From: a virus | Reading direction: 5' to 3' (one strand) | Virus record (IMG/VR): IMGVR_UViG_3300035698_025207 | Coordinates: 1 to 50,026 of that record | DNA length: 50,026 nt | Part shown: in pieces, positions 1-50,026 of the stretch | Layout of the letters: every line of letters begins with the position of its first letter | Position numbering within the stretch: position 1 is the stretch's first letter | Translations under genes and position numbers: made by a program | The notes under the pieces: generated by a model | The model's input: the letters and a program-made list of their open reading frames with translations, nothing else | What the model was told of the DNA's origin: nothing | The model's database searches: none

Positions 1-249
1 GCCCATACTTCTAAGCACATCACCCACATCTTTAATTGAGGCCCCCGTTGAAGCAAGCGTCGCAAGAATATTGCCCGTTCCAGTAACTTGAACCATAACT
101 TCAACCTCATCTGACGATTTTGCAATAATTTCCTTTGCTATCCCTACTATCCCATCTTTTGAAGTTTGAGCGGTTAGAACAAATCCATCCCTATCCATAC
201 AAAGCAAGTCGCCAGAGCATATACCCACATATCCTTTCATTCTCATCAT
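1..249 (-). CDS. Partial uncharacterised protein, runs off the left edge
   Basis: The reading frame stays open from two adjacent ATGs at 249/246 to base 1 and gives 83 residues without a stop. The N-terminal part has a short beta-rich look (GDLLCMDRDGFVLTA near residue 14, then GIVGIAKE), a rhythm seen in some phage capsid-decoration or DUF2190-like proteins; that comparison is from memory and weak. The first ATG overlaps the stop of the gene upstream (ATGATGA), so it is probably translationally coupled. No function is assigned. Confidence 0.6.
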   Translation of the reverse strand, partial: MMRMKGYVGICSGDLLCMDRDGFVLTAQTSKDGIVGIAKEIIAKSSDEVEVMVQVTGTGNILATLASTGASIKDVGDVLRSMG

Positions 250-581
250 TGTCTACACTGCTCCAGAAAATCTCTATACTCAAAATCCCGAAACCTTAAC
301 TTTCTCTGATCCATCCTTCCTTGCACAGAAAACTTTACCCTTTCTTTGTTAAGGAATAAGGCTTCACAAACATCCTCGAAACTAACAGGAATATCATCTT
401 CATCCCATTGCCCAAACAACCAACAATGCGCTTCCTGATATTCCTCTTTTTCATCGCCATAACAAGCAAGATCGTTAATGGCTGTTTGCAGCATTCTTTC
501 GTGCAACATTGTGATTCCGTCTATTGATGGCCGTTCGTCTTCTTTTTTTGCTGACCATCTTCTTCTTTTATAGACGGTCAT
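246..581 (-). CDS. Uncharacterised 111-aa phage protein
   Basis: Start ATG at 581 follows an AGGAGGATAAA ribosome binding site. The basic N-terminus (YKRRRWSAKK) is followed by a helical core around LHERMLQTAINDL and then SFEDVCEALFLNKERV. This arrangement, an acidic AI-x-DL helix followed by SF-x-x-(I/V)CE-x-L, recalls a widespread uncharacterised small phage family. The SFEDVCEALFL segment could be a helix-turn-helix, so a DNA-binding or regulatory role is possible but is inference only. It ends by overlapping the start of the left-edge gene. Confidence 0.75.
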   Translation of the reverse strand: MTVYKRRRWSAKKEDERPSIDGITMLHERMLQTAINDLACYGDEKEEYQEAHCWLFGQWDEDDIPVSFEDVCEALFLNKERVKFSVQGRMDQRKLRFRDFEYRDFLEQCRQ

Positions 582-595
582 TTTATCCTCCTATA

Positions 596-799
596 TTAAA
601 CATCTATTTTTAAAAGCTCCACTTCTGTAACAAATTTCTTTGTGCCAGGCCTACTTAAAATCTGCCGTATATCCTCTTTCTTTACCGATGCAAGCCGACT
701 AATATTCTCCAACGCTTCCTCTACCGCCTTCTTGCACGATTCCATGTTCTTGTCATCAATATCACTAACCACATAAGTCATCTGTTCTGATATTATCAT
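596..799 (-). CDS. Uncharacterised 67-aa protein
   Basis: ATG at 799 is preceded by AAGGAGACAGAAA, a good ribosome binding site. The product is mostly helical in the middle (residues about 16-50) with no cysteine cluster or membrane segment. It is the first gene after a hairpin terminator and a perfect TTGACA box, so it probably opens a new transcript that continues to the left edge. I do not recognise the family. Confidence 0.65.
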   Translation of the reverse strand: MIISEQMTYVVSDIDDKNMESCKKAVEEALENISRLASVKKEDIRQILSRPGTKKFVTEVELLKIDV

Positions 800-816
800 T
801 TTCTGTCTCCTTGTTT

Positions 817-845
817 TATTTTCAACACCCCCGCCTAAATGTCAA
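817..845 (-). promoter_or_regulatory. Possible promoter with perfect TTGACA box
   Basis: On the minus strand TTGACA lies at 845-840, and about 17 bases further on is AAAATA (about 822-817), followed by the ribosome binding site of the 799 gene. The -35 hexamer is perfect but the -10 is poor. Its position just after a hairpin terminator supports a role. Confidence 0.4.
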
Positions 846-860
846 GGGAAAGATAACATT

Positions 861-885
861 AAAATCAGCGGCGTTTAGTCCGCTG
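861..885 (-). terminator. Hairpin terminator after the 66-aa gene
   Basis: On the minus strand CAGCGG and CCGCTG form a 6-bp GC stem with an 8-base loop, followed directly by ATTTTAAT. It lies just downstream of the stop at 914 and just upstream of the TTGACA box at 845. The U-run is short, so termination may be partial. Confidence 0.5.
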
Positions 886-894
886 GGTTGACTG

Positions 895-910
895 GTTATA
901 AAGAAATCAC
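895..910. repeat. Left copy of a 16-bp perfect inverted repeat
   Basis: GTTATAAAGAAATCAC at 895-910 is the exact reverse complement of 1136-1151. The pair brackets the small gene at 914-1114. In the transcript the two arms could pair and enclose the whole gene. Confidence 0.8.
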
Positions 911-913
911 GGG

Positions 914-1114
914 TCACAATCTCGGATCATCCCCATGATCGAATCCAGGGTCTTGTTTTTTATTTGGTGATTCTCCCCCATCAATAATACTTGATCGACC
1001 TCCCCTTGGTCCGTCCCACCAATCTTCATCATCTCTAATTTCTTTACCGGTCATACCTCTAACTCTATTACCATTTTTGTCAAAAATGTTGTGTGATGAA
1101 CAATAATTACACAT
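914..1114 (-). CDS. Uncharacterised 66-aa hydrophilic protein between inverted repeats
   Basis: ATG at 1114 follows AAAGGAGATTAAGACT. The N-terminus has CNYC (C2, C5) with His8, a possible partial metal site. The rest is charged and probably disordered (DDEDWWDGPRGG, then GFDHGDDPR). The gene alone is bracketed by a 16-bp perfect inverted repeat and followed by a hairpin terminator, which suggests an acquired single-gene cassette. Function unknown. Confidence 0.7.
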   Translation of the reverse strand: MCNYCSSHNIFDKNGNRVRGMTGKEIRDDEDWWDGPRGGRSSIIDGGESPNKKQDPGFDHGDDPRL

Positions 1115-1135
1115 AGTCTTAATCTCCTTTAATTA

Positions 1136-1151
1136 GTGATTTCTTTATAAC
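1136..1151. repeat. Right copy of a 16-bp perfect inverted repeat
   Basis: GTGATTTCTTTATAAC, exact reverse complement of 895-910, lies just upstream of the 66-aa gene on its coding strand. Confidence 0.8.
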
Positions 1152-1154
1152 GAT

Positions 1155-1337
1155 TTAGCTGACCTGCGGCAGTTTTTTGCCGTCAGGGTCCAGCGGGTTG
1201 TTATATTTTTTAGGGCATTGCCCCATTTCGTATAGTCGGCAAATCTTTATCCCATTACCCGTAAAGGGGAGAAAGCACTCCCTGCCGTAACAGGCCTTTT
1301 CTCGCACTTGATATTTTCTTTTCTCACTTTTAGTCAT
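1155..1337 (-). CDS. Small cysteine-rich protein (60 aa)
   Basis: ATG at 1337 sits eight bases after AAGGG; a TTG two codons upstream is a poorer start. Four cysteines (CYGRECF, then CRLYEMGQC) suggest a small zinc-binding fold of about 30 residues. No homologue is recognised. The lysine-rich N-terminus could contact nucleic acid. Confidence 0.6.
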   Translation of the reverse strand: MTKSEKRKYQVREKACYGRECFLPFTGNGIKICRLYEMGQCPKKYNNPLDPDGKKLPQVS

Positions 1338-1360
1338 CGTCAACCCTTAAAATATAACGG

Positions 1361-1603
1361 TTAGTTCAGCGGCCTGTTATGCCCACATTTCTCACAATGC
1401 AGAATTGGATCTTGTTCATGCCCACATTCGGGACACACTATTAAGCCCCTGTCCGCATCTAAGAGAACATCACGCGCAAATTTAAGACCGTGAACAAAAT
1501 TGTTCCAGTAAGAAGCATTATTCATATCATCATTCTCTGTACATTCCTCAGCAAACCGTTGTTTCTCTTTGATTTCCTGATCAATTATTTCTATAGGTTT
1601 CAT
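1361..1603 (-). CDS. Small protein with HGLKF motif and C-terminal zinc ribbon
   Basis: ATG at 1603 overlaps the stop of the upstream gene (ATGA). Residues 1-50 are helical and contain SYWNNFVHGLKFARDVL. Residues about 57-78 carry CPECG ... CEKCGH, a classic four-cysteine zinc ribbon. The helical half is clearly related to the 75-aa protein at 11821-12048, which has SYWQAYVHGLKFVKDVI but no ribbon. Function unknown. Confidence 0.75.
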   Translation of the reverse strand: MKPIEIIDQEIKEKQRFAEECTENDDMNNASYWNNFVHGLKFARDVLLDADRGLIVCPECGHEQDPILHCEKCGHNRPLN

Positions 1604-1761
1604 TTAACCTCCCGCTCCTTCAATGCTTCAAACAACTCTTCGCCTATGGCTTCCCGCAGGTTCTTCTCCTGCTTTCGCGGCCCCCAGGTCTCCCATACTG
1701 GATAATCGTCCTCAACAGGGACGTGGAGGGCGGGGGTGTCCTGAATTATGTATGGGCTCAT
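1600..1761 (-). CDS. Uncharacterised 53-aa acidic protein
   Basis: ATG at 1761 lies directly after the stop of the MazG-like gene; the frame is open further upstream, but a longer start would overlap that gene. The product has a proline-rich first half and a helical end (GEELFEALKEREVK). It is coupled by ATGA overlap to the zinc-ribbon gene. Not recognised. Confidence 0.5.
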   Translation of the reverse strand: MSPYIIQDTPALHVPVEDDYPVWETWGPRKQEKNLREAIGEELFEALKEREVK

Positions 1762-1762
1762 T

Positions 1763-2038
1763 TTAACAGCAATCTCGAAGAAATCTAAAAGCCATTGCCG
1801 CAACCTGCACAGCTTCCTTGCTTATTCTATCCCTACTCGGCTTACGTTTTTTAATTTCGTCCCAAAGCTCGTCAAGCTCTTCAAGGATAACCGCATAGCC
1901 CTCATGCGCTGAATTAAAATCTTTATACTTTTTCGTTGCAGAATCCAATTCATCTATGACTTCTCGAAGAAATGGCAAGTTATTAAATACTCCTTGATAT
2001 TCCCCCATCCAGTATTGACTATGATTTTGTTCTACCAT
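1763..2038 (-). CDS. MazG-like nucleotide pyrophosphohydrolase domain protein (91 aa)
   Basis: The start at 2038 is chosen because GGAGGAAGAGGGG precedes it; an earlier ATG at 2110 would overlap the upstream gene by over 40 bases. Residues about 45-60 read EGYAVILEELDELWDE, matching the EExxE helix that binds Mg2+ in all-alpha NTP pyrophosphohydrolases. This is followed by KEAVQVAAMAFRFLRD, the usual second conserved helix. Phages use such enzymes to hydrolyse dNTPs or alarmone-type nucleotides. The substrate cannot be read from sequence. Confidence 0.7.
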   Translation of the reverse strand: MVEQNHSQYWMGEYQGVFNNLPFLREVIDELDSATKKYKDFNSAHEGYAVILEELDELWDEIKKRKPSRDRISKEAVQVAAMAFRFLRDCC

Positions 2039-2067
2039 CCCCTCTTCCTCCCCGTGTAGGGCATAAA

Positions 2068-2247
2068 TTACGCTATATCCTGTAAGGACATAATCGCGCA
2101 CTCGCCACATTCATTTTTTCTTGTATTTGACACCCACCAGGCACATCGCTCTTTATAGCATTCATATGGTCCTGATGAGTTTGATAAAGTCATAGGACAA
2201 ATTAACTTCGGTAAACTTTCTTTTTCCTTCTCGAAAACCTTTGCCAT
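2068..2247 (-). CDS. Small cysteine-rich phage protein (59 aa)
   Basis: ATG at 2247 is six bases after a G-run; another ATG at 2253 abuts the ribosome binding site. Cysteines are arranged as C (LICPM), CYKERCAWW, ECGECAI, giving five or more potential metal ligands. Small CPM...C..CAWW...CAI proteins are common in phages and are presumed zinc binders. No function known. Confidence 0.6.
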   Translation of the reverse strand: MAKVFEKEKESLPKLICPMTLSNSSGPYECYKERCAWWVSNTRKNECGECAIMSLQDIA

Positions 2248-2275
2248 TGTCATCCCCCCTTCCCCGTCTTAGCCG

Positions 2276-2404
2276 TCAAACATTCCTCTTTCCGCCAGTT
2301 TTCTTGCCTGTACCTTTGCCTGGCGCATTACCCTTGCCTGAACCATGTCCATCTCTCGGTCCTTTTGATCCACTCGGTGGACCTTTTTTATCACCCTTTG
2401 GCAT
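2276..2404 (-). CDS. Gly/Lys-rich disordered micro-protein (42 aa)
   Basis: ATG at 2404 follows GGAGGTGAAAGCAA, a near-ideal site. The product is almost entirely Gly, Lys, Pro and Ser (MPKGDKKGPPSGSKGPRDGH at the start), so it is basic and intrinsically disordered. A longer frame on the same strand (2269-2571) overlaps it but has no ribosome binding site and unnatural composition. A nucleic-acid-binding or charge-neutralising role is possible; this is inference. Confidence 0.65.
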   Translation of the reverse strand: MPKGDKKGPPSGSKGPRDGHGSGKGNAPGKGTGKKTGGKRNV

Positions 2405-2410
2405 TTGCTT

Positions 2411-2614
2411 TCACCTCCTTTCATCCAAATAGATTTTGATTTTCCATTTGATCCAATAACAGAACAAAATATCAAACTGAAAAACACCTTGATACCAACC
2501 AAATTGAAACAACGATGAAACATTATTTGACGTTTCAATGCTAAAAATATCAAGCAACAAAGTATGTTCAAACTTCAAATATTCAAACTCTAATTCTATT
2601 AGCGAGATCTTCAT
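2411..2614 (-). CDS. Small aromatic-rich protein (67 aa)
   Basis: ATG at 2614 follows AGAAAGGAAAAACTAAA. The C-terminal half is strongly aromatic and hydrophobic (FQFGWYQGVFQFDILFCYW) and ends in a basic tail. The 44-aa protein at 25098-25232 shows the same pattern (FGITVSWNTG then hydrophobic residues and a terminal W), so they may be relatives. It may be a membrane-associated beta hairpin. Function unknown. Confidence 0.6.
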   Translation of the reverse strand: MKISLIELEFEYLKFEHTLLLDIFSIETSNNVSSLFQFGWYQGVFQFDILFCYWIKWKIKIYLDERR

Positions 2615-2629
2615 TTTAGTTTTTCCTTT

Positions 2630-4273
2630 CTATCCGTTCCATTTTTTGCTTCCTCGATATTGTATCTTTTTCAGAAACCTATATATCCTTAGTTTATGAG
2701 CCCAATAAAGCAAGAATGTTTTCAACAAATCCTTCATCCAGCATTTTATGTACAATCTCAATCGACCTGACCTGATAACAGTTCTCCAATACGACTTCTG
2801 AAAAGGCCACAGACACCACATCCTCTCAAACATAGGAGTTGCATGAAAATGACGATTCCACTTATCCCAAAGTTTCTCCAGATCAATTTTATGTTCGCTC
2901 AATCGAAAACGTTCGATAGGATTGAGGCGATTGTTTATGAGCAAAGAATATTCATCTTTATCAAGTTTTGGTTCACAATACTTTTCATAAATCTTTGTGC
3001 CAGGATATGGGGTTGTTACTCCGAATATAACTCCCGCTGTCGGTTTGATCTCCTCAAGGAACTTATGGGTTGCTTTCAAGTCCTCTTCGGTCTCCCCGGG
3101 CAAATTCAACAACATAGTCGCAAACGATCTTATCTTATACTTTCTGCACCACTCGAATACCTGTCTTGTTTGATCAAGCCTTATCTTCTTATTTACATTC
3201 CATAACAATCTTTCAACCCCTGTCTCGACACCTATGTCTAATTGGATACATCCTGTTTCCTTTAATCCTCTTATCATTTCCTCTGTTGCCGTATCTGCTC
3301 TTGTCTGGCAGGCATAAGGAGTGACTTCTTTCGGCTTGTTCCAATTTTTATAACTTCCAGGTTCAGCATATCCAGCTCTCATTCCCTTCATTTCGGGTTC
3401 CCAATCCAAACACATCTTTGCTTCAAACCAATTACGCATCCACTTCTTTGACATCCCAAACATATCGTCAAACAAATAAAAGAAATCAATATTATAGTGA
3501 AATTTCAAATACAAAATCTCATTAACAACATCTCCAACCGGCCTTAGTCTTGCCGCCTTGCCTTTGTTTGCCTTCCAAACAGCATTAGCGCAACAAAAGT
3601 CACAATTAAAAGGACATCCCCTGCCAGCAAATACACAAACCATTGACGTATAAATTCTTCGGATAATAAGTTTCTGAGGGCGAAGGTAATAAACCATATC
3701 CACCAGATCATAAGCAGGCATCGACAATGTTTCAAGACCCATAAATTGCCTTTGTTCAGTTTTGATAAATTTCCCTTCCTTATAATACCCATGATAATAA
3801 TCCCCTTCTTCTTGCCAAAATGCTATTCCTTTTATTTCATGCAAATTAGAAAAAACAACATTATTTCCTTGATATAATTCCCAGCAAGTTTCTTCCCCTT
3901 CACCCATAACAGCTACATCAAAGGGTGATCCTTCGTAGATAAAATCCTCAGGACAAATTGTGGCATGTGCATTTCCGACAAGTAACAACGAATTTGGTAA
4001 TATATTCTTAACAAAGTTACCAAGCTCCATAACATTAGAATAATCGGAATGAAAAGAAGCCAACCCAACAAAAAGGGATGTTTTTCCCTCAATCTTAGAA
4101 GCAATTTCTCTATAGTGTCTTTTGATTTCATTTACTGTATCACCTCCCTTTACATCTATAATATCAACATTCAATCCTTTCTTTCTTAGATATGCCGCCA
4201 GATACAAAAAATAATATGGAGGGTGAGGATTTCTTGCATTAGTAGGACTTGTTATGAACAGAAAATCAAGCAT
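2630..4273 (-). CDS. B12-binding-domain radical SAM protein (547 aa)
   Basis: The start ATG at 4273 follows AAGGAGAAAAA. Residues 1-140 form a Rossmann-like cobalamin-binding domain (ITSPTNARNPHPPYYFLYLA, then a conserved VMGEGEET). Residues C220, C224, C227 (GRGCPFNCDFCC) are the [4Fe-4S]/SAM cluster motif, and LPGETEED near residue 395 and TPYPGT near 420 are typical of the barrel. About 100 basic, aromatic-rich residues at the C-terminus could touch membranes. Family members carry out methylations or C-C bond chemistry on lipids, sugars or peptides; the substrate here is unknown. The glycan-island context suggests a sugar or lipid. Confidence 0.88.
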   Translation of the reverse strand: MLDFLFITSPTNARNPHPPYYFLYLAAYLRKKGLNVDIIDVKGGDTVNEIKRHYREIASKIEGKTSLFVGLASFHSDYSNVMELGNFVKNILPNSLLLVGNAHATICPEDFIYEGSPFDVAVMGEGEETCWELYQGNNVVFSNLHEIKGIAFWQEEGDYYHGYYKEGKFIKTEQRQFMGLETLSMPAYDLVDMVYYLRPQKLIIRRIYTSMVCVFAGRGCPFNCDFCCANAVWKANKGKAARLRPVGDVVNEILYLKFHYNIDFFYLFDDMFGMSKKWMRNWFEAKMCLDWEPEMKGMRAGYAEPGSYKNWNKPKEVTPYACQTRADTATEEMIRGLKETGCIQLDIGVETGVERLLWNVNKKIRLDQTRQVFEWCRKYKIRSFATMLLNLPGETEEDLKATHKFLEEIKPTAGVIFGVTTPYPGTKIYEKYCEPKLDKDEYSLLINNRLNPIERFRLSEHKIDLEKLWDKWNRHFHATPMFERMWCLWPFQKSYWRTVIRSGRLRLYIKCWMKDLLKTFLLYWAHKLRIYRFLKKIQYRGSKKWNG

Positions 4274-4282
4274 TTTTTCTCC

Positions 4283-4477
4283 TTAATAAAACTGAGGATC
4301 ATATTTATGAATTTTCATATTAGCATCTATTTGTGTCGAGGATATATAAAATCGAATCTTAACCGCGGTTTTATAATGCCGCCAGAAAAAAGTCATTCTA
4401 AGCCATAAAGGATTCTTACAGACAAAATAATTGATTCCATTTTTATATTCCTCTCCTTCTTTTATTTTATATAACAT
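4283..4477 (-). CDS. Uncharacterised 64-aa basic protein
   Basis: ATG at 4477 follows GGAGGTGTGAT. The product is basic and aromatic (NPLWLRMTFFWRHYKTAVK in the middle), without a clear membrane segment. It lies between a membrane-anchored protein and the radical SAM gene. Not recognised. Confidence 0.55.
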   Translation of the reverse strand: MLYKIKEGEEYKNGINYFVCKNPLWLRMTFFWRHYKTAVKIRFYISSTQIDANMKIHKYDPQFY

Positions 4478-4478
4478 A

Positions 4479-5060
4479 TCACACCTCCAAATACCGACAA
4501 ACTTTGTTCATTGCCTTGATCTCATTTTGTATTATCTCTTCTTTTTTCTTTTGCCTTTCTTTTTGCGCCGCCTCTTCCTTTATCCTCGCCTCCTCCTGAA
4601 GTTGTTTAATAGTAAGAATAGGTTCCTCTCGAAATTCAGGATTAGCTGGATAGGCCATCGCAAAACTTACAGTTACGCTTGACAAATTAGGCGACATTGA
4701 TACTCCGCTCGGAACATGTATTGTAGGATAAGTATTCAAATCTATTTCTTCTGATTCTGACGGAACATTTTCTATTTCATCAGACTGTGAAGAATCAGCC
4801 GATTTCACAGTTTCTGTTTTCTGAACAATAGCTTCTTTTATTATTGAATTTGCCTCTTCCATCTCCTTCCCGATTATAGGTATTATCCATGATTTCTTTA
4901 TTTTCCTTCTCTCATTCCATTGTTTACAAAGATCAAGCAAAGGCTTTCCTGAAAGCATAGAAACAGATGATGAACGCAAAGCAACAGCCAGCAATAACCA
5001 AATACTAAATGTTACGGCTATAGATACAATTATAAGTGTAAAAAGAGTTTCTGCATCCAT
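4479..5060 (-). CDS. Membrane-anchored protein with disordered acidic centre (193 aa)
   Basis: Residues about 6-28 form one strong transmembrane helix. Residues about 85-145 are Ser/Glu/Pro-rich and probably disordered. Residues 150-185 are a charged helix, likely coiled coil (LQEEARIKEEAAQKERQKKK). This suggests a type I or III membrane anchor with a cytoplasmic or periplasmic coiled coil. It follows the NeuB-type synthase by about 10 bases. Function unknown. Confidence 0.65.
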   Translation of the reverse strand: MDAETLFTLIIVSIAVTFSIWLLLAVALRSSSVSMLSGKPLLDLCKQWNERRKIKKSWIIPIIGKEMEEANSIIKEAIVQKTETVKSADSSQSDEIENVPSESEEIDLNTYPTIHVPSGVSMSPNLSSVTVSFAMAYPANPEFREEPILTIKQLQEEARIKEEAAQKERQKKKEEIIQNEIKAMNKVCRYLEV

Positions 5061-5069
5061 AATACCCTC

Positions 5070-5822
5070 TCACTTTGACAAGATTTCAAACTCATCCCTG
5101 AACTCGCACAATGCCAGCAGTTCATCTTGCTCTATAGAGCAAACATGATCAGGGCCAGGAGCTTTCCTGTCATAGGTAAAATGTTTTTCTATAATCTTTG
5201 CCCCCATAACTATCGCTGTTATTGCCGCTGTTATCCCAACCGTATGATCGGAAAAACCATCAAAATTATAACTATCAAAAATATCCTTTGTAATATTCAC
5301 CTCTTCAAGAGAAGTTGGATATTTAGATATGCAATAAAGAAAAAAACTCAAACTTGTCTTAATAAATTTATTCCTCATGCTCAATATGCTTTCGCCATAT
5401 TCATTACATTTTTCTAAAGTCATCCATCCCATACTAACAAGATAGGGCTTGCCTGTTGCCCTTACCAACTTGACATATTCCTTGTCGAAAATCATTCTAC
5501 TCGCTATCTTATGCCTGTCAACATTCAGCTCTTCCAGCCATTTTAATCTTATAGGATCAAATGCAGACGCCATAAACTCAATGTTTAATCCGTCACAATA
5601 TCCCTTCAACATCGCAACTTCCTCAAAAGACAATTCCGCTCCTTTGATTTCAAACCAATCGTCCTTAAAAAAGTCTTTTTTGTTTAATGTCTTTTCAGGA
5701 TCATAAAACTGAAACTTGGCGACATCGGCGCCGGCATCTTTGGCTTGTTTGATAAGCCATCTTGCCATGTCCATATCGCCCCCATGATTGATTCCAATTT
5801 CCGCGATAATTTGCACCCTCAT
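5070..5822 (-). CDS. NeuB/PseI-type nonulosonic acid synthase lacking the SAF domain
   Basis: The family condenses phosphoenolpyruvate with a C6 amino sugar to make sialic, legionaminic or pseudaminic acid. Conserved TIM-barrel motifs are present: AEIGINHGG (7-15), SDHT (191-194), EKHFT (212-216) and GPDH (223-226). The protein ends at 250 residues, whereas full-length family members are about 340-350 with a C-terminal antifreeze-like (SAF) domain that lids the neighbouring active site; that domain is absent here and is not encoded just downstream. The start overlaps the stop of the glycosyltransferase upstream (ATGA). Activity without SAF is uncertain. Confidence 0.88.
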   Translation of the reverse strand: MRVQIIAEIGINHGGDMDMARWLIKQAKDAGADVAKFQFYDPEKTLNKKDFFKDDWFEIKGAELSFEEVAMLKGYCDGLNIEFMASAFDPIRLKWLEELNVDRHKIASRMIFDKEYVKLVRATGKPYLVSMGWMTLEKCNEYGESILSMRNKFIKTSLSFFLYCISKYPTSLEEVNITKDIFDSYNFDGFSDHTVGITAAITAIVMGAKIIEKHFTYDRKAPGPDHVCSIEQDELLALCEFRDEFEILSK

Positions 5823-6649
5823 TTATATCTCTCCTGCTTGTACCATCTTGCTCTTATTCTTTGTTGCCAACTATAAGGAAGGATATCAAATATCTCCATT
5901 ACATAATAATACAACATTATCTTTCGATACCACATTCCGTCAACATATGGTGTCCATCTCTTCACAACTCGCCGCGATTCTTTCCTTCTCTTATGTGCTT
6001 CCGATATCACGGTGCCGGAATGTATGTCCAAAGTCCCGACCAATATATCAGGAATAAAATGCAGTTGGTATTCAAAGGCGACCTTCAACCACAAGTCCCA
6101 ATCGTGACTTATATCAAGGCTCATATCCATAGGCCCGTATTTATCATAAACGTCCTTTCTGATAACAACGGAAGATGTCGGGACAAAGTTCTTCTTGAGC
6201 AGAAAGGGAAATACCTCTCCCGAATGACAGGTTGACATCTTGCTCCAAAATACGGAACTTCTTCTATCCTCATATCTAACTAACAGGTCGTGATAAGAAA
6301 AGGCCTCTCCTGTCGCTTCAAGATATCCAACTTGCGTTTCGAGCTTTTCCTTCCTCCAACTATCATCACTGTCCAAAAAGGCCAGATACTTACCAAAGGC
6401 ATGACCGCAACCCAAATTGCGAGGAATTACAGGCGAGCCGCTATTCTTACGGGTCTCCAGATGCCTAATTCGATCATCTGTATATTTCCAGGAAGAAATA
6501 ACCTGCTTTGTATTATCTGTTGAACAATCGTCAACAATAATCAATTCCCAATCCTCAAAAGTCTGTCTCTTTACCGACGCCATTGCAACGGCCAATCTAT
6601 CAACCCGATTATAAGTCGGCAATATCACTGATACCACAGGCCTTTTCAT
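5819..6649 (-). CDS. GT2-family glycosyltransferase (276 aa)
   Basis: A GT-A fold is shown by VSVILPTYNRVDRLAVA at residues 6-22, the VDDCSTDNT nucleotide-binding stretch near 40 and the DSD metal motif at 93-95. HDWDLWLK near residue 185 is the usual acceptor-side acid region. No membrane helix is present. It probably adds a sugar to a surface glycan or lipid in the cytoplasm. It is translationally coupled to the NeuB-type gene. Confidence 0.88.
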   Translation of the reverse strand: MKRPVVSVILPTYNRVDRLAVAMASVKRQTFEDWELIIVDDCSTDNTKQVISSWKYTDDRIRHLETRKNSGSPVIPRNLGCGHAFGKYLAFLDSDDSWRKEKLETQVGYLEATGEAFSYHDLLVRYEDRRSSVFWSKMSTCHSGEVFPFLLKKNFVPTSSVVIRKDVYDKYGPMDMSLDISHDWDLWLKVAFEYQLHFIPDILVGTLDIHSGTVISEAHKRRKESRRVVKRWTPYVDGMWYRKIMLYYYVMEIFDILPYSWQQRIRARWYKQERYK

Positions 6650-6973
6650 TTATTCTCCTTTATTTCTTATTTTATATTTATGCATATCAACAGAACCCTG
6701 CCATACATAGTATTTATCATCGTTATCAAAGATAACAACATATATTTCAGAACCAATAGGCATACCTGGAAAATATCTTAATGGAATTTCAATAACAAAG
6801 AATGCCTTTTCCGTTTTAATCTGAACTTTAGTATATTCATTGCAACTTGTTCCAATATCATCAACACTAATTACTTTTCCAATAGAAATTCTTGAAATTT
6901 CCTGTTCTTCATTTCCACAGGAAACACCAAATATTAAGAAAAATAAAATTATTGATACCAGAAGTTTTTTCAT
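6650..6973 (-). CDS. Small predicted lipoprotein (107 aa)
   Basis: The N-terminus is a signal peptide (KK then a hydrophobic run) ending in FGVSC, a lipobox with Cys19 as the lipidation site. The mature part is a small beta-rich domain of about 88 residues with one further cysteine. Phage lipoproteins are often superinfection-exclusion factors or receptor blockers; this is inference from location, not sequence. Its position inside a glycan island fits a role at the host surface. Confidence 0.7.
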   Translation of the reverse strand: MKKLLVSIILFFLIFGVSCGNEEQEISRISIGKVISVDDIGTSCNEYTKVQIKTEKAFFVIEIPLRYFPGMPIGSEIYVVIFDNDDKYYVWQGSVDMHKYKIRNKGE

Positions 6974-6974
6974 T

Positions 6975-7196
6975 TTAATTAAAGCCCTTTCCTATAATTA
7001 TTGAAGGTTTATGTTTTTGCAAATTCTTAGTCTCTGTAAAAATAGTTCCTGTCCCATTCTTATAATCATTTAACTGTTCCTCCATAAGAACATGAAGAAG
7101 AGTTATCAAACTTGCCTTTGGTTTATTATATCTGCTTCTCAAATAATTTTCCCAATCGGCTTTCTTTGTTTTTGATATTTGCAAGGAGATCTTCAT
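6975..7196 (-). CDS. Uncharacterised 73-aa protein
   Basis: ATG at 7196 uses the GGAG in the end of the upstream glycosyltransferase gene. The first 45 residues are helical (TKKADWENYLRSRYNKPKAS) and resemble small DNA-binding or clp-adaptor-like phage proteins only in general composition. Not recognised. Confidence 0.55.
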   Translation of the reverse strand: MKISLQISKTKKADWENYLRSRYNKPKASLITLLHVLMEEQLNDYKNGTGTIFTETKNLQKHKPSIIIGKGFN

Positions 7197-8393
7197 TTAC
7201 TTGCTCCATAATTCAATATATTTTTTCATTATCTTTTCTACCTTATATCTCTCCTCAAAGACATTCAAAGACTTAGATGCCATTGTTCTTCTATTCAAAG
7301 GACAATTCAATAAAAATCCCAGAGAAACATTCAAACTTGCAACATCATTTTTCTTAACGATCAGTCCATTTATAATCTTAATCACCGTTTCCGGAAGCCC
7401 TGCCAGATCAGTTACTATTATCGGCTTACCGAGCATGGTCGCTATCAATATCACATTCGGAAAGTCCTCATCTGCTATGCTCGGCACAACCAAAACATCA
7501 CAGGCATTTATCAAAGTATAATCATCAATCTTTCCTTCCTCATAAATACAAACAGACGCCTCACTCTTTTCTACCATACCTCTCAACTGCTTTCCCATTG
7601 AACCCTTCCCTGCTATAACAAGGGTTCTTGCAGGTCCGCCAATAGGAAGATTCTCAAATGCCTTTATCAATACATCAAAGCCTTTCCTTCTTTCCAACAC
7701 ACCACAACCAAGAAAAAGGATATTGCCCTTGCATCCAAGTTTTTCCTTAACATCCACTACCGACATAGAAATATCCCTACAAAGAACAGTATTTGGAATA
7801 ACTTCCCAGTTTTCCAGCCACCCGATTCTTTTTCTTTCATCCGAAAGTCTATGCAGAAATATACTTTTTTCCTTCAAATCCTGAGATGCCGTAATAAACT
7901 TTGTCACACTTTTCTTAACAAAATAAGTTATCGGCCTTTCCCACCAATGATCTATCGTTGTAGAATTAAGCATGTAAGTTATCTTTTTTATCCCTGCCAA
8001 TCTGCCCGCTATTGCCGCACTATTGCAACTTGTGGCTCCGAAGTAACCTCCATTATTGATATGAAGAATGTCAGGCTTTATTCTTTTAAACAACTTATAT
8101 AAGGCTCCCACCTCCCATAACATAAAGGGATACTTCAAGACCATAACGGGTCTGAAATAGGATCGTAATTTGTAAAGAAAGGATACCGGAAAATGTAGAG
8201 GATAAAGTTTAGCTATCGTCCACAAAACAAAAACCCACTTGTTCATGCCTTTCACATATTCCTTCGAATAACGATAGGAAAAATTAACATCAAATGTCTC
8301 GCTTATATCCTTATCCTGAAGAAATATCCCAGGCATATTCTCACAACCAGCCCAAGTCGCATTATCGCTGTGAATGTGAAGTTTCTTTTTCAT
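7197..8393 (-). CDS. GT4-family glycosyltransferase (398 aa)
   Basis: The ATG at 8393 overlaps the upstream stop (ATGA) and is preferred to the in-frame ATG at 8414. The C-terminal GT-B half has the GT4 signature: LFLGCGVLERRKGFDVLIKA near residue 235, PSIADEDFPNVILIATMLGK near 310 and PIIVTDLAGLPE near 331. The N-terminal half carries the acceptor side (INNGGYFGATS). It uses an activated nucleotide sugar to extend a glycan. Acceptor and donor cannot be read from the sequence. Confidence 0.88.
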   Translation of the reverse strand: MKKKLHIHSDNATWAGCENMPGIFLQDKDISETFDVNFSYRYSKEYVKGMNKWVFVLWTIAKLYPLHFPVSFLYKLRSYFRPVMVLKYPFMLWEVGALYKLFKRIKPDILHINNGGYFGATSCNSAAIAGRLAGIKKITYMLNSTTIDHWWERPITYFVKKSVTKFITASQDLKEKSIFLHRLSDERKRIGWLENWEVIPNTVLCRDISMSVVDVKEKLGCKGNILFLGCGVLERRKGFDVLIKAFENLPIGGPARTLVIAGKGSMGKQLRGMVEKSEASVCIYEEGKIDDYTLINACDVLVVPSIADEDFPNVILIATMLGKPIIVTDLAGLPETVIKIINGLIVKKNDVASLNVSLGFLLNCPLNRRTMASKSLNVFEERYKVEKIMKKYIELWSK

Positions 8394-8815
8394 CTTTTTG
8401 CTCTCCTTCCCCAAAGAATTGAAATGGAATATCCTAAAAATGAAAAGGCTCCACCGTACATTTTTACTTCTTTAGTCTTCTGAGCTATTTTTATTTGTTG
8501 TGCCTTTTCACGCAATTTTATTTCTTCAAATAAATCCTTTTTTTTATTATCAAACCAACTTTCAAGTTTTGGATAAATTCCTTTTTGTATATCATATTGA
8601 AGATGAAAAATATCAGCAGAGGGAGGCGATGCTCCGACTGCACACAAAGCCTTATATTCTATGTCATTCATTATAAAAAATTGAAATTCTCTTCTGCAAT
8701 CATCACATAAATGAGCCGGATAACAACCAAGAAGGGTTATATGCCACGACCAATTCGCTGCACAGCCCTCACAAGAAATATTTGTTAATCCATGTTCCGA
8801 TATTACTTCATTCAT
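8390..8815 (-). CDS. Zinc-finger-like protein with C-terminal hydrophobic segment (141 aa)
   Basis: ATG at 8815 follows GGAAGGGTAAAA; an upstream ATG at 8842 lacks such a site and would overlap the preceding gene. CEGC near residue 15 and CDDC near 37 form a probable four-cysteine zinc site. Residues about 80-115 are a charged helix, and the end has a short hydrophobic stretch (AFSFLGYSISILW). Function unknown. Confidence 0.6.
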   Translation of the reverse strand: MNEVISEHGLTNISCEGCAANWSWHITLLGCYPAHLCDDCRREFQFFIMNDIEYKALCAVGASPPSADIFHLQYDIQKGIYPKLESWFDNKKKDLFEEIKLREKAQQIKIAQKTKEVKMYGGAFSFLGYSISILWGRRAKR

Positions 8816-8945
8816 TTTTACCCTTCCAAAACCCATTATCATCTAATTCTATTTTATCCCAAAACCCATCGTAATTTCCCCAAAATAATACATTGAGCCA
8901 AAAGAAGAAAATAGCAAATACAAGACATGCAATTAAAAGAATCAC
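8808..8945 (-). CDS. Single-span membrane micro-protein with GTG start (45 aa)
   Basis: GTG at 8945 follows AGAGGGGATTTAAG. Residues 1-21 are hydrophobic (MILLIACLVFAIFFFWLNVL), then the chain is acidic. The stop overlaps the next start (ATGAATGA). It belongs to a pair of tiny membrane proteins with 8962-9129. Function unknown. Confidence 0.5.
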   Translation of the reverse strand: MILLIACLVFAIFFFWLNVLFWGNYDGFWDKIELDDNGFWKGKNE

Positions 8946-8961
8946 CTTAAATCCCCTCTTT

Positions 8962-9129
8962 TCATATATCAATATATCTTTGCATATTAAACTTTTTTTG
9001 TTTGATCTTCTTACCCTTGAAAACCATTCTTAATATATCTATTGTACCTACTCCCGCCATTGTCAATAATCCAAATATAAAAAGAAAACAAAAAGCAAAG
9101 ATAATCACTTGACCATTTTCAATATTCAT
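8962..9129 (-). CDS. Single-span membrane micro-protein (55 aa)
   Basis: ATG at 9129 overlaps the stop of the RmlB-type gene (ATGA). Residues about 8-33 form one transmembrane helix, followed by a basic tail (FKGKKIKQKKF), predicting the C-terminus in the cytoplasm. Not recognised. Confidence 0.5.
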   Translation of the reverse strand: MNIENGQVIIFAFCFLFIFGLLTMAGVGTIDILRMVFKGKKIKQKKFNMQRYIDI

Positions 9130-10253
9130 CTTAGATACTCCCCTTCCTGATAAATATTTGCCTGCAAATCAACTTCCTTCCAAAAATTAGGATTGTTCCT
9201 ATACCAGTCAACCATTTTTTCTAATCCTTCTTCAAATTCGGTTTGTAAATAAGAAACATCTCCGTAAAATAATTCTTTATGTATCTTCTCATTATTAATC
9301 GCATAACGCAGATCATTACCCGGCCTGTTTAAAAGACGTTCTGTCCATTCATCAAATAAAACATCTTCTTCATCATGAGCCATACAATACCCTTTGGGAA
9401 ACAAGGCAAATAAAATCACCCGTCTAATTATTCTCTCATTTGGCCGTTTCAATCCGCTCCCAACATTGTAAATCTCCCCGATCTTGCCATCAAGCATAAT
9501 TCTTTCAATTGCTTTGACGCAATCCTCGACGTAAATCCATTCCCTGACTTCCTTGCCTTCTCCATGTAACAATATTTTCTTTTTTTGCAGAAGCCTTGTT
9601 ATTGCCATTGGGATCAATTTCTCAGGATATTGGTTAGGCCCATAGTTGTTGCACGGCCTGACAATTATGACAGGAAAACCGTATGTCTTATAATAGGCTT
9701 GCAGAAGAAGATCAGCACTGGCCTTGCTTGCCGAATAGGGAGAGGTAGGATTTAAAGGATAAGTTTCTGTTGCTTCGTTCACTATTTCTTTTTCAGATGG
9801 CACCAAATGCATACCGCCATAACAATCCTCATCCAAGTAATCATCGGGAACCATTTTGGTTTCACTAATCGGTCCATACACCTCATCTGTTGATATATGA
9901 ATAAACCTCTTGACTCCGGCTTTCATCGAACAACTGACAAGGTTGAAAAGCCCCATCACATCGGTCTCAAGAAAAGCCTTCGGATCACAAATGCTCCTGT
10001 CCACATGAGTCTCCGCCGCAAAATTTACAATGGTGTCAATCTGCTCGTCCTCTAAAATTCGTCCAATTCTTGAATCTATAATATCCATCTGATAAAAGGA
10101 AAGATCTCTTTCTATCAACCCATCAATATTATCTCTGTTGCCTGCATAGGTCAATTTGTCAACACAACTAATAGTTTCAAATGGCTTACTCATAAGAAGT
10201 TTAAGAAAATGCGAACCCATGAATCCTGCGCCACCAGTTACAAGTATGTTCAT
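9126..10253 (-). CDS. rmlB: NAD-dependent dTDP-glucose 4,6-dehydratase-type enzyme (375 aa)
   Basis: Extended SDR fold: GGAGFMGS at 7-14 binds NAD, STDEVYG at 121-127 and Y173/K177 (YSASK) are catalytic, and RPCNNYGPNQYPEKLIP follows as in RmlB and related sugar-nucleotide dehydratases. Known members dehydrate dTDP-glucose to the 4-keto-6-deoxy sugar; GDP-GlcNAc dehydratases of the legionaminate pathway look similar, so the nucleotide is not certain. A GGGAGGAAAAGG site precedes the ATG. RmlA, C and D are not in the window. Confidence 0.87.
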   Translation of the reverse strand: MNILVTGGAGFMGSHFLKLLMSKPFETISCVDKLTYAGNRDNIDGLIERDLSFYQMDIIDSRIGRILEDEQIDTIVNFAAETHVDRSICDPKAFLETDVMGLFNLVSCSMKAGVKRFIHISTDEVYGPISETKMVPDDYLDEDCYGGMHLVPSEKEIVNEATETYPLNPTSPYSASKASADLLLQAYYKTYGFPVIIVRPCNNYGPNQYPEKLIPMAITRLLQKKKILLHGEGKEVREWIYVEDCVKAIERIMLDGKIGEIYNVGSGLKRPNERIIRRVILFALFPKGYCMAHDEEDVLFDEWTERLLNRPGNDLRYAINNEKIHKELFYGDVSYLQTEFEEGLEKMVDWYRNNPNFWKEVDLQANIYQEGEYLR

Positions 10254-10504
10254 CCTTTTCCTCCCTTCTGTTTCTTTTCTTTTCTTTCATTTCTATAAAA
10301 ACACCAAACCTGCCAAGACAACCAACCCATGCCTATACAAACCAAAACCGAAATCACAATCAAAAAACTTATCCATATTGGAGATAAAACCCACCACCAT
10401 GACCAATCAATATATTTCATAAGTTTTAAAGCAATAAATAAAATCGTTAAAACTCCAACAAAACCAATACCGCCATTTGATGAATTATTTGATGTATCCG
10501 ACAT
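10250..10504 (-). CDS. Two-span membrane protein, Tmemb_185A-like (84 aa)
   Basis: Two hydrophobic spans (about residues 13-30 and 36-65) contain LTILFIALKLM and WWWVLSPIWI. The same pattern occurs in 26190-26444 (LTILFIVLKFI, AVMSPIWI), so the window holds two paralogues. Phage proteins of this type are usually annotated as transmembrane Fragile-X-F-like. Function unknown. The start follows AAGGAGGGATAAA. Confidence 0.7.
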   Translation of the reverse strand: MSDTSNNSSNGGIGFVGVLTILFIALKLMKYIDWSWWWVLSPIWISFLIVISVLVCIGMGWLSWQVWCFYRNERKEKKQKGGKG

Positions 10505-10518
10505 TTTATCCCTCCTTT

Positions 10519-10857
10519 CTATTCATCCCTCATCCTAAAAATTCTGACCAACACCTCATACACCAATCCTCTCTTCGGTGTTATCTTATCGACCTTGTCC
10601 TGGCTTTGCAATAAAGTTTTCATTGCCGCCACAACATCCAACTTATTCCTGGCGATAACCTCAAATATTTTAATCTCATAAACCTCAATCGGATTCGAGA
10701 ACTGCTTTAGTTTTGGAGCTGTTGGAACTTTTACCTTTTCTTTGCCTTTTTGATCCTCCTTTTCCTGATCCTCGGTTTGCTTCAAAGTCTCATTTTGTTT
10801 TTCCAAATCCTTATCTTGTTCATCTTCACTTTTTCGCCTTCTTATTCTTTTTGCCAT
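10519..10857 (-). CDS. Charged uncharacterised protein (112 aa)
   Basis: ATG at 10857 is eight bases after GGAG; the ATG at 10863 is too close to it. The first half is a Lys/Glu/Gln-rich disordered or coiled-coil region with an arginine-rich start. The second half (IEVYEIKIFEVIARNKLD onward) is a compact helical segment. Not recognised. Confidence 0.55.
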   Translation of the reverse strand: MAKRIRRRKSEDEQDKDLEKQNETLKQTEDQEKEDQKGKEKVKVPTAPKLKQFSNPIEVYEIKIFEVIARNKLDVVAAMKTLLQSQDKVDKITPKRGLVYEVLVRIFRMRDE

Positions 10858-10880
10858 GTTCATTCTCCTTTTATAATGGA

Positions 10881-11615
10881 TTATTTTTCAGCAGAATAAA
10901 AGCCTTTATTTGGATTCACCGGTAGAAGAATTCTTTTTAATGGATAATAAAAAGAAAATCCTTCGGCATGACTTAGGCCATCCGCCCTTCCCATCTCCTT
11001 TTCAAAGCTATTTATTCTTGTCCACATCTGAGCGCTATCAATTCCCTGACTCTTGAAACAACACATCGCTTCCACTTTCTTTGTCAAAGTCTCAGTATCC
11101 AATTCGATCAAAACATCCGGCGGCTGGGGCAGATATCCGATCCTTGCCGTCTCCGGCCTGAACTGCACAGCAAAGAAATATACCATCGGAACATAATGCC
11201 TACTTCCCATAAGTTTGACAGCGGCCTTTAACGCTCGACAAACCATCTCGCCGCAGGAGCTATGATCCCAATGGGAATATTCATTTGGATGATGGGTGAT
11301 CACCATATCAGGTTTTATTTCACGGATAATACCTACCAAGTCTTTAATTGCATTAAGATTCGTAAACAATGGTTCATCGCTATATCCAAGAAAAAACTTT
11401 CCGCCAACCCCTAATATGCTTCCCGCCTCATTAAATTCCTTTATTTTTGTTTCACTGATTGAAACAATTGAAAAATCTGATTGAGTATGTGATCGAACCC
11501 CATCCGTCACAGTCAATATTGTGACTTCATCTCCTTTCTTTGTATGTTGATAAATAGTCCCGCCTGCAAGATCAATCGGATCTGCCGGATGCGCTCCAAT
11601 AACTAATATTTTCAT
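10881..11615 (-). CDS. PIG-L/LmbE-family N-acetyl-sugar deacetylase-like protein (244 aa)
   Basis: The family removes N-acetyl groups from sugars using zinc. The first motif is AHPAD (H9, A11, D12), where most members have AHPDD; the usual catalytic-base Asp is therefore Ala. The second motif HHP near 108 and HWDH at 115-118 supply further metal ligands. The start follows AGAAAGGAGAAACAAA. In this island it may adjust acylation of an amino sugar. The AHPAD variant may be a natural subfamily, so activity is uncertain. Confidence 0.82.
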   Translation of the reverse strand: MKILVIGAHPADPIDLAGGTIYQHTKKGDEVTILTVTDGVRSHTQSDFSIVSISETKIKEFNEAGSILGVGGKFFLGYSDEPLFTNLNAIKDLVGIIREIKPDMVITHHPNEYSHWDHSSCGEMVCRALKAAVKLMGSRHYVPMVYFFAVQFRPETARIGYLPQPPDVLIELDTETLTKKVEAMCCFKSQGIDSAQMWTRINSFEKEMGRADGLSHAEGFSFYYPLKRILLPVNPNKGFYSAEK

Positions 11616-11632
11616 TTTGTTTCTCCTTTCTA

Positions 11633-11815
11633 TTACATCTTAGACAACATTTTTCTTACTTCTTTAACATCATAATCATCACATACTTTTAAATCGTCCT
11701 CGGTAAAACCACTTTCATTCCATAATCCTTCAGCAGCGTTTTCATTATGACCTCTAATTAATTGTGCCAAAGCATTTACAACCCCTTGCGTAAAACCTAT
11801 CTCTATAGCTCTCAT
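11633..11815 (-). CDS. Small phage protein (60 aa)
   Basis: The sequence has an AIEIGF helix, then LIRGHNENAAEGLWNESGFT, then DLKVCDDYDVKEVRKML. Short phage proteins with LIRGH, a variable ESG loop and a DLxxx-DxYDxxxI tail are common and uncharacterised. The start is preceded by AAGGAAG. Function unknown. Confidence 0.6.
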   Translation of the reverse strand: MRAIEIGFTQGVVNALAQLIRGHNENAAEGLWNESGFTEDDLKVCDDYDVKEVRKMLSKM

Positions 11816-11820
11816 CTTCC

Positions 11821-12048
11821 TTATCCTTTGTTTTCAATAACATCTTTGACAAATTTCAGACCATGAACATATGCCTGCCAATAAGAGTTCCTCAAATTCT
11901 TACATTCTCTACAATTATCAACAAATTCCGATTTACACTTTATTTCCTCATTGATAATTGCCAAAAGAGATCTATCCGACTTAGAATACCATATCTCATT
12001 CTCGTGTTTTAACCCTTTAACAAAATCAAATAAACGATTAGAAAACAT
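11821..12048 (-). CDS. Small HGLKF-motif protein (75 aa)
   Basis: The start follows GAGGAGGATAAGG. The C-terminal half (NSYWQAYVHGLKFVKDVIE) matches residues 28-46 of the protein at 1361-1603. Two cysteines (CREC) precede the motif. It is a paralogue lacking the zinc ribbon. Function unknown. Confidence 0.65.
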   Translation of the reverse strand: MFSNRLFDFVKGLKHENEIWYSKSDRSLLAIINEEIKCKSEFVDNCRECKNLRNSYWQAYVHGLKFVKDVIENKG

Positions 12049-12050
12049 CC

Positions 12051-12341
12051 TTATCCTCCTCGCTTTGTCAGCTTTTTTATTATCTCATTCTTAAATATAT
12101 TATCAAGCTCTTCCGTCAATGACATTATATCTTTACCAAACTCATGAAGCTTATAGCAGTTCAGATAAATACACAGCATGACCATAAAACCGACATCCTG
12201 CTCTTTAACCTTATCTATCAGATAATCAAACTGGCGAACGATCAACTCTTTCTTTTTATCATCAAACTTTTCCTCGGATAAACCTTTCATTTGATTTTGT
12301 AACTCATTGACAAACCTTATCAATGCTTTGTTTTGTTCCAT
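12051..12341 (-). CDS. Uncharacterised helical protein (96 aa)
   Basis: The start ATG at 12341 lies inside the end of the radical SAM gene and has GAGGAGACC upstream. The product is all helical with repeated Leu/Ile/Lys pattern and one short hydrophobic stretch (VGFMVMLCIYLNCY). Not recognised. Confidence 0.6.
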   Translation of the reverse strand: MEQNKALIRFVNELQNQMKGLSEEKFDDKKKELIVRQFDYLIDKVKEQDVGFMVMLCIYLNCYKLHEFGKDIMSLTEELDNIFKNEIIKKLTKRGG

Positions 12342-13651
12342 GCGTCGGTCTCCTCTATAAATTTCTTATGCCATTCTCTAAGTTTTTCTTTGCCGCATCC
12401 TACACAATCCCAAGCAATCTTCTCTCCTTGTTCACCTAAACTCATAATCCATAATTTATACGTATCCAAATCAGAAACCATTTTCTTAAAATGAATATCT
12501 CGTATCATTAATTCCTTAAACAAGGGAGTGCCAGGATAAGGAGTCATATAAAACACGGCGTTCGGAGTTATTTTCATTTCATTACAAAAGTCAATCGACT
12601 CCTGAATTGTTTCATCTGTCTCGCCAGGAGTACCAATAATGAAAGAATAGTCCTGATATTCAAAAAAGTCCTGATTTATCCTGATCGCCTTCCTATATTG
12701 ATCGACAGTTATTTTCTTGTTCATCCTGTCAAGCATCCTCTGGCTGCCGCTTTCCAAGCCATAACAAACACCGATACAACCAGCACTCGCCATCCTGTTG
12801 GCAAGTTGTTCGTCCATTATATTTGCTCTGCCGGTACAAGACCATTCAATATGAAAATCATTGTTCCATTGTCCCTTGTGAAGCTTCTGACAAAAGTCCG
12901 ACATATATTTCTTTGAACAACAAAAAGCATCATCGTTAAAATGAATATATTCAACTTTGTATTCCTTTTGTAAAAACTTCATTTCCTCGATAATTGACTT
13001 AGGACTTCTTATCCGATAGCCCTGCCCCATATAGTCGTGATAACAAAATAGACAACTAAAAGAACATCCCCTACTTCCGCTTATGTTCATACTTATCGGA
13101 TTATTTTGGCCACCTCTTCCATCAATCCACTTATCCGTATTATAATAAGCAATAGGATTGTTCAAATAGATATCCATAGGAAAAAGATCATAGGCGGGAA
13201 AAGGAATTGTGTCCAAATTTTTTATCACGTCCTTTTGGGCAAGAACACCACCTTTCTTTCCAGAATAAAGACAAGGCTCTTCAAACTTTCTCTCTCCTTC
13301 CCCTTTCACACATAAATCAATCTCTGTTTTTTCAAGAAGCAGATCAGGAACGGAAGTCGCCAATGCCCCTCCGCAAATCAAAGGAATATTGAGACCAAAT
13401 TCTTTTCTGCATATCTGAGCAATTCTTTTCACTTCTTTGTATTGTGTAATAATTCCTGTGATTCCTACCATATCAGGAACATGCAAAATACGAGAGGACA
13501 TTTCATTATCAATTCTTTCAGCATTCAAATCAAGCACATCAACATCATAATTCATTTGCCGAAACATGCTGGCGATATAACCAAGGCCTGTTGGAAAACA
13601 ATTTGGCTGTGCCCATTGTCTAACAATTGGATTGATCAATAACACTCTCAT
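12320..13651 (-). CDS. B12-binding-domain radical SAM protein (443 aa)
   Basis: Residues 1-125 are a cobalamin-binding Rossmann domain (LLINPIVRQW, LICGGALATS, VKGEGE). C196, C200 and C203 (GCSFSCLFC) bind the [4Fe-4S] cluster, and GTPGETDET near residue 330 and YMTPYPGTPLF near 363 are typical of the TIM barrel. Architecture is shared with the 547-aa protein at 2630-4273, but this one lacks the basic C-terminal extension. Probable role is modification of a sugar, lipid or peptide; substrate unknown. Confidence 0.88.
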   Translation of the reverse strand: MRVLLINPIVRQWAQPNCFPTGLGYIASMFRQMNYDVDVLDLNAERIDNEMSSRILHVPDMVGITGIITQYKEVKRIAQICRKEFGLNIPLICGGALATSVPDLLLEKTEIDLCVKGEGERKFEEPCLYSGKKGGVLAQKDVIKNLDTIPFPAYDLFPMDIYLNNPIAYYNTDKWIDGRGGQNNPISMNISGSRGCSFSCLFCYHDYMGQGYRIRSPKSIIEEMKFLQKEYKVEYIHFNDDAFCCSKKYMSDFCQKLHKGQWNNDFHIEWSCTGRANIMDEQLANRMASAGCIGVCYGLESGSQRMLDRMNKKITVDQYRKAIRINQDFFEYQDYSFIIGTPGETDETIQESIDFCNEMKITPNAVFYMTPYPGTPLFKELMIRDIHFKKMVSDLDTYKLWIMSLGEQGEKIAWDCVGCGKEKLREWHKKFIEETDAWNKTKH

Positions 13652-13803
13652 TATTTCTCCCTTAGCCTCAATCTCAACTCTTTCTCCAATTCAGAAACCA
13701 AATGACTTAAAAAACGAATCGCGGTTTTCTTTTGGTACATCAAATGAATCATTTCAACAATTGCCAAGGCCAATTTTGTTCCCGCCTCTCCTGCCCTGGT
13801 CAT
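13651..13803 (-). CDS. Helical micro-protein (50 aa)
   Basis: ATG at 13803 overlaps the RNA ligase stop (ATGA), and its stop overlaps the radical SAM start (TAATG). It is amphipathic throughout, ending LEKELRLRLREK. It is tiled precisely between two genes, which supports its reality. Function unknown. Confidence 0.55.
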   Translation of the reverse strand: MTRAGEAGTKLALAIVEMIHLMYQKKTAIRFLSHLVSELEKELRLRLREK

Positions 13804-14456
13804 CGCCTAAAGTCCTTGTATTTGATTTTGGTAATTATCCGGCTCCCATTTCTGGCTTTCAATTCAACAACAGGTCGGGCAACCATACCTTCAGCCCTGA
13901 AATTGCCCCATGTGGAATTGAAACCTCCCCGAGTTTGCTCGACCATATCAAACAAGGTTCCAGTTCCGACAATAGGGACAATATCAAGACCAAGGCCGAT
14001 TGAGATTGATTCAATATCTTTTCTCTGTAGCCACCAATCACCAATTTTCACATCAAAGAGGACAAAGCTTTGATCCTGCCTGTAATTGCCGCCACCTTTC
14101 TGGATTTTAGCTCCATAGCCTTCACCATAAAGACATGCACCTTCGGAGAACATTTCCGCAATTATACACCGTGTATCATCATTATGAAATAACTGTATAA
14201 GGTTTTCAACCAAAAAACCCGGTATTTGCGCTCTATCTGTTTTTCCGCCAAATGTAATTCCGTATGCTTTTCCATCTTCTTGATACGGCGCACACTTAAT
14301 CCGAATATTGGTTCCGTCAACCTTTTCGGTAAATATCCACTCGTTGTTCTTAAGATATTCAAATTCCGGCAAAGCAAAATTGCCCTCTAAAAGAGTCTTA
14401 AATTTAGTTTCAGGGTCACGCTTAAATACTGTCTGTATTTTATGATATTCTTTCAT
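13800..14456 (-). CDS. RNA ligase, Rnl2/DRB0094-like (218 aa)
   Basis: Nucleotidyltransferase motif I EKVDGTN places the adenylated lysine at K45. A motif III-like FGGKTDRAQIP, motif IV-like EGMVARPVV and motif V-like IITKIKYKDF at the C-terminus complete the catalytic core. The enzyme would seal nicked RNA, for example tRNA cut by host anticodon nucleases. No polynucleotide kinase partner is in the window. There is no extra C-terminal domain. Confidence 0.85.
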   Translation of the reverse strand: MKEYHKIQTVFKRDPETKFKTLLEGNFALPEFEYLKNNEWIFTEKVDGTNIRIKCAPYQEDGKAYGITFGGKTDRAQIPGFLVENLIQLFHNDDTRCIIAEMFSEGACLYGEGYGAKIQKGGGNYRQDQSFVLFDVKIGDWWLQRKDIESISIGLGLDIVPIVGTGTLFDMVEQTRGGFNSTWGNFRAEGMVARPVVELKARNGSRIITKIKYKDFRR

Positions 14457-14459
14457 TGT

Positions 14460-15173
14460 TTATTCTTCCTTACAAAGATATCTCAAATAAAAGAAGTCAG
14501 CAAGTATCTGCTCATTATAACCTTTATTGCTTTCTCCCAAATACTTCCCTAATGCCCGTTTATAATCGCCACCTGCCTCCTTCAAATGCAAATCCCAGGC
14601 CCAGGCCGTGGACTTTACTCCGACTGATATCTCAAAAATATCCCGCATCTCTTTCAATATACCTGCCTGTTTCAATCCTTCTTCATGTTCTGGCATAACT
14701 TGTCCAAGCCCCATTGCTCCTTTTGACGATATCGTAGTTGGATCAAAGACAGATTCTTTCTTCATAATTGCCAACAGGAATAACGGATCATTTGTTTGGC
14801 TCGTATGAAATACAATCTCCTTCGCCATCTTCTTGGATATCTTTGAAGAATTACTATATACCCAATCGACAAGCAATGGAACGGTCTTATCTGATATTGC
14901 TCCTTTGTTTAAGGCTCTACGGGCTTTATCCAGTGACAAATTTTGCCCTTTTACAGTTTGTATCAGATCTTCCGTTGTTGCTTTATACTCCTGAATAAGA
15001 TTTTTATGGCCCCGATTCGCCATGAAAAGAAAAAATATCGCCACTATCATTATTCCAATAAAAACAGCAGCCCACGATTCAAGAATTCCTCCTGAAATTT
15101 TTCTTTTTTTAAAAATAAAGTCCTTAACTTTTTCTAACCATACAAACTTATCTTTTTTCTCTACATCATTCAT
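14460..15173 (-). CDS. Membrane-anchored lytic transglycosylase (SLT domain, 237 aa)
   Basis: A transmembrane helix spans about residues 33-52. The SLT catalytic signature follows: LAIMKKESVFDP with E140 as the probable catalytic acid, then SSKGAMGLGQVMP at 149-161. The enzyme cleaves peptidoglycan glycan strands. With an N-terminal anchor it would act in the periplasm; it could assist export or lysis rather than act as a virion lysin. It follows the cytidylyltransferase by ATGA overlap. Confidence 0.85.
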   Translation of the reverse strand: MNDVEKKDKFVWLEKVKDFIFKKRKISGGILESWAAVFIGIMIVAIFFLFMANRGHKNLIQEYKATTEDLIQTVKGQNLSLDKARRALNKGAISDKTVPLLVDWVYSNSSKISKKMAKEIVFHTSQTNDPLFLLAIMKKESVFDPTTISSKGAMGLGQVMPEHEEGLKQAGILKEMRDIFEISVGVKSTAWAWDLHLKEAGGDYKRALGKYLGESNKGYNEQILADFFYLRYLCKEE

Positions 15174-15886
15174 TTGCTCTCCCTTTCTGCCAAAAATTTT
15201 GCAAACTCATAATCCATCTCCGTATTGATATCCAAACCCCTATCCCTTGGCATTACATAACCAATCATACCGTCAATATACTGCTCTTTCTTTTGTCTAA
15301 GTCGACTTATATCACAAATAAAAATAGCCCCATTAGAAAGATAAGTTCTCTTTTTCTGTCCTTCTTTAATAAATTTACTATCCCAATAAAAAGAATATTT
15401 TCCCGGACAAGGATTAAAAGGCCACATATAATCTCCGTCAATAATGCCCAATGTATTAGGATTAAAATTCTGTTTTGTTACACTAAGAATAGGTCTCCTG
15501 TCATTATTCAAAAACATTTGATAGGCCAACTGCAAATCGTTTGCTGTACAGAAAGGCGAAGTCGGCAAGGTCATTATCAAAGTCTTATATTCCTGAACAA
15601 CCAACAATACATTCAGGCATACTTCCCAAGCCCTTGCATCATCTTGAGCAAGGGATTCTTCCCTTGAATGAATGTAAAAATGCCACGGATTCCTTTGAAA
15701 AGTTTTTAGATGTTCCTGTATTTTCTTATCCTCAGTCGATACAATAACTCTACCAAGTTGAGAATCAGCAGCCCTATCAACAGCCCTCATCACCAAGCTC
15801 CTGCCATCAACAAGCAATAGGTTCTTGTAAGAAAGGCGCTTTGACCCGCCCCTTGCAGGAATAATAATTACAGTGTCATCTTTCAT
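15170..15886 (-). CDS. CMP-nonulosonic acid cytidylyltransferase (NeuA/PseF/LegF type, 238 aa)
   Basis: It activates a nonulosonic acid with CTP. Motifs: IIIPARGGSKRLSYKN at 7-22 (CTP-binding loop), LPTSPF near 106, and DINTEMDYEFA at the C-terminus, all typical of the family at the usual length. The start overlaps the upstream zinc protein stop (ATGA). Together with NeuB-, PseB- and PseA-type genes it indicates an activated pseudaminic/legionaminic-like sugar. The exact sugar cannot be told. Confidence 0.9.
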   Translation of the reverse strand: MKDDTVIIIPARGGSKRLSYKNLLLVDGRSLVMRAVDRAADSQLGRVIVSTEDKKIQEHLKTFQRNPWHFYIHSREESLAQDDARAWEVCLNVLLVVQEYKTLIMTLPTSPFCTANDLQLAYQMFLNNDRRPILSVTKQNFNPNTLGIIDGDYMWPFNPCPGKYSFYWDSKFIKEGQKKRTYLSNGAIFICDISRLRQKKEQYIDGMIGYVMPRDRGLDINTEMDYEFAKFLAERESK

Positions 15887-16107
15887 AATGTCTTAACCCC
15901 ATTTGCCTCTGTAAATTGAAAACGCCCTCTTCTTGCCCGACAACTTTCTGAGCAAGTAAAATATTGTTCCCAAATACAAACAATATCCAATTCTTCTCCA
16001 TCGCGAAATCTTTTTAAATATTTCTTATATACCGGCTCGCCGCAAACCTGGCATATACGACCAGTTTCTATTTTTATCATTCTCTTTCTAATTCTAATCC
16101 GAGACAT
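15883..16107 (-). CDS. Small zinc-binding protein (74 aa)
   Basis: Cysteines in CQVCGEP near residue 19 and CSESC near 52 make a probable four-cysteine zinc site; the N-terminus is basic (RIRIRKR). It sits between two sugar genes with 1-base spacing and an ATGA overlap. Function unknown; a nucleic-acid-binding role is possible. Confidence 0.6.
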   Translation of the reverse strand: MSRIRIRKRMIKIETGRICQVCGEPVYKKYLKRFRDGEELDIVCIWEQYFTCSESCRARRGRFQFTEANGVKTL

Positions 16108-16108
16108 A

Positions 16109-17089
16109 TTACACCTTTGTTAATATTTCCTGTACCCATTCTTTTATTTCTTCATCATCATCTGCATGAACTAATTTAGAATTATATTCAAAATTCAAAC
16201 CCACAGGCATAGCCATAGGCATCGTTCCAAAATCAAAATATTCATTATCCGGCTCTATACAAAAACACCAACCAAGATCATAGGTTCTCCCTGCCTCATC
16301 AGAAGATATCAAGGTTTCATGAATTTTCTCGCCTGGCCTTATCCCCATTGATCTTATCCGACATTCCTTGCAAATAGCGCTTGCCAGATCAACAACATAA
16401 GACGATCTAAGTTTAGGGACAAATATCTCACCACCTTGCATATATTGTAAGGAAGACAAAACAAAATCTATTGCATCTTCCATAAGCCACCAGAAACGAG
16501 TCATCTGCTTATCTGTCACATAAATAATCCCTTGCTTGGCCTGCTCCCTAAAGATTTCAACCACAGAACCTCTGCTTCCTAAAACATTTCCATATCTAAC
16601 AACACTAAATACCGTTTTCTTTTCGCCAAAAGTATTGGCATTGATAAATAATTTCTCGGCAACAAGTTTAGTCGCCCCATAAAGATTGATCGAACTGACC
16701 GCCTTGTCCGTACTCAACGCAACAACTTTCCTTACCTTATTACTCAAAGCACATTCAATCACGTTCTGAGCACCAAGAATATTTGTCTTGACAGCCTCAA
16801 AAGGATTGTACTCACAAGCCGGAACCTGTTTCAAGGCCGCCGCATGAAAAACATAATCAGCTCCCTTCATCGCCCTGTTCAATCTTTCCTTGTCTCTAAC
16901 ATCACCAATAAAAAATCTAAGAACTTTTGGAAAATCCTCATTATAATATCCTTGCATCTGAAACTGTTTAAATTCATCTCTGGAATAAATTATGACCTTC
17001 TTAGCCTCTGCTTTTATAAAAAGTCTTTCGGCCATAGCCTTACCAAATGATCCTGTCCCTCCTGTTATCAATACTGTTTTATTCTGCAT
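16109..17089 (-). CDS. pseB: UDP-GlcNAc 4,6-dehydratase, PseB/FlaA1 type (326 aa)
   Basis: The start at 17089 follows AAGGAGAATA; an earlier in-frame ATG lacks support. GGTGSFG at 10-16 binds NADP, STDK at 126-129 and Y137/K141 are catalytic, and AALKQVPACEYNPFEAVKTN is the strongly conserved PseB signature. It removes water and inverts C5 of UDP-GlcNAc, the first step of pseudaminic acid synthesis. WbjB/CapD-type capsule enzymes are related, but length and motif fit PseB better. Confidence 0.88.
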   Translation of the reverse strand: MQNKTVLITGGTGSFGKAMAERLFIKAEAKKVIIYSRDEFKQFQMQGYYNEDFPKVLRFFIGDVRDKERLNRAMKGADYVFHAAALKQVPACEYNPFEAVKTNILGAQNVIECALSNKVRKVVALSTDKAVSSINLYGATKLVAEKLFINANTFGEKKTVFSVVRYGNVLGSRGSVVEIFREQAKQGIIYVTDKQMTRFWWLMEDAIDFVLSSLQYMQGGEIFVPKLRSSYVVDLASAICKECRIRSMGIRPGEKIHETLISSDEAGRTYDLGWCFCIEPDNEYFDFGTMPMAMPVGLNFEYNSKLVHADDDEEIKEWVQEILTKV

Positions 17090-17222
17090 TATTCTCCTTG
17101 CCTTTCTCAGCTTCAATAACTTTCATAATTCTGTCTGTGCAAACGCCAACAACACAATCTGATTCACCGCGATAATTATGAGCCACTATTACAATTTCTC
17201 TTATTTTATCTTTTAATTCCAT
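17079..17222 (-). CDS. Uncharacterised micro-protein (47 aa)
   Basis: ATG at 17222 follows GGAGAATTGAAA and the stop overlaps the pseB start region. The product contains VIVAHNYRGESDCVVGVCTD. Not recognised; supported by its ribosome binding site and tight tiling. Confidence 0.5.
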   Translation of the reverse strand: MELKDKIREIVIVAHNYRGESDCVVGVCTDRIMKVIEAEKGKENNAE

Positions 17223-17224
17223 TT

Positions 17225-17713
17225 TCAATTCTCCGATATAAACTTCATTATTTCCTCAACTGCTTCCTGTTCATTATTCACAAAAACCATATCCTTTCTA
17301 TGCTCTTCCCTGACAAAATCAAAATCCCATGACGGAGTAACACAAAAAACTTTCTTGCCTATCCTTTGCGCCTCGCTCATAGGCGTGGATGGAAAATCAA
17401 CAATAACATAGTCGGCCTTTTTCAATTCCCGGCTCAACTTCTTTGTGCTATATTTAATATTCTCAGACATTATATTTTGTTTCAAATATTTTATCGGATC
17501 TTCAAGATTGCTTGTTCTTGGTCCTGCCTTCCAAATAATATTATATGGAATTGAATCAAAGAAATGCCATAGCTTTTTCTGCCACCTATAATACCAACAG
17601 CTTGGTGTTGTGGGCGGGCACAAGCCCTTATCGCCACGATAAATCATTGGTATATATATAATTGTTTTCATTCTAAAATATAATCCCCAATATCCTACAA
17701 ACCTCTTTATCAA
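17225..17713 (-). CDS. C-terminal half of a GT-B glycosyltransferase (162 aa)
   Basis: The first usable codon is TTG at 17713, overlapping the upstream stop (TTGA); an ATG lies at 17671. From MKTIIYIPMIYRGDKG onward it resembles the nucleotide-sugar-binding half of surface-carbohydrate GT-B enzymes: YYRWQKKLWHFF, then KADYVIVDFPSTPMSEAQ, then GKKVFCVTP. No acceptor half is present. The missing N-terminal half seems to be 20061-21167, which ends about where this begins. It could pair with that protein or be an inactive relic. Confidence 0.6.
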   Translation of the reverse strand: MIKRFVGYWGLYFRMKTIIYIPMIYRGDKGLCPPTTPSCWYYRWQKKLWHFFDSIPYNIIWKAGPRTSNLEDPIKYLKQNIMSENIKYSTKKLSRELKKADYVIVDFPSTPMSEAQRIGKKVFCVTPSWDFDFVREEHRKDMVFVNNEQEAVEEIMKFISEN

Positions 17714-17919
17714 AGATCATGACTTAGATCCTCCAATCCGTTTTCAATTAAAATAATTCCTTCTGCAATCTCCCCAACACCATCATCCCAGGACTGTATT
17801 TCTGCCTCTAATTCATAAAAAATGACGCGCGCCTTATCCCGTTCTTTAGCAATAATATTTTTAGATACTTTTATTTGCTTCAACAGTTTTGTAATTTTAT
17901 TAATTTCTTGTTTTTTCAT
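17710..17919 (-). CDS. Small coiled-coil protein behind repeated promoter (69 aa)
   Basis: ATG at 17919 lies about 20 bases downstream of a copy of the repeated TATAAT element. Helical throughout: residues 1-40 basic, residues 41-69 acidic. Similar short helical proteins are common in phages and uncharacterised. Confidence 0.6.
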   Translation of the reverse strand: MKKQEINKITKLLKQIKVSKNIIAKERDKARVIFYELEAEIQSWDDGVGEIAEGIILIENGLEDLSHDL

Positions 17920-17937
17920 TTTATTCCTCTATATACT

Positions 17938-17971
17938 TATTATATATTATTTTTCAGGAAAACAAAAATTT
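17938..17971 (-). promoter_or_regulatory. Repeated AT-rich promoter element, copy P4
   Basis: On the minus strand AAATTT is followed after a spacer by AAAAATAATATATAATA, ending about 20 bases before the 17919 start. It overlaps the last codons of the amidotransferase gene. This copy has the most diverged spacer of the five. Confidence 0.6.
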
Positions 17972-19116
17972 TTATCCTCAATTCCATTTACGCCCGAATC
18001 AAAATCCCGTCCAACAGTAAAATTTGGAGACCATCTTCCTTTCTGTATATCATAACAAAACAAGGCTTTATCAACATAACTATTCACGACATCCCAAAAC
18101 TCAGTCAATGTAATTTCAATATATTCACAAAATTGATTCACATACTTGTCGCTACATTTTCCATCATACATCTGGACAAGCCTTATTCCTTGATCTCTTG
18201 TCAACAAACCCTGCCGAATATCATAACAAACCTCATCCGTCACAGCGCCATAGCCAAACTTAAAATATTTCAAAATATTTTGATTAATTATTTTTAGATC
18301 AGAATCAAGAGAAAAATATCTATTTGTTCTTCCTTCCCGCAATGGATCTGCATTTGATCTGCCTTTTAATCCATGCCTAATAGCAAACGCTGTATTATTT
18401 GCATTTGACCATTCTTCAACATAATAACCAAGAAATATTGCCTTCATATCATCAAGCTCGCCAGGCCAAGGAAATTCATACATAAACAAATCTTTTTCCG
18501 CCACCACATCATCAAGCCAAATACTTACATCATCCTTAACCGTATTGGCATTTCTCCATTGCATTGCATCTCCTATTATCGCAAACCCATCAACACCAAG
18601 AGTCTCACCAGGATTTTCGCCCTCAATAACCAAAGGTATACCAAATTTTGAAGCAATCCTAAACGCGCTGGCATACAATGAATACTCAAGCGGCTTGACA
18701 AAATTGCCATATTCAAAAAACGCTCTTTTGCTAAGATGCCTTTCTACTCTCGAATTTGGCCTCATTGATATCATATCAAACCCATGTCGAACAAGATTCT
18801 CTAAATTATATCTGCCTACATCGGAAATATTGTCAGGAGCACAATTTACAAGCAAGCAATTCAGCCCTAAAATATCCCTGGCGTACAAAGCCTGAAAAGT
18901 CGTATCCTTTCCACCGCTGACGCCAACAACGCAATCATAAGTAGTTGAAACTCTCTTTGTCCATTCAACAATACTTAATAGTTCGCTCCTTCTTCGAGAC
19001 CAATCAACCCAACTTTGTCTCTGCTCCGCAATAACGCACGCCATACAAACCTGATCTGTATTGAATATTATTCCTGGCCTTGTATCCGGCTGAACGCATC
19101 TTTTACAATATTTCAT
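17947..19116 (-). CDS. pseA: N-acetyl sugar amidotransferase, PseA/WbpG family (389 aa)
   Basis: The family converts an acetamido group on a nonulosonic acid to acetamidino. Zinc-site cysteines C4, C7, C24 and C27 open the protein, the PP-loop GVSGGKDT at 65-72 binds ATP, and the long middle (EGENPGETLG, IWLDDVVAE) is typical. Length is normal. The start follows GGAGGATTAAA. It suggests the final sugar is amidinated. Confidence 0.88.
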   Translation of the reverse strand: MKYCKRCVQPDTRPGIIFNTDQVCMACVIAEQRQSWVDWSRRRSELLSIVEWTKRVSTTYDCVVGVSGGKDTTFQALYARDILGLNCLLVNCAPDNISDVGRYNLENLVRHGFDMISMRPNSRVERHLSKRAFFEYGNFVKPLEYSLYASAFRIASKFGIPLVIEGENPGETLGVDGFAIIGDAMQWRNANTVKDDVSIWLDDVVAEKDLFMYEFPWPGELDDMKAIFLGYYVEEWSNANNTAFAIRHGLKGRSNADPLREGRTNRYFSLDSDLKIINQNILKYFKFGYGAVTDEVCYDIRQGLLTRDQGIRLVQMYDGKCSDKYVNQFCEYIEITLTEFWDVVNSYVDKALFCYDIQKGRWSPNFTVGRDFDSGVNGIEDKNFCFPEK

Positions 19117-19117
19117 T

Positions 19118-20044
19118 TTAATCCTCCAAACTATAAATTTTTATAGACTTTATCTTGCCCTCGAAAGGCCATATTCCATCATCGGGATAAGCAAGATGAA
19201 ATGGGGCACCAACCGTACCGATATGCAATGGGCCATCTCCTTTTATCTCTCCTAATGATATTCGCTCTTTTCTAAACCTCCCTTTCATAAAATCTACGAA
19301 AAGCTCCTTTCCGTCATAACCCATATTCATAGCATAAGAAATATCCGGTTGCGGACAATCAATAGGAATACATATTCCGTCAACAGGGCCAAATCCGTTT
19401 TCCACATCCTTACCAACCTCAACAAAAAAATAATATCCAAGAGAAATATTTGTTAAATGATATTGAAACCAATCTGGGGTAATATATCCGAAACAATAAT
19501 TCCTATGGCCCAAATCGTTTCTCTTGTCAAAAATAAAACAGCTTTTCTTATTATTTGTTATAGAAAACTCTATATGAATTTCCCATTTATCCAAATTGAT
19601 TTCATCACAATTCAAAACTTCAACATATCCCTGACCATTAAATTCAAGACAATTACTCCGTCCATCAATATATGTGGTTCTTTTTACGCCAACACCATGC
19701 ATATTTCGTATTATTCCCTTGGCAAGATCATGATCAACATCAAACAAAATATGATTCCAAACATTAGGGTCTCTGTCTTCGGGGGGATAGGAATACAAAG
19801 TCTTATATTCCGCCATTATTCTTTTACCCGTATTTTTTTCTCTCGGAATGATATTTTTATGTTGCAATTCAAGAGATAAATTAAGAAACGCCCTCTTTAA
19901 TTTTTCTATTTTTATTGTAGCAAGCCAAAACTCCTGCTTTGCATACAGATCCATCAATTCAACAAACAAAGTCTGACATATCTGATGTGCTGGAGTTTGG
20001 TTATCCAATACAAATAATGAAACCTTGTTTTCTTCATCTGCCAT
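19118..20044 (-). CDS. LamG/concanavalin-like domain protein (308 aa)
   Basis: The start at 20044 follows GGAGAATTGATA. Residues about 120-308 have a LamG-like beta-sandwich pattern: CLEFNGQGYVEVL near 131, WEIHIEFSI near 153, GPLHIGTVGAPF near 272 and EGKIKSIKIYS at the end. The N-terminal 100 residues are helical. Such folds bind glycans and occur in phage tail fibres and surface proteins. No signal peptide. A virion or glycan-binding role is inferred. Confidence 0.6.
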   Translation of the reverse strand: MADEENKVSLFVLDNQTPAHQICQTLFVELMDLYAKQEFWLATIKIEKLKRAFLNLSLELQHKNIIPREKNTGKRIMAEYKTLYSYPPEDRDPNVWNHILFDVDHDLAKGIIRNMHGVGVKRTTYIDGRSNCLEFNGQGYVEVLNCDEINLDKWEIHIEFSITNNKKSCFIFDKRNDLGHRNYCFGYITPDWFQYHLTNISLGYYFFVEVGKDVENGFGPVDGICIPIDCPQPDISYAMNMGYDGKELFVDFMKGRFRKERISLGEIKGDGPLHIGTVGAPFHLAYPDDGIWPFEGKIKSIKIYSLED

Positions 20045-20060
20045 TATCAATTCTCCTTTT

Positions 20061-21167
20061 TCATATCACCTTACAATTCCAACAATTCTCTTCAACCCTA
20101 TTGCTAAAAAACTCCTTATCTTCTTTTGTATGAGTTACAAAATAATCATAAAGCCTCAATCTATTCCAATCATTCGCCCAGTTATCATAAGCCTCCCAAC
20201 CATGCTTGACATAAATAGTCGGGATGTAAAGCTGTCTTGCCGCCAACAACAAGCCATACTGATAAAGTTTGTTTCTCCTTGTAAAAATAACGGCATCAAA
20301 TTTATTTTCCTTCAAATAACGAATATAAAAATCTTTCAGACAAAGAATCTTCAAAACAATTTTTTCAACAAAATAATAAATTCTATCCCTCAACAGAACA
20401 AAAGAAACACTCTTATCAAATCCGCCAAGATCATCGATCTTATTAACCAAATCCATAATATCCAACAAAAAATCATCAAGTTTAATATTGTATTCTTTTT
20501 CCTTAACTAAACCCGTTATTTTTCCAAGCCGATTAAAAGTTCTCAATCCCGACATAGGACTTGCAAACAAAAACCTTTCATTTCTTTTCCATGAAGGTAA
20601 AAACTGTAAATATCTAAACCAATCATATGTTCCTCGTATTCCTTTATTGTCCCGCCAATCAGTAACCTCTTTAGAAACATTCATTTTGGCAAAAAGCCAT
20701 TGTCGATCAAATTCAGCAACGAATCCTTTTCCAAAAAACCTTGAAAAAATAGACATGCCCTTAAAATACAATTCATCATCCATCACATCCTGCTTATCAA
20801 ATCGAATCATATAATAGCATTTATCAGGCTTCTCCTGCTCGATTATTTTCTTGAATTGCATTCCTTTCCTAACAAAAGCATCAATAACATTTTTCAACAT
20901 GGAAACACAATGAACCGTCATTGGAATATCAAAGGCTTTAATCTCTGGATACCGCTCTATCAAAAACAATTCCAATTTATTCAACCATCCTCTGAACTTC
21001 TCAGTATAGATCAAAGTCTCCTGCCATACAAAGTAATCCTCAGGAATCTTATATGTATAGCCTCGCCTATCAAGCTCGTACATAGCCATAGGGGTCAGGG
21101 CTATGATCTGCCCCTCAATTCCTTTCAAGGCATTATTGTCAAAATCTTCGATAAATGTTATGTTCAT
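20061..21167 (-). CDS. N-terminal half of a GT-B glycosyltransferase (368 aa)
   Basis: The protein has an acceptor-side Rossmann pattern near its end: FDAVIFTRRNKLYQYGLLLA, IPTIYVKHGWEAY and YDYFVTHTKEDKEFF. In surface-carbohydrate GT-B enzymes this is followed by a second Rossmann domain, but here the frame stops at NCWNCKVI. The matching second half is at 17225-17713. The ATG overlaps the GNAT stop (ATGA). Whether the halves assemble is unknown. Confidence 0.6.
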   Translation of the reverse strand: MNITFIEDFDNNALKGIEGQIIALTPMAMYELDRRGYTYKIPEDYFVWQETLIYTEKFRGWLNKLELFLIERYPEIKAFDIPMTVHCVSMLKNVIDAFVRKGMQFKKIIEQEKPDKCYYMIRFDKQDVMDDELYFKGMSIFSRFFGKGFVAEFDRQWLFAKMNVSKEVTDWRDNKGIRGTYDWFRYLQFLPSWKRNERFLFASPMSGLRTFNRLGKITGLVKEKEYNIKLDDFLLDIMDLVNKIDDLGGFDKSVSFVLLRDRIYYFVEKIVLKILCLKDFYIRYLKENKFDAVIFTRRNKLYQYGLLLAARQLYIPTIYVKHGWEAYDNWANDWNRLRLYDYFVTHTKEDKEFFSNRVEENCWNCKVI

Positions 21168-21697
21168 TTTTCATCAACCCAATCCTTTTTGATATAAGAA
21201 TAGTAACAACTATCCCAAAATTTTCCTTTTCTATACACTCTCTGTCTCAACAAACCATCAAAATGAAAATTGCACTTCTTAAAAAACTCTATACCTACTT
21301 TATTAAACCCATATACCTCCGCCCAGATACAGTTCAAATCCATCGAGTCAAAGGCTATTTCTTTTAATTTCCTAATCGTTTCCTGGCCAACTCCTTTACT
21401 TTGATTTTGTTTATCTCCAATATATATGCTAACCTCTGCATGACGATTTACCCAATCAATATGGGCAAGTCCACAAACACCAACAAAAACCTTTTCTGGT
21501 ATCCTTCCTGCCTGATTTTTCTGAACTATTGCCAACATCAAATTCCTGTCCATATCCAGATTCTCAAACCACTTGACATGCTCCCTCCAAAACAAAGGCC
21601 GCCATTGTCTTGTTCTTGCCCTTATCTCAGGATCGTTTCTCCACTTGAACATCTGTTCCAAGTCGCTTTCATCTAAAGGTCTCAAAGTCACTTTCAT
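21164..21697 (-). CDS. GNAT acetyltransferase, PseH/RimJ-like (177 aa)
   Basis: A GNAT fold with MFKWRNDPEIRARTR near residue 16 and the acetyl-CoA loop around QNQSKGVGQETIRKL near 97. The WRNDPEIR opening and overall length match RimJ/L-like and PseH-like enzymes. In the neighbourhood of an aminotransferase, N-acetylation of a UDP-4-amino sugar is the likely role. The start follows GGAGGATGAGTA. Confidence 0.8.
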   Translation of the reverse strand: MKVTLRPLDESDLEQMFKWRNDPEIRARTRQWRPLFWREHVKWFENLDMDRNLMLAIVQKNQAGRIPEKVFVGVCGLAHIDWVNRHAEVSIYIGDKQNQSKGVGQETIRKLKEIAFDSMDLNCIWAEVYGFNKVGIEFFKKCNFHFDGLLRQRVYRKGKFWDSCYYSYIKKDWVDEK

Positions 21698-21700
21698 TAC

Positions 21701-21883
21701 TCATCCTCCTTTACATAATTCAATTGCTTGACTTTCTGTAAATCCTACCTGAAGAAAAGCTTCATACTTTGCTCTTGTAATCATCGCAAGTATCGCTTGA
21801 GCCTCAATTTGCATAGGAAGAGTTCTTTTAAGCTCTCTTAACATCCCTTCCATATCTATTTTTACAGGTTTAATTTTATCCAT
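21701..21883 (-). CDS. Small helical protein (60 aa)
   Basis: ATG at 21883 lies in the end of the aminotransferase gene. The last 35 residues (AILAMITRAKYEAFLQVGFT, then AIELCK) form a helix-loop-helix ending in a cysteine. This tail resembles the ESQAIEL ending of many short phage proteins. Function unknown. Confidence 0.55.
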   Translation of the reverse strand: MDKIKPVKIDMEGMLRELKRTLPMQIEAQAILAMITRAKYEAFLQVGFTESQAIELCKGG

Positions 21884-23060
21884 TTATCAAATAATCCCCC
21901 TTCTTTAGAATCTTATGAATGCGATCAACAATATATTCAACATCCTCGTATGTCATTCCCGGTCCTAAAGGCAAACTGACCGTATGCTCTCCTATCCACT
22001 CGGCGTTTGGAAATTGTCCCTTCTTCCATCCGAATCTTTCTTGATAATAAGGATGCAGATGAATTGGCTTATAATGTATTCCACAGCAAATATTTTCCTT
22101 TCTCATTTCCATTATAAACTTGTCTCTGTTACCAAGCTGAATGGTATAAAGGTGAAGACCATGAACTGTTCGATCCACCTTCATAGCTTCAATTATTGGG
22201 GTATTGCCATTGAAAATTCCTTCCTTTCTAAACCGATCAAAAACAAGATTATAATCGAACCATATATCCTCTCTTTTATACCAATTATCTTCAACCTCTC
22301 TTAGTTGTTGCAAGGCTATCACTGCTTCCAAATCCGTACAATTAGCCTTATAACCGAGATCGACAATATTATACCTACCAGGAGAATCGACCCTCTTTGA
22401 AGCATCTGCATCCATTCCATGAATTCTTAGTCTCCTTATTTTCTCTGCTGTTTCATCATTATTCGTCACGGCCATTCCCATCTCAGGAGCGGCAATATTT
22501 TTCGTTGGATTGAAACTATAACAGCCACAATCACCGAAAGTCCCGACATGCTGGCTCCGCCACTTTGTCTCAATGGCATGGGCACAATCCTCGACAATCC
22601 AAATATGATATTTTTCCTTGAGCTTTGACAAAGTATCCTGATCACAACTTTGACCTGCAAAATGAACAGGAACAATTCCCTGAAAATAAAATTCCCCATA
22701 CTTTTCAGCTGAATCCAGATCAACATCCAAATCAATGCACTGAGTTTTCTTATCCACGTCTATTAAAAAGGGAACAAGATCATTATAGATTATAGCATTG
22801 ATGGTAGAACAAAAAGTTAAGGGAGAAGTTAGAACATGACAAAAACGCTCAGTAAGAGAAAGTTTATTTACTTGAATTGCAAGCCACAAAGCCATAGAAC
22901 AACTGTTAACAGCAACGGCATGTTTAACCCCTATATAGTCGGCAAACTCCTGTTCTAATCGCTCTGTGACTTTGCCCATAGTCCACCAGCCACTCTCAAG
23001 AACTTTTTGCACTTCAGCATAGGTTTCCTTCGATACGTTTTGTTTTGATAAAGAAATCAT
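21876..23060 (-). CDS. DegT/DnrJ/EryC1/StrS sugar aminotransferase (394 aa)
   Basis: PLP enzyme of the sugar aminotransferase family. VEDCAHA (D158) and SFNPTKN with K187 as the PLP lysine are present, as is the N-terminal GWWTMGKVTERLEQEFA. It transfers an amino group to a 4-keto sugar nucleotide, the PseC or LegC step. The start at 23060 follows TTGGAGAAAAAAGAA and overlaps a membrane micro-ORF. The exact substrate is inferred from context. Confidence 0.87.
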   Translation of the reverse strand: MISLSKQNVSKETYAEVQKVLESGWWTMGKVTERLEQEFADYIGVKHAVAVNSCSMALWLAIQVNKLSLTERFCHVLTSPLTFCSTINAIIYNDLVPFLIDVDKKTQCIDLDVDLDSAEKYGEFYFQGIVPVHFAGQSCDQDTLSKLKEKYHIWIVEDCAHAIETKWRSQHVGTFGDCGCYSFNPTKNIAAPEMGMAVTNNDETAEKIRRLRIHGMDADASKRVDSPGRYNIVDLGYKANCTDLEAVIALQQLREVEDNWYKREDIWFDYNLVFDRFRKEGIFNGNTPIIEAMKVDRTVHGLHLYTIQLGNRDKFIMEMRKENICCGIHYKPIHLHPYYQERFGWKKGQFPNAEWIGEHTVSLPLGPGMTYEDVEYIVDRIHKILKKGDYLING

Positions 23061-23176
23061 TTCTTTTTTCTCCAACAATTAAATTTAACAAATGCAATAT
23101 TCAATCCATTAAAAAACAATATCATACCGATGATCCACAAACCTGTTATCAATATCTTTATTAACATATCATCCAT
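23057..23176 (-). CDS. Single-span membrane micro-protein (39 aa)
   Basis: The frame encodes one hydrophobic helix (about residues 6-30) and a basic tail (NCWRKKK); its stop overlaps the aminotransferase start (ATGA). It has only a weak ribosome binding site. Probable but unproven. Confidence 0.4.
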   Translation of the reverse strand: MDDMLIKILITGLWIIGMILFFNGLNIAFVKFNCWRKKK

Positions 23177-23183
23177 GATGCCA

Positions 23184-23420
23184 TCAGATCAATACTTTAT
23201 TTATAATATAGGTAAGAAGCCCGCCAAAGAATAAAAATGTTCCAACATAAACCTTTGAAAAACAGTCCCTAAACCCTTCAGAAATACAATAAATTGTATT
23301 GGCAGGACCACTAATTAAAATCCCTATCCCGACAAGAAAGCTCAACACTGCAAGCAATGTAACAAGTTTATATTTCTTTTTCGTTAATTCAATCGTGGTA
23401 TGATCTGTTTCATTTTTCAT
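23184..23420 (-). CDS. Two-span membrane protein (78 aa)
   Basis: Two hydrophobic spans at about 18-38 and 56-76 are separated by a loop with two cysteines (YCISEGFRDCF). The N-terminus is charged. Start overlaps the upstream stop (ATGA). Not recognised. Confidence 0.55.
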   Translation of the reverse strand: MKNETDHTTIELTKKKYKLVTLLAVLSFLVGIGILISGPANTIYCISEGFRDCFSKVYVGTFLFFGGLLTYIINKVLI

Positions 23421-23608
23421 ACTATATATCCCTCCAATCCATTCTTCTCAACGATCCATAAAGGAACAGAAATTGTATTTTCGTCCTCATTCAAAGTACA
23501 AACACTCTGAGCAAAGAAGTAATCCTTCCCGTCTATCGACAGCCACCAACCTGTGGAAATACTCCCTGACATCTCATCATACTGAAGATCAACCATTTCT
23601 TTTGGCAT
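23417..23608 (-). CDS. Uncharacterised 63-aa protein
   Basis: The start is preceded by GAGGACTAAATC. The protein is acidic and beta-rich (GWWLSIDGKDYFFAQ), suggesting a small folded domain. It lies four bases downstream of the next gene and is coupled to the membrane protein. Function unknown. Confidence 0.55.
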   Translation of the reverse strand: MPKEMVDLQYDEMSGSISTGWWLSIDGKDYFFAQSVCTLNEDENTISVPLWIVEKNGLEGYIV

Positions 23609-23611
23609 GAT

Positions 23612-24004
23612 TTAGTCCTCCATTTTGAACTCAATTACTTCCCGCACCCATTTTGCCATAACCACGACACTTCTTTTAGCATGAAACTGAACCGGACAGC
23701 GATCAAGCAACTCCTGCCACCTATCAGGCTTGGGCTTGCGGCGGATTAGGAAAGGCTCATCTCCTGGTTTATTATGGTTTACATCAGCTACTTGCCATAT
23801 TCCTGCTTGGTGATAAAAATATTCATCCCCTTTCTGCGGCAACCCAATAGACAAATCCTCTGGATCAATCAGGCGGGAAGGGTGTATCCACGATGTTCCT
23901 TCTCCTTTCTTTTCATCCACAAAAGAAACACGCACACTTCCATGCCCGCTTAACTCCCCCTTATCCGCCACCACTTTTTCTATCCATAAGTATTCCTTTT
24001 CCAT
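23612..24004 (-). CDS. Uncharacterised 130-aa protein
   Basis: The start follows AAAAGGGGGTAGTT. It is a mixed protein with a beta-like first half (SGHGSVRVSFVDEKKG) and a basic WQELLDRCPVQFHAKRSVVV near the end. Position after the Rad50-like half may be coincidental. Not recognised. Confidence 0.6.
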   Translation of the reverse strand: MEKEYLWIEKVVADKGELSGHGSVRVSFVDEKKGEGTSWIHPSRLIDPEDLSIGLPQKGDEYFYHQAGIWQVADVNHNKPGDEPFLIRRKPKPDRWQELLDRCPVQFHAKRSVVVMAKWVREVIEFKMED

Positions 24005-24016
24005 AACTACCCCCTT

Positions 24017-24688
24017 TTAAATATCTATTACTGTTACCTCACTAATTCCCTTCCTTTGCGTAACGTTAAAAATCTTATCCGCCACCCCCAGAAACTCAGG
24101 CAATGTCGTAATCACTATCATTTGAAGATCTAATTTTTCACTAACCATCTTGAGCATATCTGCACATTTCTTTTGCAATACCCTGGCATCAGTAGTTGGA
24201 TCATCGTTAACAAACTTGAACGGCTCATCCAAAACCATAACCGGCCTTGTCCTATTTAAACTCCAAAATGAACAGCGCAAGGCAAAGGCCGCCACATCAT
24301 TGGCCCCTCCACCCGTCGTGAATAAAGTATCTCCATATTCTATCCCGTCCTTTACAAACACCAAATCGCATTCCGTCTTATTTCTTCTCTGCTCAAATTT
24401 AATTTTAAATTCATAAGGATCATCAAACACGGTAGTCAAAGCTAAAGTAACGAGATTGCTCATATGATATTCAAGTTTCTTTTGAGTTTCCTGAGCGATC
24501 TTTCTGACAACTTCCAATGCCTTAACAGAATCAGAATGCCTTTTCTCAAAGGAAAGGCTTTGTTCTTTAGCCTTTTCCAAATCAGCAAGAACTCTATCTC
24601 TTTCGCCCTTCATCCTATCCAATTTACCAAGAACATCAACCTTGAACTCGGAGCTTTGTGCTGTTATATGAGAATAATCAGAACTCAT
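24017..24688 (-). CDS. C-terminal ATPase half of a split SbcC/Rad50-like protein (223 aa)
   Basis: The start at 24688 follows GGAGGAAAAAT. Residues 1-75 are coiled coil. TGGGANDVAAFALR at about 125-138 is the ABC signature region and VMVLDEPFKF at about 150-159 is Walker B with the catalytic Glu; MIVITTLPEF near 192 is the H-loop region. No Walker A is present. The complementary N-terminal half is at 26701-27756, and the SbcD-like nuclease lies between. Together they would form a DNA-end resection and repair complex. Confidence 0.8.
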   Translation of the reverse strand: MSSDYSHITAQSSEFKVDVLGKLDRMKGERDRVLADLEKAKEQSLSFEKRHSDSVKALEVVRKIAQETQKKLEYHMSNLVTLALTTVFDDPYEFKIKFEQRRNKTECDLVFVKDGIEYGDTLFTTGGGANDVAAFALRCSFWSLNRTRPVMVLDEPFKFVNDDPTTDARVLQKKCADMLKMVSEKLDLQMIVITTLPEFLGVADKIFNVTQRKGISEVTVIDI

Positions 24689-24932
24689 ATTTTTCCTCCA
24701 GTTTTTCAAAGGCAGTCACGATAGTTTTGTTCCGACGCAATATTTGGTGATCCAAAGCCTTCACTTTCTTATGCGCCGCATCTGCGGTCTTAATCCCGAA
24801 AGTCCGTTTCAACCTTTCCATCTTCTCGGACTTCTGGCCAATCATCTGATCTCGCAAAGACTTCTTTTCTCCAATCTCCTCTTCAATCCTATTCAATTTT
24901 CTTAGTACTTGTTCCGGGGTTAAGTCTGTCAT
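24678..24932 (-). CDS. Small coiled-coil protein next to the split SbcC (84 aa)
   Basis: ATG at 24932 overlaps the upstream stop (ATGA). Almost the whole protein is coiled coil (LRKLNRIEEEIGEKKSLRD, then HQILRRNKTIVTAFEKLEEK). Because it lies between the nuclease and the C-terminal ATPase half, it may be a detached piece of the Rad50 coiled-coil arm; this is only inference. Confidence 0.6.
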   Translation of the reverse strand: MTDLTPEQVLRKLNRIEEEIGEKKSLRDQMIGQKSEKMERLKRTFGIKTADAAHKKVKALDHQILRRNKTIVTAFEKLEEKYEF

Positions 24933-25096
24933 TTTGATCCTCTCCTTGTTTCAATTAAAGTCAAAGCCTGACTAAGACCGTCTCTATAATGTGTCTGTGA
25001 AGCCGCCCTATCCCAATTTTCTCTTTCCTTTGCAGTTTCAATTTCCTTATCACAATCCTTAATCCATTTTTCTAATATTATTGTTATTAATTTCAT
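24929..25096 (-). CDS. Small helical protein (55 aa)
   Basis: ATG at 25096 follows GGGGGTATTAAA, and the stop overlaps the 84-aa coiled-coil start. The pattern KDCDKEIETAKERENW ... HYRDGLSQALTLIE resembles the HGLKF-type proteins at 1361-1603 and 11821-12048 weakly. Function unknown. Confidence 0.5.
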   Translation of the reverse strand: MKLITIILEKWIKDCDKEIETAKERENWDRAASQTHYRDGLSQALTLIETRRGSK

Positions 25097-25097
25097 T

Positions 25098-25232
25098 TTA
25101 ATACCCCCATAATATACAATCCATATGCCAAAAAAGAAAGCTCACCTCAATTAAGAATCCCGTATTCCAACTAACCGTTATACCAAAATCCACACATTGA
25201 CTATTAATATTCTTTTTAAATTCAATTTTCAT
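25098..25232 (-). CDS. Aromatic-rich micro-protein (44 aa)
   Basis: ATG at 25232 has GGGG upstream at a longer spacing. FGITVSWNTG, then a hydrophobic run ending HMDCILWGY, gives it a pattern similar to 2411-2614. It may be a tiny membrane-associated protein. Not recognised. Confidence 0.45.
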   Translation of the reverse strand: MKIEFKKNINSQCVDFGITVSWNTGFLIEVSFLFWHMDCILWGY

Positions 25233-25260
25233 AATAACCAATCCCCTTCATTTTATCTTC

Positions 25261-26193
25261 CTATACATCTAAAAATCTTTCACCTTTACCCGACGCCTCT
25301 TTTATCACATTCCTAATCCCAAAATCCAAACTCTTAACTTTTCTTTTCAAATTATCAAGAAAATTTAAACCCAAATCTTTCTGTTCATCCAATCCCAAAA
25401 CAAACAAATCCAACTCCTCATTCCTCTCCTTTTCTTTCCTTGCCTGTCCAACATTCAATATCTTTGTCTTAGACCCTACCCTTAAAAACTTTTGTTTTAT
25501 AGTTCTATCATCAGTATCATAAATATAATAACAAGGCCGATGATCAACTTGATCAATTCCGCTTCGCATAAGACTTCCACAATTCACAAGATATCTATCT
25601 TTAACATTAAATGAAAACGATTTATGGTTATCACCGCATACAAACAAATCAAATTCAGGATATTCATCAAGAAGACTTTTACCATATACAAAATCTTCCT
25701 GGCTCTTCCATATTTTTTTATCAACAATCATCTCATGAATGACAAGAATATTCAATTCTTTTTTATCTTTCACTTCAGGAATATCTTCGCCCCAACTACA
25801 ACCATAAACCTGCCCTATCTGCATTCCTGTTTTTGTTGTCAATCGATAAGGTTTCTGTTTCAAAACTTGAACAATCTCCGCCGCCTCCATAACCGCTAAT
25901 GGAGTATTGTCAATTCTCTGACTATGATACCTGAGATCATGTTGCCCTCTAATACAAAGAATCTGGATATATGAACTTCCCAATAACTCAATATATTTAT
26001 TAACAACAAACCAAGGCACATCTATCCCATCAAAGAAATCCCCTGGCTGCAATATAATGCCACAACCATTCCTATCCGCCAAATCCAGAAGCTGCTTGAT
26101 CTTGCCATACTGAGTTTCAAAATAATTCTCATCAAGCCTCATGCGAGGACGCTTGAATCTCAAATGCCAATCGCCTGTCAATAACAATTTCAT
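25261..26193 (-). CDS. sbcD: SbcD/Mre11-like metallophosphoesterase nuclease (310 aa)
   Basis: The calcineurin-like motifs are D8-x-H10 (GDWHLR), GDFFD (51-55), RGQHD (82-86, in place of GNHD), VIHEM and CGDNHK. This fits the exonuclease subunit of SbcCD/Mre11-Rad50, which trims DNA ends and hairpins. The start at 26193 overlaps the upstream stop; an ATG at 26214 is less likely. Length is shorter than cellular SbcD, lacking most of the C-terminal cap and leaving a lysine-rich tail. Confidence 0.85.
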   Translation of the reverse strand: MKLLLTGDWHLRFKRPRMRLDENYFETQYGKIKQLLDLADRNGCGIILQPGDFFDGIDVPWFVVNKYIELLGSSYIQILCIRGQHDLRYHSQRIDNTPLAVMEAAEIVQVLKQKPYRLTTKTGMQIGQVYGCSWGEDIPEVKDKKELNILVIHEMIVDKKIWKSQEDFVYGKSLLDEYPEFDLFVCGDNHKSFSFNVKDRYLVNCGSLMRSGIDQVDHRPCYYIYDTDDRTIKQKFLRVGSKTKILNVGQARKEKERNEELDLFVLGLDEQKDLGLNFLDNLKRKVKSLDFGIRNVIKEASGKGERFLDV

Positions 26194-26444
26194 CTTTTTA
26201 CACCATAGGAACATGAATCAAGACTAACTGCACAGATCGCCCAAATAAATATAGCCAAAATCCATATTGGCGACATTACGGCCAACCATGACAAAGTAAT
26301 AATTCCTATAAATTTTAGAACAATAAATAATATTGTTAATATTGCGACAAAGGAAAGAATTCCAACTAATATCATCTCATTCTTTTTTGACCATTTATAT
26401 TCATATTCATTTTTTATTGACATACCATCTTGACCCATTATCAT
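26190..26444 (-). CDS. Two-span membrane protein, Tmemb_185A-like (84 aa)
   Basis: The start follows GGGGAAGTT. Two hydrophobic spans carry LTILFIVLKFIG and AVMSPIWI, matching the protein at 10250-10504. The C-terminus has two cysteines. It overlaps the SbcD start (ATGA). Function unknown. Confidence 0.65.
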   Translation of the reverse strand: MIMGQDGMSIKNEYEYKWSKKNEMILVGILSFVAILTILFIVLKFIGIITLSWLAVMSPIWILAIFIWAICAVSLDSCSYGVKR

Positions 26445-26473
26445 AACTTCCCCTTTTTCTCTTTAAAATAATT

Positions 26474-26686
26474 TCATTTCTTTCTTCTCATCAAAGGAGC
26501 GATTACAACTCGCTCACGCGTCTTAGTTGAAACAACTTTATAAGTCTGACCATCAATATCAATTATCATGCCCTTACGAAGCTTGACATCAGGCCCTGAA
26601 ATTTTAACTCTCTCCTCTTGAAATTTCGCCTTTACCAATTCCTTACGATCCTTTCTTGTCAATTTTACTTGTACTGTTTCTGACAT
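26474..26686 (-). CDS. Uncharacterised 70-aa basic protein
   Basis: The start at 26686 follows AGGAGGATAAT; an upstream in-frame ATG lies in the Rad50-half gene and is less likely. The first half is a basic helix and the second a small beta barrel-like unit (LRKGMIIDIDGQTYKVVSTK), similar in feel to KOW/SH3 folds. A nucleic-acid or ribosome-binding role is possible. Confidence 0.6.
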   Translation of the reverse strand: MSETVQVKLTRKDRKELVKAKFQEERVKISGPDVKLRKGMIIDIDGQTYKVVSTKTRERVVIAPLMRRKK

Positions 26687-26700
26687 ATTATCCTCCTTTC

Positions 26701-27756
26701 TTAAAACGGCCTCCTGCACAATGGACACATGCCCGCCTCATCAAATATCCTTTGTTTGTCTTTTTCCAATTGGCCCAATTCGCTTTCATGCTCTTCTATC
26801 AATGGAGACAATTCTTCAATTTCAAAAATCAAGTCCTTTAACTCCTCCATCGTTTTTATGTCTTGCTTATGCTGTTTTACACTATCTCTCAGTTCCTGCA
26901 CTTCCATTTCAGATTGTATCTCAATATTCAACTCCGCAATTTGCCCATCAATATTATCAATGGATTCAAGAAGCGTTTTGAGCATGTCTCTTTCGTTGAT
27001 ATTTTTTGACATCTCCTTTGCCGACTTGAAAATATCTCCTGCTTCCTTCTCTACCTCCAGCCATATGTCAACCTCCTCAATATCTTCACCCAATTCCTCT
27101 ATTTCTCGAAGCAGATTTAACAATCCCCTCCGTTGCTGTCTTCTCTTTTCCCTTCCTATCAAAGAATCTTCTAATCCCTTGACAATATCCTCTATCTCAT
27201 CCAGAATTGCAAATTTATCAAGTTCCTGTCCTTTTTCCTTTATATCTGCTTCCAATCTTGTAACTTCTCTATTTGAAGATAGAACAATGGAATTAATGCC
27301 TTTCAAAAGAACATCAATAATATCCAGGCCAACAACCCTATTAAATTTCTTTGCGACTTCGCCAGAAGTATCTTGCAACAAAAAATAATTATCATGCTGT
27401 TGTTGAATATTATGATCGGCAAGATTTAAAAGAGTTGAAACTTCAGTCGGAACATCAGAACGCACAGCTTCCAATTTAGGATCATCGGGAATTGAATAAC
27501 CATTAAACTTATTATCTCTTTTGCGAATAACTTTTACATCCTGATCAAATTCAAGGATCACTTCGGTGGTATCTTTTTCTTCTGAAAAATCACCCTTGAA
27601 ACCAAAACCTTGAGGCCTATTATTTGCCGCCCAATTCAACGCTCTCACTATTGCAGACTTGCCGGAGCCTGAGATCCCGGTAATGACATTGACTCCGTCT
27701 ACAAACTCCAGACAAGTCTGCTTATGAGACTGAAAGTTCTTTATATCCAGTTTCAT
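26701..27756 (-). CDS. N-terminal ATPase half of a split SbcC/Rad50-like protein with zinc hook (351 aa)
   Basis: Walker A GISGSGKS at 27-34 opens the ATPase half, followed by a long coiled coil from about 150 to 335. The protein ends at CPLCRRPF, so the zinc hook (C344, C347) is at the very C-terminus and there is no returning coil or Walker B. The missing half is a separate protein at 24017-24688. The start overlaps the histone gene stop (ATGA). The natural break at the hook suggests that two chains meet at the hook. Confidence 0.82.
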   Translation of the reverse strand: MKLDIKNFQSHKQTCLEFVDGVNVITGISGSGKSAIVRALNWAANNRPQGFGFKGDFSEEKDTTEVILEFDQDVKVIRKRDNKFNGYSIPDDPKLEAVRSDVPTEVSTLLNLADHNIQQQHDNYFLLQDTSGEVAKKFNRVVGLDIIDVLLKGINSIVLSSNREVTRLEADIKEKGQELDKFAILDEIEDIVKGLEDSLIGREKRRQQRRGLLNLLREIEELGEDIEEVDIWLEVEKEAGDIFKSAKEMSKNINERDMLKTLLESIDNIDGQIAELNIEIQSEMEVQELRDSVKQHKQDIKTMEELKDLIFEIEELSPLIEEHESELGQLEKDKQRIFDEAGMCPLCRRPF

Positions 27757-27944
27757 CTTCTGTTCTTCTCCGTGATGACTGCAACCCTGATTTCCTGGGC
27801 TTTATTTTTGACATTCTGCATGGCCTTCCTGATTCTGGCTCCAGCGGCATTGTTCCCGCTATCAAACTTCTCTACATCAATATATCTATCATGAATAATG
27901 CTCCCCAATTCAGAAACCAAACCCCTGATATTTTTCTTTGCCAT
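27753..27944 (-). CDS. Histone H1-like Hc1-family DNA-binding protein (63 aa)
   Basis: The segment KFDSGNNAAGARIRKAMQ, then KAQEIR, matches the Hc1 core as I recall it (F..GN.AAG.R.RK.MQ..K..AQEIR). The chlamydial and Bacteroidota members condense DNA. This copy keeps the core but has only a short basic tail. It lies directly before the Rad50 half. The start has AAAAGGGGGAGAAAGG upstream. A role in packaging or protecting phage DNA during recombination is inferred. Confidence 0.75.
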   Translation of the reverse strand: MAKKNIRGLVSELGSIIHDRYIDVEKFDSGNNAAGARIRKAMQNVKNKAQEIRVAVITEKNRR

Positions 27945-28236
27945 CCTTTCTCCCCCTTTTGTACTTAGATTTATGCTTGGTCGTGACAGAGGAAGATTCT
28001 ACCTTCCTGGATTGCAATAACAATGCCTTCTTCGTCTCCAAGACTCCCTTACTCCCTCTGTCACGCGCTCTCCTTTTTTTACCTTCCCTCCATAAAGGTC
28101 TTCCTCTTGGATCTGTATTTAAACATTCTCGACAAGGATCTTCATTTATAGAACATCCAAAGTCAGCACAGGAAATGCAATGTCTCATTCTTGGATTCGA
28201 CATTGACTCAAACCAGTCCTGATTCATCCGAGGCAT
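27910..28236 (-). CDS. Cysteine-rich N-terminal, basic C-terminal protein (108 aa)
   Basis: The N-terminal part has CISCADFGCSINEDPCREC near residues 20-38, a compact zinc-binding cluster, then PRGRPLW. The remaining 60 residues are Lys/Arg/Ser-rich and likely disordered. A short overlap (35 bases) with the histone gene is notable. Not recognised beyond a putative metal-binding nucleic-acid protein. Confidence 0.6.
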   Translation of the reverse strand: MPRMNQDWFESMSNPRMRHCISCADFGCSINEDPCRECLNTDPRGRPLWREGKKRRARDRGSKGVLETKKALLLQSRKVESSSVTTKHKSKYKRGRKDGKEKYQGFGF

Positions 28237-28622
28237 TACCTTCCCTTTCTCCTTCCCTTGACCAATCTAAGGATATCAAAGAAAACATCTGCATCTAATA
28301 TCACAACCGCATCCTTATGACTCCTTCTTGCCACTAACAACCAGTCCGTTCCTGGCATCTGATTTTTTTTTGCTTGCTCAATCCAACCATGTACCGACCA
28401 GCTCTCCTGCCTCTTACATTCCACCGACCAAGGAAAAAGCTCCTTAGCCTCACCAACAAGTCGGATGTCAACTCCTGACAATCCCATCTCCCTACTGGCA
28501 ATCTGTTCATCCGAGCCCCAGGGCAAGTCTATAAGCCAAGAAATTTTCTTTGCGACCCACTGTTGCAAAATCCGACCTTTTCCTTTTTTGCTTGAAACAG
28601 CTATTGATTTCTTCTTAGGCAT
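28236..28622 (-). CDS. PD-(D/E)XK-type nuclease, resolvase-like (128 aa)
   Basis: The start at 28622 overlaps the recA stop region and has AAAGGAGATTTA upstream. LSGVDIRL followed by PWSVECKRQES gives the D...ExK catalytic arrangement of the PD-(D/E)XK fold, with a helix starting WIEQAKKNQ. Placement after RecA and before the SbcCD genes supports a recombination nuclease such as a Holliday-junction resolvase. The exact substrate is inferred. Confidence 0.7.
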   Translation of the reverse strand: MPKKKSIAVSSKKGKGRILQQWVAKKISWLIDLPWGSDEQIASREMGLSGVDIRLVGEAKELFPWSVECKRQESWSVHGWIEQAKKNQMPGTDWLLVARRSHKDAVVILDADVFFDILRLVKGRRKGR

Positions 28623-29733
28623 TAAATCTCCTTTTTCTTTTCGGCATGATCTTCTCCTCGATCTCATTCCAATCCTGTTCCACAAGATCAACAAGCTTAT
28701 CGTATTCACCTGAATCATTCTCTATTAAATCAACTAACTCCAATTTTTTGTTTTTTTTATCATTCCATTCAATTTCCTTTGCCTCTGGGCCATACAAATA
28801 ATCCAGCATTGTCCCTATATCATCAAGTCCGTAATCAAACAAGATTGTAAACTCCTCCTCTCTAAATGGCTTAGCAGTCTTGTTTCTTTCCCACTTCGCC
28901 ACTACTCTTATTCCATAAACTCTTTCCTGAGAACGAAAAGTCTTTTTCAATTTCTTCTTTTCATAGAGCCAGGCCACTTGATGCGTATAAAAATCCAGGG
29001 CCTTGCCACCTGTTCTATATTTCTTTTTCCCAAAAGTTACACCGATCTTATCCCTAACTTGAGAAATCAATATCAAAGTCGCATCCTTCTTTTCCATTGT
29101 TTCATTCTTCTTTTCCATTATGGAACATAACTGATTGAAAAAGGCACCGCTAAAATATTTCGCCTTTTCCGTTCCATAACTTCCATCCTCTTCTTTATCT
29201 GTCTTAATAGCCTTTTCAATTCTCTCCTTTGCGGCTTTCGCTATTGTCGCATCAATCGAATCAAGAACATATAAAAGAAATTCGTCAGACCTTAATGCCT
29301 TAACCCTCCTTTGATAATCACGACCAAACTCCTCACAAGTTTCTGATTGAATCCATTCAACAGAATCATGAAACCTCTGACCATACATTTCAGGTATAGG
29401 AAAATCCATCACTCCTTCAATATTATTATAAACGATAATAACCTTTTTCACTTTTGAAAATAAATCTGACTTGATTTTTTCAATATTATAAAAAGCCCAG
29501 GCACAAGCCTCTAATGCCAAAAGGGTCTTGCCGGACGATCCATCACCAACAATATTATTTATTCTTCCTCTTGCCCAACCTCCATCTCTTCCTTTCTGAG
29601 ATGCCGCCAGGTTCAAGATAATTGAGCCTGTAGAAATAAACTCAACAGTCGACGCCTTTTGGGGCGGCTTTTTAGCGACTGTCCGAATCTGTTCTGGCAA
29701 TAACTTTGTTGACCTTCTTCGTCGTCTTTCCAT
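28615..29733 (-). CDS. recA: RecA-like recombinase (372 aa)
   Basis: The start at 29733 has AGAGGGAGAAGAA upstream; a longer frame to 29835 would place an odd cysteine/tryptophan-rich N-terminus in a structured leader. STGSIILNLAA near 34, Walker A GDGSSGKT at 63-70, VLDSIDA (Walker B) near 161 and the loop LILISQVRDKIG near 220 match RecA. The C-terminus is charged (VEQDWNEIEEK) with a basic tail. It would pair homologous DNA during phage recombination. Confidence 0.85.
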   Translation of the reverse strand: MERRRRRSTKLLPEQIRTVAKKPPQKASTVEFISTGSIILNLAASQKGRDGGWARGRINNIVGDGSSGKTLLALEACAWAFYNIEKIKSDLFSKVKKVIIVYNNIEGVMDFPIPEMYGQRFHDSVEWIQSETCEEFGRDYQRRVKALRSDEFLLYVLDSIDATIAKAAKERIEKAIKTDKEEDGSYGTEKAKYFSGAFFNQLCSIMEKKNETMEKKDATLILISQVRDKIGVTFGKKKYRTGGKALDFYTHQVAWLYEKKKLKKTFRSQERVYGIRVVAKWERNKTAKPFREEEFTILFDYGLDDIGTMLDYLYGPEAKEIEWNDKKNKKLELVDLIENDSGEYDKLVDLVEQDWNEIEEKIMPKRKRRFNA

Positions 29734-29759
29734 TTCTTCTCCCTCTAAATTAGCGACTT

Positions 29760-29829
29760 GGCTGGTGAGCAACAGACCTCGGACTTTAACCGTACTCTGC
29801 CGCCACTCACAATCGCATACCCACCAACC
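29760..29829 (-). promoter_or_regulatory. Structured RNA leader of recA
   Basis: On the minus strand two exclusive foldings can be drawn. One pairs 29829-29822 with 29767-29760 (8 bp with one G-U). The other is a long hairpin from GTGAG (29810-29806) to CTCAC (29769-29765) with inner stems GGCAGA/TCTGTT and CGG/CCG around the loop TTAAAGT. The arms overlap, so only one can form fully. The recA ribosome binding site is about 20 bases downstream. It may be an attenuator or protein-binding leader; no known riboswitch class is recognised. Confidence 0.45.
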
Positions 29830-29865
29830 CTCCACTTTGTGTAAGCTGTAAGATTGCTAACTCTC

Positions 29866-30117
29866 TTACTTACCCAACTGTCCTTCCCAGGGACAACCTT
29901 CCCCTCCACCTTCATATTTTGCATTCATAGTCCCTTCCTTTAGTCTTGAAAATATCGAGTTGTTCATAGGATATGACATCCTAATACACTCAAAGCTTCC
30001 TGCTGACATTACTAAGAATGCACAACACTTTTCACCTTCTCCAAGTTTGCAGACTGACTTAGCCTCATCAATAGTTAATTTTATCTCTGTCGCACAGTCA
30101 TGAATAACTTTTTCCAT
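29866..30117 (-). CDS. Small cysteine-containing protein (83 aa)
   Basis: The start at 30117 follows TAAGGAGGTAATT; an ATG at 30162 is less likely. Cysteines are at CATEIKL, VCKLGEGEKCCAF and GCPWEG, with a final GCPW motif. The pattern suggests a small metal-binding or redox-active protein. Not recognised. Confidence 0.6.
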   Translation of the reverse strand: MEKVIHDCATEIKLTIDEAKSVCKLGEGEKCCAFLVMSAGSFECIRMSYPMNNSIFSRLKEGTMNAKYEGGGEGCPWEGQLGK

Positions 30118-30130
30118 AATTACCTCCTTA

Positions 30131-30379
30131 TCAGGATTCTTCAACAAAGTATTCAAGATCATAACGAAAACCTGATATTAAGCATCCCTTTAAAGCATTA
30201 CAATGACCAGTGATTCCTTTATAACCACCTGTTCTGATTGTCCAACCATTGTCCTCGTGCACAACCATTCCACATAGCTTGCCATCACGCTCTACAAAGA
30301 TTGGTTGATCTCTATAAACTTCATTTAAGGGTATTGTATCCTTTGTTTTACCCCTATCTATGTCAATTATCTTTACCAT
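30131..30379 (-). CDS. Uncharacterised 82-aa protein
   Basis: ATG at 30379 follows GAGGTAGTT. The product has a beta-rich pattern (PIFVERDGKLCGMVVHE) and two cysteines around HCNALKGC. It follows the tRNA-like element by about 20 bases and may share its transcript. Function unknown. Confidence 0.6.
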   Translation of the reverse strand: MVKIIDIDRGKTKDTIPLNEVYRDQPIFVERDGKLCGMVVHEDNGWTIRTGGYKGITGHCNALKGCLISGFRYDLEYFVEES

Positions 30380-30401
30380 AACTACCTCCTCAATTTAAAA
30401 G

Positions 30402-30532
30402 TGGGTGAGCCAGGATTTGAACCTGGATGGGAGCATTAGGCGACCTCCACTTAACTTGCTCGGAACCTTTCGGCGTGGACAGTATCTCCCTTACGATCAT
30501 AACTAAGCGTCTACCAATTCCACCACTCACCC
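30402..30532 (-). tRNA. Atypical long tRNA-like RNA with Leu-type arms
   Basis: The 5' end GGGTGAG pairs perfectly with CTCACCC (7-bp acceptor) and the discriminator is A with no encoded CCA. The D arm GTG GAATTGGTAGA CGC is Leu/Ser-like, and the T arm is CCAGG TTCAAAT CCTGG. Between them are about 80 bases instead of about 35-40. CTTAG after the D arm can pair with a local TAAG (bulged) or with TTAAG about 48 bases further, and GGAG/CTCC then makes a class II variable arm. It may be a tRNA with a small insertion, or a degraded or mimic tRNA. The anticodon cannot be assigned. Confidence 0.6.
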
Positions 30533-30536
30533 ACAT

Positions 30537-30716
30537 TTAAAACCCCTCTTTTAACATCTTATCCAGTTCTTCCTTTTTTACGCGCCATTGACCGCCAAAC
30601 TTCAAACCAATACCCCTACCTCTGCACCAATCCCTAATCGTCTGACCGGTGACAGAGCCATAGCCCAACTTCTCAAGATAGACCAATGTTTCCTTTATGG
30701 TTAAAAGTTTTTCCAT
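30537..30716 (-). CDS. Helix-turn-helix excisionase/MerR-like micro-protein (59 aa)
   Basis: The sequence LTIKETLVYLEKLGYGSVTG, then IRDWCR, then FGGQWRVKKEELDKML is the standard small winged-HTH of the MerR/excisionase class (recognition helix followed by a W-R-V-K wing). The start overlaps the end of the SSB gene. It would bind DNA as a regulator or excision factor. The gene ends four bases before the tRNA-like element. Confidence 0.75.
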   Translation of the reverse strand: MEKLLTIKETLVYLEKLGYGSVTGQTIRDWCRGRGIGLKFGGQWRVKKEELDKMLKEGF

Positions 30717-30718
30717 TA

Positions 30719-31813
30719 TTAGTTACGTCTTTTCCTTGGAGTTCGTTTTTTGTCTTCCTTCTTTCCCTTTGATCCTGAACGTCTTACTCTACGAGTCGGC
30801 TTTTCCTTCTCCTTCTTCTCTTTCTCTGGCTCAGGTTCTTTTTCCTCCCATGCAGAACAAGCATCAAAAATCTCTTCAAGACAATCCTGGCAATCATCAA
30901 GCTCATTACAATCCCTGCCAAACGTTCCGCCAGCAGGGCACTCCCCTTCTGTTCCCGACTCAACTTTTTCGCCTTCACCCGCTTCTTCTTTTTTCTCACC
31001 CGAATCAGAAACTTGATCCTCAGCCGCATCCCCTTCATCCAATCCAAGAAAAACCCGGCTGACTTCATCATAGGTTGGAATAATCAGCAAGGCGTCCAGC
31101 GAAAGAGTCTCGTCCAGAATCGCCTCTTCATACGGCGATGCCCTATCCTCAAACTCAACGGACTGTGCTTCAACAAATTCCTGTTTGCCAAACTTCTTTT
31201 CCTTGCCCTTGAATTCTATGGTCTTTCCATCCTGAAGATCGGAAAAGGTAATGTACTCCTCACCATCCACCGCCTCTTCCAGAAAGTTTTTCTCGAACAG
31301 AAAATAACTGGCATCAGGCCAGATCTGAATATCCTTGTCAGGATCATTGTAATCATAGACATTATAATAGCATCTCCATGATGGCGATAATGCCCTGATG
31401 GCATCCTCGGATTGTTCATCATCCGGCTTGTCGTATTCTTCCCGGAGAGCCTCGCATATCGGACAACGCTTGCCGAATGCCCTTTGCAAGCAAAGAAAGG
31501 AATCATTGTTAAGCCCAATCCGTCTATGCACGGGCACTTCCAATTTGTAATCCTCAAAGCCTGGCTGCAAGCCTGTGGCTATTCCGGTCTTTGACCTCAA
31601 CTCCGAATACCAATCCTGCGTGATGATGAAAGGCAAAATATCAATGGCATTCTTGTCTTTCCCCCCCTTCGGCTTAAACAACTCAACATTCTCCAATCCA
31701 GAAACATCAATCACCATCGACTTGCCAAACCCGGTCTTATCTCTGTCCTTTGTCGCCTGCACACTCCTTTTGCGCAACGCTTCCTTCCGTTCCTTTGCCG
31801 ATTTCCTTTTCAT
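30719..31813 (-). CDS. Single-stranded DNA-binding protein, T4 gp32-like (364 aa)
   Basis: A GGAGGAGAAG ribosome binding site precedes ATG 31813. Residues H96, C108, C117 and C120 (CPIC) have spacing close to the gp32 zinc site (H-x12-C-x9-C-x2-C). The OB-fold core follows (YYNVYDYNDPDKDIQIWPD). The acidic region at about 265-290 is followed by a second six-cysteine cluster (ECPAGGTFGRDC, then DDCQDCLEEIFDAC) and a strongly basic tail (TPRKRRN), not the acidic tip usual in SSBs. It would coat single-stranded DNA in replication. Confidence 0.8.
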   Translation of the reverse strand: MKRKSAKERKEALRKRSVQATKDRDKTGFGKSMVIDVSGLENVELFKPKGGKDKNAIDILPFIITQDWYSELRSKTGIATGLQPGFEDYKLEVPVHRRIGLNNDSFLCLQRAFGKRCPICEALREEYDKPDDEQSEDAIRALSPSWRCYYNVYDYNDPDKDIQIWPDASYFLFEKNFLEEAVDGEEYITFSDLQDGKTIEFKGKEKKFGKQEFVEAQSVEFEDRASPYEEAILDETLSLDALLIIPTYDEVSRVFLGLDEGDAAEDQVSDSGEKKEEAGEGEKVESGTEGECPAGGTFGRDCNELDDCQDCLEEIFDACSAWEEKEPEPEKEKKEKEKPTRRVRRSGSKGKKEDKKRTPRKRRN

Positions 31814-31931
31814 TCTTCTCCTCCTTTTTAATTGTTGTTAGAGCCGCCTTGGTGGCAACCTTTGACAAAACATAAACGCAAAGTATCACCAATGGCGCCC
31901 CAAAAATTATTGATAAAATTACTTCTTTCAT
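31737..31931 (-). CDS. Single-span membrane protein overlapping the SSB gene (64 aa)
   Basis: Residues 1-25 form a membrane helix (IFGAPLVILCVYVL) followed by a basic charged tail. The frame overlaps the SSB start by 77 bases, which is unusual; the ribosome binding site is weak. Plausible but doubtful. Confidence 0.4.
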   Translation of the reverse strand: MKEVILSIIFGAPLVILCVYVLSKVATKAALTTIKKEEKNEKEIGKGTEGSVAQKECAGDKGQR

Positions 31932-31932
31932 C

Positions 31933-32538
31933 TTATTTCCGCCTTACTCTTTTTTTCTTATTAAGATTTGTCCTCTGCTTGTCCGAGACCTTGTCCCTGG
32001 CCACATCTGCAATACGTTTTCCTTCAATCGCTTCACGAGGCAAATTAGGAATAGAAAAATACCCATTATACCAAAGAGCACAAGCCCCTTCCAACGCCGC
32101 TTTTCTCTGCCAAGCAAAAGTATCAGAAGCGCCTTTAATTATCTCAAGATTATAAGCGGCTTCTATTAGAGAGTCCATTACTTCTGCTTGTTTATCATTA
32201 GTTTCAACTATCAATTCCCGATATTTTTCACTTCGAATAATTGCCCCGGATATCCAAGTTTCCGTAGGTTTACAATTACCATCCTTATCCTTTGTTTGAC
32301 AATCATACTTCGCAGGCTCTTTTCTAATCAAATGATCTAATTCTGCCTTCTCCTGCTCCAATTCATTTTTAACTTCCGCTTTTATAACCTTTAATTTTTC
32401 CTCTAATCGGCTATGCTTTCTTTGTGCCTCCGCTGCCGCCTTGACATAATTCATACAAATCTGCGAATGTCTCAGCCATTCCTCGTCCAGGGCATGCGGA
32501 TCTATTGCAAGATCATTCTCATAGTCGAATTCTGTCAT
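31933..32538 (-). CDS. Uncharacterised coiled-coil protein upstream of SSB (201 aa)
   Basis: A GGAGGAAAGG ribosome binding site precedes the start. Residues about 30-75 are coiled coil (RKHSRLEEKLKVIKAEVKN), then a C-x-x-x-x-x-x-C loop (CQTKDKDGNC), a TFAWQRKAALEGACALWYNG segment and a basic tail. Position before SSB and RecA suggests a recombination mediator, but this rests only on location. Confidence 0.7.
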   Translation of the reverse strand: MTEFDYENDLAIDPHALDEEWLRHSQICMNYVKAAAEAQRKHSRLEEKLKVIKAEVKNELEQEKAELDHLIRKEPAKYDCQTKDKDGNCKPTETWISGAIIRSEKYRELIVETNDKQAEVMDSLIEAAYNLEIIKGASDTFAWQRKAALEGACALWYNGYFSIPNLPREAIEGKRIADVARDKVSDKQRTNLNKKKRVRRK

Positions 32539-32557
32539 ATCCTTTCCTCCTTTATTA

Positions 32558-33019
32558 TTAATGCATCACCGACATATTTCTATCTGTTTCCAAACTTTTC
32601 TTAATATCAAACTTTTTCATTCCATATTCTTCATCTTCTTGATGACCCAAACGCTCCATGATCCACTCCTGTTGACAATCACCACCTGTTCCATCATGAT
32701 AATCTTTCGCCCTAAGCCACTTCATAAGTTTTTGTCCCGTCCTATGAATTCTTTGCCATCTTCGCTCAGGACATCCTTGAAAATTAACGCCTCTGCAATA
32801 ATAATCTATCTTGCCTTCCTTCTTAGTAACAACAGCGATATAAGCCTCATTATCCTTCAACGGAGGTGGCAACCAAAATCCTTCAAAACTATCCCAATCA
32901 GGACCTTCTGTTTTTTTTCTATCAATTTTATTTGCCAACAATGCTTTCGGAAACAGAAAGGACAATCCAAGAATACCAAATATGCTAAAGAATTTCCGTC
33001 TCTTTATTTTATCTTTCAT
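32558..33019 (-). CDS. Exported protein with twin-arginine-like signal (153 aa)
   Basis: ATG at 33019 follows AAAGGAGGATAAG. The N-terminus KRRKFFSIFGILGLSFLFPK is a signal peptide with RR before a hydrophobic run, resembling a Tat signal, and ALLA is a probable cleavage site. The mature part is hydrophilic with three cysteines and no known motif. The promoter element P5 lies about 20 bases upstream, so this gene begins a transcript. An exported effector is suggested. Confidence 0.6.
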   Translation of the reverse strand: MKDKIKRRKFFSIFGILGLSFLFPKALLANKIDRKKTEGPDWDSFEGFWLPPPLKDNEAYIAVVTKKEGKIDYYCRGVNFQGCPERRWQRIHRTGQKLMKWLRAKDYHDGTGGDCQQEWIMERLGHQEDEEYGMKKFDIKKSLETDRNMSVMH

Positions 33020-33036
33020 CTTATCCTCCTTTATTA

Positions 33037-33070
33037 TATTATATATTATTTTCTGATATTCCTTAAATTT
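33037..33070 (-). promoter_or_regulatory. Repeated AT-rich promoter element, copy P5
   Basis: AAATTTAAGG then AAAATAATATATAATA on the minus strand, ending about 18 bases before the 33019 start. The ribosome binding site is almost at the presumed transcription start. Spacing between the AAATTT box and the TATAAT equals that of copies P2 and P4. Confidence 0.65.
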
Positions 33071-33144
33071 TTATTTACGCTCTCTGAGTATGGTTTTCTC
33101 GGGTTCTCTTTTTTTGTCTTTAGATATTTCTTACTAAGATTCAT

Positions 33145-33780
33145 TTACCTTGTCTCTATAGTCTTAGCCCCTAATCCCGAATCACCATATTTCAAAGCAA
33201 AATGGGCCAATGCCTTTTCCAAAGATTCAACTTGCTCTTTAAGTTCCTCTACTCTTTTTTGTGCTTTCTCATATTTCTTCTTCCATTGTAAAACTTCAGC
33301 ATCTTCTATCCTACCAACCTTCTTCTTGTCTTTTGTTTTGTCTTTTGTTATTCCATTATTTTCCTCAAGCTCTTTCTTCACATATCGTAACGGCTGCGGT
33401 ATAATTCTCTTCTCCGCTTCCTTTATCAGCCTCGGTCTTTGCTTTATATCACTATTTAAATAGGTAACAATATTATCTGGATTGCCTCCATGTCTCAGAA
33501 ATATTTCTTTGCCTTCTTTCAAAGTAAGCAACTGTTTAACATTTAAAAAATCACGTTTCTTAATTTTAAACCTTTGAACTAAAAATTGAGTAAAGGGCAA
33601 TTTAATATACTTGTTTCTTTCTTTTGCGGCTTCATAATAATCCTCTCTTTGCCAAATGCCTTTAGCCTCTAAAATTATAAAGTGCATAAAAACCTTCAAT
33701 GCCCATTTGGTGGCTTCTTCTGTTCTATTTCTCCAACCTTCCACTAACCTCGCGCTCTTTCCCAATGTAAGTTTTTCCAT
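33145..33780 (-). CDS. Uncharacterised protein with C-terminal coiled coil (211 aa)
   Basis: The start follows AAAAAAGGAGAGCATT. Residues 1-120 are basic, with a block FKIKKRDFLNVKQLLTLKEG. Residues 155-195 are a strong coiled coil (WKKKYEKAQKRVEELKEQVE). A short basic linker precedes the coil. It may bind DNA as a dimer; no family is recognised. Confidence 0.6.
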   Translation of the reverse strand: MEKLTLGKSARLVEGWRNRTEEATKWALKVFMHFIILEAKGIWQREDYYEAAKERNKYIKLPFTQFLVQRFKIKKRDFLNVKQLLTLKEGKEIFLRHGGNPDNIVTYLNSDIKQRPRLIKEAEKRIIPQPLRYVKKELEENNGITKDKTKDKKKVGRIEDAEVLQWKKKYEKAQKRVEELKEQVESLEKALAHFALKYGDSGLGAKTIETR

Positions 33781-33802
33781 AATGCTCTCCTTTTTTTATT
33801 TA

Positions 33803-34726
33803 TTAAAGATTAACTGCATCACTTAAAAATCTTGAATCACTTATTTCTTTAAATTCCTTCATAGAAATGCCCAATATCATCGCTATCTCTTCATCCGCCA
33901 TACCTGGATATATAGGATATAAATCCGGCCTCTTTTTTATTTGTGCAACAATCATTCTTTTTCGATATTCAGGATCTTTATATCTTTTTTTACCTGCCTT
34001 TGAGATCCTTTTTCTCAATTCAGGATCTTTCCAAGCTTTTTTCATTGCATCAATCATTCTTTTTCGATATTCAGGATCTTGCCAAAGTCTAATTTTACTA
34101 TCAGACTGCTTTTTCCTATAATCTAAATCAGATGATTTAATAATCATTTTTTCAACTTGATTTTTTCTAAACCCAGGATCTTGCCATCTTTTTTTCATCG
34201 CAATAGATTGCCTTTTTCCTGCTTCTGGATTATCTTTAAAATATTTACGAGTCATATCAGAACGAAGTTTTCTATCTTTAGGATCCTTTGCTCTTTTTCT
34301 ATTTGCAATTGATAATCTCAATAGGCCTTCCTTAGTATGCCCTTTTAATACTCCAATCGAAATCTTCTTCTTTGTTTCTTTACTCCAAGGAATATCTCTA
34401 TTCCAGGCAGGTTTACCTTTAGTTGCAATATTAGCTTTTTTAACATTATTTCTTGCCGCACATGCCTTGCCACAAAAACGACGATCACTTGACAGCTTCA
34501 CGTGAAAAGATTCACCACAAAGCTCGCAAAATACTTTCTTCATTGGCATATAATTAGGATTATTTTCACCTAATAAATTTTGTGATCGCCAAAGGCCAAA
34601 ACACTTTCTATTACAAAATTTTTTATTCCTATGTGAATAATAAACCATCTTTTCTTTTTTGCAATAAAGACAAATTATTTTAATTTTACCCTTAACATAT
34701 TTTCTTTTATCTAAGATATCATTCAT
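33803..34726 (-). CDS. Zinc-finger and NUMOD3-repeat protein, homing-nuclease related (307 aa)
   Basis: Two N-terminal zinc fingers are visible (CLYC ... CNRKC and CELC ... CGKAC). From about residue 120, six or seven units of about 20 residues follow, each like RWQDPEYRKRMIDAMKKAW; these match NUMOD3, the DNA-contacting repeat of homing endonucleases. No GIY-YIG or HNH catalytic motif is seen. The repeats are also visible as repeated DNA at about 33955 and 34057. It may be a nuclease-less remnant or a DNA-binding accessory. Confidence 0.7.
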   Translation of the reverse strand: MNDILDKRKYVKGKIKIICLYCKKEKMVYYSHRNKKFCNRKCFGLWRSQNLLGENNPNYMPMKKVFCELCGESFHVKLSSDRRFCGKACAARNNVKKANIATKGKPAWNRDIPWSKETKKKISIGVLKGHTKEGLLRLSIANRKRAKDPKDRKLRSDMTRKYFKDNPEAGKRQSIAMKKRWQDPGFRKNQVEKMIIKSSDLDYRKKQSDSKIRLWQDPEYRKRMIDAMKKAWKDPELRKRISKAGKKRYKDPEYRKRMIVAQIKKRPDLYPIYPGMADEEIAMILGISMKEFKEISDSRFLSDAVNL

Positions 34727-34748
34727 TTTTTCTTTATCCCTATATACT

Positions 34749-34780
34749 TATTATATATTATTTTTCGACTTTTTAAATTT
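34749..34780 (-). promoter_or_regulatory. Repeated AT-rich promoter element, copy P3
   Basis: The element reads AAATTTAAAAAGTCG then AAAAATAATATATAATA on the minus strand. It is identical to P1 over its 32 bases and lies about 23 bases before the 34726 start. Confidence 0.7.
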
Positions 34781-34785
34781 TTTTA

Positions 34786-35718
34786 TTAAAACGGAACATT
34801 TTTTCGTGCCTCGTCATCAACCGCCTCCCAGCAGGCCAGGGTCAACAACGCCCTACCGCCGTAATAGAACGGCTCCTTGAAACACTCGATTATCAACGCC
34901 CCCAGCCCGTTGCCCCCCAACAAGACCTTGTTCATGTATTTCAATACCGTCAGCCGAACCATCTCCGGCTCATCCTTTATCCCCTCAAGAATATCCCTGA
35001 TCTCAGGCCAGCTCTTCCGATCCTTTAAGGCCCTGCACAGATCAATTATCTGTTTGTCTCCAAGAGCAACTAATTTGACCGCCTCTTCCCTCTCCTCATC
35101 CGGCAGATCAATAACCTGATCCAATATCACAAGGGCTTGTCGAGGGCATCCTTCTGAAGCTTCCACAATAGCATCTATAGCCTTGTCGTTCATCTTTATA
35201 TCTTCAGAGTCAAACACCCATGCCAGCAATTCACCGATCTCGTCATCCGACAGCTTGTTGACCTCGAATGTCGAACATCTATTGCGAACGGTAAACAACA
35301 GCTTGCCAGGATCGGTAGTACAAAGAAGGAAATAAACATGGGCAGGAGTATCCTCCAACGGCTTGAGCAGGGCATTCTGAAAATCCTTCGTTCCCTGATG
35401 AACCTCGTCGAGCAGAATAACCCTGACATCACCCGCAACAGGCATATAACTAATGGTCTGTATTATCTCCCTTGCGGTGTCAATGCCCCTGCTATTGCCT
35501 GCGTTGATCTCAATAAAATCTTGATCGTGACATTCCAATATATTCTTGGTAATCCTCGCCAGGGTCGTCTTGCCACATCCCGATGGCCCTTGAAATAAAA
35601 ATGAATGCGGAATATCCTCTTCCCTATCCAATACAGACTTGAGGCTCTTGACTGCTGCCTTGTTCCCTATGAACTCATCAAAGTTTTCTGGTCTGAAATC
35701 CAAATGCAAACTTGCCAT
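34786..35718 (-). CDS. DnaX-like clamp loader ATPase (310 aa)
   Basis: AAA+ motifs are intact: Walker A GPSGCGKT (44-51), Walker B ILLDEVH (101-107), sensor 1 in LLCTTDPGKL near 131 and the SRC-type RNRCS (145-149), which would contact the neighbouring ATP. The C-terminal half is helical. It is a single subunit, so it probably forms a homo-oligomer that loads the clamp at 42345-43340. Only one loader gene is visible. Confidence 0.87.
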   Translation of the reverse strand: MASLHLDFRPENFDEFIGNKAAVKSLKSVLDREEDIPHSFLFQGPSGCGKTTLARITKNILECHDQDFIEINAGNSRGIDTAREIIQTISYMPVAGDVRVILLDEVHQGTKDFQNALLKPLEDTPAHVYFLLCTTDPGKLLFTVRNRCSTFEVNKLSDDEIGELLAWVFDSEDIKMNDKAIDAIVEASEGCPRQALVILDQVIDLPDEEREEAVKLVALGDKQIIDLCRALKDRKSWPEIRDILEGIKDEPEMVRLTVLKYMNKVLLGGNGLGALIIECFKEPFYYGGRALLTLACWEAVDDEARKNVPF

Positions 35719-35736
35719 TTATATCTCCTTTTCTTT

Positions 35737-36102
35737 TTAAAATTTCTTTGCCTCATCAGGATACAAGAAAGCCCCAACATCACCTTCGCCCTGATCTTGA
35801 AAAGCTTCCAGTTTTTCCTGATACTTCCTTAGTTGAGGATAACTACCAGTAAACTTAAAAGTAATCTCAATCCCATTTGGCAAAAGATTAGTAAAGACTT
35901 CATCCAAATACATTTCATCCCATCTATTATCAGCCCGACCTCCAGCAACATGAATAGCAATTTTGAGTTTATCTAAAAAAGCTTTTCTTTCATCTTTCAC
36001 CCTTTCCCAATTAACCCGATCACTTTTTTGACACTTCTGCCGTTCGATCAATTCCTTTTCCGCCTTGTTCAATGTATCTTTCTTTTTTCTTTTCCACCAC
36101 AT
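35737..36102 (-). CDS. Uncharacterised 121-aa protein
   Basis: The N-terminus is strongly basic (MWWKRKKKDTLNK), then helical to about 60, with a compact end (GIEITFKFTGSYPQLRKYQ). It sits between the DUF1937 and clamp-loader genes. Function unknown. Confidence 0.6.
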   Translation of the reverse strand: MWWKRKKKDTLNKAEKELIERQKCQKSDRVNWERVKDERKAFLDKLKIAIHVAGGRADNRWDEMYLDEVFTNLLPNGIEITFKFTGSYPQLRKYQEKLEAFQDQGEGDVGAFLYPDEAKKF

Positions 36103-36128
36103 CTTATCTCTCCTTTCTAATATTAATT

Positions 36129-36488
36129 TTATTCTTCTCTGCCGCTTCCGCTATAGCCATAAGGTTTCGTAATCTCTATTTTCTTGCCGATCTTTTTCGC
36201 GTACTTCATCTCTCTCCTTATTCCTTTAGACTGATGCCAGTTCGGCATGTTCGCAATCCATAGCTCGTCGCACCAGTCAAGCCATGACTCATTAAGTTTT
36301 GCCCAATAGCCCGAATCTGTCCGCATATCACCATGAATATGTATTGGATGAGAATGGGCAATCGGACAGAACACAAGACACCCTTCGGATATCAGACTTG
36401 CCGCAATTTTACATACGGATTCAAATCTCTTTCTTTCTACTTCGGGATCGTCATCCGAATACGGACTTGCAAGATATATCTTTTTCAT
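36129..36488 (-). CDS. DUF1937 protein (119 aa)
   Basis: YLASPYSDDDPEVERKRF at the start, GCLVFCPIAHSHPI near 36-50 and SWLDWCDELWIANMPNWHQS near 70-87 match the DUF1937 family, which resembles nucleoside 2-deoxyribosyltransferases in fold. A nucleotide-related role is likely but untested. Its start overlaps the stop of the helicase-methyltransferase gene. Confidence 0.78.
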   Translation of the reverse strand: MKKIYLASPYSDDDPEVERKRFESVCKIAASLISEGCLVFCPIAHSHPIHIHGDMRTDSGYWAKLNESWLDWCDELWIANMPNWHQSKGIRREMKYAKKIGKKIEITKPYGYSGSGREE

Positions 36489-38764
36489 TTAATCCCGCCC
36501 CCAACCTGTGCTATATTAAAGCCTTTGCTTCTCTTGCCAATAGACTTCAGGTTTTTTACCGCAACATCAAAATAACCTTTCTTCAACTCACAGCCCTTAA
36601 ATTTTCTATTCAATTTCAAAGCAACATATCCTGTCGAGCCTATACCCGCAAAGGGATCATACACAACATCATCAGGAGCAGACCATAGCTTAATGACTCT
36701 CTCAATAACTCCTAATTGCAATGGAGCAAGATGCTTCTCATCTTTATTGCTCTTTGCATCACGATAATTTCTAAGAACATCTGTCTGCCTTATCCCGCCA
36801 GGATATCCTTTTACTTGTCTATACCAGACAGGAGCCGCCCATTCTATCCATTCCTCCTGAGTTATCCAGCCATCTATATCCTTATCTAACCCCGCCATAA
36901 TAGGATCGAGATTTTCACCTGGCTTTCTGAATTGCAATAAATAATCCGCCAGGGCGGTATGCAAATGAGAAGCATCCGATCTTAAAGTCTTAAAAAGCAA
37001 ACCCCTGTCCTTTGTCCTGATCGCTGTCACCTGCGGATTCTTATCAATACAAACCTCGCCATAATAAATCCAGTCCTCCTCTTCCATCATCTGAATAACC
37101 TTACCCCTGAAATCCTTTATGCCTATATAGCCATCCCGACTTTGAAACGCCACGCCTTGACATAGATGAACACAACAATGACGGCCCGGCATAGTTATCC
37201 TCAAAAGATGCTCCTTGTCTATAACAAACCGAAACTGCTCAATCAGTTCCTCAATCGTCTTTGTATTTCCAACATCATGTCGACTATTGGAATAGACATA
37301 CATGCCAGGAAACGGCGGACTGAATACAGACAAGCCAATCGAATCCGATTCAATATCTTTCATTGTCAACACGCTGTCCCCCAACTGCAACTCCCATCCT
37401 TTGCCCTTGCTAACCTCTTCCATATAAACCATCTCCTCTCTTTTTGTACCAAGCTGACCGGTCAGATTCATGTTGGAAATCAGTTCGTCAAACATCCTCA
37501 TTGCATCTTTTTCCTTGCGCTTGATGTTTTTTACAACTCCTCCCTCTGTCTCAGTCGTAATAACATAGGCATCAACAGGGCGCTTCTGTCCAAATCGCCA
37601 GCATCTCCTTACCGCCTGATAAAACTTCTCATAACTATCCGACAAACCCACAAATGCCATGTTATGACAAGCCTGAAAGTTCATACCGAATCCCGCAATG
37701 GAAGGCTTCGTGACAAGAACCCGGATATCTCCCGCCTGAAAATCCAGCAATGACTTCTCCTTATGTTGCGACGAGTCCGCGCCCTTGACTTCCACAGAAC
37801 CTTTGATCTGTTTTGAAAGCATCTCCGATTCTTTGTTAAGATCACACCAGATCAACCATCTCTCCTTTGACTTGTTGACCATCTCGGAACACAGAGCTAT
37901 CCTTTCCTCAATGCTATTCCTTCTTGCCGTCTGCCTATCTCTCAATCCTCTCGCCTCTGTTGCAAACAACTCTCCTGGCTTTACGTCTCTACTTGTTGCG
38001 CGGATTGTCTTTTGAATGACCTTAAGCTCCGGCAAAATAAAACCGTCATTATCATAACCCAAATCAGAAGGAGACCGCAAAGCCACAGACCATGTTGCAA
38101 GCCATTTCCAGAATTCCTTCTTCGCATGACCTTTTAAAACCCATTTCTGAACCATGTCCTGAGCCCTGTTAGTAAAGAACAAAGCCTTGATCTCCTTCTC
38201 TGTCATTATTCCAAGGAACTCAGCATGATTGATTATCTCAAGAAGATCGTTCGGGGCAGGTGTGGCCGTACAGGCAAATCTAAACGGAATCTGCAATGCA
38301 AATTCAGTAATTGCCTTTCTGAACTTGCCATCGAAACCTTTGAGGATGGAGCTTTCGTCCAGAACAAGACCTCCGAATCCATCGGGCTCAAAGTTCTTCA
38401 GCATCTCATAATTTGTGATATTAATTCCTTTCTTGACATCTAACTGACTGCGACAAACATTGACCTTAGTATGAAACTTGTCACCTTCCCTCTGTGTCTG
38501 CTTCGATACCGCAAGAGGGGCAAATATCAGAACGGACTTCTTTGTCTTGTTCACAACATGTTTTGCCCAGTCAAGTTGAATGGGCGTCTTGCCCAAGCCA
38601 CAATCCGCAAAGCAAGCGGAACGACCTCGTTTCAAAGCCCACCTAACAATATCGCTTTGAAAATCAAACAGCATCGGATTCAATTTACTAACAGGAAGCC
38701 GAAAGCCGGAATCAACATCCATAATCATCTTGCTGTCAAGAAACTCTTTGTACCTTGAGTTCAT
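36485..38764 (-). CDS. SNF2-type helicase fused to a DNA methyltransferase (759 aa)
   Basis: The N-terminal half has helicase motifs: ADCGLGKT (53-60), LDESS (135-139) for Walker B, CTATPAPND (165-173) and RCWRFGQKRP near 390. The C-terminal half has SPPFP near 475 (catalytic motif IV, amino-methyltransferase type) and DPFAGIGSTG (703-712; SAM-binding motif I). This order is the beta class of DNA N6-adenine/N4-cytosine methyltransferases. Near 620 DKDIDGWITQEE matches the EF-hand loop consensus. The enzyme may modify phage DNA during translocation. Confidence 0.85.
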   Translation of the reverse strand: MNSRYKEFLDSKMIMDVDSGFRLPVSKLNPMLFDFQSDIVRWALKRGRSACFADCGLGKTPIQLDWAKHVVNKTKKSVLIFAPLAVSKQTQREGDKFHTKVNVCRSQLDVKKGINITNYEMLKNFEPDGFGGLVLDESSILKGFDGKFRKAITEFALQIPFRFACTATPAPNDLLEIINHAEFLGIMTEKEIKALFFTNRAQDMVQKWVLKGHAKKEFWKWLATWSVALRSPSDLGYDNDGFILPELKVIQKTIRATSRDVKPGELFATEARGLRDRQTARRNSIEERIALCSEMVNKSKERWLIWCDLNKESEMLSKQIKGSVEVKGADSSQHKEKSLLDFQAGDIRVLVTKPSIAGFGMNFQACHNMAFVGLSDSYEKFYQAVRRCWRFGQKRPVDAYVITTETEGGVVKNIKRKEKDAMRMFDELISNMNLTGQLGTKREEMVYMEEVSKGKGWELQLGDSVLTMKDIESDSIGLSVFSPPFPGMYVYSNSRHDVGNTKTIEELIEQFRFVIDKEHLLRITMPGRHCCVHLCQGVAFQSRDGYIGIKDFRGKVIQMMEEEDWIYYGEVCIDKNPQVTAIRTKDRGLLFKTLRSDASHLHTALADYLLQFRKPGENLDPIMAGLDKDIDGWITQEEWIEWAAPVWYRQVKGYPGGIRQTDVLRNYRDAKSNKDEKHLAPLQLGVIERVIKLWSAPDDVVYDPFAGIGSTGYVALKLNRKFKGCELKKGYFDVAVKNLKSIGKRSKGFNIAQVGGGIK

Positions 38765-38781
38765 TTTAACTTCCTTTCTTT

Positions 38782-41700
38782 TTATTTCAACATCTCCAGT
38801 TTATTAACAAAGTTTTCTATTCCTTCCACAAACTTCCTCTTGTTCCCAGGATTATGTTTCACCGACGCCGGATGCATACACCAACACATCCACAGTCCTA
38901 ACTTTTCATTCCATTCAGTTTTTCCGCTCATATCCGTTATGCCTGAATCCTTATCCGTAAATGCCTTGACTCCGGTATTCCCAAACATAAGGGCAAGCCG
39001 ACAATCAATCTTATCCAACTCCTCATGCAACCAAGGCAAACAGACTTTGATATGAACCTTAGTCGGAGTCTTGATCTTGCGACCAGGATAACACTTGCAT
39101 ACGTTTGTTACATGAAAAAATGATCTCTTATATCCGTATCCCGATAAAGTATCCCACAACAATTCACCAGCAGGAGCCTCCTCATAAAATCCTCTGCCTT
39201 CCCTATCTTCCTGCGGCCCTGGCCCTTCTCCAATTATAGCCACATTATAAATCCCTTGTGACGGAAGAACCGGCTTTCTGCATTCCATCTTCAATTCACA
39301 TTTCTCACAATCCAAAACTTTCTTATTCAAAAATCTTCTCCTTCTAATAACAGGTTTTGGAATTGTATTAATCCTATCATCAAGAGAAAGGTAATACTGC
39401 AAATCAGAGTCGGAAAAATCAAATCCCAAAAGAGAATAAAGATTCGGATATAAATCCCTCTTGTCTCCGGACAAACTGAATGAAAATGACTCCTGAGCTT
39501 CGCTTAAATCAAACTCATTGCCATAGGAACCGATCTGCCTGAGCAACTTGTCCAGGGCGCTCCCTGCCTTCGTCACAGGCTCTATATCATCAGTATCAAA
39601 GAAACCTATCTGTTTTCTTTTTATCGTTTTCTTTTGTGAACATTGAATCGCGGTCTTGTTTCCTATCCCCTTAACTTCAATAAATGGAATATGTAATTTG
39701 TTGTCTTTAGCAACCCACTTATGCGAATCAGATATCCCAACCTTGGGCGGAGTCAGTTCAAATCCCAACTTGATAACCGCCCCTATCAATTCGTTCTTGT
39801 CTTCTTGCGTTCCATAAGTCAAATGGGCACAGATAAATTCCAGGGGATAATAAAACTTGAACCAGGAAGTCCAATATGCCAACAAGGAATACTCAATAGA
39901 ATGGGCTTGATTAAATCCGTAACTTGCCCACTTCTGAAGGCCTTCCCAAAACTCTTCTGCCTCCTGTTTGTTCATTGTCTTGTTTTTTAGACATCCCTTT
40001 AAAAACATATCCCAATATTTCTTGAATCCTTCAACATCCCTTTTCTTTGCAATCACCTTGCGAACTTTATCCGATACGGAATAAGACAGTCCTGCAACCT
40101 CAGAAATAACCTTCATTACCTGTTCTTGAAAAACTAAAATACCATAAGTATCCTTTGTAATCTCCTCATATATCGGATGCTTCTTTTTCCATTTAGCTCC
40201 TTTCTTTCTTTTAATATAATCCACTGTCATTCCCGAGTCATAAGGCCCTGGCCTAACAAGAGCTATGATCACAGCAATATCCTCAAACTTCTCAATCTTA
40301 ATTTCCTTAGCAAGTTGGGTCGTGGGGGGAGCGGACAATTGAAATGTCCCAAAAGTATTCCCTTTATTAATTTCCGCAAACACCTTTTTATCATCAAGAG
40401 GAATATCCTGAAAATAAGCCTTGGAGATTTCCTTGTCTAAGAAATGATTTTGCTGAATCAATCTCAAGGTTTCATTTAAAACCGTCAAGGTATTCAGGCC
40501 AAGGATATCAAGTTTCATAAGTCCGACATATTCGGCATCCTCCATATCCCAATTCGCCATAACACGGCCTTTGCGCATACAAAGATTGCCCCTGTCCCCT
40601 TGTCTAAGATCATCCGCTGATATAACAACAGCGGCGGCATGCTGACCACTATTTCTCACCTGTCCTTCCAATTTAATCGCCAATTCTGTAACTTCGGAGT
40701 ATTTTCTTTCAAAAAATTTTCCTTCTTCTGTTTCCTTAGAAAATAAAGAAATAAAACTTTCATTTCTATTCCGTTCTTCCGTCTTTGCAGTAATATTTAT
40801 TATCTTTGCAAAAGCATCCACATGTAAATATGGCACATCAAATACTCTGGCGACATCTCTTATTACACCTCTCGCCTTCATCTTAGAAAAGGTTGACACA
40901 CCAGAAACATTATTCTTGCCATATTTCTCTCCCAAATATTGCATCACTTTTTCACGATGTATGTCTTCAAAGTCCAAGTCAATATCGGGATAGTCAATCC
41001 TATCCTCCGCAATAAATCTTTCAAACAACAATCCATACTTCAACGGATTGACTTGTGTTATGTTTAACAAATAAGCAACAAGTGACCCACCAACCGATCC
41101 CCGCCCTGGCCCAACCATTATGCCTTGCTTTTTACACCAATCCACAAGATCCTTGACGATCAAAAAATACTTCGCGAATTTCTTTCTTCTAATCAAATCA
41201 AGTTCCAAAGCGACTCTCTCTTTTGCTCCCTGATCTACCAAGAGCCTTTCAGCAAGTAACTTATTCACCTTTCTTTTAAGCAAATCAAAATGCTCCTTTT
41301 CACTCTTGCCAGAAATAACAGGAGGCAATGAGATATCTTGCCTTGGAATCTTGAACTCACAGCATTCCTTAGCAATCTTGATCGTGTTTCTCATTGCCCC
41401 CAGATATTCCTTCCTGTCAAACTGATTCTGTTTTTCAAACGCCTCGATCATCTCATCGGTGGTTCTAAGATGCAAACCCCTAAATCCAAAACTCCAGCGA
41501 TCAGAATCATTCCATTTTGCCTTTCTTTGTATCGCAAGCAAAACCTCCTGCGCCTTCCATTCATCCTCGTTTATGTAATGACAATCATTAGTAGCGACAA
41601 GAGGAATTTTAAAGGCTTTTGTTCTCTCTTCTTTCATTCCAATAATTCGTTCATGTAACTCATATTGCACCTCAATATCATGAGGCATAATCTCAAAATA

Positions 41701-42195
41701 TAATCTACCAGACATTTTGTCACACAATTCATAAAAACAATCTCCACCGCCTCCAGATTGATCCATCAAAAACGATCCCGCACAGGCAGTCATAATAACA
41801 AAGCCGGACAGATCGCAATCCAACAAACTCTGATAATCAATCCTTGGGCGATAATGAAAACCTTCCAAGTTCGCATAGGTCAAGAGTCTGCAAAGCTCCT
41901 TCCATCCGATTTCATTCTTAACAAGAATTGTTATGTGACCTCTTTTCTCTTTCTTTGGTTTGATTTTGGCATCGGGAACGATATATGCTTCACAGCCCAG
42001 GACGGGCATGATGCCTTGATTGGAACATTCTCTTTGAAATTTGAGAAGGCCGTCAATATTTCCGTGGTTGGTTAAGGCAAGATATTCAAAATCTAACTCC
42101 TTGGCTCTGGCAACATAATTCTTTGTTGTGCCGAAGCCATCGAGTTGACTATATTCATCATGAACATGAAGATGGGCAAAATTTGAATTTTTCAA
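38782..42195 (-). CDS. dnaE: DNA polymerase III alpha subunit fused to a family-4-like uracil-DNA glycosylase (1137 aa)
   Basis: The start is TTG at 42195, overlapping the upstream stop (TTGA) and preceded by AGAAAGGA. The PHP domain begins HLHVHDEYS (8-16); GPGRGSVGGSL (362-372) and PDIDLDF (403-409) are polymerase motifs. The OB/tau-binding end typical of DnaE is missing. From about 955 a UDG4-like domain follows: C963-x2-C966, GEGPG (989-993), C1035, C1052 and HPAS (H1108). It copies DNA and may excise or sense uracil ahead. Confidence 0.88.
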   Translation of the reverse strand: MKNSNFAHLHVHDEYSQLDGFGTTKNYVARAKELDFEYLALTNHGNIDGLLKFQRECSNQGIMPVLGCEAYIVPDAKIKPKKEKRGHITILVKNEIGWKELCRLLTYANLEGFHYRPRIDYQSLLDCDLSGFVIMTACAGSFLMDQSGGGGDCFYELCDKMSGRLYFEIMPHDIEVQYELHERIIGMKEERTKAFKIPLVATNDCHYINEDEWKAQEVLLAIQRKAKWNDSDRWSFGFRGLHLRTTDEMIEAFEKQNQFDRKEYLGAMRNTIKIAKECCEFKIPRQDISLPPVISGKSEKEHFDLLKRKVNKLLAERLLVDQGAKERVALELDLIRRKKFAKYFLIVKDLVDWCKKQGIMVGPGRGSVGGSLVAYLLNITQVNPLKYGLLFERFIAEDRIDYPDIDLDFEDIHREKVMQYLGEKYGKNNVSGVSTFSKMKARGVIRDVARVFDVPYLHVDAFAKIINITAKTEERNRNESFISLFSKETEEGKFFERKYSEVTELAIKLEGQVRNSGQHAAAVVISADDLRQGDRGNLCMRKGRVMANWDMEDAEYVGLMKLDILGLNTLTVLNETLRLIQQNHFLDKEISKAYFQDIPLDDKKVFAEINKGNTFGTFQLSAPPTTQLAKEIKIEKFEDIAVIIALVRPGPYDSGMTVDYIKRKKGAKWKKKHPIYEEITKDTYGILVFQEQVMKVISEVAGLSYSVSDKVRKVIAKKRDVEGFKKYWDMFLKGCLKNKTMNKQEAEEFWEGLQKWASYGFNQAHSIEYSLLAYWTSWFKFYYPLEFICAHLTYGTQEDKNELIGAVIKLGFELTPPKVGISDSHKWVAKDNKLHIPFIEVKGIGNKTAIQCSQKKTIKRKQIGFFDTDDIEPVTKAGSALDKLLRQIGSYGNEFDLSEAQESFSFSLSGDKRDLYPNLYSLLGFDFSDSDLQYYLSLDDRINTIPKPVIRRRRFLNKKVLDCEKCELKMECRKPVLPSQGIYNVAIIGEGPGPQEDREGRGFYEEAPAGELLWDTLSGYGYKRSFFHVTNVCKCYPGRKIKTPTKVHIKVCLPWLHEELDKIDCRLALMFGNTGVKAFTDKDSGITDMSGKTEWNEKLGLWMCWCMHPASVKHNPGNKRKFVEGIENFVNKLEMLK

Positions 42196-42348
42196 GCTGA
42201 ATCCTTTCTACGAAATATCTCCATTACAATTATTGCTTGTTTTCCATAAAAAAAAGAAATCAATCGAAATACCCCCCCCTACTCGAATGATTCTCTTTTC
42301 TCCTTGTTTCTTATCTCCTCCTGGTTCTCCGGCAAAGTAAATTTTCAT
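42192..42348 (-). pseudogene. Frameshifted MKIYFAG-family ORF, copy d (G8 tract)
   Basis: ATG at 42348 overlaps the dnaN stop. Translation reads MKIYFAGEPGGDKK, then hits a G8 run (42279-42272) and goes out of frame. Removing one base restores VGGVFRLISFFYGK and a 51-aa product whose stop overlaps the dnaE TTG. The restored length equals copy a. In the present frame it ends at 46 residues (42208). It may be phase variable, a programmed frameshift, decay, or a homopolymer sequencing error. Confidence 0.65.
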
Positions 42349-43340
42349 TTAACCGCCAAGGAAACAACATGCTGAAAATCATCGCCTTCAAACAAAAGAG
42401 CCCTTTCGCCAATGGTCACTTCTTTGAGTCGATCCAAAATCTCCTTCAAAAAGACTGGATGAATATATAGTTTAATTTCGGGGCCAGGATATCTGATTCG
42501 ATGAGTCTCTTCTATATCGCCAAGAGGGCCTTGTCCTTTGCAAATCAAAACAGACTTTTTAAGAATCAAAGAAATCCTCAGATCCTGTTCAAACTCAGTT
42601 TTAGCTAAAATCTCTGCCCTATCAATAGAACTCATAAGTCCAGCCGGAAATTTAATCCTATCTCCTTCCACCTTCATAAATTCCTCAACATCGGGATACT
42701 CAACATTCATAACCCGAGTACTAAAAACGGTCTCCTCTTTATTTGTAAAATGAAGCCATTCTTTTTGAAGACAATACTTAGTCGGATTATAATTAACAAG
42801 ATGAATAGCCGCACTCCCCGGCAAAAGAAAATCTTTTTTAACACGTCCATTCATTATTCGTCTTGTAATTCTATATTTATCAGTAGAAATAACCCTATCC
42901 TTCACAATATTAAGATTGGTTAAATCCGGTCGGGTCATATCCTTACTCACGGAAAATAGACAAAATTTAACCGCCTCGGAAAAGTTGCTTGGTAAAGGAC
43001 TCCATTGAAATTTTCCTGAGATAAGAGGAAGGTCATGTTGTTGAACAATATTAATTCGCGCTGTACTCTTTCTCCCTTTGATAACAAACTTATCGTCTTC
43101 TACTTCAATATCCAATTCCTCATCTGTCAATTTATTAACCAGAGCAAAGAATTCATTTGCGCTTATCGCCCCTATAAGGCCAGTTTCCATCTTTTGTAAA
43201 ATTGAAATTTGATCATTATAGGTTTGGATAGTATTGTCACTGAAGATAAAATGAGTTGTAAATTCTATAATCTCTTTATTCGCCAATCCTGGTTTAACTT
43301 TAACCAAGGCATCCACTAATTCTTGTCTATTGATTTGCAT
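42345..43340 (-). CDS. dnaN: DNA sliding clamp, DnaN/beta-like (331 aa)
   Basis: The pattern of three repeated clamp-like domains is visible: IGAISANEFFALVNKL near 56, STARINIVQQHDLPLI near 91, and the C-terminal block IRYPGPEIKLYIHPVFLKEI near 285. Length is close to cellular beta (about 366) but slightly short. It encircles DNA and tethers the polymerase encoded downstream. The start follows AGGAGGAATC. A TATAAT box lies about 30 bases upstream. Confidence 0.8.
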   Translation of the reverse strand: MQINRQELVDALVKVKPGLANKEIIEFTTHFIFSDNTIQTYNDQISILQKMETGLIGAISANEFFALVNKLTDEELDIEVEDDKFVIKGRKSTARINIVQQHDLPLISGKFQWSPLPSNFSEAVKFCLFSVSKDMTRPDLTNLNIVKDRVISTDKYRITRRIMNGRVKKDFLLPGSAAIHLVNYNPTKYCLQKEWLHFTNKEETVFSTRVMNVEYPDVEEFMKVEGDRIKFPAGLMSSIDRAEILAKTEFEQDLRISLILKKSVLICKGQGPLGDIEETHRIRYPGPEIKLYIHPVFLKEILDRLKEVTIGERALLFEGDDFQHVVSLAVK

Positions 43341-43502
43341 GATTCCTCCTGTTTGATTTTTTTAATCCACATTATAAATGATTGCTTGTGAAAAAATAAC
43401 TCTTCAAAAATATAATAAAAAGAAAGAAGCCTTTTATCTGTTTTATTTTGGAGAATTACCTCTCTCTCTAATTCCAATGGTTCCAGCGAAGTAAATTTTC
43501 AT
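43316..43502 (-). pseudogene. Frameshifted MKIYFAG-family ORF, copy c
   Basis: ATG at 43502 overlaps copy b's stop. It reads MKIYFAGTIGIRERGNSPK and stops after 19 residues. Shifting by +1 around a GAGAGAGAGG run gives LEREVILQNKTDKRLLSFYY, the family's conserved tail, and an end at 43316 inside dnaN. Its total is again one base more than a multiple of three. There is no G8 run here. Confidence 0.5.
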
Positions 43503-43679
43503 TTTATTTGTTTTCTTTGTTCCAAAATAGCACACATTGTATTTAAAATCTTATTCCTACCAGCTATAAAATCATAAAATGATACCAAACGATTTGCCCC
43601 CCCCAGTTAATTTTTGTATTTCCTGTTCTCTTCCTTTTATATTCATTATAGAATATCCACTTGCAAAATATATTTTCAT
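43499..43679 (-). pseudogene. Frameshifted MKIYFAG-family ORF, copy b (G8 tract)
   Basis: ATG at 43679 overlaps copy a's stop (ATGA). The frame reads MKIYFASGYSIMNIKG and runs to a G8 tract (43604-43597), after which it stops at 35 residues. With one G fewer the protein continues as LTGGANRLVSFYDFIAG to 59 residues, and its stop overlaps copy c's start. Copy b therefore fits the gene order only if the G run is seven or is slipped. Confidence 0.65.
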
Positions 43680-43831
43680 TTTCTTTTGGCCATATAATCT
43701 CTAATCTCTTTATCAACATTTTCTCTCTTATTCAAAAAATAATATGAAAGCAATCTATTATTTGCCCCCGTTTTATTTAATACTTCTTCCTGGCTCTTCT
43801 CTTCTAACCAAGTCGCAAGAATTATTTTCAT
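43676..43831 (-). CDS. Intact MKIYFAG-family short protein, copy a (51 aa)
   Basis: ATG at 43831 overlaps the DpdA-core stop (ATGA). Residues 20-34 (KTGANNRLLSYYFLN) carry the family motif that also appears in copies b, c and d. In my recollection of DpdA-like phage proteins a similar segment precedes the LFLDSGAF core. A separate N-terminal module acting with the core is therefore possible. Length is 51 residues, equal to restored copy d. Confidence 0.6.
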   Translation of the reverse strand: MKIILATWLEEKSQEEVLNKTGANNRLLSYYFLNKRENVDKEIRDYMAKRK

Positions 43832-44757
43832 ATCTCAAATCCTCCAACTTGTTTCCCTTTAAAAGCCCAAGGCCACTCCGGCATCGACTTTTCCAGATCA
43901 AGAAAATAAATGATATTCAATTCATCTCTTTGTTTATAATCATTACTAAGTCCTGACTCAATTACAATCTCAACCACCTTATCTTTTGACCAACCAAAAG
44001 TAACCCGACCATCTTTCATACCATGAATTCCTCTTTGTCCATCTGCATCTTGTTTACCAAACCATCTCTCTCCTTCCTTAAGTTTATAATTTTCATCTAC
44101 CTTCTTTAATTCTGACTTACCTAACTTATATCCTTTATCATGAAAATACTGAAGAATAACTTCCTGTTGTTTTGGAGAAAAAGTATTGAAATGTTTGGTG
44201 GCCTCCTTTTGAGAAGGAGATTTATTAGAAACCGTTACTTTCCAGGAATCCTCGTCGTAAATCCATTTACCTTGTTTATATCTCGGAACATAAACAGATC
44301 CCATTCGACTTGTCATCACCCAGGAAGTGCTATCAACAGAATACCAAGGATAACGAAGCAGAAGTTTAAGGGAGGTCAGGCCAAAGCCATGTATTTTTAT
44401 TTCTGTTGGAATATAATTCGAGAATAAAGGATCAAGCCATTTTGCAAGATCTTTTGTCATTATCGGAACCATTCCTCCTAACGCAATATAGCTATACTTA
44501 TCAAGATAATATTGGAAGTATTTAATATCTTCTCCATAATGGAAACAAGGCAATGGATTGAGCCCTGCCTTCTCCATTATCTTTTGATTCTCAAGAGTTT
44601 GTTTTGCATTTCCAATAGCATCCAAATTTGCATATATATCCAGATATTGTTCATGCTCTTTTATAAAAGAAATATAATCTTGGATATCAATTCGAACCTT
44701 TTTTGACCAGGCTGAGAAGGCACCCGAATCTAAAAATAATGATATTTTATTTTTCAT
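43828..44757 (-). CDS. DpdA-like DNA 7-deazaguanine transglycosylase core (309 aa)
   Basis: The start reads straight into LFLDSGAFSAWSKK, with D10 the likely TGT-type active-site Asp. ALGGMVP near 92, HGFGLTS near 123 and SVDSTSW near 140 follow. Phage proteins with this SGAFSAW core are DpdA-like enzymes that swap guanine in DNA for preQ0 or related bases. The usual segment before LFLDSGAF is absent; a similar segment is encoded as a separate gene just downstream. It sits with QueC, QueD, QueE and FolE. Confidence 0.78.
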   Translation of the reverse strand: MKNKISLFLDSGAFSAWSKKVRIDIQDYISFIKEHEQYLDIYANLDAIGNAKQTLENQKIMEKAGLNPLPCFHYGEDIKYFQYYLDKYSYIALGGMVPIMTKDLAKWLDPLFSNYIPTEIKIHGFGLTSLKLLLRYPWYSVDSTSWVMTSRMGSVYVPRYKQGKWIYDEDSWKVTVSNKSPSQKEATKHFNTFSPKQQEVILQYFHDKGYKLGKSELKKVDENYKLKEGERWFGKQDADGQRGIHGMKDGRVTFGWSKDKVVEIVIESGLSNDYKQRDELNIIYFLDLEKSMPEWPWAFKGKQVGGFEI

Positions 44758-45647
44758 TTTATCAACCTCATTAACTCACTTCTGGCTTCCGCCCCTCGAT
44801 TATCATTTTGTAAAAACACCCCTCTCATACAACTTGTAACCATAACAGAATTTTGTTTTTCAATACCTCTCATTCTCATACAAAGATGTTCGGCTTCAAT
44901 AATACAAGCCGCTCCAATGGGCTCAAGAAATTTCATCAATACATCTGTAATTTGAACCGTCAATCTTTCTTGAATCTGAAGCCGGCGAGAATAAATCTCC
45001 ATCAATCGAGCCAGTTTAGAAACCCCTATCACCTCCTTATCGGGGATATAAGCAATATGAGCCTTGCCAATAAACGGCAACATGTGATGCTCGCACATGC
45101 TATAAAGCTCGATATCCTTCAAAAGGACAATTTGATCATACCCGTCGCTATCAAAAACTTTAATTATATCTTCTGGTTTTTGATCATAACCTGAAAATAA
45201 ATATTCATAACTTTCAATTACTCTCTTTGGGGTTTCTTGTAATCCTTGTCTATTCGGATCTTCTCCAATAGATTCTATAATACGAGTAATCGCATCTTGA
45301 GCAGGAGCTTCATTTATCATAGTTTCCCAGGGAAATTCCAACCATTCGCCTTGTTTTGCTTGGTACAAAGCGATAAAATGATATCCTTGTTGAATATATC
45401 TTTCTTTCGTTTTACCTGAATCAATAATATCATCAATAATTAAAACTTCTTCTTTCGCGATTCTATCAAGACAAGTAAGTATTTTTAATGAAAGCCGTTG
45501 GGCAAACATTATTGAAATCGAAATTCCTCCTCTCGGAACCCCATACACATACTTCCACAAAGAAGAATTATTTAAATGATTATCCTTGATTATCAAACTT
45601 ACTTGATATTCAATATCTTGCCAAGTCAATTTACGAATATTCGACAT
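44754..45647 (-). CDS. folE: Phosphoribosyltransferase-GTP cyclohydrolase I fusion (297 aa)
   Basis: Residues 1-110 are a type I phosphoribosyltransferase: VPRGG (37-41) and the PRPP loop VLIIDDIIDSGKT (68-80). Residues from about 115 are FolE: IIESIGEDPNRQGLQETPKR near 123, SMCEHHMLPF near 187 with a zinc Cys/His, and LCMRMRGIEKQNSVMVTS near 258. FolE makes dihydroneopterin triphosphate, the first preQ0 precursor. The PRT part may act in purine or deazapurine salvage. Confidence 0.85.
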   Translation of the reverse strand: MSNIRKLTWQDIEYQVSLIIKDNHLNNSSLWKYVYGVPRGGISISIMFAQRLSLKILTCLDRIAKEEVLIIDDIIDSGKTKERYIQQGYHFIALYQAKQGEWLEFPWETMINEAPAQDAITRIIESIGEDPNRQGLQETPKRVIESYEYLFSGYDQKPEDIIKVFDSDGYDQIVLLKDIELYSMCEHHMLPFIGKAHIAYIPDKEVIGVSKLARLMEIYSRRLQIQERLTVQITDVLMKFLEPIGAACIIEAEHLCMRMRGIEKQNSVMVTSCMRGVFLQNDNRGAEARSELMRLIK

Positions 45648-46320
45648 TATTCAATCTCCTTAATAATGGATCTTTAATTCCCACTTCCTTAAACCCTTTC
45701 GCCCTCAACTTACAGGCGGGACATTCTCCGCAGGGTGGAACCTTGCCTTCATAACAAGTATGACTATAAGCAAGCGCCCTACTACATCCTGGCAAGGATA
45801 AAGCCAATTTAATAGTCTCTGCCTTTGTTAACCACATCAATGGGGTATGAATTGTAAAATCATAATCCATTGCCAACGATAGAGTAATCTGAAGGGCTTT
45901 AATAGTGTTATCACGACAATCAGGATATCCACTAAAATCCGTTTGGCCCACCCCTGTAACAATATCATGAATCCCTTTCTCATAAGCAATTGCTGCCGCC
46001 ACAGACAAAAAGAAAACATTCCTACCTGGAACAAATGAAGCTGGCAACTTATCAGACAAAGAATGAGAAGCTGAAATATCGCCAAAACCAACAAGTGCAG
46101 AATTTCCTAACTGAGAAATAAAATCTAATTTCAATTCTCTATAATCTGCCATCTTTGCCATCTGAAATATTTTTCTCGCTGCCAGACATTCAACCTCATG
46201 CCTCTGCCCATACATAATATTAAGCACAAAAATAGGCCCAAATTTCCGCTTTGCCCAATATAAACATGTGGTGGAATCTTGTCCTCCAGAGAGGAGGACA
46301 AGACAAGATCTCTTATTCAT
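45631..46320 (-). CDS. queC: QueC, preQ0 synthase (229 aa)
   Basis: The PP-loop LSGGQDST (10-17) binds ATP. HTCYEGKVPPCGECPACK near 186-203 holds four zinc cysteines. Length is usual. It turns CDG into preQ0 with ammonia and ATP. The start overlaps the DUF6884 stop (ATGA), and the stop lies inside the fusion gene by 17 bases. Confidence 0.92.
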   Translation of the reverse strand: MNKRSCLVLLSGGQDSTTCLYWAKRKFGPIFVLNIMYGQRHEVECLAARKIFQMAKMADYRELKLDFISQLGNSALVGFGDISASHSLSDKLPASFVPGRNVFFLSVAAAIAYEKGIHDIVTGVGQTDFSGYPDCRDNTIKALQITLSLAMDYDFTIHTPLMWLTKAETIKLALSLPGCSRALAYSHTCYEGKVPPCGECPACKLRAKGFKEVGIKDPLLRRLNNVEYS

Positions 46321-46730
46321 ATTTCAAATCCCTTCCCTTTATTTTTCTGATCATTAAACCATTTTAATTGTTGCCCTAAAGATAAACCTAAAAGAGGGCG
46401 ATAACCCTTTATAAATTCACAATATCTATCATCGGCATAAATATCGGGATAAAAAATATTTCTCTCTTTTAATTGTTGATTAACTTTCAACCCCCATTCT
46501 TTTCTCTGTATAAAAAACATATTATTTAAAGTTTGATCATAAGGATCAATTTCGGTATCAATATCCAATAATCCATATTTAGCTGACAATATATATATAT
46601 TGTCATACTCTTTAGAACAAAACTGAAAGGCTTTGCAAAATAATGCTCCTTGATACATCTCCTTTGCAGAACATTTTCGCAAAGCCTTCGTCTTTGAACA
46701 AGAAATTAAAGCTGTTTTCTTATTTACCAT
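46317..46730 (-). CDS. DUF6884 protein beside the queuosine genes (137 aa)
   Basis: ATG at 46730 is chosen over a TTG two codons upstream. CSKTKALRKC near 11, LYILSAKYGL-type block near 45-54 (IYILSAKYGLLD) and IDPYDQTL near 61-68 match DUF6884 as I recall it. Relatives resemble the C-terminal domain of archaeal TGT/ArcS and often neighbour deazaguanine genes. A role in base insertion or further modification is likely. Confidence 0.72.
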   Translation of the reverse strand: MVNKKTALISCSKTKALRKCSAKEMYQGALFCKAFQFCSKEYDNIYILSAKYGLLDIDTEIDPYDQTLNNMFFIQRKEWGLKVNQQLKERNIFYPDIYADDRYCEFIKGYRPLLGLSLGQQLKWFNDQKNKGKGFEI

Positions 46731-47244
46731 TAGCAATAGCCGGAAGATTTTTTTTGTTTTTCCACTGATTAATCCAAGATCGAATTGTATTGATCTTCAC
46801 ACCCTCTTTAATCTTCTTATGCAATTTTTCCACATTTTCTTCACCATCTTTCCACATTAAATAAATCCGAGCCTTATTACTATCGGAAAAACCTTTCTTC
46901 TTCTCCCCATTGACTTTCTTCATTACCTTCGCCTTGCCCTTCGCCTCAGCGGCCTTCTTAGCTACGGCCTTCGTATCTTTCTTCTCTTCCTGACCAGGCA
47001 CATCAATCCCTATCGCCTTCAGGGTAGCCACCGTCTTATCGGTCAACTTATCCTGAGGTTCCAGTTCCCCTGCCGCATCCTCAAGCTCCCCAAGCAAATC
47101 AATTTCCCTGGTCTTGGAATTCGTAGGCAGGGCAGGGTCAAGATCCAATAATTTGTTCAGTTCCTCTGCCACAGCGATCAAATCCTTCACTGTCACGCCA
47201 TTGTCCTTTTTCTTGCTCTCCTCTTTCTTTTTTGCCTTTGTCAT
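46720..47244 (-). CDS. Lysine-rich protein with C-terminal HTH (174 aa)
   Basis: The start follows AAAAGGAGAAAAGAA. Residues 15-75 are acidic helical, 85-115 are Lys/Ala-rich and disordered, and 120-168 contain a helix-turn-helix (ARIYLMWKDGEENVEKLHKK, then NTIRSWINQWK). This makes it a probable DNA-binding regulator of the module. Promoter P2 lies 65-98 bases upstream. Confidence 0.65.
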   Translation of the reverse strand: MTKAKKKEESKKKDNGVTVKDLIAVAEELNKLLDLDPALPTNSKTREIDLLGELEDAAGELEPQDKLTDKTVATLKAIGIDVPGQEEKKDTKAVAKKAAEAKGKAKVMKKVNGEKKKGFSDSNKARIYLMWKDGEENVEKLHKKIKEGVKINTIRSWINQWKNKKNLPAIANGK

Positions 47245-47308
47245 TTCTTTTCTCCTTTTAAGTAAATGTTAATAAAATTTAACTCCCATTTCTTATTTCC
47301 TTTACTTT

Positions 47309-47342
47309 TATTATATATTATTTTTTGACATTCCTTAAATTT
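47309..47342 (-). promoter_or_regulatory. Repeated AT-rich promoter element, copy P2
   Basis: AAATTTAAGGAATGTC then AAAAAATAATATATAATA on the minus strand. The 50-60 bases after TATAAT resemble those after P1 (AAAAGTAAAGGAAAT, then GGAGTTAAAT, then TTATTAAC), so promoter and leader seem duplicated together. Confidence 0.7.
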
Positions 47343-47363
47343 TTTTATCTTTTTTTTGATTTT

Positions 47364-47786
47364 TTATTTTATGCTTTGAATTTCGGGATTTCCCTTGAGC
47401 TTATCACCAAACTGATTGGTCGTCCTAAAACCGGAAAGAAGACCCAACTTTTCGCTTGTCAGACATAATTCATATATTTTTTGCAGAAGCCCATCTCTGC
47501 TTCGGGACAGATATTTCATCATGGAATCGGCCCGGTTGAGAAATCTTGTTGCCTTGGCCTTAACAGGCCCTTTCAAATCCGGCCTCATGAAAGTATAAAA
47601 TTCCACAACCGTTTCTATCGCGGAACAATATAAATCCCTCAGGGCATCATAAGATTGATAATTAAGATTTGTCGCGCTCAACAAAATATCTCTCACCAAA
47701 TCATTTGGGCTTACCCTGTTAAGGTTATAAGTTCCTATCTCCTCACCATTGATAAACAGAAAAACAGGCTCAATTTTTTCAAACAT
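47364..47786 (-). CDS. Uncharacterised 140-aa protein
   Basis: A GAAAGGAGGGCAAG site precedes the ATG. The protein is mainly helical with a basic centre (LKGPVKAKATRFLNRAD) and conserved-looking LSRSRDGLLQKIYELC. It is bracketed by promoters P1 and P2, so it can be expressed alone. Not recognised. Confidence 0.65.
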   Translation of the reverse strand: MFEKIEPVFLFINGEEIGTYNLNRVSPNDLVRDILLSATNLNYQSYDALRDLYCSAIETVVEFYTFMRPDLKGPVKAKATRFLNRADSMMKYLSRSRDGLLQKIYELCLTSEKLGLLSGFRTTNQFGDKLKGNPEIQSIK

Positions 47787-47852
47787 CTTGCCCTCCTTTC
47801 TTATTTAAAAGGTTAATAATATTTAACTCCAAATCTTAATTTCCTTTACTTT

Positions 47853-47884
47853 TATTATATATTATTTTTCGACTTTTTAAATTT
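47853..47884 (-). promoter_or_regulatory. Repeated AT-rich promoter element, copy P1
   Basis: The element is identical to P3: AAATTTAAAAAGTCG then AAAAATAATATATAATA on the minus strand. It lies about 70 bases before the 47786 start and just after the queE stop. Confidence 0.7.
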
Positions 47885-47888
47885 ATTT

Positions 47889-48566
47889 TTAAACTCCTCT
47901 CTCATCTGGACTCCAGATAATTTTATGCAATTGAAGATTTACCGTCACATCCCAAAACCTATCGTTTTTAATCATCAAGATTAATTCAACGGGATCAAAC
48001 ATGCCAAAAGCAGGACTCAAAGCCATTCTTGCTCGACATCCTTTATCTCTCAACAATCCAATCGTTTCCTTTGCCAAAACATATTCCTGCGGGCTTTGCA
48101 AAACAAATTTAATCCAATCATTCTCATTAAGAAAAAGATAATTTCTTGTGATCATCTTTTCCCAACACCATAATTTATAATCAACCGCCCAACAAAATTC
48201 CTCAGGGCATCCGTCTATATCCAACTCAAATACAAATGCGGGAGGTATAGCAATACTGCCATTAGTCTCAACAGTAATTTTATATCCTTTACTATAAAGA
48301 TTTCTTATAAGCAATAACAACTCATCTTTCTGCAATAAAGGTTCTCCGCCCGTGATAGTAACTTTTTTACAACCAATTTCCTGAACCTTATCAAGAACCT
48401 CCTCTACCGAATATTCCTTGCCCTGCCAATTTTGCTGAGCATATTGAGTATCGCAATAAGGACATTTTAAATTACAACCGGCAAAACGAATAAAAGTTGA
48501 CATTGTACCCTGATGAAATCGACTAACTTCGCCGTCTATACTTGTGAAAATTTCGTTGATTATCAT
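47889..48566 (-). CDS. queE: QueE, 7-carboxy-7-deazaguanine synthase (225 aa)
   Basis: Radical SAM enzyme with the three cysteines in GCNLKCPYC (C31, C35, C38), the GGEP motif (TGGEPLLQ near 73) and VETNGS near 100. It turns CPH4 into CDG. The start follows AAAGGAGATAGATA. Length fits the family. Confidence 0.92.
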   Translation of the reverse strand: MIINEIFTSIDGEVSRFHQGTMSTFIRFAGCNLKCPYCDTQYAQQNWQGKEYSVEEVLDKVQEIGCKKVTITGGEPLLQKDELLLLIRNLYSKGYKITVETNGSIAIPPAFVFELDIDGCPEEFCWAVDYKLWCWEKMITRNYLFLNENDWIKFVLQSPQEYVLAKETIGLLRDKGCRARMALSPAFGMFDPVELILMIKNDRFWDVTVNLQLHKIIWSPDERGV

Positions 48567-48596
48567 TATCTATCTCCTTTCCAAAATAAATTTTCA

Positions 48597-48968
48597 TCAA
48601 TATACTTCCGCATAGGAAGTCGATGTTTCCCAAAGTCGAATCTTAACCAGATAAACCTTATCAGATACTCTCCTCCTCAATGCATCTGATATTAAGATCG
48701 AGGCGGAGTCGGCTAAGCTCTCCACCGTAGGAACAAAATCCACGACATCATTAAGATAAGAATGATCCCACTTATCAAGAATATTTTTTTGAACAACCTT
48801 TTTCAGATCGCCAAAATCCATAATCATACTCTGATCATTCAACCATTTTGCCCCAACAGTTACCTCCAACCTGTACGTATGGCCGTGCAAATTTTTACAT
48901 GCTCCTGGATGATCAGGTAACTTATGCGCCGCCTCAAACTCAAAAACTTTTGTGATTGTCGTTTCCAT
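48597..48968 (-). CDS. queD: QueD, 6-carboxytetrahydropterin synthase (123 aa)
   Basis: Zinc histidines H15, H28 and H30 (AAHKL and LHGH) with catalytic C24 match QueD. Length is typical. It converts dihydroneopterin triphosphate to CPH4, between FolE and QueE. The start follows GAAAGGAGAGAAAA. Confidence 0.9.
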   Translation of the reverse strand: METTITKVFEFEAAHKLPDHPGACKNLHGHTYRLEVTVGAKWLNDQSMIMDFGDLKKVVQKNILDKWDHSYLNDVVDFVPTVESLADSASILISDALRRRVSDKVYLVKIRLWETSTSYAEVY

Positions 48969-48980
48969 TTTTCTCTCCTT

Positions 48981-50026
48981 TCATCTCAAATAACTATCCA
49001 AATAAGGTTTACCAATCTTCAACTGCTGAAGCACCATGCACTCCTGCAACGTACTGAAATCCTCGTCCCTGATTTTCATCGGGGATATCATCATAACGTT
49101 TTGTTCTTTCTGTTCCGCTGTCTGATTCAAGGAAAAGGCAATATCAACTTCCGCCTTCTTACGAATGTCCTCTGCAAAATCACCTGATCGAACTTTCTTA
49201 TTGTCGTCCCTGCCCGTATTGCTCTGACTCGCAGATGCCACCAGGCAATTCCGTTTCAGGCCAAGGGCTTTATGGGCAACCACAGTTTGATATACCCTAT
49301 GCCTATATTCCTGAGTGAACTTGTCCTCGGGAGCAAACTTGTCGGCATAATCAGTCACTATCACATCAGGAATCCAACCCTCGTAATATTCCCAATTATC
49401 CAGCATTGTCTCCAACTTCGCAATATTCAAAGTGCCCGGAGGAGGATTGATCAGCTTAAACCTGTTTCCTCGCAACAATGTCCGCTCCAATGCCCGACCT
49501 TTCTGAATCGCCCCTATCGTTTCCAGCACCTTCTTTTTCTTCTCCTTATACCACACGGCAGGAACAAAATTTCTTCTGTCGCGGCAAGCAGTACAAACTT
49601 CATACTCATCAGGAACAGAATCAAAATCTTTAATCTCTCCCTCCGAATCTATTATCCCAACACGACATGTTCTCTCCCTGTTCTTGCATTTGTTAGTCTG
49701 ATTCAGTTCACAATCAAATACAGGTATCAGCATGTTCCCCGCCCACTTCTTCTTTGGCAAAGCACTCAGTCCGTGATGCAATCTTCTGACCATTTGTTTC
49801 TCTGACATCTCCAAACTGACAAACAAAACATTAAATCCTGCAAATAGCCCTCGCAATGTAATTTCCTGAAGCCACCATGTTTTGCCCCTGCCCATCGGCC
49901 CGACAATCATGGCAAGCATCCCTCTTTCAAAAGAACCTAACATTCTTCCCAAGTCGCCGGCAAAGGAAAACATCCTATCACCAGAACTCTCATCAAAAGC
50001 ATTCGCGATAACCGAGGTATCAGATA
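48981..50026 (-). CDS. DnaB-like replicative helicase, partial at right edge
   Basis: The frame is open through the right edge, 17 residues beyond an ATG at 49973, so that ATG is probably internal. Walker A GPMGRGKT lies about 25-32 residues after it. NVLFVSLEMSE and VIVTDYADKF (Walker B) are DnaB-like. A cysteine cluster (FDCELNQTNKC, then CTAC) inserted between them suggests a zinc ribbon. It unwinds DNA at the replication fork. Confidence 0.82.
   Translation of the reverse strand, partial: SDTSVIANAFDESSGDRMFSFAGDLGRMLGSFERGMLAMIVGPMGRGKTWWLQEITLRGLFAGFNVLFVSLEMSEKQMVRRLHHGLSALPKKKWAGNMLIPVFDCELNQTNKCKNRERTCRVGIIDSEGEIKDFDSVPDEYEVCTACRDRRNFVPAVWYKEKKKKVLETIGAIQKGRALERTLLRGNRFKLINPPPGTLNIAKLETMLDNWEYYEGWIPDVIVTDYADKFAPEDKFTQEYRHRVYQTVVAHKALGLKRNCLVASASQSNTGRDDNKKVRSGDFAEDIRKKAEVDIAFSLNQTAEQKEQNVMMISPMKIRDEDFSTLQECMVLQQLKIGKPYLDSYLR

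What the first reader, a model, noticed from the sequence alone, without database searches (positions are those of the whole stretch)
24017..27756. SbcC/Rad50 split into two proteins exactly at the zinc hook, with SbcD between
The N-terminal ATPase half ends in CPLC plus five residues, and the C-terminal half, about 2 kb downstream, has its own coiled coil, signature and Walker B. The cut at the hook means that the returning coil starts a new chain. An 84-aa coiled-coil ORF next to it may be a third piece.
Basis: partly seen in the sequence, partly recalled or inferred. Interest (0 to 1): 0.65.

Follow-up and report, generated by a model that had tools for sequence, protein, structure and literature searches.

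The report
Phage Rad50 made in three pieces
This phage makes its DNA-break-repair protein SbcC (the bacterial relative of Rad50) as separate pieces cut at the zinc hook, and the same split recurs in more than a hundred other phage sequences, so it is an inherited design that tests whether Rad50 arms need an unbroken chain.

Summary
On the minus strand the SbcC N-terminal lobe with Walker A (26701-27756) ends GMCPLCRRPF-stop. A metallophosphoesterase SbcD (25261-26214), a small coiled-coil protein (24678-24932) and the SbcC C-terminal lobe with signature and Walker B (24017-24688) follow. It is not an artefact: of 147 distinct complete N-halves in viral contigs, isolate phages and prophages, 140 end within 25 residues of a CxxC, 131 have a separate C-half and an SbcD in the fetched stretch, and no ORF joins N and C. 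In 125 of 131 a ~77-aa coiled-coil gene precedes the C-half, so SbcC is in three pieces. Foldseek matches the N model to the N chain, and the C model to the C chain, of two-chain P. furiosus Rad50 structures. Most likely the pieces assemble into an SbcCD end-processing complex whose zinc hook is a chain terminus. The N arm has 47-residue tandem repeats absent from T4 gp46 and E. coli SbcC, and its length varies far more than the return pieces, so the arm is probably not canonical. PHROGs holds the pieces as unlinked families; I found no paper describing the split. Assembly and activity are inferred.

The parts
26701..27756 (-). SbcC/Rad50 N-half: N-lobe with Walker A (ITGISGSGKS), then a ~200-residue helical arm with 47-residue repeats, ending CPLC (zinc hook) + RRPF
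   Evidence: Pfam AAA_23 E 6e-13; phrog_16465 E 8e-32; AF2 pLDDT 84.6, helix 144-340 then hook; Foldseek to N chains of Rad50; repeats
26716..26727 (-). codons of the CPLC hook motif (Cys344 and Cys347, invariant in 36 aligned N-halves)
   Evidence: sequence; alignment
26474..26728 (-). 84-aa ORF by its GTG start, overlapping the end of the N-half; from the ATG at 26686, preceded by AGGAGG, it is a 70-aa KOW-like basic protein; not part of the conserved core
   Evidence: Pfam EFP_N KOW-like below cut-off, E 7e-4; sequence
26190..26444 (-). 84-aa predicted membrane protein directly upstream of SbcD; link to the complex unproven
   Evidence: phrog_1374 E 8e-11; hydrophobic sequence
25261..26214 (-). 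SbcD/Mre11-like nuclease (metallophosphoesterase)
   Evidence: Pfam Metallophos E 2e-8; phrog_100 E 5e-8; motifs D.H, GD, GQHD, H, GDNH
24929..25096 (-). 55-aa ORF whose stop overlaps the start of the small coil gene; no family
   Evidence: no Pfam or PHROG hit
24678..24932 (-). small coiled-coil protein (84 aa), the probable third piece of SbcC
   Evidence: profile of the small-gene family matches at 1.8e-22, the window protein being one of its seeds; same position in 125 of 131 cassettes
24017..24688 (-). SbcC/Rad50 C-half (223 aa from the ATG at 24688): return helix, signature GGG, Walker B DE
   Evidence: phrog_15167 E 9e-22; AF2 pLDDT 93; Foldseek to C chains of Rad50
28615..29835 (-). 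UvsX-like recombinase upstream in the same recombination module
   Evidence: phrog_97 E 2e-36; Pfam RecA E 5e-23
28236..28718 (-). RusA-like Holliday junction resolvase
   Evidence: phrog_244 E 5e-10

Best explanation
This is a phage SbcCD (Rad50-Mre11, T4 gp46-gp47) DNA-end-processing complex whose SbcC is encoded as three separate proteins. The N-half carries Walker A and an outgoing arm that terminates in the zinc hook. A small coiled-coil protein and a C-half carry the returning arm material, the signature and Walker B. Shown: the genes, their family-wide conservation, the predicted fold of each half, and the absence of joined versions among the relatives found. Inferred: the N- and C-halves associate into one ABC head without a covalent link; two such heads bind SbcD; two N-halves pair through a Zn(Cys)4 site at their C-terminal CxxC; the small protein packs on the arm near the hook or between hook and head. 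The complex would process or tether double-strand ends to feed the neighbouring UvsX recombinase during phage recombination and replication.
For: The split recurs across very divergent phages: Bacillus phage vB_BboS-125 (ends GGICPLCEQTHKGGGC), Acidobacteriota phage Tunturi_5 (ends CGKCGDPISKSAA, C-half more than 100 kb away), an uncultured 485-kb phage, and IMG/VR contigs. Of 147 distinct complete N ORFs, 140 end within 25 aa of CxxC; 131 have a separate C-half and an SbcD in the fetched stretch; 125 of 131 have the small coil gene upstream of C; order N-SbcD-C 89, N-C-SbcD 42. No N+C ORF. Walker A Gly/Lys and both hook Cys are invariant in 36 aligned N-halves, and Walker B DE in 38 aligned C-halves. 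Neither half alone holds a complete ABC site. Top Foldseek hits for N are 9a9j_A, 3qkr_A, 1f2t_A, 1f2u_A, 1ii8_A; for C 9a9j_B, 1f2t_B, 1f2u_D/B, 3qkr_B, 1ii8_B, i.e. the two chains of Rad50 heads solved as separate N and C chains (sequence profiles). Split phage enzymes that reassemble are precedented: NrdA of Aeh1 and DNA polymerase 43A/43B of phage 25 (PMC2988022). The adjacent UvsX, RusA and gp32-like SSB fit a recombination role.
Against: No complex was predicted or measured. The return material (C helix plus small protein) is nearly constant in length while the N arm ranges from about 110 to 357 residues, so a simple full-length antiparallel arm does not fit the long members. The window C-half lacks the H-loop His. 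Magritte's N-half has no CxxC. The only natural helical extension past the hook (L088) is not distinguishable from generic coiled coil.
Confidence: 0.82

Rival explanations
1. N- and C-lobes assemble with SbcD, but the small coiled-coil protein is not a piece of the arm: it is an accessory or regulatory subunit that co-evolved with the split.
For: The small-protein profile scores no better on the post-hook extension of L088 than on 13 of 402 generic coil windows; its length does not follow the N arm, r = 0.12; in Tunturi_5 it sits beside the N-half, not the C-half.
Against: Position just upstream of the C-half in 125 of 131 cassettes keeps the order hook - small - C; it is coiled-coil throughout and conserved with the split.
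Confidence: 0.35
2. Pseudogene, frameshift or assembly artefact breaking an ordinary SbcC.
For: Only that annotated SbcC/Rad50 is normally one chain.
Against: The same break is present in 140 of 147 distinct relatives with conserved motifs, ribosome-binding sites are in place in the window, and other genes, or more than 100 kb, lie between the halves.
Confidence: 0.01
3. The halves are rejoined into one chain by a split intein, trans-splicing or programmed frameshift.
For: Phage genes can carry inteins and introns (PMC3322345).
Against: N-halves stop 4-25 residues after CxxC and C-halves start at once with the arm helix, leaving no room for intein halves; the halves are separated by other genes or more than 100 kb.
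Confidence: 0.02
4. N- and C-lobes act separately, each in a different ATPase complex.
For: The genes are sometimes far apart (Tunturi_5, Magritte).
Against: Each lobe lacks half of the ATP site; both co-occur with SbcD in 131 of 147 loci; solved Rad50 heads show that separate N and C chains assemble.
Confidence: 0.04

Closest known systems
SbcC/Rad50 (E. coli SbcC, archaeal Rad50)
   Same: N-lobe with Walker A, coiled arm, CxxC zinc hook, C-lobe with signature and Walker B, SbcD/Mre11 partner gene
   Different: One chain there (CPLC at 506 of 1048 in E. coli SbcC); here separate chains, hook at a chain end, 47-residue arm repeats
T4 gp46-gp47
   Same: Phage recombination nuclease of the SbcCD type; small genes lie between subunit genes
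   Different: T4 gp46 is one 560-aa chain with CPTC at 288 and no 47-residue periodicity
Two-chain P. furiosus Rad50 structures (1F2T/1F2U, 1II8, 3QKR, 9A9J)
   Same: Separate N and C chains forming the ABC head
   Different: Solved constructs of the ATPase head; here a natural split with the arm and hook kept
PHROGs phrog_16465 (exonuclease), phrog_18563 (unknown), phrog_15167 (ATPase)
   Same: Match the N-half, many of the small coil proteins, and the C-half of this family
   Different: Not linked to each other; the split is not stated
Genes-in-pieces phage enzymes (NrdA of Aeh1, DNA polymerase 43A/43B of phage 25)
   Same: A single-chain enzyme split into co-assembling parts, often with homing endonucleases at the break (PMC2988022)
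   Different: Isolated cases; here the split is shared by many divergent phages and has a conserved third piece

Membership tests
SbcC/Rad50 | ABC N-lobe with Walker A | tested here: met
   AAA_23 above cut-off; Walker A ITGISGSGKSAI
SbcC/Rad50 | ABC C-lobe with signature and Walker B | tested here: met
   VMVLDEP; signature degenerate, TTGGGAND; first Gly of GGG in all 35 aligned; fold
SbcC/Rad50 | H-loop histidine | tested here: not met
   Thr in the window; His in 32 of 35 relatives
SbcC/Rad50 | CxxC zinc hook at the arm apex | tested here: met
   CPLC at 344-347 at the end of the arm helix; both Cys invariant in 36 aligned; zinc binding not tested
SbcC/Rad50 | both lobes in one polypeptide with an intramolecular antiparallel arm | tested here: not met
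   Separate genes in all relatives examined; no N+C ORF
SbcC/Rad50 | partner SbcD/Mre11 gene | tested here: met
   25261-26214, Metallophos E 2e-8; SbcD in 141 of 147 loci
SbcCD complex | ATP-dependent nuclease activity of the assembled complex | not testable with these tools
   needs purified proteins
Split SbcC family (phrog_16465 + phrog_15167) | N-half and C-half profiles as separate ORFs | tested here: met
   E 8e-32 and 9e-22

The most novel reading that the evidence does not exclude
A natural three-chain Rad50 in which the zinc hook is a free chain end. The arm is built of 47-residue repeats whose number can vary because no covalent return strand must match it; two N-half arms may pair with each other in parallel up to the hook, with the small protein and C-half closing only the head-proximal part. 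This would be a Rad50 arm architecture not known in SbcC, Rad50 or SMC proteins.
Probability: 0.3. Interest if true: 0.8.

Novelty: new variant of a known kind. Interest (0 to 1): 0.64.

Why it matters
Models of Rad50 action assume that the head and the hook are joined by an unbroken hairpin arm. A conserved family in which the chain ends at the hook gives a natural test of whether that continuity is needed for tethering or for signalling between hook and head. It also links three PHROG families that are annotated separately as exonuclease, unknown and ATPase.

Tried and rejected
Rosetta-stone reading of L088 (SbcD, N-half, hook and 138 more residues in one ORF): the post-hook part matches the small-protein profile, but 13 of 402 ordinary coil windows do as well, so it is not counted. 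Arm lengths cluster, but the best Rayleigh periods were 40 and 55.5, not 47, so strict quantisation by repeats is not claimed. T4 gp46 as a positive control for fused detection failed (not hit by the family profiles); archaeal Rad50 chains with both lobes were detected by the alignment profiles. Intein or frameshift rejoining was considered and rejected from the chain ends. No tree was built against single-chain SbcC, so a single origin of the split is untested.

Full report
What is there. The window is a 50,026-base virus record. On the minus strand, downstream of a UvsX-like recombinase and a RusA-like resolvase, lie: an SbcC/Rad50 N-half of 351 aa (26701-27756) ending ...FDEAGMCPLCRRPF-stop; a small basic ORF; a small membrane protein; an SbcD-like metallophosphoesterase (25261-26214); a 55-aa ORF; an 84-aa coiled-coil ORF (24678-24932); and the SbcC C-half. 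The C-half most likely starts at the ATG at 24688 behind GGAGG, so it is 223 aa, 24017-24688. The tail after CPLC is four residues, not five.

Not chance, not a broken gene. Bacillus phage vB_BboS-125 has the same parts: gp32 (471 aa, ends GGICPLCEQTHKGGGC), an AP2-like gene, a 78-aa coil, a 211-aa C-half, and an SbcD-like ORF at 22420-23253 with no listed feature. Tunturi_5 has an N-half ending CGKCGDPISKSAA, a 97-aa coil and SbcD together, and its C-half more than 100 kb away. Microbacterium phage Magritte and an uncultured 485-kb phage also have separate halves. Scans of viral contigs seeded with N-half sequences (80 loci) and with two C-halves (27 and 80 loci), and one prokaryote genome scan (9 loci), gave 147 distinct complete N ORFs of 250 aa or more. 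Of these, 140 have CxxC within 25 residues of the end (median tail 8), 141 have SbcD in the locus, and 131 have a separate C-half (all 131 with SbcD as well). 125 of the 131 have the small coil gene within 1.5 kb upstream of C. Order is N-SbcD-C in 89 and N-C-SbcD in 42. No ORF in 215 loci matched both N and C profiles, nor with the broader profiles. Because loci were chosen by the split halves, this does not measure how often more distant phages keep a single chain. In isolate phages the split form is rare: at most 5 of 50,697 records per search.

Exceptions. Magritte's N-half has no CxxC; L149 has CPFY in place of the second Cys; three near-identical loci (L190-L192) have CxxC 37 residues from the end; L162 carries an HNH_3/NUMOD4 endonuclease fused in frame after the hook; L088 is an SbcD-N-half fusion with 138 residues after the hook.

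The third piece. The small proteins form two linked profile groups; 12 of 33 sampled match phrog_18563. The window's 84-aa protein was a seed of the first group and matches it at 1.8e-22. The gene typically overlaps or abuts the C-half start: 86 of 116 small-C pairs are within 30 bases.

Fold. AlphaFold2 gives the N-half a lobe and a helix from 144 to 340 just before the hook (pLDDT 84.6, pTM 0.42), and the C-half a helix 4-87 and a lobe (pLDDT 93, pTM 0.75). Foldseek's best PDB matches are the N chains (9a9j_A, 3qkr_A, 1f2t_A, 1f2u_A, 1ii8_A) and the C chains (9a9j_B, 1f2t_B, 1f2u_D/B, 3qkr_B, 1ii8_B) of the same two-chain Rad50 entries. Sequence profiles agree. Both hook Cys and the Walker A Gly and Lys are invariant in 36 aligned N-halves; the Walker B Asp-Glu is invariant in 38 aligned C-halves. 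Since each half holds only part of an ABC ATP site, assembly is the economical reading, but it is inferred.

Arm. The region between lobe and hook shows a 47-residue periodicity across 108 N-halves, with a harmonic at 94, clear in the window (z 5.6) and strong in L085 (z 10.0), weak or absent in some members, and absent from the T4 gp46 and E. coli SbcC arms. N arms range from 110 to 357 residues while the small protein and C-half arm stay nearly constant, so long members cannot form a full-length antiparallel arm from these parts alone. This is unexplained.

Origin. AP2/HNH-type endonuclease genes abut or lie just downstream of the N-half stop in several relatives, and one is fused in frame after the hook (L162). 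T4-related phages show endonuclease insertions splitting genes whose products still work (PMC2988022). An endonuclease insertion at the hook is therefore a plausible origin, not shown.

Host copies. Of six bacterial genomes carrying related prophage C-halves, five also have a chromosomal SbcC-like open frame of 1045-1228 aa; the sixth gave only a weak match. The split proteins sit beside, not instead of, the host enzyme.

Literature. A search for phrases such as 'split SbcC' and 'split Rad50' in the held library found no paper. The paper on the vB_BboS-125 genome and the paper on Tunturi_5 do not contain the word SbcC. Absence from this library is not proof of novelty.

Verdict. Real, conserved, three-piece SbcC in phages; a new variant of a known kind, with an arm architecture that deserves a structure.

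Noticed in passing
window 13800-23078: Sugar-biosynthesis genes (polysaccharide epimerase 16109-17116, cytidylyltransferase 15170-15886, DegT aminotransferase 21876-23078, GNAT acetyltransferase 21164-21697) resemble a nonulosonic acid pathway; an RNA ligase and a transglycosylase lie beside them.
   Followed up: no
window 26190-26444: Small membrane protein directly upstream of SbcD; T4 47.1 and SPN3US gp187 are also small membrane proteins beside SbcCD genes (PMC5105663).
   Followed up: no
window 25936-25947 (residues 90-93 of SbcD): Metallophosphoesterase motif III reads GQHD in 68 of 141 distinct SbcD proteins of this family, the window included, against GNHD in 59.
   Followed up: partly
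L088 9050-11365: Natural SbcD-SbcC-N fusion of 771 aa with the C-half separate.
   Followed up: partly
L162 423-2015: HNH_3/NUMOD4 homing endonuclease fused in frame just after the zinc hook of the N-half.
   Followed up: partly
N-half arms, e.g. L085 4986-6608: 47-residue tandem repeats in the arm, unexplained structurally.
   Followed up: partly
window 36485-38764: A 759-aa protein matches helicase profiles over most of its length and DNA methyltransferase profiles in its C-terminal part.
   Followed up: no

Follow-up and report, generated by a model that had tools for sequence, protein, structure and literature searches.

DpdA is a phage enzyme that exchanges guanine for 7-deazaguanine in DNA; it folds as a TGT-like (beta-alpha)8 barrel and is thought to hide phage DNA from restriction. 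The window analysed here is a whole stretch of viral DNA of 50,026 nucleotides (positions 1 to 50,026 of IMG/VR record IMGVR_UViG_3300035698_025207), in which a dpdA-like gene appears to begin partway into this fold and is followed by four copies of a segment resembling the part that it lacks. This raises the question of how an enzyme would be made from such a locus, and why the missing part should be present several times, mostly in broken reading frames. The best reading of the evidence, and one that we consider probable, is that DpdA is split in this virus and that its exchangeable N-terminal modules undergo slippage-driven phase variation.

The DpdA core and its missing N-terminal quarter

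On the minus strand the gene order is folE, dpdA core, copies a, b and c, the sliding clamp gene, copy d and dnaE (Table 1). The core starts at MKNKISLFLDSGAFSAW, within the ATGA overlap with folE, and copy a is in turn coupled to the core by an ATGA overlap. The neighbours of dpdA include genes for 7-deazaguanine synthesis, namely the adjoining GTP cyclohydrolase, assigned by Pfam, and queC-, queE- and queD-like ORFs at 45631-46320, 47889-48566 and 48597-48968, assigned by eye. A gene for a DUF6884 protein (46317-46736, minus strand; E 2e-32) lies among them, and the N-terminal part of the folE product is phosphoribosyltransferase-like (phrog_8995, E 5.6e-7, residues 3-96). The DNA polymerase III alpha ORF (38782-42195, minus strand) has a C-terminal domain of the uracil-DNA-glycosylase superfamily (PF03167, residues 984-1121, E 1.1e-19).

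Table 1. Features of the dpdA locus in the window, in minus-strand gene order
Feature	Position	Strand	Remarks
folE (context)	44754..45647	-	GTP cyclohydrolase I; PF01227 E 3.6e-72; ATGA overlap with dpdA
DpdA core, 309 aa	43828..44757	-	predicted (beta-alpha)3 to 8 of TGT-like barrel, without N-terminal quarter; phrog_887 match
Copy a, intact 51-aa module, TW type	43676..43831	-	ORF; predicted beta-alpha-beta-alpha
Copy b	43499..43679	-	first half from 43679; second half, other frame, stop at 43499
G8 tract of copy b	43597..43604	-	reads C8 on + strand
Copy c	43316..43502	-	first half from 43502; second half, other frame, stop at 43316
(AG)5 tract of copy c	43460..43469	-	reads (CT)5 on + strand
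Sliding clamp, dnaN (context)	42345..43340	-	phrog_947 E 2e-28
Copy d, between dnaN and dnaE	42192..42348	-	first half from 42348; second half, other frame, stop at 42192
G8 tract of copy d	42272..42279	-	reads C8 on + strand
dnaE	38782..42195	-	TTGA overlap with second-half frame of copy d

A profile search of the core, which the initial annotation had proposed as a check, gave a match to phrog_887 with E 8.5e-55 over residues 5-214. We take phrog_887 to be phage DpdA, the 7-deazaguanine DNA transglycosylase of phages such as 9g and CAjan, and the DSGAF and SVDSTSW motifs of the core are presumably the two catalytic Asp sites of TGT. The match runs only from profile position 56 onward; in a relative with a fused N-terminus (L008) and in the DpdA of an isolate (L161) it runs from position 10. 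The N-terminal ~55 residues of phrog_887 are absent from the core chain and are encoded as a separate gene. This agrees with the initial annotation, which had the chain begin directly at LFLDSGAFSAW and had described a further segment as preceding this motif in DpdA-like phage proteins; that segment is real, making up the phrog_887 positions before 56 and being fused in all five isolate DpdAs that were opened. The detached segment had been placed in a short downstream ORF with ATGA coupling, and copy a is indeed such an ORF, intact and 51 residues long. Copies b, c and d, also described as further copies, are present but are not intact ORFs, each being split over two frames. Judged by its sequence, the 309-residue ORF encodes a phage DpdA (a TGT-fold DNA transglycosylase) reduced to its catalytic core, minus beta1-alpha1-beta2-alpha2, and copies a-d are versions of the missing quarter of this TIM barrel.

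Other family searches gave little. The bacterial DpdA family of NCBIfam (NF041059) scored the core at 26.5 bits, below its curated cut-off of 200, and Pfam returned no family for the core or for copies a, b or d; six further proteins searched against Pfam gave a sub-threshold DUF4030 hit, in one module, as their sole match. Copy a matches phrog_27551 weakly (E 0.093), and searching the PDB by sequence with the core alignment yielded 0 matches.

The fold was examined by AF2 in the fused relative L008, whose model, from 22 natural rows, has a pLDDT of 89.8 and a pTM of 0.88. Elements E2-5, H12-19, E24-28, H29-33 and H39-48 precede E53-56, which is beta3 and carries LFLDSG. In VIA the best matches, which align from model residue 1, are TGT (7nq4; Z 18.3, rmsd 3.9, 264 residues) and, tied with it, DpdA (7ui4; Z 18.2, rmsd 3.4, 263 residues). 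Foldseek on the PDB placed other TIM barrels among the best 50 matches (best E 2.2e-3). The TGT-like barrel is thus seen in the fused relative rather than in the window core itself. The model of copy a, from 28 rows, is of modest confidence (pLDDT 74.2, pTM 0.44) and has the same order of elements as the N-terminus of L008 (E2-6, H12-18, E25-29, H30-34, H39-49). By homology to the L008 model, the module is predicted to be (beta-alpha)1-2 and the window core (beta-alpha)3-8.

Fused and separate modules in related viruses

Twelve viral loci were found with the window core as query, and the best 80 of at least 566 relatives were used from a core profile; nearly all relatives are uncultured viral contigs. 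An anchor pair was defined as M[K..].Y.A followed by RL.SYY at a distance of 45-110 bases. In the best 80 loci and the window region, with near-duplicates kept in, 130 such pairs lie on the dpdA strand and none on the opposite one, and this strand bias indicates that the copies are not due to chance. A frame-blind DNA pattern for the module, independent of dpdA, was found in 43 viral records, and 39 of these contain a dpdA core, part of the matches being the gene's own fused N-terminus. The records without a core are L109, L115, L119 and L129; the L115 contig ends within its module array, and L121, identical to it in the overlap, has the core. In 20 whole records the pattern gave 36 matches and the reversed control 0, and where a core is known the matches lie within ~4 kb of it. 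Five matches fell in genome contigs, of which L144, L145 and L146 were confirmed as modules, each with a dpdA core; in L143 and L147 the module could not be confirmed, and neither genome yielded a dpdA core match.

In the isolate phages that were opened (Shewanella S0112, Alteromonas R7M, E. coli SHIN8, Stenotrophomonas ply2008005c and Microcystis Me-ZS1) the N-terminal part is fused in five of five, and all share the folE-dpdA-clamp-polymerase order. The gap between dpdA and the clamp contains no gene in three of them and one small gene, with a translation that is not module-like, in the other two. Scanning these five regions for anchor pairs gave none, although this is weak evidence, as the scan also misses their own fused N-terminus (motif LESYHYI). 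A tblastn search of 50,697 isolate phage records with copy a and one TPG-type module gave nothing below E 2. The initial annotation had named full-length DpdA lacking any such copies as evidence against a split; the isolates opened fit this description, but their module is fused, which leaves the split standing.

Fused and separate states were counted in 69 non-redundant loci with a recognised core (L085, L098, L102, L105 and L106, having no recognised core, were left out); a module was called open when an HMM match covered most of it in one frame, whatever its start codon. The fused module is open in 23 loci, only its second half is present in frame with the core in 10, and none is detected in 36. 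The same split, which the initial annotation had suggested looking for in related phages, is found there: 42 of the 46 loci without an open fused module, the window included, have at least one open separate module by HMM, the exceptions being L003, L058, L060 and L091. A module starts no more than 150 bases past the dpdA stop in 43 of 66 cases. Between the fused-open state and the others there are at least 14 changes on a quick core tree of the 69 loci, or at least 8 by starred branches. The core's own ATG has a Shine-Dalgarno-like site ahead of it in 30 of 68 cases, compared with 34 of 564 internal Met codons, which makes core-only translation plausible even where a module is fused. Having its own start codon, the core may work alone.

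Two other peculiarities of dpdA were seen among the relatives. An in-frame insert of ~300 residues splits the core just before SVDSTSW in L127 (29-2104, 692 aa), in L116 (3-1910, 636 aa) and in an 847-aa frame of the L110 record. The insert begins with Cys and ends with Asn before Ser, and is intein-like and situated at the catalytic site; Pfam found nothing in L116 and, in L127, a LAGLIDADG_3 match below threshold. In L132 (= L025) the intact dpdA core is preceded at 2777-3411 by another one that is broken, with core HMM matches in two short frames (E 1.3e-17 and 6.4e-33).

Relatives of copy a were aligned from 27 loci, and its group, comprising 35 modules that begin M....(A/S)T(W/T/L), contains 4 with a repeat tract and 2 that are broken. 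This TW type also adjoins genes that already have a fused module (e.g. in L007, L008, L009, L055 and L073), and open separate modules occur in 18 of the 23 loci where the fused module is open, so the separate modules are not merely replacements. Both observations would fit phase-variable small proteins that descend from the DpdA N-terminus and have a job of their own outside the enzyme, for example in anti-restriction or regulation. We regard this as unlikely, given that the modules are tied to dpdA (a core in 39 of the 43 records found by pattern), that an open separate module accompanies 42 of 46 unfused cores, and that the same module type, tract included, is fused in some loci and separate in others.

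Repeat tracts and reading frames of the modules

In copies b, c and d of the window the motifs MKIYFA(G/S) and RL(V/L/I)SF stand in different frames with a repeat tract between them (G8, (AG)5 and G8, respectively), and the tracts of copies b and d are the only C or G runs of at least 8 in the 50,026 bases. In copies b and d the second-half frame ends in an overlap with the next gene (ATGA with copy c and TTGA with dnaE, respectively). Read across both frames, the composite thus has a geometry that is normal for an operon, as expected if it is a real gene. The idea of a split transglycosylase in the initial annotation holds as regards a core without its module and a module that is separate and multiplied, but the frame breaks and repeat tracts, which point to on/off switching, had been overlooked. 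The state that we propose for the window is a ON and b, c and d OFF.

For the family as a whole, a tract was defined as G or C of at least 7, GA type of at least 8 bases, and similar, between the anchors. Among 145 distinct modules from all loci, 58 bear a tract (30 open, 28 broken) and 87 are tract-free (78 open, 9 broken); the Fisher p for broken versus tract is 4.8e-7, which is too small because close relatives were counted apart. The tract-bearing modules divide into 30 in frame, 20 shifted by one and 8 shifted by two, and the in-frame share (30 of 58) exceeds one third (binomial p 0.003). In 74 non-redundant loci, seven near-duplicates having been dropped, tracts are ~36 times denser in modules than outside (48 per 11,220 bases versus 70 per 586,854), with some of the 'outside' tracts sitting in modules seen by profile but missed by the motif scan. 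Of the RER/ERE runs, 28 of 47 in modules versus 8 of 77 in long ORFs are encoded purely by GA repeats, and 17 of ~36 dinucleotide tract cases are out of frame. Plain duplication without switching was set aside on these tract statistics and frame states.

The frame differs by tract length alone among orthologues in four module groups of relatives, whose compared members have equal length before the tract and are collinear after it (L036 and the TPGTRE module of L031 lie outside this comparison). In L030, L031, L035 and L053, related phages that are mostly 80-92% identical in aligned blocks around dpdA, the MKIYLAGNTPDR.. module is in frame 0 with C8, frame 2 with C7 and frame 1 with C9. The TAPGHEGG module is in frame with G8 in four relatives and shifted with G7 (L115) and with G9 (L036); the VPGGGSPG module is in frame with G9 and shifted with G8 in two; and the TPGTRE module, which is fused to the core, is shifted in two different ways by GA tracts of 17 and 19. 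The NGAMP module varies in its tract as well, but a compensating base downstream of the tract leaves the offset the same in three members. L115 and L121 align over 3,734 columns with 0 mismatches and 1 gap, which is G7 versus G8 in the TAPGHEGG tract; they are the only nearly identical tract-bearing pair among the loci compared, and have different metagenome numbers yet may come from overlapping data. At the level of assembled contigs, the one at which it is seen, phase variation of the modules is well supported.

The pN/pS values of the N and C halves are 0.04 and 0.20 over pairs in which one or both members are shifted, and 0.03 and 0.22 over the six pairs in which both are. TPGTRE, whose C half runs into the core, is left out of the six-pair figures, and all of these are summary values, as the pairs share members. 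By this measure both halves of shifted modules are under purifying selection. Conserved halves would also be found under programmed recoding, in which the two frames would be joined at the tracts with a fixed efficiency, by frameshifting of the ribosome or slippage of RNA polymerase, and shifted modules would always be made at a low level; G or C runs of at least 8 could slip in transcription. We think recoding quite improbable, however, because the offset is not conserved, the same module having offsets 0, 1 and 2 in close relatives with some in frame, and because the GA tracts behave alike, though they would be unusual as slippery sites.

Low pN/pS in both halves is also a poor fit to simple decay, by which copies b, c and d would be dead copies of the DpdA N-terminus kept by chance, with only copy a mattering. 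What decay does account for is that tract-free copies are broken too (9 of 87), and that copy b of L001 and L002 (~98.9% identical) is out of frame in both and differs between them by 29 bases, a difference that looks more like decay than simple slippage. No near relative of the window's own copies b-d with a different tract length was found among the loci compared. As an explanation of copies b-d, decay nevertheless appears very unlikely in view of the values of 0.03 and 0.22 where both members are shifted, the ~36-fold tract enrichment, the repeat-favouring choice of codons, and the excess of in-frame tracts over one third. It is hardly credible that sequencing or assembly error at homopolymers fakes frameshifts in intact modules, since this would leave the clustering of tracts in modules, the dinucleotide tracts and the codon bias toward repeats unexplained, even though homopolymer length is error-prone on some platforms and L115 and L121 are possibly two assemblies of overlapping data.

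A possible switch in viral DNA modification

A split DpdA with phase-variable modules might work as follows. The dpdA gene would yield only (beta-alpha)3 to 8, and the missing (beta-alpha)1-2 would be supplied by small genes of the same operon, many of which contain a tract of one repeated base or dinucleotide between their two strands. Slipped-strand mispairing, which we infer to be the cause of the tract-length changes, would alter a tract by one unit and so join or separate the halves (ON or OFF), thus deciding which modules get made. A module that is ON would dock on the core next to its first catalytic strand and so complete the barrel, in trans or, if fused, in cis. It would then set activity or target preference, or might affect the substrate base, giving several versions of the enzyme per population. 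The copy a type, mostly tract-free, may be the default partner, with b-d as alternatives. It is the anatomy of the locus that points to docking in trans and to an effect on modification. Taken together, this suggests that the virus may change how its own DNA is marked.

A more ambitious version, which we offer as a conjecture rather than as the likely outcome, is a combinatorial viral contingency system. Here a three-quarter TIM barrel would be completed by whichever slippage-switched quarter-barrel module is in frame, so that the enzymes in a population would differ in target preference or strength and DNA marks would be varied ahead of host restriction.

Phase variation by slippage is a familiar bacterial mechanism that often serves in defence against phages; in this locus it would be on the phage side, in DpdA. 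The likeness to bacterial systems, including DNA methyltransferases (phasevarions), lies in the repeat tract within the gene, the frame set by tract length, the several loci and the theme of DNA modification. The differences are that the tracts are in a phage genome and that what varies is one quarter of an enzyme fold, from small genes, rather than a whole gene. Type I restriction systems with HsdS shuffling similarly combine one catalytic body with alternative partner parts, whereas the parts here would be switched by tracts instead of recombined and an effect on target choice is only proposed. Engineered half and quarter TIM barrels share division of the barrel at (beta-alpha)2, and the case in the window differs in being natural and in having several interchangeable versions. 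The nearest known relative is phage DpdA itself (phrog_887), which the window locus resembles in core sequence, in the folE-dpdA-clamp-polymerase order of the isolates and in the TGT/DpdA fold of the fused relative; the isolates keep the N-terminal quarter fused (five of five), whereas in the window it is detached, multiplied and interrupted by tracts.

A literature search, PMC6884629 included, found no report of a switchable split DpdA, most subscription papers and bioRxiv lying outside its scope. If the reading is true, the locus would encode a natural TIM barrel built from a three-quarter core and interchangeable quarter units, and the modules, being small and testable, would help in finding out what determines DpdA activity and target preference.

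The separate modules also touch the replication genes of the window. The second-half frame of copy c overlaps the start of the clamp gene (43316-43340) and that of copy d the start of dnaE (42192-42195), so the state of these modules might affect translation of the replication genes by coupling.
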